From Lentisphaerota bacterium (GTDB taxonomy: Bacteria; Verrucomicrobiota; Kiritimatiellia; PWTM01), in the NCBI GenBank assembly GCA_016873715.1, contig VGWF01000048.1:1-33431 (forward strand): 33,431 nt of DNA, given 5' to 3'. Every line of letters begins with the position of its first letter. The stretch's first letter is position 1. Position numbers and translations under genes: made by a program. Below the pieces are notes generated by a model. It saw nothing but the letters and a program-made list of their open reading frames with translations, searched no databases and was not told the DNA's origin. Of this stretch, positions 1-33,431 are shown one piece after another.

Positions 1-1
1 G

Positions 2-190
2 CGTTACAAGGTCAAGCCGCCCGGCGGCGCGTGGAGCGCGGAACGCACGTTCTACGACGCCGGCATCAAGAACTCCTACCCCACGCTCGTCGAGGTGGCT
101 CCGGGCGAGTTCCGCTGCGTCTGCGACAGCGGCACCGCCGACACCGCGCGCACGCACATCCACTTTGGTAAACTCTCGCTCAAACCATGA
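2..190 (+). CDS. Sialidase-like (BNR repeat) protein, C-terminal fragment
   Basis: The gene is cut by the left window edge; 62 codons remain before a TGA stop. The visible peptide contains NSYPTLVEVAPGEFRCVCDS and then ends in a run reading HIHFGKLSL. A line of the type 'Y-PTLVEV-PGEF' followed by a final beta strand is how the last propeller blade of BNR/Asp-box sialidase-like proteins commonly closes. No Asp box is visible in the remaining piece, so the family call rests on this tail alone. The stop overlaps the next start as ATGA, which implies translational coupling with the aldolase gene. A complete sialidase-like gene lies at 29066-30814. Another secreted beta-propeller protein would be an alternative. 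Confidence 0.55.
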   Translation, partial: RYKVKPPGGAWSAERTFYDAGIKNSYPTLVEVAPGEFRCVCDSGTADTARTHIHFGKLSLKP

Positions 191-1011
191 ACCCTTCTGA
201 ACTCGCGAAACAACTCCGCGCCGGACAGACCGTCTTCGGCACCTTGATCGTCTCGCCCTCGCCGCGCTGGCCGGACGTGGTGCGCGGATGCGGGCTGGAC
301 TTCGTCTTCATCGACACCGAGCACATCGCGCTCGACCGCGCCGAGTTGAGCTGGATGTGCCAGACGTATGCCGCGCTCGGACTTCCGCCGCTGGTGCGCA
401 TTCCCGCGCCCGATCCGTTCGCCGCCACGATGGCGCTCGACGGCGGCGCGGCGGGCGTGGTCGCGCCCTACGTCGAAAGCGCCGACCAGGTGCAAGCCAT
501 GCGCGGAGCGGTGAAACTGCGTCCCATCAAAGGCCGACGCCTCCAGCGACTGCTGGACGGTGAAGCGCCCGGTGGCGAACTCGGCCCCTACATGGCCGCC
601 GGCGCGGAGAATCGCCTGCTCATCATCAACATCGAAAGCACGCCCGCCATCGACGCCCTCGATTCCATCCTCGCCGTGCCCGGACTCGACGCCGTGCTCA
701 TCGGGCCGCATGACCTCTCCTGCAGCCTCGGCGCGCCGGAGAACTATGATCACCCGGACTTCCTCAACGCCTGCGAGACCATCTTCCGCAAGGCCCGCGC
801 CGCCGGCATCGGCGCCGGCATTCACTTCTGGGGCGAGGTCGAGCAGCAGGCCCGCTTTCTGCGGCTCGGCGCGAACCTGCTCATCCACAGCGCGGACATC
901 AGCCTGTTTCAGAAGCACCTTAAGCGGGAGTTGGACGCGATCCGGAGGACGGTCGGTGGTGAGTTGAAGGCAACCCCATCCGCCGCGTCGAAACCGCTCA
1001 TCACCATTTGA
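187..1011 (+). CDS. HpcH/HpaI-family class II aldolase
   Basis: A 274-residue cytosolic protein without a signal peptide. The HpcH/HpaI TIM barrel is clear: FIDTEH (residues 41-46), VRIPA (70-74), GGAAGVVAPYVES (86-98), NIES (148-151) and IGPHDLS (172-178). Matching these to the characterised family gives catalytic base His46, substrate-binding Arg71 and metal ligands Glu150 and Asp176, all present. Family members reversibly split 2-keto-3-deoxy or 4-hydroxy-2-oxo acids into pyruvate and an aldehyde; relatives include 4-hydroxy-2-oxoheptanedioate, 2-keto-3-deoxy-L-rhamnonate and 5-keto-4-deoxy-D-glucarate aldolases. Which substrate applies here cannot be read from sequence. It starts inside the stop of the sialidase-like gene (ATGA) and ends 3 nt before the next gene. 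I infer that it processes a sugar-acid product of the surrounding secreted enzymes. Confidence 0.9.
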   Translation: MNPSELAKQLRAGQTVFGTLIVSPSPRWPDVVRGCGLDFVFIDTEHIALDRAELSWMCQTYAALGLPPLVRIPAPDPFAATMALDGGAAGVVAPYVESADQVQAMRGAVKLRPIKGRRLQRLLDGEAPGGELGPYMAAGAENRLLIINIESTPAIDALDSILAVPGLDAVLIGPHDLSCSLGAPENYDHPDFLNACETIFRKARAAGIGAGIHFWGEVEQQARFLRLGANLLIHSADISLFQKHLKRELDAIRRTVGGELKATPSAASKPLITI

Positions 1012-1014
1012 ATC

Positions 1015-1710
1015 ATGAAGCCATCACCTCTCCAACTCCTCACCGCCCTGCTGCTCGCGCCGCCGGCCCCGCTGCACGCCGCCGAACCTGCGCCGTCCAT
1101 CCACGAGACCTTCGACGCACCGTTCGACGCCACGCGCTTCCTCACGCCCATTCCGAACAAGAACACCGAGGTGCGCGACGGCGTCTTGTGGACGCGCGGC
1201 TCGAGCGGCGGCAAATACCCGCCGATGGTTTATCTCCCGGTGCAGGGCAGGGACCTCACGATCTCGTTCCGCTACCGCCACCTCGCCGCGGGCGGCTGGC
1301 TGTGGTTCTTCGTGGATGGCGATGACGGCTTCGGCAGCGAGGATCACATGCTGCGCGTGAAGCTGCTGCGTGACGGCGTGCAGTTGCAGGTCGATGCCCA
1401 CTCGAAAGACGCCAATCATCCGATGCGGCAAAACACCGGCCGCCCGGCGGATCCGAAAAGCGGCGCTTACCGGCTGAACGAAATCCTGCCACTCGAAAAG
1501 GTCGATTTGACCGCCAACCTCTGGCGTGAGGTGAAACTCGTCTTCCGCGGCGACGAGGTCATCATCAAGCTGGATGGCACGACGTGGTCCAAGACGCTCA
1601 AACGAGCCAATTTCAACGCCGCCAAGCGCAAACTCCTCTGGATGCAGAACGGCGGCAACCAAGGGATCGAACTCGATGAGATCCGTGTCACGTCCAACAT
1701 CACCCAGTAA
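1015..1710 (+). CDS. Secreted concanavalin-A-like (lectin/glucanase fold) protein
   Basis: A 231-residue exported protein. The signal peptide (residues about 1-23) has the cluster-wide core LLTALLLAPPAPLHAA. The mature part starts at a typical jelly-roll opening (HETFDAPFDATRF). It continues through strands such as LTISFRYRHL and WLWFFVDG to the closing LDEIRVTSN, a pattern seen in LamG-like and 3-keto-disaccharide-hydrolase-like beta-sandwich proteins. No catalytic residues can be assigned. It may bind or modify a carbohydrate outside the cytoplasm. It sits 3 nt after the aldolase gene and 13 nt before the first sulfatase, which fits one operon. Exact family uncertain. Confidence 0.7.
   Translation: MKPSPLQLLTALLLAPPAPLHAAEPAPSIHETFDAPFDATRFLTPIPNKNTEVRDGVLWTRGSSGGKYPPMVYLPVQGRDLTISFRYRHLAAGGWLWFFVDGDDGFGSEDHMLRVKLLRDGVQLQVDAHSKDANHPMRQNTGRPADPKSGAYRLNEILPLEKVDLTANLWREVKLVFRGDEVIIKLDGTTWSKTLKRANFNAAKRKLLWMQNGGNQGIELDEIRVTSNITQ
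1039..1067 (+). repeat. Signal-peptide-coding block, copy 1
   Basis: 29 nt within the signal peptide of the lectin-fold gene. It differs at one position (1064) from the block at 4546, 6658 and 8256, including the same CTC/CTG choice at every other leucine codon. Confidence 0.8.
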
Positions 1711-1723
1711 TGAAGATTGGACG

Positions 1724-3082
1724 ATGAAGCCCGCCCTCGCCCTCCTCGCCGCCCTTCTGGTCGCGCCGCTGGCCGCGCTGCACGCCGCCGATGCGCCCAG
1801 GCCCGCGGCCAAACCCAACATCATCTACATCCTGGCGGATGATTTCGGTCTGCCGGACATCGGGTGTTATGGCTCGGCTTACAAGACGCCGCATCTCGAC
1901 AAGCTGGCGGCGGGTGGGACGCGCTTTGAGTTTTGTTTCGCTGCGCCGCTGTGCGCTCCGTCGCGGGCGATGGGTATGTTCGGGCGTTATGGCTTCCGCA
2001 CAGGGGTGACCGACAACGGTCTCGGCGCGGCCGCCACGCCGCAGGGCGAGGTTTGCATCGCCAAGGTGCTCAAGCAGGCCGGTTACGCCACCGCTGTGGC
2101 CGGGAAGTGGTCGGACCTGGAATACCTCGTCACCCGGGAAGACGCCGCGAAGTGGGGCTTCGACGAGTTCATGATCTGGGGCGAGCACTGGGAGGAGGAA
2201 GATGGCAAGCAGACCGGACGCGCCCGCTACTGGGGCCCGGACTACAACCACAACGGCAAGATCCTCAGCGGCGACACGACCAAGTTCGGCCCCGACCTGC
2301 TGCACGGCTTCGTCGTGGACTTCATCCGCCAGCGCCGGGACCAGCCGTTCTTCGTCTATTACCCCACGCCGATGATTCACTACAAGCTGCAGCGCACGCC
2401 CGACAGCACGGGCGGGAAGCCGGACCTGCACGCGGACAACATCGCCTATCTCGACAAGCTCGTCGGCAAGCTCGTGGCCGAACTCGACAGCCTGAAGCTG
2501 CGGGAAAAGACGCTCATCGTCTTCGTCGGCGACAATGGCTCCACCAAAGGCGCGCACACCGTCCATGGCCGCCCGGTTCATGGCGAGAAAGGCGAACTCA
2601 ACGAAGGGGGCTGCCGCGTGCCGCTCATCTTCAACTGGCCCGGCACCACGCCGGTCGGCCGGGTCTCGAAGGATCTCGTGAGCCTCACCGACTTCTTCCC
2701 GACTTTCACCGCGCTCGCCGGCGGCACCCTGCCCACCGGCGTCACGCTCGACGGCCACAGCCTCGCCCCGCAAGCCCTGGGCCAGCCCGGCCAGCCGCGC
2801 GAGTGGGTCTATGTGCAGTTGCGAAGCGACCGCTACGTTCGCGATGCCCGCTGGAAGCTCACGCACACGGGCGACTTCTTCGACATGAAGGAAGCCCCCT
2901 GGCAGGAGATCCCCGTCGCCGCCAACACCACCGATGCAGAAGCCCGATCCGCCCGCACCCGCCTGAAGACTGCCCTCGATGACCTGATCGCCCAGGACCC
3001 GAACAAGGATGCCGCCGCCAATCCGGCTCCAGTGGCACCTGAACCACCCGCCAAGGAGAAGAGGAAGCAAAAGGACCAGTGA
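1724..3082 (+). CDS. Secreted sulfatase with altered active-site motif
   Basis: A 452-residue arylsulfatase-type (alkaline phosphatase fold) protein, exported by a signal peptide ending near ALHAA (residues 18-22). Metal ligands Asp39-Asp40 (ILADDFG) are present. So are the formylglycine motif core Cys77-Ala-Pro-Ser-Arg, His219, Asp270-Asn271 (VGDNG) and Lys289. Two departures stand out: the usual LTGR after CxPSR reads MFGR, and the near-invariant KWHLG motif reads KWSDL, so Ser130 replaces the expected histidine. The C-terminus (about residue 428 on) is a low-complexity Pro/Lys/Glu tail. I chose the ATG at 1724 because it restores the conserved MK...LLAALLVAPLAALHAA leader. The stop overlaps the next sulfatase start as GTGA. 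It may be a sulfatase with unusual specificity or a related phosphohydrolase. Confidence 0.88.
   Translation: MKPALALLAALLVAPLAALHAADAPRPAAKPNIIYILADDFGLPDIGCYGSAYKTPHLDKLAAGGTRFEFCFAAPLCAPSRAMGMFGRYGFRTGVTDNGLGAAATPQGEVCIAKVLKQAGYATAVAGKWSDLEYLVTREDAAKWGFDEFMIWGEHWEEEDGKQTGRARYWGPDYNHNGKILSGDTTKFGPDLLHGFVVDFIRQRRDQPFFVYYPTPMIHYKLQRTPDSTGGKPDLHADNIAYLDKLVGKLVAELDSLKLREKTLIVFVGDNGSTKGAHTVHGRPVHGEKGELNEGGCRVPLIFNWPGTTPVGRVSKDLVSLTDFFPTFTALAGGTLPTGVTLDGHSLAPQALGQPGQPREWVYVQLRSDRYVRDARWKLTHTGDFFDMKEAPWQEIPVAANTTDAEARSARTRLKTALDDLIAQDPNKDAAANPAPVAPEPPAKEKRKQKDQ
1745..1773 (+). repeat. Signal-peptide-coding block, copy 2
   Basis: 26 of 29 nt match the consensus block. A 34-nt stretch (1764-1797) that runs past it is identical to 3119-3152 in the next sulfatase gene. 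Confidence 0.75.
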
Positions 3083-4389
3083 AGACCTCGCTGCAACTCC
3101 TCACCGCCCTTGTCCTGACGCCGCTGGCCGCGCTGCACGCCGCCGATGCGCCGCCCGACAAGCCCAACGTGCTGCTCATCCTTGCGGACGATCTTGGCGT
3201 GGAGTGTCTTTCGAGCTACGGTGGAACCTCGCATCCGACGCCGAGCCTCGACCGTCTTGCGAAGGAAGGGATGCGATTCACGCATTGTTTCGCGAATCCG
3301 TTGTGCTCGCCCTCGCGCGGGCAGCTCCTGACCGGGCGCTATCCGTTTCTGAACGGGCTGAAGGTCGTCCTCGCCAACAAGAGCCAGGAGGACATCTACC
3401 TTCGTCCCGACCAGCCGAGTTTCGCGCGCCAGCTCAAGCAGCATGGCTACGCCACGCAGATCGTCGGCAAGTGGCATCTGTCGCTGGAGCACAAACACAA
3501 CACCATACGTGACTTCGGATTCGACCACTACCAGACGTGGACCATCTTCGACGACCAAGGCCGGAAGACCACGCGCTACTGGAGTCCTTATCAAATGCGG
3601 GACGGGCGGATCATCGCCGCCGAGGTCAACGACCGCTACGGACCCGACGTTGACCTGGAATTCCATCTCGATTTCATCCGGGCCTGTGCGAAGGGCAGAA
3701 CACCGTTCCTGGCCTTCTACTCGACCTACCTGCCGCACTACCCGTGGGAACCCACACCTCACAGCAAGGAGAAGTCCTACCGCGCGCCCAACGCAGCCCA
3801 CAAGGGTGACGCGAAGTACTTCCCGGAGATGGTCGCCTATCTCGACCGGCAAATCGGTTCGATGCTCCAGTTGCTCGACGAACTCGGCATCGCCAGCCAT
3901 ACGATCGTCCTCTTTCTCGCCGACAACGGCACCGACAGCGGGCTCCAGAACATGTGGGGCGACGGCAAAGCGATCGCGGGTGGAAAAGGCACGATGACCG
4001 ATCGCGGCACCCGCGTTCCGCTGCTCGTGCGCTGGCCGGGGCGGATCCAAGCCGGCAGAACCTGCGACGATCTCGTCGACCTTTCGGACTTCCTTCCGAC
4101 CCTCTGCGAACTCACTGGAGCCAAGTTGCCCGACGCAAGAATCCATGGCCAGTCCTTCGCGCCACAGCTGCTCGGGAAACCCGGCCAGCCCCGCGAGTGG
4201 GTTCACATTCAGAACGCGAACGACCGGCAGGTCCGCAACCGCGACTACATGCTGAACAACAAGGGCCAACTGCGCCGCGTCGTCCAACTGTGGGAGGCCC
4301 CGGCCCAGCCCGATGCGAACCGAGAACCGGAAAAGGAAGCTGCCGCCCGCACGAAGTTGCAGGCCGTCTTCGACGAGTTGGATCGATGA
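3079..4389 (+). CDS. Secreted sulfatase
   Basis: A 436-residue sulfatase with a GTG start overlapping the preceding stop (GTGA); translation from GTG gives the conserved leader MKTSLQLLTALVLTPLAALH. Active-site elements are all present: Asp37-Asp38 (ILADDLG), Cys76-Ser-Pro-Ser-Arg followed by GQLLTGR, Lys131 and His133 (GKWHLS), His220 (LPH), Asp282-Asn283 (ADNG) and Lys303. The cysteine should be matured to formylglycine, which hydrolyses a sulfate ester, here most likely on a polysaccharide or its oligosaccharides. It is a paralogue of the upstream sulfatase: both share the motif GQPREW near the C-terminus and adjacent signal-peptide DNA. The substrate is not predictable without a subfamily assignment. 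Confidence 0.93.
   Translation: MKTSLQLLTALVLTPLAALHAADAPPDKPNVLLILADDLGVECLSSYGGTSHPTPSLDRLAKEGMRFTHCFANPLCSPSRGQLLTGRYPFLNGLKVVLANKSQEDIYLRPDQPSFARQLKQHGYATQIVGKWHLSLEHKHNTIRDFGFDHYQTWTIFDDQGRKTTRYWSPYQMRDGRIIAAEVNDRYGPDVDLEFHLDFIRACAKGRTPFLAFYSTYLPHYPWEPTPHSKEKSYRAPNAAHKGDAKYFPEMVAYLDRQIGSMLQLLDELGIASHTIVLFLADNGTDSGLQNMWGDGKAIAGGKGTMTDRGTRVPLLVRWPGRIQAGRTCDDLVDLSDFLPTLCELTGAKLPDARIHGQSFAPQLLGKPGQPREWVHIQNANDRQVRNRDYMLNNKGQLRRVVQLWEAPAQPDANREPEKEAAARTKLQAVFDELDR
3100..3128 (+). repeat. Signal-peptide-coding block, copy 3
   Basis: 24 of 29 nt match the consensus block. The 34 nt at 3119-3152 are identical to 1764-1797. Confidence 0.7.
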
Positions 4390-4420
4390 GTCGCAGCCCT
4401 AGAAGAGCCGCGGAGTGCGT

Positions 4421-4505
4421 TTTCCATGGCTTGGAAGCCCCCGCAGCTGGAGTCTCCAGCGATTGGAAGACCAGGAGGCACTGGGTTCCGATAGCTGGAA
4501 AGGGT
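4421..4505. repeat. TTCCA/TGGAA inverted-repeat array
   Basis: The 120-nt gap between the second sulfatase and the next gene is filled by half-sites of one small palindrome. TTCCA at 4422 faces TTGGAA at 4431, CTGGAG at 4447 faces CTCCAG at 4454, TTGGAA lies at 4463, and TTCC at 4486 faces CTGGAA at 4495. The forward half-sites are spaced 16, 16 and about 32 nt. The piece at 4446-4460 is a perfect 15-nt inverted repeat. It could form hairpins in the mRNA or bind a dimeric regulator. It resembles TTCCAA/TTGGAA intergenic arrays that I associate, from memory only, with Kiritimatiellota/Lentisphaerota genomes. Confidence 0.6.
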
Positions 4506-4509
4506 CACT

Positions 4510-6627
4510 ATGAATGAAGCAACCATGAAGGCCCCCCTCCCCCTGCTCACCGCCCTGCTGCTCGCGCCGCTGGCCGCGCTGCATGCCGCGGAGAGCAGGA
4601 TTGACCGACAGGCGCTGGTGACGCGGCACAGTGTTGAGTTGGAACAGATTGCCCCGAAGTCGGGGTTGCAGATCGGGAACGGAGACTTCGCGTTTACCGC
4701 CGATGTGACCGGGTTGCAGACGTTCTACGGGTACACCTTGTCGAACTGGGGCTGGCACGAAGAATCGTTGCCGCCCGGCATGAAACCGGAGGACCGGAAG
4801 CGGACTGAATTCGTGACGCACGGAAGGAGCCGAAACTACCTGGCTCCGCACCAGCAACCCGAGCTGGCGCGCTGGCTCAATGACAATCCGCATCGAGCGA
4901 GCCTGGGACGGTTGAGCTTCGTGACCGGACCGGACAGCCGACCGCTGAACCCATCGGATCTGCAGCACATCCGGCAGCGGCTGGAATTGTGGAGCGGGCT
5001 GCTGGTCAGCGAATTCGAGTTGCACGGCAAGCCGGTGCGGGTGGAAACCGTCTGTCATGCGGCACGGGACGTCGTGGCCGTGAAGGTCGTTTCCCCCCTG
5101 TTGACGTCTGGCGAATTGGGCGTGCTGATGGATTTTCCGTATCCGGTCCCGAAAGGCAACGATTGGGAAAAGCCGGACGCCCATCAAACAGACCTGGCGC
5201 GCAGCGCTGACCGTCGCGCTGAACTGGTGCGCAAAGCCGATGCGCTGACCTATCGTGTGGCACTGGCCTGGTCGGAGGGTGCGGCGGGGCGCAAAGAAGC
5301 GGAATCGAAGCGTCATGCGTACCGCGTTTCCGTTGAAGGACGGGACACGCTGGCGTTGATCTGCGCCTATTCCGCCAAGCCGGTCGCGGATGCCTTGCCG
5401 ACGTTCGAGGAGGTGAGAGCTTCCTCGGCGAGCATGTGGGCGGCGTATTGGACTGCCGGCGGCGCGATCGACCTCTCGGCCAGCAAGGATGCGCGCTGGA
5501 AGGAACTGGAGCGGCGGATCGTTCTTTCGCAATACCTCATGCGCGTGAACTCAGCGGGCTCAATGCCACCACCCGAAATCGGGCTCTATGGCATCGACGT
5601 TTGGCGCAGCAAGTTCCACCTCGAGATGACGGCCTGGCACGGCGCGCACTTCATGCTCTGGGACCGATCCGAATGCGTGCAAGGCTGGGTGCGCTGGTTC
5701 AATGACGTCGGCCTGCCGTCAGCACGACGCGAGGCGCACGCCGAAGGGTGGAAGGGAGCGAAATGGCTGAAGACCCCGGATCCCTTCGGCCGCTGGGAGA
5801 GCTGGGATCACGGCCCCAACCGGGTCACGCAAAACGCCCATCCGTTCTTCTGGGCCGAGCTGTCCCATCGCCAGCATCCGACCCGAGAAACGCTCGACAC
5901 GTGGAAGGACATCGTCTTCGAGACCGCCGCAATGATGGCCGACTTCATGGCCTGGGATGAAGCAACGCAGCGGTACATCATGGGGCCGCCGGTGATGAGT
6001 GGTGCGGAACACAACAGTGGATTCGACTGCTGGAATACCACCAGTGAGTTGAACTACTGGGCGATGAGCCTGGACATCGCCCAGAGATGGCGTGAACGGC
6101 TCGGCCTGCGGCGCGAACCGTCCTGGGACCGCATCCTCGCCAAGCTGTCGCGGCCACCGGTGGTCGACGGGGTGTATGTCGATGCCGAATCTCATCCCCA
6201 GGTCTGGAACCAGAACGGTTCCCGATGGGTGCGTCCGGCATGGTTCGAGGTATACGGATGCATCCGGGGGCCCATGATCGAGCCGGCCATCATGGAGAGG
6301 ACCTATGAACGGGCGGCCCGGGAATTGCGCGCGGGCGAATGGAAGGGCAATCTCTGGGGCTGCGACTATCCGATGATGGCGATGACGGCAGCCCGGCTGG
6401 GCAAGCCGGGCGACGCCGTGGACTGGCTGCTCAACAAGGCGAGCATGAACGGGTACTCCGAGAGCGGTTTCTGCGGCGGTTGGTACCTGCCCGGCAATGG
6501 CGGTCTTCTCTGGGCCGTGGCGATGATGGCGGCCGGGTGGGATGGCTGTCCCGACAGGCACGCGCCCGGGTTTCCCGATGACGGGAGTTGGAATGTGAAG
6601 TGGGAGGGCTTGAAGAAGGCCCCGTGA
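4510..6627 (+). CDS. Secreted six-hairpin (GH65/GH95-like) glycoside hydrolase
   Basis: A 705-residue exported protein. After the common signal peptide core (LLTALLLAPLAALHAA) comes a beta-sandwich N-terminal domain opening with LQIGNGDFAFTADVTGLQTF (residues about 54-73), a phrase characteristic of GH65/GH95-type (alpha/alpha)6 enzymes. The helical part holds HLEMTAWHGAHFMLWDR (about 383-399), SGFDCWNTTSELNYW and GGWYLPGNGG near the end. I could not fix the catalytic acid, so the exact family and substrate stay open. The ATG at 4510 follows a good Shine-Dalgarno (GGAAAGGG, 5 nt away). The ATG at 4525 would give the same MK-start leader as its neighbours and is an equal alternative. The next gene follows after 9 nt. 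Confidence 0.75.
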   Translation: MNEATMKAPLPLLTALLLAPLAALHAAESRIDRQALVTRHSVELEQIAPKSGLQIGNGDFAFTADVTGLQTFYGYTLSNWGWHEESLPPGMKPEDRKRTEFVTHGRSRNYLAPHQQPELARWLNDNPHRASLGRLSFVTGPDSRPLNPSDLQHIRQRLELWSGLLVSEFELHGKPVRVETVCHAARDVVAVKVVSPLLTSGELGVLMDFPYPVPKGNDWEKPDAHQTDLARSADRRAELVRKADALTYRVALAWSEGAAGRKEAESKRHAYRVSVEGRDTLALICAYSAKPVADALPTFEEVRASSASMWAAYWTAGGAIDLSASKDARWKELERRIVLSQYLMRVNSAGSMPPPEIGLYGIDVWRSKFHLEMTAWHGAHFMLWDRSECVQGWVRWFNDVGLPSARREAHAEGWKGAKWLKTPDPFGRWESWDHGPNRVTQNAHPFFWAELSHRQHPTRETLDTWKDIVFETAAMMADFMAWDEATQRYIMGPPVMSGAEHNSGFDCWNTTSELNYWAMSLDIAQRWRERLGLRREPSWDRILAKLSRPPVVDGVYVDAESHPQVWNQNGSRWVRPAWFEVYGCIRGPMIEPAIMERTYERAARELRAGEWKGNLWGCDYPMMAMTAARLGKPGDAVDWLLNKASMNGYSESGFCGGWYLPGNGGLLWAVAMMAAGWDGCPDRHAPGFPDDGSWNVKWEGLKKAP
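4546..4580 (+). repeat. Signal-peptide-coding block, copy 4
   Basis: 35 nt identical to 6658-6692; the first 29 nt are also identical to 8256-8284. The genes that carry these copies are otherwise unrelated in fold. Confidence 0.85.
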
Positions 6628-6636
6628 AAGACTGAG

Positions 6637-8187
6637 ATGAAACCGCGACTCAAGTTCCTCACCGCCCTGCTGCTCGCGCCGCTGGCCGCGCTACACGCTG
6701 CTGAAACGGCCACACCGGACAAACGCGAACCAGAGGAAGCTCTCGTTCTGAACTATCACCTGATGCATCCCGGTGGTGGGAGTGCGCCGGGCGATCCCAA
6801 TGCGGCCTTCCACCTCGATGGCACATACCATTTACACTACATCCTCAAGCACCCGTGGCAGGGGAAGACGTCCTTTTCCTTCGTCCACGTCACCAGCCCT
6901 GACATGCTGCACTGGACCTGGCAGCCGACGAGACTCCAGCCGTCGTTCGCCGGCCACGGCATGTTCAGCGGCACTGGTTTTATCACGAAAGAAGGCCAAC
7001 CCGCCGCCATCTACCACGGCGAGGCCTCGGGCCGGAACCAAATCGTGATTGCGAAGGACCGAAAGTTGTCCGCTTGGGAGAAACCGTATCCCGTCGAGGT
7101 CAAGAACGCCGACGGCAGCGAAGCGATAATCCGCCGACACTGGGATCCCGATTGTTTCCTCATCGGCGACACCTACTACGCGATTTCCGGCGGAGGCAAT
7201 CCACCGTTGATGAAATCGCAGGACTTGAAGAACTGGACGTTCATCGGCGATTTTCTGCACCACGACCTGCCCGACGTGACGATCGGCGAGGACATCTCAT
7301 GCGCGAACTTTTTCCAACTCGGCGGCAAGTGGATGCTGCTCTGCATCAGCCATGCCCTCGGCTGCCGCTACTATCTTGGCGATTGGGACGCGAAGACCGA
7401 GCAGTTCATCCCACAGAAACACGGCCGGATGAATTGGCGGCGGGAGGACCAAAGTATCTACGGCGGGAATCCGTGGCGCGTGGATTTCTTTGCGCCCGAA
7501 ACCCTGCTCACACCCGATGGCCGCCGCGTCATGTGGGCCTGGCTCGCCACGCTTGGCCAGTCGGATGGAAAGTTTGACTACCGCACCATCCAGTCTCTGC
7601 CAAGAGAACTCAGCCTGCCGGACGACGGCATCCTGCGCATCAAACCCCTCCGTGAACTCGAAACGCTGCGCCACGAACCCGTCACGCTCAGCGACATCAA
7701 CATCCGCGAAGGCGCCCGTAACGTGCTGCTGGACGCCGCGCCCGCCGGACCGAAAATCGCCACTCTCCCCGGCTACGCAGTCGAACTCCGCATCACCATC
7801 GCCCGCGAGCAAGCTGAGCGGAGGCTCTTCGGATTCACGCTGTTTGCCGACGGCAAAGGTGGTGGCCTGCCGATTATGTTCCGTCCCGAAAACAGCACAC
7901 TGCGCGTCGGCGCCGCCGAAGCGCCTTTCTCCATCGCCGGCCTCCCAAAGGGCGAAGATGTGGAGTTGCGCATCTTCATCGACAAATACCTCGTCGAAGT
8001 TTTCGCCAACGGCCGGCAAGCCATGGTCGCATCCTTTGCTGATTATCGCGGCCAGCCCGATGTGAACGCCTTCACCGTTCGCGAACGAATGACCATCAAG
8101 AAGATCGAAATCTGGAAGCTCAAGCCCACCAACGAGGGCTTCCGCGAAGCGCAGAAGAACCGCATCTGGGAACCGAAGTCAAAATGA
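6637..8187 (+). CDS. Secreted glycoside hydrolase family 32 enzyme
   Basis: A 516-residue exported GH32 protein. The N-terminal five-bladed propeller contains the nucleophile motif variant GDPNA (Asp53) and an RDP-like transition-state stabiliser in HWDPD (Asp170). The candidate acid/base is Glu218 in GEDISC, at the place of the usual EC(P) motif. Spacings of 117 and 48 residues are close to those of characterised GH32 invertases. The C-terminal beta-sandwich carries the family hallmark LRIFIDKYLVEVFANG (about residues 446-461). GH32 enzymes hydrolyse beta-fructosides such as levan, inulin or sucrose; divergent PVC members may have other substrates. The common signal peptide precedes the mature protein (KFLTALLLAPLAALHAA). 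The stop overlaps the next start as ATGA. Confidence 0.87.
   Translation: MKPRLKFLTALLLAPLAALHAAETATPDKREPEEALVLNYHLMHPGGGSAPGDPNAAFHLDGTYHLHYILKHPWQGKTSFSFVHVTSPDMLHWTWQPTRLQPSFAGHGMFSGTGFITKEGQPAAIYHGEASGRNQIVIAKDRKLSAWEKPYPVEVKNADGSEAIIRRHWDPDCFLIGDTYYAISGGGNPPLMKSQDLKNWTFIGDFLHHDLPDVTIGEDISCANFFQLGGKWMLLCISHALGCRYYLGDWDAKTEQFIPQKHGRMNWRREDQSIYGGNPWRVDFFAPETLLTPDGRRVMWAWLATLGQSDGKFDYRTIQSLPRELSLPDDGILRIKPLRELETLRHEPVTLSDINIREGARNVLLDAAPAGPKIATLPGYAVELRITIAREQAERRLFGFTLFADGKGGGLPIMFRPENSTLRVGAAEAPFSIAGLPKGEDVELRIFIDKYLVEVFANGRQAMVASFADYRGQPDVNAFTVRERMTIKKIEIWKLKPTNEGFREAQKNRIWEPKSK
6658..6692 (+). repeat. Signal-peptide-coding block, copy 5
   Basis: 35 nt identical to 4546-4580, at the corresponding codons of the GH32 gene. 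Confidence 0.85.
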
Positions 8188-10121
8188 ACTCCACCATCCC
8201 CGTTGCCTGCGCCCATTTGAAATCAGCTTGGCAGGCTGTCTTCCTTCGGTCGGCTCTCACCGCCCTGCTGCTCGCGCCGCTGGCGGCGCGGCATGCGGCC
8301 GGGACGACTTCACAACCGCCCGTCACCTTCCCCCAGGATGGCGGCGTGCTCGATGTGCGCGAGTTCGGGGCCGTGGCCGACGACGACCAGGATGACACGG
8401 CCGCCATCCAGAAGGCGCTCGACCAGCATCCCAACGGCAACCGGATCATCTACCTGCCGCCGGGCACGTGGATCGTGCGCGACACCTTGAAGTGGCCGCA
8501 GGGCGGGCGGGGCGGCGTGGAGCAGAAGCGCACGATCCTCCAGGGTGCGGGGCCGGCGTACACGACGCTGCAACTGCCCGACGCCACGCCCGGCTTCACC
8601 GATGCCGCCAAAGCCAGGGCGATGATCTGGACCGGCAACCGGCCGGCCCAGCGCTTCCGCAATGCGGTACGCGACCTGACCATCGCCGTCGGCAAGGACA
8701 ACCCCGGGGCCATCGGCCTGCAGTTCAACGCCAGCAACCAGGGCACGATCCGCAACGTCGCCATTCGCGCGACCGAGGGATCCGGCGCCATCGGTCTCGA
8801 CATGGGCTTCACCGACGAGATCGGGCCGCTGCTCGTGAGGAACCTGGAGGTCGCGGGCTTCGAGGTCGGGATCGTCACGAAATGGCCGGTGAATTCCGCG
8901 ACGTTCGAGCAGGTGAAGCTGATCGGACAGCGGAGCTACGGCTGGCGGAATTACCACCAGATGATCTTCGTGCGCGGCCTCGACAGCGAAAACGCCGTGC
9001 CCGCGATCTTCAACGAGAAGGACTCCTGGGGCACGGTCACGCTGGTGGACTCCCGCATCGTCGGCAAAGGCGCCGGTCCGAAGACCCCGGGCATTCTCAA
9101 CCAGCGGCAGATGTACCTGCGCAATGTCGAGATCAGCGGGTACGCGAAGTCCGTGGACCACGCGGACAAGGGCCGGGACAAGGGCGACGTGGAGCCCGCG
9201 GGCGTGGTGCGCGAGGACACCTCCCACGCCAACGTCACCAGCCTGTTCCGCGAGATTCCGGACAGTACCTTCGCGACGGCGGGCGAGGTCAAACATCTTC
9301 CGGTCAAGGAGTCGCCCGGGATTCCCTGGGGCGACGTGGCGAAGGACTGGGCCAGCCTGGCGAAGTTCGGCGGCGATCCGGAGGGCAAGGCCGATTCCAG
9401 TCCGGCGCTCCAGGCGGCCATCGACTCGGGCGCGAAGACCGTCTACCTGCCGGCGGGCGCGCGGTTCCGGTTCGACGGCGAGGTGCAGATCCGGGGTCCG
9501 GTCGAGCGGATCATCGGGCTGGAGGGCCGCTTCACCACCGAGGGCCGGGCGGTATGGCGGCTGGTCGATGGCAAGCACCCGAGCGGACTGCGCGACGCCC
9601 CGGCGGTGATCATCGAGCGGTGCAGCGGGGACAGCGGCGGCCACGGCATCGTCATCCGTCACGAATCCGCGCGCGCCATGGTGGTCAGTTCGTGGATCGG
9701 CGCCCACGTGGAAGGACGGGGGAGCGGCGACCTCTTCCTGGACGACTTCTGCGGCCGCCTCGACCTCCTCGAACCCGGCCAGAGCGCCTGGTGCCGGCAG
9801 CTCAACACCGAGCGCAAGGGCACCATGCTGCGGAACAACGGCGGGAAGCTGTGGATCCTCGGCATGAAGACGGAGAAGATCGGCACCATCATCGAGACCG
9901 CCAACGGTGGCGTCACTGATGCGGCGGGCATCTTCATCTACTCGAATCAGGGCTGGGACGAGACCGTGCCCGCCTTCGTGATCCACAACAGCACCGCGAT
10001 CCTGGCGGGCATCAACGAGCGCAACTTCAACCGCCGGCCGGTGTCCCTGTGGTTCCGCGAAACCCAGGGCGAAGAGACCCGCGAGTCGAAATCGCCGGCC
10101 TGGGTGTACCTGAGCCGGTAA
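8184..10121 (+). CDS. Secreted double beta-helix protein (pectate-lyase-3/GH55-like)
   Basis: A 645-residue protein with two pectate-lyase-superfamily openings. The first is VREFGAVADDDQDDTAAIQKAL (about residues 55-76). The second is the run from FGGDPEGKADSSPALQAAI to KTVYLPAGA (about 396-424). Two such modules in tandem are the layout of GH55 exo-beta-1,3-glucanases, so a beta-glucan hydrolase is one possibility, but no catalytic residue is assigned. The gene is a clear paralogue of the one at 16911 (shared RQLN...GGKLW-LG-K near the C-terminus). The leader is odd: from ATG 8184 the signal core LTALLLAPLAARHAA is preceded by about 23 unrelated residues. A TTG at 8217 would give a normal MK-start leader. 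The 3' end (LSR-stop) is part of the duplicated junction block. Confidence 0.8.
   Translation: MNSTIPVACAHLKSAWQAVFLRSALTALLLAPLAARHAAGTTSQPPVTFPQDGGVLDVREFGAVADDDQDDTAAIQKALDQHPNGNRIIYLPPGTWIVRDTLKWPQGGRGGVEQKRTILQGAGPAYTTLQLPDATPGFTDAAKARAMIWTGNRPAQRFRNAVRDLTIAVGKDNPGAIGLQFNASNQGTIRNVAIRATEGSGAIGLDMGFTDEIGPLLVRNLEVAGFEVGIVTKWPVNSATFEQVKLIGQRSYGWRNYHQMIFVRGLDSENAVPAIFNEKDSWGTVTLVDSRIVGKGAGPKTPGILNQRQMYLRNVEISGYAKSVDHADKGRDKGDVEPAGVVREDTSHANVTSLFREIPDSTFATAGEVKHLPVKESPGIPWGDVAKDWASLAKFGGDPEGKADSSPALQAAIDSGAKTVYLPAGARFRFDGEVQIRGPVERIIGLEGRFTTEGRAVWRLVDGKHPSGLRDAPAVIIERCSGDSGGHGIVIRHESARAMVVSSWIGAHVEGRGSGDLFLDDFCGRLDLLEPGQSAWCRQLNTERKGTMLRNNGGKLWILGMKTEKIGTIIETANGGVTDAAGIFIYSNQGWDETVPAFVIHNSTAILAGINERNFNRRPVSLWFRETQGEETRESKSPAWVYLSR
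8256..8284 (+). repeat. Signal-peptide-coding block, copy 6
   Basis: 29 nt identical to 4546-4574 and 6658-6686, but fused to a different upstream coding sequence, so the match starts abruptly at the block. Confidence 0.85.
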
Positions 10122-10187
10122 TTGCCCTCTGAGGCGCCTACCCACTATGATAGCCGCTCTGAAGCATGTGAAAGAAGAACCAACATG
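10108..10187 (+). repeat. Duplicated 80-nt gene-junction block, copy A
   Basis: This block holds the last codons of the double beta-helix gene (YLSR-stop), the intergenic spacer, a purine-rich Shine-Dalgarno and the ATG of the next gene. Aligned by eye to 11446-11525 it has the same length with no gap and about 55 of 80 matches. The strongest cores are ACCTGAGCCGGTA and CCCACTATGAT. Confidence 0.8.
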
Positions 10188-11426
10188 TGCGTGTCACCGT
10201 CAACCAGACCTCAGGTCCGAACCAGATTGATCAGATGTAGGATCATGCACACGTCGTCAACCTGCGGCAGACTCGGGGGCCGGATGGCGGGAGCGAGCGG
10301 TCCGACTTCGTTCGTGGCATTTCTGTTCGCCGCCACGATGGCTCTTCCGTCGTCGTACGCCGAATACAAGATCTTCTGGGGCGACATTCATGGTCACACC
10401 AGCCACTCCGACGGCAAGGGCAGCTTGGACGATTACTTCACCTATGCTCGCGATGTCTCCAAATTGGACTTCGTGATTGTTACCGACCACGACTATGGAA
10501 ACGGTAAGCCCGCGTGGCGGATGCCCCAAGAAACCTGGATGCTGACGCAAGACAAGGCGGACGAGTTCACGGTCGACGGCAAGTTCGTCGCCATTGCGGG
10601 CTACGAGTGGACCTCGCAAGCCAAGTACTGGACGGACGTCGGGCCCAATAAGCCTTCCGAGCGGCTGTTCCCGGGTGCGCCGAAATTCTACAACCACAAG
10701 AACGTGTACTTCCCGACGCGACTCGACGACATCTTCAGCGCCAAGGACACCGCCTCCTACACTCCGGACATGCTAGCGGCGGCCGTGCGGAAACAGGGCG
10801 GGTTGATTCAGAACAATCATCCCGACGCTGGTCCCGAAGGGCAGGACCAGTGGGATTACTCGCCAGACCACTACCCCGTGATCACGAACACTGAAATCCG
10901 CCCCGACACGTTGCGGCACGAGGGCAAGACGTACCCGCTCGATAGCGAGAGGATGGTCCGTGAGTTCCTGAGCCGGGGCGGCAAGACCGGTTTTGTGCTG
11001 GGCTCCGACACGCACGAGGGTCAGCCTGCGGCGCGGACGGCCGTGCTGGCCAAGGAACTCACGCGCAACGCCATCTTCGATGCGTTGCGACATCGCCGCA
11101 ACTACGCGGTGTCGCACGCCCGGATCGAACTCGACGTTCAGATCAACGGCCATCGGATGGGCGAGGAGTTCGTCACAGCGGACAAGCCGGCGATCACGGT
11201 GTCCGTCACAGGCACCGCCCCGATCGCCGAACTAGTGATCATTCGAGACGGTTCCGTGTTAAGCCGCCTTACACCCAACACGCCGCAGGTCAAGCTCACC
11301 TATCGCGACGAATCGTTCCAACAATCGAGCTACTACTATGTCCGCGTCGTCCAGAGTGATGCAGACGCGCACGGCAATCCCTCGCACGCCTGGTCCAGCC
11401 CGATTTGGGCGAAGAAAGGACTTTGA
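10185..11426 (+). CDS. Secreted PHP-domain metallohydrolase (CehA/McbA, DUF3604-like)
   Basis: About 413 residues. The PHP metal-binding motifs are in order: GDIHGHTSHSDG, VTDHDYGN, GYEWTS, IQNNHPDAG and LGSDTHEGQ, followed by a C-terminal beta domain (AELVIIRDG through YYYVRVVQ). Related CehA/McbA proteins include carbaryl and other ester or phosphoester hydrolases; the natural substrate here is unknown. The protein looks exported: SFVAFLFAATMALPSSYA is a hydrophobic core followed by a cleavage-like site. The start is uncertain. ATG 10185 ends the duplicated junction block and has AAAGAAG upstream, but gives a long N-region. ATG 10245 and ATG 10284 give shorter leaders. It stands between two beta-helix genes whose flanks show duplication. 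Confidence 0.83.
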   Translation: MCVSPSTRPQVRTRLIRCRIMHTSSTCGRLGGRMAGASGPTSFVAFLFAATMALPSSYAEYKIFWGDIHGHTSHSDGKGSLDDYFTYARDVSKLDFVIVTDHDYGNGKPAWRMPQETWMLTQDKADEFTVDGKFVAIAGYEWTSQAKYWTDVGPNKPSERLFPGAPKFYNHKNVYFPTRLDDIFSAKDTASYTPDMLAAAVRKQGGLIQNNHPDAGPEGQDQWDYSPDHYPVITNTEIRPDTLRHEGKTYPLDSERMVREFLSRGGKTGFVLGSDTHEGQPAARTAVLAKELTRNAIFDALRHRRNYAVSHARIELDVQINGHRMGEEFVTADKPAITVSVTGTAPIAELVIIRDGSVLSRLTPNTPQVKLTYRDESFQQSSYYYVRVVQSDADAHGNPSHAWSSPIWAKKGL

Positions 11427-11445
11427 ATCCCGGCAGCATCGATCC

Positions 11446-11525
11446 ACCTGAGCCGGTAGTTACATACCGAGCGGCCTGCCCACTATGATGGCCGGCTTGG
11501 AGTACACGCAAGGAAGCACGACATG
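11446..11525 (+). repeat. Duplicated 80-nt gene-junction block, copy B
   Basis: This is the gapless second copy of 10108-10187. It lies after the PHP gene stop and ends exactly at the ATG of the single beta-helix gene. The opening still reads HLSR-stop in frame, matching the YLSR-stop end of the double beta-helix gene, although no such gene precedes it. It therefore carries a vestige of a lost 3' gene end. Confidence 0.8.
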
Positions 11526-12944
11526 CGCACCCGACTGCAAGTGAACCTGCTCGCTGTCCTCCTGCCCGCCGCCGCCGTTTCGGCGGCGCCCGTCACCACC
11601 ACGGATGAACTCCTCGCCGCCATCGCGGGCGCCGGGCCCGGGGCTGTGATCGAACTGGCGGGAGGCACGTTCCGCCTCACCCGAACGCTTGATGTCCCGG
11701 GTGGAATCACGCTCAAGGGCGCGGGCATGGACAAGACCGTCCTCACCCACGTGGAATCCTGGAAGCCTTCTCCCGAATCCCTACCCGACCCGGAGATGCG
11801 GCTGGAGGGGCTGGACACCGATGCCTACCTGATCCGCATCCGGCGGGATACCCAGGGGGTCACCCTCTCGGACATGACCCTGCAAGGACCGCAGCTGCAC
11901 GGGGCGATCTTCGCGTGGTTCCACACCGGCCTGCACCTGCAGCGCCTGCGGATCAAGGACACTCTATGGTGCGGCGTGCGCACGTTCGGATTGAAACAGG
12001 CGAAGGTTCACGACTGCGAGTTCATCAACGCGGGCGGGCGATGGGAGAAGGGCCAACCCGGGCTGAAAGGTGGCATCACTGGCGGAGGGATCTTCGCTTG
12101 CTGGACAAGCGATTCCGAGATCTGGAACAACCGCTTCCTGGAAACGCGCAGCGAGCCGAACGAGCACTACTACGGCATCAAGGGCCGCGAAGCGAGGCGC
12201 GTGCGGATCCATCACAACACCATCCTGACGAACTTCTCCATCGAGTTCCCGTTTGAGAACGACGAGGATGTCGAGATCGACCACAACGTCTGCAGCGGCA
12301 CTGTTTCAATCCCCAAGCATGCCGGCGGGCCCCTGGCGAAGAGCGGACGCACCTTCCACATCCATCACAACTGCTTCCGCAACAGCTACAGCATCGAGTT
12401 CGTGCGGAACGGCGTGGAGATCGACCACAACCTCTTCGACTTCGATCCGCAGGCGGACCATGGCAACCTGATTTCAGCCTTCGGCAAGGCCGCCGCGCCC
12501 GGTCCGGCGAGCTTCCACAACAACCTCGTGAGCAATCCCGGACGCGGCGTGATGTGGATGAACGAGCCGTACGGAAAGCTGGACGTGCGGAACAACCACA
12601 TCATCGCCCGCACGACCAAGACGCCGCGCACCGAGGGGCTCTTCGGCTTCAACGAGAAGAGCGGCTTCGCGGAGTTCCGCTTCGCGGACAACATCATCGA
12701 ATGCGAAGGCACGCCGCGCCCTCTCTTCCGCAACGACGCCAGCGGGGCGGCGACCGTGGAGAACAACCGGCTTGTGAACATCACGGACACCGCGCGCTAC
12801 CCCAACAAGGTCGCCGGAAGGCCGCAAGGGCCGGAGCAGCCGCTTCAGTTCCGGTGCGGCGTAAACGGGGAGATGTCAGTGGACGGCTGGAAGACGGGCG
12901 CGGCCCGGGACGCAGCGTATCCAGGCGCGGGTTCCCCGCCATGA
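11523..12944 (+). CDS. Secreted right-handed parallel beta-helix protein
   Basis: A 473-residue exported protein; residues 1-22 form a signal peptide (NLLAVLLPAAAVSAA). The rest has regularly spaced beta-helix rungs: GAVIELAGGTFRLTRTLDVP, GVTLSDMTLQG, ARRVRIHHNTIL, DVEIDHNVCSG, FHIHHNCFRNS, GVEIDHNLFDF, KLDVRNNHII and TVENNRLVN. The His-Asn pairs at the turns are typical of NosD/PL6-like helices. It could be a polysaccharide lyase or a carbohydrate-binding scaffold; no catalytic residues are assigned. ATG 11523 is supported by AAGGA 9 nt upstream. The stop overlaps the following sulfatase (ATGA). A decayed copy of its 3' end lies at 16774-16914. Confidence 0.85.
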   Translation: MRTRLQVNLLAVLLPAAAVSAAPVTTTDELLAAIAGAGPGAVIELAGGTFRLTRTLDVPGGITLKGAGMDKTVLTHVESWKPSPESLPDPEMRLEGLDTDAYLIRIRRDTQGVTLSDMTLQGPQLHGAIFAWFHTGLHLQRLRIKDTLWCGVRTFGLKQAKVHDCEFINAGGRWEKGQPGLKGGITGGGIFACWTSDSEIWNNRFLETRSEPNEHYYGIKGREARRVRIHHNTILTNFSIEFPFENDEDVEIDHNVCSGTVSIPKHAGGPLAKSGRTFHIHHNCFRNSYSIEFVRNGVEIDHNLFDFDPQADHGNLISAFGKAAAPGPASFHNNLVSNPGRGVMWMNEPYGKLDVRNNHIIARTTKTPRTEGLFGFNEKSGFAEFRFADNIIECEGTPRPLFRNDASGAATVENNRLVNITDTARYPNKVAGRPQGPEQPLQFRCGVNGEMSVDGWKTGAARDAAYPGAGSPP

Positions 12945-14281
12945 GTCGCAGCGCACCATTTCTCGCCGCCTTGCTGCTCGCTCCGCTGGCCGTACCGCAC
13001 GGTGCCAATGCGGAGCCCGCGAGGCCCAACATCGTTCTGATCCTGGCCGACGATCTGGGCTATGGATCTCTCGGTTGCTACGGCAATGCGGAGGTCGCAA
13101 CGCCGCACATCGACCGCCTGGCCCGCGGCGGCGTGCGTCTGACCGACTTTCACAGCAACGGAGCGCTCTGCTCGCCGACCCGTGCGGCGCTGCTGACGGG
13201 CCGTTACCCGCAGCGATGCGCGGAGGTGCCCGACGCGGAGCTTTCCCCCGTGTTCCGCGAGCAGCGCAGGGCGAATCCCGTCCAGCGTTGGGCGTGGGGC
13301 CTCTGCGCGACGGAACGGACGATGCCGGCCGTGCTGAAACAGGCGGGCTACCGCACCGCCCTCATCGGCAAGTGGCATCTCGGGTATGACGCGAAGTTCC
13401 ACCCGATGAACTATGGCTTCGACGAGTTCCGCGGCTTCGTGGGCGGCAACGTGGACTACCACACGCATGTCGCGGGCTACGGCACGAAGGAGCTGGACTG
13501 GTGGAACGATCGGCGGATCGCGAACGAGGCCGGCTATTCCACCGATCTGCTCACGACGTATGCCGCCGAGTTCATCGCGCGGAACAAGGACGCCCCGTTC
13601 TTCCTCTACCTGGCTCACGGGGCCGTCCACACGCCGCTGCAAGGACGCGAGTCCGCCCGCAAGCGGTCGCCGGTGGACACGTACAAGGAGATGGTCGGCA
13701 CGCTGGACGACTCCGTCGGCATGGTCGTCGCCGCACTCTGCAAGCATAGGCTGGAAACCAACACTCTCGTGATCTTCTGCTCGGACAACGGCCCGGCCGC
13801 GCCACCCGGCTTCGCAGCGAACGCCGGCCTGCGCGGAAAGAAGGGCACGCTCTTCGAAGGCGGGCACCGCGTGCCGTTCATCGCCTCGTGGCCGGGCACA
13901 ATCGCTCCGGGGACGACCAGCGACGCGGCGGCGATGAGCATGGACCTGTTCCCCACCTTCGCGGCCGTGGCGGACGCTCGCCTGCCGGCCGACCGGCAGC
14001 TGGACGGCATCGACCTCCTGCCCCTGCTCAAGGGGGGGGCCGCCCCCGCACCGCGCGACCTGCACTGGCAATCCGGCGAAGACTGGGCGGTGCGGCGCGG
14101 CTCATGGAAGCTGGCGGGGAAGCGCAACAAAGCCCTCTCGCTCATCAACCTCCAGCACGACATCGGAGAGGCGGACAACCTTCTGGAGCGCGAACCCGCG
14201 CTGGTCAAGGAACTGATGGAAGCACACGCGCACTGGGTCCAATCGATCGGATCGCGGAGCCGTGAACATGAGACACCCTGA
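12941..14281 (+). CDS. Secreted sulfatase
   Basis: A 446-residue arylsulfatase-type enzyme with an intact active site. It has Asp37-Asp38 (ILADDLGYG), Cys77-Ser-Pro-Thr-Arg followed by AALLTGR, Lys144 and His146 (GKWHLG), His230 (HGAVH), Asp282-Asn283 (SDNGP) and Lys301 in GKKGTLFEGG. This lies closer to the classical arylsulfatase A / GalNAc-6-sulfatase-like type than the two sulfatases at 1724-4389. The signal peptide has the cluster core LAALLLAPLAVPHGANA. It begins inside the stop of the beta-helix gene (ATGA) and its 3' end overlaps the next gene by 14 nt, so the three genes are tightly coupled. It should release sulfate from a glycan after formylglycine maturation by an enzyme encoded outside this window. 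Confidence 0.94.
   Translation: MSRSAPFLAALLLAPLAVPHGANAEPARPNIVLILADDLGYGSLGCYGNAEVATPHIDRLARGGVRLTDFHSNGALCSPTRAALLTGRYPQRCAEVPDAELSPVFREQRRANPVQRWAWGLCATERTMPAVLKQAGYRTALIGKWHLGYDAKFHPMNYGFDEFRGFVGGNVDYHTHVAGYGTKELDWWNDRRIANEAGYSTDLLTTYAAEFIARNKDAPFFLYLAHGAVHTPLQGRESARKRSPVDTYKEMVGTLDDSVGMVVAALCKHRLETNTLVIFCSDNGPAAPPGFAANAGLRGKKGTLFEGGHRVPFIASWPGTIAPGTTSDAAAMSMDLFPTFAAVADARLPADRQLDGIDLLPLLKGGAAPAPRDLHWQSGEDWAVRRGSWKLAGKRNKALSLINLQHDIGEADNLLEREPALVKELMEAHAHWVQSIGSRSREHETP
12962..12990 (+). repeat. Signal-peptide-coding block, copy 7
   Basis: 26 of 29 nt match the consensus block, in the third sulfatase gene. Confidence 0.7.
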
Positions 14282-16769
14282 CGCCGCCGCCGGGCAACAC
14301 ATCCGCGCGCTGCTCGCCACGCTCCTGCTCGCGCCGCCGGCCGCCCTGCGCGCATCGGACCCACCGGCCGGCCTGCCCGCGCCGCGGGGGGAGCAGGCGG
14401 TGTTCGTCATCCGGGACGAGGTCGCCGTGACCAACCCGCCGCGGTTCGGCGTGAACTTCGACCCGCCGGGCATGTCGCACTGGAACACGGAGCCGTGGCA
14501 CAACCAGTGGTGGCTGGGGCCGAACCCGAATCCCATCACCGCGCGCCATAAGGGCACGGCCACCGGCGGGAGCGCCACGACGCTCGACGACGACAAGTCG
14601 CCCGGGATTGGCTACTACGACGTTTTCCGCGACGGCTTTTTCGACGGCGGCACGGCGGTGGTGTACCGGCTGGAGGGCGGCGTCCTGCGCGTGCTGCGCG
14701 AGGGCCGCATCGCCCGCTACCTCGCGTCAAGGGCCGGACCGAACCGCGTCGAGTTCGCGGAGCCCGGCCCGGAGGTGCGGGCGGGCGACGAGTATCTGCT
14801 GCACGCGACGCGGATGGACATCCCGGCCGCGTCCACGCGCACCTGGGCCGGCCGGCCGTGGTGGTGCTTCGGCGGGCTCGAGCTGGGCGGGCCGGCAGAG
14901 AAGCTGCATGCGCAGGGCGTGCGGGTCGGCTTGTCGGCCGACGCCCCGCCGGGCGGCGGCGGCGCATCGTTCGCGCTCACGCTGCCCGCCGGCTGGACGA
15001 ACGGCCGGGTTGCGGTCGGGCAGTGGCTGCTCTCGGCCGAGCAGGCGGACTGGCCGCGCTTCCGCCCCGGCCGCACCTACTCGCTGCGGGTCTGGCTCAA
15101 GCAAAACGGCCTGGCCGACGGCGCGGCCCACGTGAAGGTTGCCAGTCTGACGGGCGCGACCTTCCGCGCGACGGGCGAATGGGCGGAGTACCGCCTCGAA
15201 TTCGCCGCCGCGCCGCCGCGCGGGCCGGGCGCGGAGCGGCTCGAGATCGGGATCGCGGGGGCCGGCACGCTGCTCATCGACAACCTGACCATCGTCGAGC
15301 GGGACGGCCCGCCGCCGTACGGCTTCTACCCGCACGTCATCGAGACGCTCGAGCGGTTCCGGCCCAGCACGCTTCGCCTGTGGTCGCTGCAGGAGAACCG
15401 CGGGTTCGGCAAGGCGCTGGACGATGCGCTGGGTCCGCCCGAGGAGTCGAACCTCACCTTCCGCGAGCTGAACGGCGCGCACACCACGGATCCGCTGGGC
15501 CTGCATCGCGAGCTGGAGCTGTGCGCGCGGGTCGGGGCGGATCCCTGGATCATCACCTCCACGATGTTCACGCCGGCGGAGCAGCAAAACCTCATCGAAT
15601 ACCTGGCCGGCCCGCCCGGCTCGCCGCATGGCCGGAAGCGCGCGGCCTGGGGGCGGGCGGCGCCGTGGACCGAGGCCTTCCGGCGGATCAAGATCGAGAT
15701 GGGCAACGAGACGTGGAACGGCATGTTCGCCCCGCAGCACTTCAGCGGCCGCGGCGCGGTCTACGGCGCCCTGTGCGAGCTGATGTTCCAGCGCATGAAG
15801 GCGAGCCCGCACTTCCGCGCCGGGCAGTTCCAGTTCGTGGTCAACGGCTGGGTCGCCCAGCCCGGCAACGACAAATGGGGCTACGGAGCGAACGCGCTGC
15901 GGCACGCGCCGTCGGCCCAGGCGGTGGACATCGCCTACTACACGGGCGGCTGGGACGCGGTGGGCCTGATGAAGGCCGGCAGCGAGGCGGAGGGCTGGAT
16001 GAACGCGCTGACCTACTCGCGCCGCATGCTGCTGCCGCGGGCCCGCGAGTTCCGCCGCACCGCGGAGGCCATCGCGGCGGAGCAGGGCCGGCCCGGCGCG
16101 ATCGAGAGCCTGGTCTACGAGGCCGGACCCGGGTACACGCTCCCCGGCCCCGGCAAGTTCAACCGCCGGGAGCAGGAGGAGGGCAAGTCGCTCGCGCACG
16201 CCATCAACGCGCTCGACATCTTCCTGTCCAACCTGCGCGAGGGCTACGGCGACCAGTCGTTCTTCACCTTCCTCAACGGCCACTACTGGTCCTCGCACAA
16301 CCGGACCTGGGGCGAGCATATCGCCTGGAAGGCGCTCGGCCTGCGCAACGCGCTGCTCGCCGGCGACCTGCTCGCCTGCGAGGCGCGCGAGATGGTCACG
16401 ATCGACCTGCCGGAGACGCAGGCCGACCTGGTGTCGCAGCGCAACAGCGCGGACCGCAATACGCGCTCCTTCCCGCCCGTACCCGACCTGCCGTTGGTGG
16501 ACTGCTATCCCTTCCGCGACGGGCCGCGCCACGCGATCCTTCTGCTCTCCCGCCGGCTGGACGGCCCCACGCGCGTCACGCTGGAGCTGCCCTACGACCC
16601 CCGGCCGGCTTACACGCTGCACACCCTGGCCGCTCCCGGCCCCGGCGCTCACAACATCGACGAGGAGGCGGTGCGGGTCGAGCGCGTGGAGAAGACCGGA
16701 ATGGAGAGGCGGTTCACGCTGCAGGTCCCGCCCCACGCCGCCGTGGTGTTGGTCAACGAGGCGAAGTGA
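14268..16769 (+). CDS. Secreted GH51-like (clan GH-A) glycosidase with carbohydrate-binding module
   Basis: An 833-residue exported protein. After the signal peptide (LLATLLLAPPAALRA) comes an N-terminal domain of unclear type. A CBM4/9-like jelly roll follows at roughly residues 220-345 (RPGRTYSLRVWLKQNG through LLIDNLTIVE), then a TIM barrel. The barrel has the clan-A acid/base motif GNE at Glu481 (KIEMGNETWNG) and a likely nucleophile Glu618 in YEAGPGY. The closing beta-sandwich has AILLLSRRLDGPTRVTLELP. This is the plan of alpha-L-arabinofuranosidases and related GH51 enzymes, but similarity is distant, so the activity is only suggested. ATG 14268 is preferred to GTG 14262. The gene overlaps the sulfatase by 14 nt. 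GC is visibly higher than in its neighbours. Confidence 0.75.
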   Translation: MRHPDAAAGQHIRALLATLLLAPPAALRASDPPAGLPAPRGEQAVFVIRDEVAVTNPPRFGVNFDPPGMSHWNTEPWHNQWWLGPNPNPITARHKGTATGGSATTLDDDKSPGIGYYDVFRDGFFDGGTAVVYRLEGGVLRVLREGRIARYLASRAGPNRVEFAEPGPEVRAGDEYLLHATRMDIPAASTRTWAGRPWWCFGGLELGGPAEKLHAQGVRVGLSADAPPGGGGASFALTLPAGWTNGRVAVGQWLLSAEQADWPRFRPGRTYSLRVWLKQNGLADGAAHVKVASLTGATFRATGEWAEYRLEFAAAPPRGPGAERLEIGIAGAGTLLIDNLTIVERDGPPPYGFYPHVIETLERFRPSTLRLWSLQENRGFGKALDDALGPPEESNLTFRELNGAHTTDPLGLHRELELCARVGADPWIITSTMFTPAEQQNLIEYLAGPPGSPHGRKRAAWGRAAPWTEAFRRIKIEMGNETWNGMFAPQHFSGRGAVYGALCELMFQRMKASPHFRAGQFQFVVNGWVAQPGNDKWGYGANALRHAPSAQAVDIAYYTGGWDAVGLMKAGSEAEGWMNALTYSRRMLLPRAREFRRTAEAIAAEQGRPGAIESLVYEAGPGYTLPGPGKFNRREQEEGKSLAHAINALDIFLSNLREGYGDQSFFTFLNGHYWSSHNRTWGEHIAWKALGLRNALLAGDLLACEAREMVTIDLPETQADLVSQRNSADRNTRSFPPVPDLPLVDCYPFRDGPRHAILLLSRRLDGPTRVTLELPYDPRPAYTLHTLAAPGPGAHNIDEEAVRVERVEKTGMERRFTLQVPPHAAVVLVNEAK
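14313..14341 (+). repeat. Signal-peptide-coding block, copy 8 (divergent)
   Basis: 24 of 29 nt match the consensus block, inside the leader of the GH51-like gene. Confidence 0.5.
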
Positions 16770-16773
16770 ACCC

Positions 16774-16914
16774 ATGGGCCCGACGAACTGCCACAACAAC
16801 CTCGTGACCATCACCCGTACCACCCCCTACCCCAGCAAGGCGACCGGAAGACCCCAGGGTCAAGAACGGCAAGACCCAGACGCAGCCTCCTGTCCAGGAA
16901 GAAACCTCACATGA
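16774..16914 (+). pseudogene. Relic of the 3' end of a beta-helix gene
   Basis: A 46-codon open stretch that keeps the C-terminal sequence of a protein like that at 11523-12944. The relic NNLVTITRTTPYPSKATGRP lines up with NNRLVNITDTARYPNKVAGR, sharing NN, LV, IT, YP, K and the following GRPQG. Further on, DAASCPG matches DAAYPG after a deletion of roughly 20 codons. Similarity is also visible in the DNA (TACCCC, ACCGGAAG, GACGCAGC, TCCAGG). The frame is still open and its TGA overlaps the next start as ATGA. It looks like the remains of a second beta-helix gene lost from this junction. Confidence 0.75.
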
Positions 16915-19517
16915 AATGCGGATTCTCACACCCCGGTGCCCTGCTGCTCGTGAGCCTGATTGCGGCGACGGCAGCGAACGGCGCGACGGCCGCACCGTCG
17001 CCGCATGTCCTCTTCCCGGACGATCCTTGCGTGATCGATGCGAAGAGGCATCTCGGCGCCAAGGGCGACGGAAGAGCGGATGATACAGCCGCCCTGCAAG
17101 CGGGGCTGGACGCGAGCTGCCGCGGGGCCAGCGGGTCGGGGATCCTGTACCTTCCGAACGGGACCTATCGCGTCACACGGACGCTGGTGGCGCGGCACGG
17201 CGTCGGGCCGTGGGTCTACGGCGAATCGCGCGACGGCGTCGTCATCCGCATGGACGACGGGGCGGCGTCGAGCAACGTGACCGCCGTGCTGCGCACCCAT
17301 CCGAACGACGGCCAGGCCACCTCGGCGGACTACTTCATGCGGAACTTCCGCAACCTGACCGTCGACGCGGGCGACAACCCGAGCCTGGACGGCATCCGCT
17401 GGTTCGGAAACAACAGCAGCATCCTGCAGGACGTGCGGGTGGTGGGAAACGGCCGCGTGGGCATCAACGCCGGCTTCTGCGGCCAGAGCGGCCCCAACCT
17501 CATCCAGGACGCTGTCGTCGAGGGCTTCGAAACGGGCATCTCTTCCGCCTGGATCTGGGGCCAGACGCTGTCGAGGGTGAGGATTCTGAATTGCCGCTCC
17601 AACGCGGTGTATGTCTCGGCCAACAGCGTGGCGATCGAAGACCTGACGGTGGAGAACACGCCGGTCGCCATCCGCAATGACTATCCGAAGGACTGGACGT
17701 GGTGGGGCGGAGTTGTCGCACTGGTGGGGGGAGCCTTCACGACGGAGGACTCCCCGCGTGCGGCCATCGAGAACCGCAGCGTGCTCTACGCGCGCGATGT
17801 CACCAGCAAGGGATTCGCGAAAGCGGTCGAGAGCTCGACGCCGGGCGGAAACGCGGAGGGCCGCAGCCTTGCGGAGTATCTCTCGCATCCGCCGGTGCGA
17901 GCCTTCGAGGCGTCGCCGGCCGCGGGGCTGCGGCTTCCCATCAAGCCGGAACCGCGCCTCGCGTGGGAGACCGATCCGCGAGAATGGGTTTGCGCGAACG
18001 ATTGCGGGGCCACCTTCAACGACAACAAGGATGACACGGCTGCCCTGCAGCAGGCGGTGGACAAGGCCGCGGAAACCGGCGCGACGACCGTCTACCTGCG
18101 CGGCGTCGGCGGGCCCGAGCCGAACTGGTACAACCTCGGCGGCGAGGTGCGGATACACGGCAGCGTCCGCCACGTCATCGGCCTGGGCTTCGGCCGGATT
18201 CTCGGCGGACCGGAGGGCCGGTTCGTGGTGGACGACCGTTCCGCGCCTGTCGTGAAGTTCCAGCATCTTCAGGCCTTCGGCGGCCGCGGCCTGACCTACG
18301 AGAACCGCTCCGGAAGCCGCGCAATGGTAGTCGAAAGCTGCGACGGCCTGATTCTGGGCACGGGCGGGGGCGACATCTTCGTCACCGACTGCCCCTCCGG
18401 CATCGAACTGCGCTCCCCGAAGCAGCGGGCGTGGGCGCGGCAGTTGAATCCCGAAGGAACCAGCGACATCGGGCTGGTGCGCAACCATGGCGGCAAACTC
18501 TGGGTGCTGGGCGTGAAGCACGAGGGTGCGGGGGTCCGCTTCTGGAACGACAACGGCGGGCAGACCGAGGTCTTCGGGATGTTCAACTACGGCCCCGGCG
18601 TCAGCGCCGACGACTCGCGACCCATCGTCCACAACGACAATTCGGCGTTCTGCCTGATGGGCGCGCGCGAGATCGTTTTCGGCGGCCATACTTTCCCCGT
18701 GAAGGTGCGCGAGATTCGCGGCCCCGATGTCCGTCCCGTTGAAGGCGGCGGCTGGATCGGCTGGGCGATGTACAGCGGCTGGACTTCCGATCAGCTCTCC
18801 GAACCGCCGCCCGCGGCCTGGCCTGTGCTCCGGCCCGACGGCGACGATTTCCTCGACTCCGTGTCGGTGACCGGAACGACGACGACGGCCGGTGCGGTCC
18901 TGCGATACACGACGGACGGGAGCGAGCCGACGGCGGACGCACCCGGGCTGCCGTCTTCTTTGCGGGTTCGCGATTCGCTCACGCTCAAGGTGCGGGCTTT
19001 CGCCCCGGGCCGTCCCGCCAGCGCCACCCGATCGGCCGCGTTCCGCAGGCTGACGCTGCGTCCGGCCGAACCCGGGGCGAAGGCCTCCGGGAGTGTCCAC
19101 TACGCCTACTACGAGCTGCCGCAGACGGCGGAGCGGATTCCCGACTTCGCCCGCCTCCAGTCCGCGACAACCGGAACGGTCACCGCGATCGATCCGACGC
19201 CCCGGCGCCGCGAGGGCCATTTTGCCCTTCGCTTCACCGGCTGGTTCCACGCCGTTGCGGATGGGCTGTATACCTTTCATACGACCAGCGACGATGGCTC
19301 GCGCCTCTGGATCGGCGACCGGCTCGTCGTGGACAACGACGGCCTCCACGCCGAGCAGACGCGTTCGGGACGCATCGCGCTTCAGGCCGGGATGCACCCG
19401 TTCGTGGTCGGCTTCCTGCAGGGGGGCGGCGAGGCCGTGCTTCGGGTCGAGGTCGAGGGGCCGGATGGCAAGCGACGTCGGCTCGGCGCGGCGGGTGAAG
19501 CGCCTTCCCGAAGATGA
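16911..19517 (+). CDS. Secreted double beta-helix protein with CHB_HEX_C-like and PA14 domains
   Basis: An 868-residue exported protein; signal peptide at residues about 1-28. Two pectate-lyase-3-type modules open with KGDGRADDTAALQAGLD (about 51-67) and NDNKDDTAALQQAVDKA (about 368-384), as in GH55-like tandem helices. It is a paralogue of the protein at 8184-10121. Two extra domains follow. The first is a chitobiase/hexosaminidase C-terminal-like beta domain (about 635-705, VLRYTTDGSEPT and LTLKVRAFAPGRPAS). The second is a PA14 domain (about 726-860, with GLYTFHTTSDDGSRLWIGD and DNDGLHAEQTRSG), which usually binds carbohydrate. The start ATG has AGGAAGA upstream. It probably acts on or anchors to a glycan; no catalytic residues are assigned. 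Confidence 0.83.
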   Translation: MKCGFSHPGALLLVSLIAATAANGATAAPSPHVLFPDDPCVIDAKRHLGAKGDGRADDTAALQAGLDASCRGASGSGILYLPNGTYRVTRTLVARHGVGPWVYGESRDGVVIRMDDGAASSNVTAVLRTHPNDGQATSADYFMRNFRNLTVDAGDNPSLDGIRWFGNNSSILQDVRVVGNGRVGINAGFCGQSGPNLIQDAVVEGFETGISSAWIWGQTLSRVRILNCRSNAVYVSANSVAIEDLTVENTPVAIRNDYPKDWTWWGGVVALVGGAFTTEDSPRAAIENRSVLYARDVTSKGFAKAVESSTPGGNAEGRSLAEYLSHPPVRAFEASPAAGLRLPIKPEPRLAWETDPREWVCANDCGATFNDNKDDTAALQQAVDKAAETGATTVYLRGVGGPEPNWYNLGGEVRIHGSVRHVIGLGFGRILGGPEGRFVVDDRSAPVVKFQHLQAFGGRGLTYENRSGSRAMVVESCDGLILGTGGGDIFVTDCPSGIELRSPKQRAWARQLNPEGTSDIGLVRNHGGKLWVLGVKHEGAGVRFWNDNGGQTEVFGMFNYGPGVSADDSRPIVHNDNSAFCLMGAREIVFGGHTFPVKVREIRGPDVRPVEGGGWIGWAMYSGWTSDQLSEPPPAAWPVLRPDGDDFLDSVSVTGTTTTAGAVLRYTTDGSEPTADAPGLPSSLRVRDSLTLKVRAFAPGRPASATRSAAFRRLTLRPAEPGAKASGSVHYAYYELPQTAERIPDFARLQSATTGTVTAIDPTPRRREGHFALRFTGWFHAVADGLYTFHTTSDDGSRLWIGDRLVVDNDGLHAEQTRSGRIALQAGMHPFVVGFLQGGGEAVLRVEVEGPDGKRRRLGAAGEAPSRR

Positions 19518-19535
19518 AGCCATGATGGCTTCATC
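19513..19535 (+). terminator. Hairpin at the end of the plus-strand cluster
   Basis: A perfect 11-bp inverted repeat, GATGAAGCCAT and its complement around one central base, spans the stop codon of the double beta-helix gene. No T-run follows, so it is not a classical intrinsic terminator. It could still protect the 3' end or slow polymerase. It is the last feature of the plus-strand run. Confidence 0.45.
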
Positions 19536-19971
19536 CGGTCCGTGGCCGGCGGGGCTTGGGGATCGCACTTCGGCCTCCGCCCTTGTCCCACATGACAGCC
19601 GTACGTTCTCCTCACCGGCTACAGGGAGCGCCACCAGTGCCGCCACGGTTTCCTGCGCCGCGACTTGCCTGGCCGCCGTGGCTCGAAGAGCGAAGGAGGC
19701 TGGGCGCAAGGCGTGCGCGTCACGCCCGCCATCGGCCCCCCGCGGCCTACGGTCATCGAGCCCTGGCTCATCGTACCCGCCGCAGCCGCAGGCGAAGGAG
19801 GGACGCCCCCTTCCCCGCGTGCCACGTCGTGGCCTGAAGTTGCCCTCGGCGATCTCGCCCTCCACGATGGCGACGATCCGGGCCGGAATGCCGTGGGCGA
19901 GCCCTTCGGACCCGCGGGCAGCGTCCGCGAGGTCCGGACGGTTCCGGGTGAAGTTGGAACGGCTCGGCTTC
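19536..19971. other. Gene-free stretch between convergent operons
   Basis: About 436 nt between the plus-strand cluster and the minus-strand operon that ends at 19972. Several frames stay open only because of high GC. The translations are Arg/Pro/Ala-rich and I recognise nothing in them on either strand. No promoter, RNA gene or repeat is visible apart from the hairpin at its left edge. Confidence 0.5.
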
Positions 19972-20997
19972 TTATCGGAATGACCGGGCCGTGCGGATCA
20001 TCGCGTGGAGATTCGCGGGGGGCGTGGTGGCCGGGATGGCGCAGCCGGCATTGAGGATGAAGCGGGGACAGTCGCGATAGACCTCGAGCAAAGCGCGGGT
20101 CGCGCGCTCGACCGTCGAGGGCGTTCCCAGCGCCAGGACCCCGCTGGGGTCGATGTTGCCCACAAACGTCGTGGTTCCCCGCAGGGTCGCACGGATCAGG
20201 CGAATGTCCGTCTTGAAGTCCAGTTCAAGCGCGTCGGCGCCCAGGTCCGCCATGTCGCCGAGGATCCGGTCCGTGTTGCCGCAGATGTGAAGAAGGTACG
20301 GCAGGCCGAGGGCATGAGCGGCCGCGACGATCCTCCGCTCCCATGGCTGGGCGAAGCGGCGGTACATGTCCGGCGGAATCAGGTCCGGTCCGGCCGGGCT
20401 GTCGCCGTTGGACAGCATGTCCGCCCCCGCCCCGGCGAGGAGTACAAGGAACTGCCGGGTGGCTTCGGCGCAATGGTCGAGGAGGCGCATCGCCGCCGGA
20501 TGGTTGGCCTCGTCCATCAGGTCCATCATCCAGTCCGCGGGTCCCCGCATAAGGCCCGCCAAGGCGAACGGACACTGGTCGCCGTTGGCGCGCAGCCAGA
20601 CGGCGTCGCCGAAGCGGCTCCGGAGCCGCCTCACGGCCTCCACCCAGATCTGCACGCGCGGATCGCGTGCGATGTCCGGAGGCGGCAGGTCGGCCGCCCG
20701 GGACAGATCGGCGAGACAGGCTCCCGTGCAGCGGGCCGGTTCGTCCTCGGGAAAGTCGACCGGGACGCCCACCGCGCCGGCCAGCGTCGCCGTGTCCACG
20801 TCGACCACCACGCCGTCGTAGGCATACGTGTCCACCGCTCGGACGAATGTCTCCGCGATGGCGTCCGGGCTCCCGCGGTACTGGCGCTGGGTGAACCCCG
20901 CCTCGCGCGCCGCCATCGGGAAGTTGTGCAGCATGACCGGAACCCGGTCCGGCCATTCGCCGCGCAGCGCGGCCTCGATGCTCCGGCGGCCGGTCAT
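19972..20997 (-). CDS. URO-D family protein, MtaA/CmuA-like methyltransferase
   Basis: A 341-residue cytosolic protein of the uroporphyrinogen-decarboxylase fold. It is not a haem-pathway HemE type. It has the zinc-binding pattern of MtaA/MtbA/CmuA cobamide-dependent methyltransferases: His237 and Cys239 in LLHICGNTD, and Cys319 in NAGCAIPATTPPANLHAM. Other family features are WLRANGDQCPF, MLSNGDSPAGPDLIPPDMYR and TFVGNIDPSGVLALGT. Such enzymes move methyl groups between a corrinoid protein and a thiol; no corrinoid protein is encoded in the window, so the acceptor is unknown. It is the last gene of a three-gene operon, its ATG overlapping the upstream stop (ATGA). Confidence 0.85.
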   Translation of the reverse strand: MTGRRSIEAALRGEWPDRVPVMLHNFPMAAREAGFTQRQYRGSPDAIAETFVRAVDTYAYDGVVVDVDTATLAGAVGVPVDFPEDEPARCTGACLADLSRAADLPPPDIARDPRVQIWVEAVRRLRSRFGDAVWLRANGDQCPFALAGLMRGPADWMMDLMDEANHPAAMRLLDHCAEATRQFLVLLAGAGADMLSNGDSPAGPDLIPPDMYRRFAQPWERRIVAAAHALGLPYLLHICGNTDRILGDMADLGADALELDFKTDIRLIRATLRGTTTFVGNIDPSGVLALGTPSTVERATRALLEVYRDCPRFILNAGCAIPATTPPANLHAMIRTARSFR

Positions 20998-22070
20998 GCG
21001 ATCTCCCTCATCCAGGCGCGCCAGGCCCTCAGCGCGGCGAGCGGATACTGCGGCTCGATGTGATACAAGATGACCAGGTCGCCCCGGCCGTTGGCCGCCA
21101 ACAGGTCCGCGGTCCACGCCCGCAGCGCGTCGGCGTCGCCCGCGGCCAGCAGCTTCACGGGGGGCGCGACGCTGAGGGGAAAAGCGTCGCCCCACAGTTC
21201 CCGGACCCGGGCCACGGAGGTCTCCCCGCCGAGGTCCAGGCTGTGCAGCCCCGGGATCCGGTGGACTGCGTCGAGGATGTGATCGCTCGGCCCGCACGAG
21301 TGCAGGCGGACGGGCCCCAGTTCGGCGCCGATCCGCGCCAGCGTCGGAGCCACGAAATCCTCCCACTCCCCGCAGCCGACCATGCACGACGAGCACTCCC
21401 CGACATGGACGTCCCGGATGCGGATGCCGCACAACGCGGCGTAGTGACGCACGAGCACGATGCAGGCGCCGGTGATCCAGTCCATCGCCCGCCGCGCGCG
21501 ATCAGGCTCCGTCAGCAGGTCGGCCAGGAATCCCTCGCCGAGGAGCTTCTGTGCCGACGTCAGGGCGCCATGGATCGCGGCGCGCCCCGAAGCGTCCCAG
21601 AAGAACGGGGGCACCGGCGTCAGCCCCCCCTCCCCCTGAACGGCGCGGATCTGGGCGTCGAACCGGCGGACGACCGGGTGGTCCAGCAGATCGTCGGGTC
21701 GCGGCAGATCCTCGACAGGCCGGTCCGCCCAGCACCCGGGCGAGATGTCCGCATCCCCGCCCGGAGACGGGACGAACTCCGCGCCGAGGATCATGCCGAG
21801 GATCAGGCAGGGCTGGATGCCGCCGACGAGGACCTGGTCCGGGCGGATGTGGTCCTTCCTCCCGAGATTGCTCTCGGTGAAGACGGCGTCGAGATCCGAC
21901 AGAACCCGCGCCGCGTGGGCGTGGCAACGGGCATCCACGAGGCGCCGCACCGACGGATCGAAGTAGTAGGCCTCGTCGAAGGCCACGCCCAAGGCGTCGG
22001 CCATGAAGGCTTTCGACACGGACGTCTCGACCTTCGGAACCGTCCGCGACGGCGGGGCCCCCGCGCTCAT
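20994..22070 (-). CDS. URO-D superfamily protein, second methyltransferase-like
   Basis: A 358-residue URO-D-fold protein, distinct from the adjacent one. It keeps a His-X-Cys pair (His257 and Cys259 in VRLHSCGPSDH), located as in methyltransferase-type URO-D proteins. It also has an additional cysteine cluster, Cys226, Cys229 and Cys233, in GECSSCMVGCGEW, which might bind metal. FFWDASGRAAIHGAL and YHIEPQYPLAALRAW are further conserved-looking runs. A NAGC-like third ligand is not evident. It overlaps both neighbours by ATGA, so the three proteins are probably made together. The role is inferred to be methyl transfer or demethylation; the substrate is unknown. Confidence 0.75.
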   Translation of the reverse strand: MSAGAPPSRTVPKVETSVSKAFMADALGVAFDEAYYFDPSVRRLVDARCHAHAARVLSDLDAVFTESNLGRKDHIRPDQVLVGGIQPCLILGMILGAEFVPSPGGDADISPGCWADRPVEDLPRPDDLLDHPVVRRFDAQIRAVQGEGGLTPVPPFFWDASGRAAIHGALTSAQKLLGEGFLADLLTEPDRARRAMDWITGACIVLVRHYAALCGIRIRDVHVGECSSCMVGCGEWEDFVAPTLARIGAELGPVRLHSCGPSDHILDAVHRIPGLHSLDLGGETSVARVRELWGDAFPLSVAPPVKLLAAGDADALRAWTADLLAANGRGDLVILYHIEPQYPLAALRAWRAWMREIA

Positions 22071-23362
22071 GACGCCGCCGCATCGCGCCGGTACATCGCC
22101 TCGATGTCGACGATCCGCCCCGACGTGCGCGATTCCTCGGCGGCGAATCCGATCATGTGGCTGTGCACCGTCGCGTCGATGCCGGCCTCCAGGGGGGTGC
22201 CGGGCGGGCAGGTCATCTCGTGGTACAGCGCGTCCACCAGGCCGGCGTCGCCGCCGCCATGGAGTTCGTACCCCCCGTCCGCCGACTGCACGCTGTAGCG
22301 GACCGGCGGGCCCTCGTGCGGGAAGAAGACCAGGTGCGCGCCGAAGTGCTTCCGGTACGTCTCGCCGCCCTTGAGGACCCCGCGCGTGCCGTAGATCTCG
22401 AGGTGGCGCCCGCTCTCGAAGGCCGTCATGGTGAACGTGCCGGTGAGCCCGCCTTCGAACTCGAGGGCGAGAACCTGGCGGTCGACCGCATCGTTGTCGC
22501 AGCGGTAGACGCAGCGGCCCCACGGGCTCGTGCGCAGCCACGCGACGATCTCGTCCGTTCCGGCCTCCGCGGCGCGGTCGTAGACCATCGGCAGCCACCC
22601 GGCGCGCATGTCGGTCGTGTACCGCAGAGCGTTGAAGGCGCACCCGTCCGCGGCCGGACAGCCGTCGGTGCACCGGGCCGGCGCGCCGGCGGGCGCACGC
22701 TCGCGCCGGAAGACGTCGAGCGAGCCGAAGCTGGCGACGCGGCGGCAGCGGCGGCCGGCGAGCCAGTGCACGATGTCCATGTCGTGACAGCACTTCGAGA
22801 TGATCATCGGCGAACTCGTCCCGGTCACGGCCCAGTGGCCCCGGACGAACGAATGGGCCTGGTGCCACGGCATGACGCCCTCGTTGGCCTGGATCGAGAC
22901 CAGGTCGCCGAGGGCGCCCGACTGGACGATCTGCCGGACCTTCCGGTAGAACGCGGCGAAGCGCAGGACGAAGCACACCATGACGCGGCGGCCGCTTTCG
23001 CGGGCCAGCCGCTCGATCTCCAGCACGTCCGCGACGCGCGTGGCGATCGGCTTCTCGAGCAGCACGTGGCTGCACGCCCGGAGGGCGCCCACGCAGTGGC
23101 CGTGGTGGTCGTTGTCCTGCGTGGCGACGAGGACGACATCGGGCGCAAGCCCGGCCGCGAGCAACTCGGCCCCGTCGGCGAAGCATCGGAAGTCCGCGCG
23201 TCCGGATATGCGGCGGACCTTCTCGACCCGCGCGGCCACGGGGTCGGCGCCCGCGACGATCTGGAACCGGTCCGGGCGCTTCGCGGCCAGGGTGGTGTAC
23301 GTCTGCGCGCGCGATCCGCATCCGATGCAGGCGACGCGCAGGGGACCGGTCTCCGCCATCAT
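22067..23362 (-). CDS. Gfo/Idh/MocA-family oxidoreductase
   Basis: A 431-residue NAD(P)-dependent dehydrogenase. The N-terminal Rossmann fold is VACIGCGSRAQ (about residues 9-19), followed by VVLVATQDNDHHGH and the family-typical Glu-Lys-Pro in HVLLEKPIATR. The C-terminal substrate domain includes SKCCHDMDIVHWLAGR and FTMTAFESGRHLEIYG. An inserted cysteine-rich segment, CTDGCPAADGCAFNALRY, recalls metal-binding inserts and is unusual for the family. ATG 23362 is chosen because GGAGG lies 8 nt upstream (minus-strand sense). An earlier in-frame ATG at 23380 has no such site. As first gene of the operon with two methyltransferase-like genes, it may oxidise a sugar or inositol that is then demethylated, or vice versa (inference). 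Confidence 0.9.
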   Translation of the reverse strand: MMAETGPLRVACIGCGSRAQTYTTLAAKRPDRFQIVAGADPVAARVEKVRRISGRADFRCFADGAELLAAGLAPDVVLVATQDNDHHGHCVGALRACSHVLLEKPIATRVADVLEIERLARESGRRVMVCFVLRFAAFYRKVRQIVQSGALGDLVSIQANEGVMPWHQAHSFVRGHWAVTGTSSPMIISKCCHDMDIVHWLAGRRCRRVASFGSLDVFRRERAPAGAPARCTDGCPAADGCAFNALRYTTDMRAGWLPMVYDRAAEAGTDEIVAWLRTSPWGRCVYRCDNDAVDRQVLALEFEGGLTGTFTMTAFESGRHLEIYGTRGVLKGGETYRKHFGAHLVFFPHEGPPVRYSVQSADGGYELHGGGDAGLVDALYHEMTCPPGTPLEAGIDATVHSHMIGFAAEESRTSGRIVDIEAMYRRDAAAS

Positions 23363-23736
23363 GCTGGTTTCCTCCGCCATGGCGCCCGGGAACCGGCGGC
23401 TCCCCCGGCGCACACGGGAGTTTCGGGCCGAGGGGCCGGGCAGGTCAAGTTCCGGCAGGCACCCGGCGGCCGCGGAACCCTCGCAGCGGGCCGGTCTGTC
23501 TCCCCCCGTACTTCGATCCTGCCAAGGCACGCTCCGGGGCGGCCGGAGCCTGCCCCGACCGACCCGGAGCCCCTTCGCTTCTCCCTATTGCCTTCACCTC
23601 GGCGCTCTGGCAGTTTCACCGCCGTGACTACGCTGCTTCAGGCCGCTCCCGACGGGCGCGCCTGCCGCTGGGAATCGATGACGGAAGTCCCGGCTTCACG
23701 TTCTCTAAAGGTCCACCTTGATATGCGTAGGCCATC
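23363..23736. other. Divergent intergenic region
   Basis: About 374 nt between the minus-strand oxidoreductase operon and the plus-strand DUF1549/1553 gene. It must hold promoters for both directions, but no confident -35/-10 pair stands out. The right half contains one copy of an 82-84 nt dispersed repeat (23588-23669). No gene is recognised; an open frame on the minus strand encodes only Arg/Pro/Gly-rich sequence. Confidence 0.6.
23588..23669 (+). repeat. Dispersed 82-84 nt element, copy 1
   Basis: By eye this aligns with 31073-31156 with one 4-nt gap. Shared cores are CTCTGGCAG, CCGCC, CTGCT, CAGG, TCCCGA and CGGGCGC. It ends 67 nt before the DUF1549/1553 gene. CTGGCAG can pair with CTGCTTCAG (a CT bulge and one G-U pair), as the other copy can with CTGCTCCAG. 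Confidence 0.7.
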
Positions 23737-25362
23737 ATGAAAAAGGAAGCCGCCTTTGCAACGATGCGATCCCGGATGTGCGGAAGCCCTGCGTTCACAC
23801 TCCTCCTCCTGGCAATGACGTGCCTGGCCTGCTCCGCAGATTCCGTTCGGCTGCCAGGGGTGGGCGCGCCCAACCCGTTTGACGGCGGTGTGGCGCCCGT
23901 GGCCGGCGGTGTCATCGACAAGCTCGTCTTCGGCAGGCTGAAGACCCTGGGGATCGAGCCGGCCCCTCTCTGCACGGATGCGGTCTTTGTTCGCCGGGCG
24001 TTTCTCGATGTGATCGGCACCCTGCCCACGGCACAGGAAGCCCGCGCGTTCATCGAGAGCCGGGATCCCGCCAAGCGCAGCGCGCTCATTGAAGGGTTGC
24101 TGGCGCGGGAGGAGTTTGCGGATTACTGGACGATGAAGTGGTGCAATCTGCTGCGCGTCAAGTCGGAGTTCCCGATCAATCTCTGGCCGAACGCGGTGCA
24201 AGCCTACCATCGATGGATCCGCACCTGCGTGAGGGACAACGTCCCGTATGACCGCTTCGCCCGCGAGATGCTCACCTCCAGCGGCAGCAACTTCCGCAAA
24301 CCGCAGGTCAACTTCTACCGCGCCGTCCAGGGCAAAGACCCGCCATCGCTGGCGCAGGCCGTTGCGCTGACGTTCATGGGAACCCGCGTGGAGACGTGGC
24401 CGAACGAGCGGCGGGCCAACCTGGCGGTGTTCTTCTCGCGCGTCGGCTACAAGATCACCTCCGAGTGGAAGGAGGAGATCGTCTTCTTCGATATCGGCAG
24501 GACAACCGCGACGCCTTCCGCCGTTCTGCCGGACGGGACCACGGTGAATCTGTCGCCGATGCAGGATCCGCGCGCCGTGTTTGCCGACTGGCTTATCCAG
24601 CCGACGAATCCGTGGTTCACGCGTCCCATCGCCAACCGCGCCTGGTGCTGGTTGCTGGGACGCGGCATCCTGCACGAGCCGGACGACATCCGCGCGGACA
24701 ACCCACCGCGCAATCCGGAGTTGCTCCGTTACCTGGAGCAGGAGCTGGTCGCATCGCAGTACGACCTCCGGCGTCTCTTCCGCCTGATCTTGAACTCGCA
24801 GACCTACCAGCTGTCCTGCATCCCCCGCTCCGCCTCTCCCGAAGCCGAAGCGGAGTTCGCCTGCTATCCGCCACGCCGGTTGGAGGCGGAGGTGTTGATT
24901 GACGCGATCAACCAGGTCACCGGCACGACGGAGAAGTACATCAGCCGCATCCCGGAGCCGTTCACCTACGTTCCCGAGGAGAAGCGCTCGATTGCGCTGG
25001 CGGACGCGAGTATCACCAGCGCCTTTCTCGATCTGTTCGGCCGCTGTCCGCGCAACACGGGCCTCGAATCGGAACAACGCAGCCAGCTCCCGACGTCCGC
25101 TCAACAGTTGCATCTGCTGAACTCCAGCCATATCCGCAACAAGCTGGAGCAAGGCCCCACGATTCGCGCGCTTCTGCAGTCCGCACAAAGCCCTCGCGAT
25201 GTGGCGAGCTCGCTCTACTTGACCATTCTGTCGCGTTACCCGGCGGCGGAGGAACTGGCGGCGGTCGAAGCGCATGCGCTGAAGGGCACCAAGCCGGAGC
25301 GGGCCGGAGCGGAGTTGCTTTGGGCGTTGATCAACAGCGCGGAGTTCCAGTTTCGACATTGA
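23737..25362 (+). CDS. DUF1549/DUF1553 domain protein
   Basis: A 541-residue exported protein. A hydrophobic leader (FTLLLLAMTCLACSA) could be a signal peptide or an imperfect lipobox. The DUF1549 part (about residues 55-260) holds FVRRAFLDVIGTLPTAQEAR and FADYWTMKWCNLLRV. The DUF1553 part (about 280-535) holds FTRPIANRAWCWLLGRGI, LNSQTYQLSC and QQLHLLNSSHIRNKLE. Family members are abundant in Planctomycetota and Verrucomicrobiota, usually longer and fused to a cytochrome-c-like N-terminal domain; that domain is absent here. Function is unknown, though their constant pairing with DUF1501 proteins suggests a periplasmic complex. The DUF1501 gene follows after 9 nt. Confidence 0.9.
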   Translation: MKKEAAFATMRSRMCGSPAFTLLLLAMTCLACSADSVRLPGVGAPNPFDGGVAPVAGGVIDKLVFGRLKTLGIEPAPLCTDAVFVRRAFLDVIGTLPTAQEARAFIESRDPAKRSALIEGLLAREEFADYWTMKWCNLLRVKSEFPINLWPNAVQAYHRWIRTCVRDNVPYDRFAREMLTSSGSNFRKPQVNFYRAVQGKDPPSLAQAVALTFMGTRVETWPNERRANLAVFFSRVGYKITSEWKEEIVFFDIGRTTATPSAVLPDGTTVNLSPMQDPRAVFADWLIQPTNPWFTRPIANRAWCWLLGRGILHEPDDIRADNPPRNPELLRYLEQELVASQYDLRRLFRLILNSQTYQLSCIPRSASPEAEAEFACYPPRRLEAEVLIDAINQVTGTTEKYISRIPEPFTYVPEEKRSIALADASITSAFLDLFGRCPRNTGLESEQRSQLPTSAQQLHLLNSSHIRNKLEQGPTIRALLQSAQSPRDVASSLYLTILSRYPAAEELAAVEAHALKGTKPERAGAELLWALINSAEFQFRH

Positions 25363-25371
25363 GTTGTGACT

Positions 25372-26754
25372 ATGAACACACCGAATTCACCCGTTTCCCG
25401 GCGCGACCTGTTGCGCCGCAGTCTGCTCGGCGCGGCGGGGTTGTCTCTCGCCGACAACCCGCTCATCCGTGCCTGGGCCGCATCGCCGCCGTCGCAGATC
25501 ACAGGCAAAGCTAGGTCGGTGATTCAGATCTGGCTCTGGGGTGGCCCGCCGCACCTTGACACGTTCGACCCCAAACCCGACGCCGGCAGGGATTACTCCG
25601 GCCCCTTGACCCAGCCGATCGAAACCAACGTGCGCGGCATGCGGATCGGCCAACTGCTGCCGCTGCTGGCCAGGCAAGCCGACAAGTTCTCGCTGATTCG
25701 CAGTCTGACCCACGGCAGCAACGCCCACGAGACCGCCACCTACATGGTGCAGACCGGCCGCAAAGCGGGCGAGCGGCTGGTCTACCCCTGCGTGGGATCG
25801 GTCGTATCGCTCTTCAAGGGCTACGACGGCGGCTACCAGGGGCAGATCCCACCGTACATTCTCCTCACCGAACCGGTCGGACGATTCGAGGAGGCGGGGT
25901 TTCTGCCGACGCGGTACAAACCCTTCATCACCGGCGGCGATCCGTCGCAGGACCGGTTCGCCGTCGAAGGCGTGGTGGCGGAGGGCATCACGGACCAGCA
26001 ACAGCGCGACCGGCAGGCCCTGCTGGGCAAGCTGGATTCCCTCGGCCGCGCGCTGCCAAGCCACGCTGCGATCAAGGCCCTGGCCCGCTCGCGCGAGCAG
26101 GCCTTCGACCTGATCGTCGGCGACGGCGGCAAGGCGTTCGATGTGTCGCAGGAGAACGAAGCGGTGCGCGATCGTTATGGCCGCACCACGCTGCCCGCGC
26201 AGGCGGTGAACCAGCGTGCGCCGCGAACCCGGTTCGGCCAGGCGTGCCTGGTGGCGAGGCGGCTGGTCGAGCGCGGCGTGCCCTACGTCACCATCAACTA
26301 CCCCGGCTGGGACACCCACAAGGACAACTTCACCGAGATGAACCGGATGCTCCCGGACTTGGACAAGGGATTGGCGGCGCTGCTCGGGGATCTGGCCGAC
26401 CGCGGCCTGCTCGACCGCACGATCGTCTGGGTGGGCGGCGAGTTCGGGCGCACACCGCGCATCGACTGGGACGCCCCTTGGAACGGCGGGCGCGGCCACT
26501 GGGGCGGCGCCTTTTCCGCCCTGGTTGCCGGCGGCGGCTTCAGGGGCGGACAGGTCGTCGGCGCGACCGATGCGCGAGGGGAGGAAGTGAAGGTCCGGCC
26601 CGTTTACCCGAGTGATCTGATTGGGACGATCTACAAACTGCTGGGCATCGATCCCGCCGCCAGCCTGCCCAATCCGCAGGGGCTGGACGCGCGGGTCATG
26701 CCCGCACCGGCCGATGGCACGCCCGCGTCCGGGCTGCTGAACGAGATCCTCTGA
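25372..26754 (+). CDS. DUF1501 protein with twin-arginine signal
   Basis: A 460-residue member of DUF1501, a family of alkaline-phosphatase-like fold. The N-terminus SRRDLLRRSLLGAAGLSLA is a twin-arginine (Tat) signal, so the protein is exported folded. Family marks are IQIWLWGGPPHLDTFDPKP, LIRSLTHGSNAHETATYMV, INYPGWDTHKDNF, TIVWVGGEFGRTP and RGHWGGAFSALVAGGGF. His and Asp residues in these motifs are candidate metal ligands by analogy with sulfatases and phosphatases; the activity is unproven. ATG 25372 is chosen over GTG 25366. The gene stands between the DUF1549/1553 gene and a PPC-domain gene, the standard trio of PVC bacteria. Confidence 0.93.
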   Translation: MNTPNSPVSRRDLLRRSLLGAAGLSLADNPLIRAWAASPPSQITGKARSVIQIWLWGGPPHLDTFDPKPDAGRDYSGPLTQPIETNVRGMRIGQLLPLLARQADKFSLIRSLTHGSNAHETATYMVQTGRKAGERLVYPCVGSVVSLFKGYDGGYQGQIPPYILLTEPVGRFEEAGFLPTRYKPFITGGDPSQDRFAVEGVVAEGITDQQQRDRQALLGKLDSLGRALPSHAAIKALARSREQAFDLIVGDGGKAFDVSQENEAVRDRYGRTTLPAQAVNQRAPRTRFGQACLVARRLVERGVPYVTINYPGWDTHKDNFTEMNRMLPDLDKGLAALLGDLADRGLLDRTIVWVGGEFGRTPRIDWDAPWNGGRGHWGGAFSALVAGGGFRGGQVVGATDARGEEVKVRPVYPSDLIGTIYKLLGIDPAASLPNPQGLDARVMPAPADGTPASGLLNEIL

Positions 26755-26766
26755 TTCGGGGATGCG

Positions 26767-29004
26767 ATGAGCGCTTTGCGATGGTTCATGCCGGTGAGCT
26801 GCCTGTTGCTGGCCGAGACGGCCTCCGCCCAGCAGGGCCTGCCGGGCGATCCGCACGTCGGCTACATCTACCCTGCCGGCGGACGACAGGGCGCGACGTT
26901 CCAGGCGACCATCGGCGGGCGCTATCTGAACGCGACCAGCGTCCACTTCTCCGGCAAGGGCGTCCGCGCCACCATCGTGCGCCAGGATCGCCAGGTTACG
27001 CCCCAGGAACAGCAGACGCTGGTGCAGATGATCACGGCCATCCAGGAGAAACGCCGAGGTGGCCAGGCGATCACGCGCGAGGAGATGCAGCAGGCCGAGG
27101 AGGTCCGCCACAAGCTCGACCAGTTTGGCCGGCGCCTCACCAACCCCGCCCTCGGCGAGTTCATCACCATCGAAGTTTCGATCGCGCCCGACGCGGCGAT
27201 GGGAATCCGCGAGCTGCGCCTGGGCACCGTCGGCGGCCACTCCAATCCGCTGGTGTTCCACGTGGGCGGTCTGCCGGAGGTCAGCAAGCCCGATTGGAAG
27301 AACATCCCAAAGGAAAAGGCCAGCATGGAGGCCCGGATCGATCCCAAGCCGCCGGAGAAGCGGATTGCGCTGCCCGTCGTGCTCAACGGCCAGATCCCGC
27401 CCGGCGGCCACGATCGCTATCGCTTTGCGGCGAGGAAGGACCAGCAACTGGTCGTGGCGGTGCGAGCGCGGGAGCTCATCCCCTTCATCTCCGACGCCGT
27501 GCCGGGGTGGTTCAAGGCCTCGGTTTGGATCACCGATGCGGCCGGCGAGGAGCTCTGCTCCTCCGACGATCGCCAGTTCCTCTCCGACCCGGCCTTGGCA
27601 TTCCAAGCTCCCGCCGATGGCGAGTACGTGCTGCACATCAAGGACGCGCTTTACCGCGGGCGGGAGGATTTCGTCTACCGCATCACGATCGGCGAATTGC
27701 CGCTGGTGGACGCGGTCTTCCCGCTGGGCGGAAGAACCGGCACGACGCTCCTCCTCGACGTCACGGGCCAGAACCTGCCCTTCAAGCGGTTGACGCTGGA
27801 TCTGAAGGACAGGGCCGCAGGCGTCTGCCCGCTTGCACTCAGCGGGATCGTCAATCGTGTTTCCGTGGCAGCCGATCCCTTGCCCGAAGGCGGAGAGAAG
27901 GAACCCAACAACGATATCGCCTCCGCGCAGGCCGTGAAGCTGCCCCTCGTCATCAACGGCCGGATCGATCGCCCCGGCGACGTCGACACCTATCGCTTCG
28001 AGGGCAAGGCCGGCGACCGCATCGTCGCGGACGTCATCGCCCGACGGCTCGACTCTCCCCTGGATTCCTTCCTGCTCATCACCGACGCCACCGGCAAGCA
28101 GGTCGCCTTCAACGATGACCGCGAGGACAGAAGCGCGGGCCTTGGCACCCACCACGCCGATTCCTACCTCGCCTTCACGCTCCCCTCGGCCGGGCCCTGG
28201 TTCATCCACCTCGGCGACATGCAGCAGGACGGCGGCCCTGCCCACGGCTACCGCGTGCGGCTTGGCGCCCCGCGGCCGGACTTCGAACTGCGGGCCACTC
28301 CCTCGGCCCTGAACGTCCGCGGCGGTGCGTCGGTTCCCGTCACCGTGCACGCGCTGCGCAAGGACGGCTTCGCCGGCGCCATCGAACTTCGACTCAATGG
28401 CGCGCCCGAGGGAATCACCCTCTCGGGGGCTCGCATCGCGGCCAACCAGGACAGCGTCCGCTTCACCCTCAACGCCGTCCCCTCCGCCCGCCTGGATCCG
28501 TTCAACATCCGGATTGAGGGCCGCGCCATCGTCGACGGTCGCGAGGTCGTCCGCCCCGCCCTCCCGGCGGACGACGTGATGCAGGCCTTCGCCTACCGCC
28601 ATCTCGTGCCCGCGCAGGAACAGAAGCTGTCGATCGTCGGCCGATACCGCCCGGGGGTGGGCGCGAAGATCCTGTCGTCCACGCCGCTGCGGATCCCCGC
28701 GGGTGGCACGGTACCGATCCGCGTCTTCATGCCCGCGGGACCGATCATCAACCGGATCGACTTCGAGCTGAGCCAGCCGCCGATGGGGGTCACGATCAAG
28801 GCCACAGACGCAGGCGACGGCCAGGGGACGGAGATCGTTCTGCAATCCGATCGCGCCCAAAGCAACGTCGGAACCCGGGGAAACCTCATCATCACCGCGT
28901 CCGTCCCCGCCCCGGTCGAGACCGGCCGCAACCCCGGCGGCGTTGCGCGCCGCATCCCGCTGGGCGCCCTGCCCGCGATTCCGTTCGAGATCGTTGCGCG
29001 CTGA
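26767..29004 (+). CDS. Secreted PPC (pre-peptidase C-terminal) domain protein
   Basis: A 745-residue exported protein; signal peptide at residues about 1-21, ending ETASA. An IPT/TIG-like opening (VGYIYPAGGRQGATFQATI, about 31-49) is followed by a charged helical insertion (about 75-125, rich in Gln, Glu and Arg). At least two PPC-type beta domains come next: VLNGQIPPGGHDRYRF near 207 and EPNNDIASAQAVKLPLVING near 378, the latter continuing into DRPGDVDTYRFEGKAGD. EPNN followed by a G-I/D-x-DxDxYxF pattern is the PPC hallmark. These domains probably mediate surface or partner binding. It starts 12 nt after the DUF1501 gene and closes the trio. Confidence 0.88.
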   Translation: MSALRWFMPVSCLLLAETASAQQGLPGDPHVGYIYPAGGRQGATFQATIGGRYLNATSVHFSGKGVRATIVRQDRQVTPQEQQTLVQMITAIQEKRRGGQAITREEMQQAEEVRHKLDQFGRRLTNPALGEFITIEVSIAPDAAMGIRELRLGTVGGHSNPLVFHVGGLPEVSKPDWKNIPKEKASMEARIDPKPPEKRIALPVVLNGQIPPGGHDRYRFAARKDQQLVVAVRARELIPFISDAVPGWFKASVWITDAAGEELCSSDDRQFLSDPALAFQAPADGEYVLHIKDALYRGREDFVYRITIGELPLVDAVFPLGGRTGTTLLLDVTGQNLPFKRLTLDLKDRAAGVCPLALSGIVNRVSVAADPLPEGGEKEPNNDIASAQAVKLPLVINGRIDRPGDVDTYRFEGKAGDRIVADVIARRLDSPLDSFLLITDATGKQVAFNDDREDRSAGLGTHHADSYLAFTLPSAGPWFIHLGDMQQDGGPAHGYRVRLGAPRPDFELRATPSALNVRGGASVPVTVHALRKDGFAGAIELRLNGAPEGITLSGARIAANQDSVRFTLNAVPSARLDPFNIRIEGRAIVDGREVVRPALPADDVMQAFAYRHLVPAQEQKLSIVGRYRPGVGAKILSSTPLRIPAGGTVPIRVFMPAGPIINRIDFELSQPPMGVTIKATDAGDGQGTEIVLQSDRAQSNVGTRGNLIITASVPAPVETGRNPGGVARRIPLGALPAIPFEIVAR

Positions 29005-29015
29005 GCGCTCGCTGC

Positions 29016-29030
29016 GACCGGAAGCCGGTC
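29016..29030. terminator. Short hairpin between convergent genes
   Basis: GACCGG and CCGGTC flank AAG, a perfect 6-bp stem with a 3-nt loop in the 61-nt gap between the PPC-domain gene and the oppositely oriented sialidase-like gene. No T-run on either side, so a weak candidate. Confidence 0.3.
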
Positions 29031-29065
29031 AAGGACACGAACCGGCAGACCCGACAGGCCCGCCG

Positions 29066-30814
29066 TCAGCGCACCTCGGCGTCCACGGTTTCGAGCTGGA
29101 TGCCCGGGCCCGGCTTGCTTCCTGCGGCCACGATATGCAGGTAGCTCACGCCATTGGGCGCGGGATGCCTCGGATGGAGCGTGCCGGCGGGCCGGCCATC
29201 CACCGAGACGCGGCAGGCGCCGCCGGATTCGGCGCCGGACCATTCGAGCAGCAGCATGCAATCGGTGTCGGGCTTCAGTGCAACCGAGCCGGGGGGGTCG
29301 CCGGGGGCGAGTCGCAGCGTGTAGACGGAGACGTCGGAAGCGGTGCGGTCGCACGCGCTGAAGAGGCGATCCATCAGGCTGAGATGAACGCCCGCCGAAC
29401 CGGCCGGGAGCCGGAAGCGCAAGGCGATGCGGCCGGCCTGCCCCGCGGGGAAGTTCCACGCGGCGCCGCCGGAGCGGTAGTCGGCGCCGGAGTGCTCGTT
29501 CACCAACTCCGGATCGTCGAGGAAGGCGATGTCGAGGACGTTCACGCCCGGCCGCGACGGATGCGGGACGACCTTCGCCGCCGGCTTGCGGTTGTAGGCG
29601 CAGTGCCCGCGCGGCACGGGAAGGAAGGTGTGGTGGGTCCAGTCGCCCGCGCCGTTGGAGAAGTCGCCCGTGCGTTTCTTCTCGAGCAGCCAGCGTGTGT
29701 CCATGATGGCGAGTCGCCGGTGATTGACATGCTGTCCGTAGGCAATCAGCACGCGATGCTCGTCGAGCGGCACGAACTCGGCCTGATGGTTGCCCCGGTC
29801 CTGCGGGCCGCCCCAGGTGGCGTAGTCAGCGCGGGCGCGATGTTCGTCGAGGCCCACCTCTCGAAAGCCGCTCCAGGTCAGGCCTTCGTCGTCGGAGATG
29901 GCCGCGTGAAGGGTGTCGCGGTTCGTGAAGGCGTCCTCGCCTTTGCCGGTGGCCGTCGGAAGTTCGGGCAGCGGCGATTGGTTCGTCCAGAGAAAGAGCA
30001 GCCGCCCATCGGGCAGCCGACCCAGCGTGGGCATGGTGAGCGTGCCGGCGAAACGCGAGGGCTTCCCCTCGCTCCACGTTTCCCCGCGGTCCTTCGAGAA
30101 CGACTCGTAGTGGTAATCCTGCGAGGTGCGCAGCAGCGCCCACAGCGTGCCGTCCTTCAACTCCGCCACCGTGGCTTCGACCGCAATGTTCTGCCAACGC
30201 AGGCCGCGATGAATGCCGCCGACGGTGTGCGGCGGCGACAGGATGACGGTCTTCGACTTCCGCCAGTTCAGCCCGCCATCATCGGATAGCCACATGGTCG
30301 TGCCATTGCCATGCGTCGGCAGCACGATGCGCCGGCCGCCGTCAATGAAGAGCGGCGTGCGCATGATGCCGGGAAGGGTGAGCAAGTCATCCCGCTGCTC
30401 GCGCCACGTCTCGCGGGTGCGGCCGTCTTTCGTCACCGCGGCCCAGCGGCCGTCCAGCCCGCCGCGCGAGAGGAACACATGGTCCTTGATGGGTTGCACG
30501 CGGAGGTACTCGCCGGTGGCGGGATTCCGCGCGAAAGCGGGGGACTCCTTGCTCATGCCGCCGTAATTCGGAGGGTAATCCGGACCGGCCTTCTCGTAGC
30601 TCCACGTCTCGCCATTGTCACGGCTGACCAGGTAGCCGGGCCGCGCGCGGTCGCCATCGTAGTGGCGGATCTCCGTGGCGCTCACCCGCACGAGTCCGCG
30701 CCCCGCGTCCGCCGGCGGCGTGCCGACAACCCGAGGGGGCGGATACGCATCGGCGCGCAGCGCCGCCAGGGGCGCGAGCACGAGGGCGACGAGAAGATGG
30801 CGGGCGCGCATCAT
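29066..30814 (-). CDS. Secreted sialidase-like (BNR/Asp-box) protein
   Basis: A 582-residue exported protein. The signal peptide LLVALVLAPLAALRADA is the same type as in the plus-strand cluster. Four Asp boxes are visible: SRDNGETW (about residues 58-65), SDDGGLNW, SKDRGETW and SDDEGLTW, so the N-terminal two-thirds is a six-bladed propeller. The final part (from about residue 410) is a beta-sandwich with a Gly-rich closing region. The fold is that of exo-sialidases and related proteins; the arginine triad of true sialidases cannot be confirmed from sequence alone, so another glycan specificity is possible. ATG 30814 is directly followed by a second ATG (30811); no strong Shine-Dalgarno is seen. 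It is transcribed towards the PPC-domain gene. Confidence 0.87.
   Translation of the reverse strand: MMRARHLLVALVLAPLAALRADAYPPPRVVGTPPADAGRGLVRVSATEIRHYDGDRARPGYLVSRDNGETWSYEKAGPDYPPNYGGMSKESPAFARNPATGEYLRVQPIKDHVFLSRGGLDGRWAAVTKDGRTRETWREQRDDLLTLPGIMRTPLFIDGGRRIVLPTHGNGTTMWLSDDGGLNWRKSKTVILSPPHTVGGIHRGLRWQNIAVEATVAELKDGTLWALLRTSQDYHYESFSKDRGETWSEGKPSRFAGTLTMPTLGRLPDGRLLFLWTNQSPLPELPTATGKGEDAFTNRDTLHAAISDDEGLTWSGFREVGLDEHRARADYATWGGPQDRGNHQAEFVPLDEHRVLIAYGQHVNHRRLAIMDTRWLLEKKRTGDFSNGAGDWTHHTFLPVPRGHCAYNRKPAAKVVPHPSRPGVNVLDIAFLDDPELVNEHSGADYRSGGAAWNFPAGQAGRIALRFRLPAGSAGVHLSLMDRLFSACDRTASDVSVYTLRLAPGDPPGSVALKPDTDCMLLLEWSGAESGGACRVSVDGRPAGTLHPRHPAPNGVSYLHIVAAGSKPGPGIQLETVDAEVR
30765..30793 (-). 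repeat. Signal-peptide-coding block, copy 9 (minus strand)
   Basis: 24 of 29 nt match the consensus block when read on the minus strand. It is the only copy outside the plus-strand cluster. Confidence 0.5.
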
Positions 30815-31072
30815 GGCGGAAGACCAGCGCGAGACTACATCGTGTGCGGGAGAAGCCGGGCAACGACCCCGATACCCACTCGCAGCGGAGGAGAACCTGG
30901 TTCCACGGGTCCCCCAACCCGCTCCGACCACGGCTCGCGCGCCGATCATCATGCACCCTCCGCCTTTTCGATGCCGTCCTCGTTTCGGCGGACAGACTGC
31001 ATCGACGGCGCGGACGAGTCAACCGGCGGCTCCCGGGCGCCCGACTTCGACCCCGCCAACGCGCGCACGTTC

Positions 31073-31156
31073 TTGTCTTCCCTTCGGCACTCTGGCAGCT
31101 TCGCCGCCATGAGACTACTGCTCCAGGCAGTTCCCGAAGGACGGGCGCCCGCGCCG
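31073..31156 (+). repeat. Dispersed 82-84 nt element, copy 2
   Basis: This is the partner of 23588-23669, in the same orientation. It ends 91 nt before the start of the TIM-barrel gene. It keeps the pairing CTGGCAG / CTG-CT-CCAG, with a fully paired base where copy 1 has a G-U pair. Confidence 0.7.
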
Positions 31157-31169
31157 CCCGATGAGCGAT

Positions 31170-31181
31170 TTCTTGCAAGAA
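31170..31181. promoter_or_regulatory. Perfect 12-nt palindrome, candidate operator
   Basis: TTCTTGCAAGAA is its own reverse complement and lies 66 nt upstream of the start at 31248, just after the dispersed element. A site of this length could bind a dimeric regulator. This is based only on symmetry and position. Confidence 0.35.
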
Positions 31182-31247
31182 GGATGCGCCATCCGAACCG
31201 CTCCACAACGCCCTCGAAACCCACCACAAGCATCTGAGCTATCCACA

Positions 31248-32933
31248 ATGCACCACCCCATAAGTATCCAAAGAGCGAAACGGATCGCGGCGTTCCTGTT
31301 CCTTTCAGTCGCCGGAGCACTCGCTGCGGAAGAGAATCCCTACCGCTATTGGCCAAGCTACCAGAAGGTCCCCTTGACGGATTATGCTGAACCAACGTGG
31401 ACTCCTCACAACACGATAGCAACGGGGTGGGATTTCTCCCTCCCCCCGTCTGTCACCGTCAGCCCTCGCTCCTATCTGGTCTTCGCGAGGATCTTCAATC
31501 TCTCCAAGGAACCCAAGCTCCCTCCCGTTCGCATCAAGGCGAATCCCGTTCTTTCCATATGGGTCGAGTGGAAGGAACTGGAGCCGGAGAGAGACCGCTA
31601 CGACTTTGAACGACTCAAGTCGTTCATTGGCCTGGCCGCCGCCGCCGGATACGGTGTCGAGATCCGCCCCATAACCGCCATAGCCGCGAGGAATGGGGAC
31701 AGGACTCGGGGTTCGGTTCCCGGGTATGTCACCGCTTTGGGCACCCCTATTCTCAATGATCCTCCGAAGAAGGGGGACGGAATCAGTCACTATGATCCAT
31801 CCCATCCCGACTTCCACCGCCGATACATGAAGCTGGTACAAGCCTTTGGGAAGTCTGGGATTCCCACAAACCCCACAGTCAAATCCATCGTTGTCGGCTA
31901 TTCATCCGAGACCTACGGGGACGAGGGAATTGGAGATTGCTCCAAGCAACACGTTATGGAGCGGCTGGATGCCTGGGCTCACGCCTGCCAGGGGGTCGCC
32001 GGCAAAGTCATGATGTGCGGGAAGAGCGAATACGGCTTCTCCAAAGGCTTCGGATTCCGCGATGGCATGGTGGAGGTCTACATGTACCAGATACCCGATG
32101 CCGCCAACGGTCAGTTCATTGATGAGAACGGCTATCTGACCACGGACGAAAAGGCGCCCATCATTGCAAAGGGGGGCTTGAACGGAGACGAGAACGAGAC
32201 CTATGAAGAGAAGATGAGCTTTCGGTTTGGCCCCACAACTCTCTTCCCCTACCGATACTTCTCCTCAACGCTGAGGGCGATTCAACTGCGCAAGAACATC
32301 ATCCTCTTGAATGACTTCTCACCCATCCCTGACCTCACCGCCTATCTCTCCCTTGAAATGGGACGCACGGTGAAGGACACCCCTGACGTCTGGTGCCTTC
32401 TTCGCGAGAATCAAATGCAGCCATGGTCCTACAATGGCCGGGCCAAGGAGATGGGCTATTATGGGGACTTCAGCACATCCAGACCTGTTCCGTGCAAGAA
32501 CTTCGAGCGATGGCTCTACCAGCGCGATTCGGAGGGATATGAAACCCAAGCCGTCCTTCCGATCCCCACGTCGCCCAACCATTGGATGATGGCCCCAGGA
32601 CATGACAAGGACCTCATTGCACGAGCAGGAACGAGAATCGGATTTGCGGTGGACGATCGATTCCTTCCCGAGACTCCTCAATCCGTGACTTTCAAGATCA
32701 CCTTCCACGACGGCGTCAGAGGCACCATGAACCTGGTTTATGAGGGAGCCTCCGGCCGAGTCCAGTATCCGATCATCGCCACCGGCAACGATGTCATTCG
32801 AACCGCCACCGTCCACACCACCGTTCTCTTCAAAGCCAAAGGCCTTGCCTACGACTTTGAGATCCATTCCCCTGAGAAAGTCCCCGTTTCCATCGTCCGC
32901 GTGATCAGGTCTCCCGAGAAAGCGAAGCCATGA
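31248..32933 (+). CDS. Secreted TIM-barrel glycoside-hydrolase-like protein
   Basis: A 561-residue exported protein; the signal peptide (IAAFLFLSVAGALAAEE) is unlike the common cluster type. Near residues 98-135, the run from LSIWVEWKELEPERDRYDFE through to YGVEIRPI is the beta1-beta2 opening of GH42-like and other clan-A barrels. The C-terminal part (from about residue 455) is a beta-sandwich. YSSETYGDEG (about 221-230) may hold a catalytic Glu, but this is not certain. Base composition is clearly less GC-rich than its neighbours, with more A/T third positions, which suggests a different origin. ATG 31248 is chosen because it puts the signal peptide at the N-terminus; upstream in-frame codons overlap the intergenic repeat region. 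Family assignment is tentative. Confidence 0.65.
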   Translation: MHHPISIQRAKRIAAFLFLSVAGALAAEENPYRYWPSYQKVPLTDYAEPTWTPHNTIATGWDFSLPPSVTVSPRSYLVFARIFNLSKEPKLPPVRIKANPVLSIWVEWKELEPERDRYDFERLKSFIGLAAAAGYGVEIRPITAIAARNGDRTRGSVPGYVTALGTPILNDPPKKGDGISHYDPSHPDFHRRYMKLVQAFGKSGIPTNPTVKSIVVGYSSETYGDEGIGDCSKQHVMERLDAWAHACQGVAGKVMMCGKSEYGFSKGFGFRDGMVEVYMYQIPDAANGQFIDENGYLTTDEKAPIIAKGGLNGDENETYEEKMSFRFGPTTLFPYRYFSSTLRAIQLRKNIILLNDFSPIPDLTAYLSLEMGRTVKDTPDVWCLLRENQMQPWSYNGRAKEMGYYGDFSTSRPVPCKNFERWLYQRDSEGYETQAVLPIPTSPNHWMMAPGHDKDLIARAGTRIGFAVDDRFLPETPQSVTFKITFHDGVRGTMNLVYEGASGRVQYPIIATGNDVIRTATVHTTVLFKAKGLAYDFEIHSPEKVPVSIVRVIRSPEKAKP

Positions 32934-33056
32934 CGCAGCAATCCGGTTTGCCGGGCTCATGCTCCGTGGCGTTGCCCCCCGGGGAGAAGAAGGATGAACC
33001 CTATCTCGAGAGAGGCTGCTCTGTAGCAAGCTGCGAAGGGTTCTGGACACTACCCC

Positions 33057-33431
33057 CTATGCAGGGACAAGCCGGAAGACGATGTTGTCCGGCACCTCGG
33101 ACTCGACATCGCCGACCACGGAGGCGCCCTCCGGGACCGCCCCGGAGAGAATCTGCGAGGCGAGCGCGTCGGACACCCTGCGCTGCACCGCGCGCTTCAG
33201 CGGGCGCGCGCCGAAGGCCGGATCGTATCCGTCGCGCGCCAGGAGGTCCTTGGCCCCGTCGGTGAGCCGCAGCGTGATCCGCTTCTTCTCCAGGAAGCCG
33301 GCGACGCGCGCGACCTGGATGTCGACGATCCGGCGGATCTCCTCTCGCCGCAGGCTGTGGAACAGCACGATCTCGTCGACGCGGTTCAGGAACTCCGGCC
33401 GGAACTGGGCGCGAAGCAATTCGTTGACCCC
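33057..33431 (-). CDS. clpB: ClpB disaggregase, C-terminal fragment
   Basis: The gene runs off the right edge; the last 124 codons are visible. LLRAQFRPEFLNRVDEIVLF is the sensor-2-proximal segment at the end of the second AAA+ domain of ClpB/Hsp100. The following GYDPAFGARPLKRAVQRRV, with its GARPL motif, is the sensor-2 region of the C-terminal small domain. ClpB is an ATP-driven hexamer that, with DnaK, rescues aggregated proteins. It is a core housekeeping gene, so it probably marks the end of the accessory polysaccharide region. ClpA/ClpC are less likely because of the detailed match at FRPEFLNRVDEIV and the short tail. Confidence 0.93.
   Translation of the reverse strand, partial: GVNELLRAQFRPEFLNRVDEIVLFHSLRREEIRRIVDIQVARVAGFLEKKRITLRLTDGAKDLLARDGYDPAFGARPLKRAVQRRVSDALASQILSGAVPEGASVVGDVESEVPDNIVFRLVPA

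Follow-up and report, generated by a model that had tools for sequence, protein, structure and literature searches.

Nearly identical leader DNA of about 66 nt, running from the start codon to the signal-peptidase site, is common to dozens of unrelated secreted enzymes of lake and groundwater Verrucomicrobiota and apparent relatives. Judged from sequence comparisons, this leader probably acts as a homologous-recombination seam joining horizontally traded single-gene cassettes of secreted carbohydrate-active enzymes. About 40 copies are present in the genome from which the analyzed stretch of 33,431 nt (the window) was taken. The window makes up an entire contig (C48) of this 5.13-Mb, 289-contig genome, which is a MAG like all the genomes considered here. 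The leaders of the window, the genes attached to them, and one block found by homology comparison are as follows.

1015..1083, plus strand: leader with one core mismatch; gene 1015-1710, weakly 3-keto-disaccharide hydrolase/lectin-like
1724..1789, plus strand: leader with three core mismatches; sulfatase 1724-3082
3079..3144, plus strand: leader with five core mismatches; sulfatase 3079-4389
4525..4590, plus strand: leader with exact core; gene 4525-6627, no Pfam family
6060..6701, plus strand: block 90% identical to VHCW01000169.1 (L105)
6637..6702, plus strand: leader with exact core; GH32 gene 6637-8187
8184..8300, plus strand: type B leader, with an extra 48-nt in-frame LKSAWQAVFLRSA ahead of the core; pectate-lyase-like gene 8184-10121
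12941..13006, plus strand: leader with three core mismatches; sulfatase 12941-14281
14268..14357, plus strand: old leader with five core mismatches; gene 14268-16769, no Pfam family
30749..30814, minus strand: diverged leader with six core mismatches; BNR sialidase-like gene 29066-30814

The preliminary description had reported DNA repeats among these signal-peptide codes, and its comparisons are accurate: 4546-4580 equals 6658-6692 over 35 nt and 1764-1797 equals 3119-3152 over 34 nt, both matches being maximal, 4546-4574 equals 8256-8284 over 29 nt, and 1039-1067 differs by one base. The minus-strand copy that it listed is present but weaker (30793-30765, five mismatches in 29 nt). It had also stressed the unrelated folds of the mature proteins. 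The mature parts do differ, but sulfatases account for three of the eight plus-strand genes, and the labels "six-hairpin" and "GH51-like" were not confirmed, the genes at 4525 and 14268 being without a Pfam match. Throughout the source genome, at least 15 unrelated protein families stand behind the leader. They include sulfatases, the formylglycine-generating enzyme domain, GH9, GH32, GH36, GH78, GH106, GH127, GH141, pectate lyases, FAD oxidoreductases, BNR and PQQ propellers, and DUF4838, and several leader genes have no assigned family. Elsewhere in the window (23737-26754), a PSCyt2/PSD1 (DUF1549/DUF1553) gene is followed by a DUF1501 gene, as is typical of PVC bacteria; neither carries a leader.

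By its sequence, the leader is predicted to encode a Sec signal peptide (type I), with a positive n-region, a hydrophobic core, and an A-x-A site. The consensus, MKHTLTLLTALLLAPLAALHA|AD, is in frame, and the core sits seven codons past the start. Conservation ends at the start codon on one side, the border lying at about -3 (ACC ATG) with unrelated sequence further upstream in the different copies, and at the cleavage site on the other. With regard to the terminal inverted repeats and target duplications that would border a transposable element or MITE, comparison of the copies showed no shared sequence flanking the leaders. Compared with the Pfam and NCBIfam profiles, the consensus leader gave no relevant match, with only a sub-threshold chance hit to Defensin_propep.

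Genome-wide counts rest on pattern searches, together with a sampled background of 400 kb; genes were called by a simple codon-likelihood script. With up to three mismatches allowed, the 30-nt core occurs six times in the window versus none in 100 dinucleotide shuffles, and 37 times in the genome, where a reversed-pattern control gave none. A search with a 75-nt consensus detected at least 40 copies, and a degenerate protein-level pattern 35 places, nearly all with identical codons. The copies are confined to a few contigs (about 7 on C2, about 12 on C29, and 8 in the window), mostly in runs of adjacent same-strand genes. In these arrays, leader genes are closely packed and share one orientation, and each mature gene thus lies between its own leader and the leader of the following gene. 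The search for non-coding copies suggested in the preliminary description was fruitful: 35 of 260 leaders are orphan or shortened, their frame closing within 80 codons downstream, and the start codon is missing in 4 of 260. Leaders stopping within 12-36 codons, with no mature domain, were observed in L133 (7415), L097 (7667), and L104 (5225), and further ones of this kind in L105 (599), L134 (7179), and L135 (about 3583, reverse strand). These stop-closed leaders are possibly leftovers of gene loss or failed exchange.

Where two copies share a residue, they use the same codon at a high rate over most of the leader, with variation at codons 3, 5, and 19. At the signal-peptidase site (codons 20-23), the rate drops toward that expected from codon usage. 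As these copies had been picked by DNA similarity, the test was repeated on genes picked by amino-acid similarity alone, in which the histogram of residue matches is bimodal. Clear leader genes, defined by at least 11 of 14 matching residues, carry the consensus codon at 82-88% (about 85%) of codons in the source genome versus 39% expected, and at 67-84% in four genomes of the class. None of the 289 background genes reaches nine matching residues. Codon bias, which the preliminary description had named as what might undo its reading, is thus ruled out as the cause of the block. Differences from the consensus amount to 0.21 per synonymous site versus 0.14 per non-synonymous site, and copies within a genome are about as distant from each other as copies of different genomes. 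Neither RNA (z 0.43) nor DNA structure (z -0.39 and -0.77 for the two strands) gives a fold signal for the leader.

The block search extends well beyond the source genome: the exact 27-mer was found in 86 stretches of other GTDB genomes, on contigs of up to 1.35 Mb. These records are labeled almost exclusively Verrucomicrobia, Opitutae, Akkermansia, Lentisphaerae, Kiritimatiellales, or Planctomycetes (PVC). CALQJI020000036.1 (L125), which holds a PVC-type leader array, is titled Klebsiella pneumoniae, probably a wrong MAG label. An artefact, either codon bias or metagenome misassembly or misbinning at short repeats, is extremely unlikely to account for the block. All records are MAGs, in which repeats invite misjoins, and those from Planctomycetota, being short contigs, may have been misbinned. 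However, besides the rejected codon null, exact repeats between source-genome copies do not exceed 46 nt (median 14), one 78-nt hairpin pair excepted; usual final assembly k-mers exceed repeats of that size; and the block lies on contigs of 0.1-1.35 Mb from independent projects.

Within the class of the window, 12 of 346 genomes carry the leader, with 39 copies in G074, 38 in the source genome, 32 in G075, and 10 each in G013 and G096. It is found in none of the eight genomes of the same family. Three of these leader-less relatives, at least 96% complete, hold 45-60 sulfatases, and the leader was therefore rejected as a requirement for sulfatase export. Two other genomes of the class (G108 and G134, 7-9 Mb) have more than 500 sulfatase candidates each at first look (54 scored) and no leader copy. 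The core 23-mer was not found in IMG/VR, nor the 75-nt block in PLSDB, and a phage or plasmid vehicle was rejected on these grounds.

Leader genes of the source genome have a distinct composition, with 65% GC in a genome of 72% GC. Their GC3 is 0.82 and AAA makes up 26% of their Lys codons, versus 0.94 and 5% in sampled background genes. These values are closer to those of leader genes in G074 and G075, with a GC3 of 0.79-0.80 and an AAA/Lys of 33-34%, and the other genes of these two genomes have the same composition. Along contig C101, GC drops from about 0.72-0.76 to 0.61 where leaders begin, and C2 is 72-73% GC away from its leader end. The leader genes combine the deviant composition and the patchy distribution (12/346 genomes of the class, 0/8 of the same family) that characterize horizontally acquired genes: in the source genome, they are imported foreign DNA. 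In this high-GC genome, genes of higher GC3 have more mismatches in their leaders (rho 0.44-0.48). The relation is the reverse in the lower-GC G096, and no trend is seen in G074 or G075; all these comparisons are post hoc and on small samples. The increase in the source genome reads as decay after import. Gene 14268-16769, behind the old leader, has a native-like GC3 of 0.95.

These observations bear on the selection on RNA that the preliminary description had considered and that we do not retain. Selection on the DNA or RNA sequence, through mRNA targeting, small-RNA pairing, or translation tuning, would fix the leader while genes evolve toward it. The conserved synonymous positions fit this proposal, as does the AAA second codon, which is common at starts in general. 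Nevertheless, we judge it very unlikely, given the lack of a structure signal, the similar rates of synonymous and non-synonymous differences, the sulfatase-rich genomes of the same family and the two with more than 500 candidates that do without the leader, and the divergence of leaders as their genes ameliorate. Furthermore, convergence would leave unexplained the homology breakpoints inside the leader described below.

Some leaders are separated by TTCCAA...TTGGAA palindrome spacers forming a hairpin (RNA fold z -3.5), of which we located the following copies.

L154, 3113-3243: palindrome copy
L149, 11975-12107: palindrome copy
L149, 15074-15197: palindrome copy
L153, 464-593: palindrome copy

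The source genome has five such hairpins (strong copies), beside leaders only, and TTCCA..TGGAA remnants are visible upstream of the leader at 4525..4590. Related palindromes number dozens to hundreds in several genomes of one family (f6) and in G096. They are dispersed genome-wide in G013, G040, G074, G075, G096, and G003. As G040 and G003 have no leader, leader and hairpin do not form a single mobile unit. These spacers resemble REP-type extragenic palindromes, which are dispersed palindromic repeats (PMC3733652); unlike them, the leader itself is translated and not palindromic.

Between genomes, leaders are places where DNA homology breaks off on either side, including positions within the signal-peptide code. 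Gene bodies at 73-94% DNA identity typically begin at -12 to 0 or inside the leader and often end 60 to 80 nt after the stop codon, that is, at the end of the next gene's leader; gene units with leader borders on both sides were also seen. In the window, the block 6060..6701 begins in the 3' part of gene 4525-6627, crosses the intergenic DNA, and takes in the next leader; it breaks off where this leader ends, within the coding sequence of the GH32 gene 6637-8187. Similarity between L149 and L099 likewise ends at the leader end inside a coding sequence. The body of sulfatase 1724-3082 is 90% identical to VHCI01000180.1 (L116), the homology beginning about 35 nt before the start codon. In the source genome itself, the paralogues L152 and L154 are 91-92% identical from the start codon onward, and their upstream DNA is unrelated.

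Of the 532 free homology ends in the complete set of fetched loci, leader zones account for 205 versus 12.9 expected at random (16-fold), and the start zones of other genes for 69 versus 16.2 expected; such per-gene ratios are inflated because the loci were fetched by leader. The comparison of broken with continuous homology is less affected. For leader genes, 60 blocks start at the gene start, 38 enter from upstream and stop inside, and 10 run through, versus 20, 7, and 16, respectively, for genes without leader (p = 0.00017, approximate, like the following values, because the set includes non-independent pairs from the same contig or genome). Homology extends upstream in 8 of 49 leader pairs versus 14 of 33 non-leader pairs (p = 0.012; p = 0.006 for pairs below 92% identity). 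Some breakpoints in tight arrays could lie just before the start codon rather than in the leader.

Leaders are also exchanged on conserved mature genes. The type B leader ends as type A does and has a conserved 48-nt in-frame block (...LKSAWQAVSLRSA) between the n-region and the core; in addition to the window copy at 8184-8300, it was identified at the following places.

L097, 7592-7680: type B leader
L112, 2242-2330: type B leader
L128, L235, L238, L065, and L096: type B leaders

One enzyme has a type B leader in L065 and a type A leader in L069, with bodies 90.7% identical over 2.4 kb. Mature genes 76-81% identical bear either the leader described here or an unrelated signal peptide; this includes window gene 3079-4389, whose 76% identical counterpart in G075 bears an unrelated one. 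The preliminary description had proposed comparing the divergence of leaders with that of mature regions, and the two are decoupled in close homologous pairs. In close pairs (mature part at least 83% identical) with no shared upstream DNA, the leader averages 6.1 points less identical than the mature part, versus a difference of +0.2 in those with shared upstream DNA (p = 0.013, small sample). Several pairs at greater divergence show the opposite, with a leader more similar than the mature part. This pattern is that of leaders taken from a common pool. Against this reading, leader and mature identity retain a weak correlation (rho 0.35).

The preliminary description had attributed the spread of the block to gene conversion or recombination. 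Recombination is borne out by breakpoints clustering at or inside the leader and by leaders swapped on conserved mature genes; gene conversion mainly within one genome is not. Conversion of this kind would spread and homogenize the leader so that new enzymes gain an export signal in place, in keeping with the leader swaps, the orphan copies, and the many copies held by one genome. We consider it rather unlikely: concerted evolution predicts a genome-specific consensus, whereas copies of one genome are about as far apart as copies of different genomes and different families share one consensus, and the leader genes of the source genome are imported. The travelling unit is mostly a leader together with its mature gene, the leader being the seam.

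A dedicated site-specific recombinase or transposase could instead target the leader, as in the Mycoplasma vpma locus or in integrons. Sharp borders, tandem arrays, two leader types, and hairpins beside some leaders are compatible with such an enzyme, but the other data make it unlikely. In a search confined to the general family PF00589, the matches listed for the source genome lie on C155, C200, C74, and C104, which are contigs without leaders, and tyrosine recombinases are not enriched in leader genomes. A linked tyrosine recombinase was therefore rejected for the PF00589 matches listed. In addition, the leader has no inverted repeat or attC-like fold, breakpoints are spread over it, and it is not found in the viral and plasmid collections.

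We infer homologous recombination because there is no linked tyrosine recombinase among those matches and no special leader fold, and because breaks are spread over the leader. Under the seam model, incoming DNA would bring leader-flanked genes, and ordinary homologous recombination within the leader would insert or swap a gene in frame with an export signal. Diverged leaders would recombine poorly, which would keep the circulating pool near one consensus, synonymous sites included, while settled copies would drift. If recombination went on continually in a shared pool, this would account for the single consensus in all these genomes, the similar distances within and between genomes, the synonymous conservation, the fixed borders, and the patchiness. 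The first acquisition of a leader by unrelated genes requires more than a crossover between leaders; our guess is illegitimate replacement of a leader followed by homologous spread. More tentatively, exchange may operate at the community level. Lake and groundwater Verrucomicrobiota, possibly with Planctomycetota, would share a DNA-encoded export tag as a universal adapter, through which flanked enzyme genes insert in frame, and are exported, in array-holding genomes; the adapter would persist since only near-identical adapters recombine.

The repertoires of sulfatases and polysaccharide-degrading enzymes in PVC bacteria are unusually large, which raises the question of how they are assembled. 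If the seam model is true, a shared coding adapter would provide a concrete mechanism by which single secreted-enzyme genes are traded and exported at once, and the synonymous sequence of a signal peptide would owe its conservation to recombination instead of protein function. We found no account of such a leader in the literature searched, a coverage outside which most subscription journals fall. Several known systems share some of its features. Like leader genes, integron gene cassettes are single genes arrayed in one orientation between copies of a DNA repeat and exchanged horizontally. Unlike in integrons, the leader has no attC-like fold at the DNA z-scores given above, and the repeat is the translated 5' part of the gene. 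As to an integrase, none of the matches listed for the general PF00589 family is linked to leader arrays. In Campylobacter fetus, a conserved 5' region shared by the sapA S-layer genes permits RecA-dependent recombination. A conserved 5' region common to several genes is likewise found here, but sapA genes are homologous antigen genes of one genome, whereas leader genes encode non-homologous enzymes across families and genomes. In the Mycoplasma vpma, vsp, and vsa surface-lipoprotein loci, an Xer1-type recombinase encoded in the locus acts at a site located at -1 to -72 upstream of the start codon of related lipoprotein genes, and inversions switch expression within one genome (PMC2268961). 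As in these loci, the place of recombination is conserved 5' DNA of a set of secreted-protein genes, common to all genes of the array. Here, however, the block is the signal-peptide code itself, it precedes unrelated enzymes, exchange takes place between genomes, and the leader arrays contain no tyrosine recombinase among the PF00589 matches listed. As a mark of the seams at which single enzyme genes were swapped between bacteria, the leader resembles a naturally occurring adapter for the trade in secreted enzymes.
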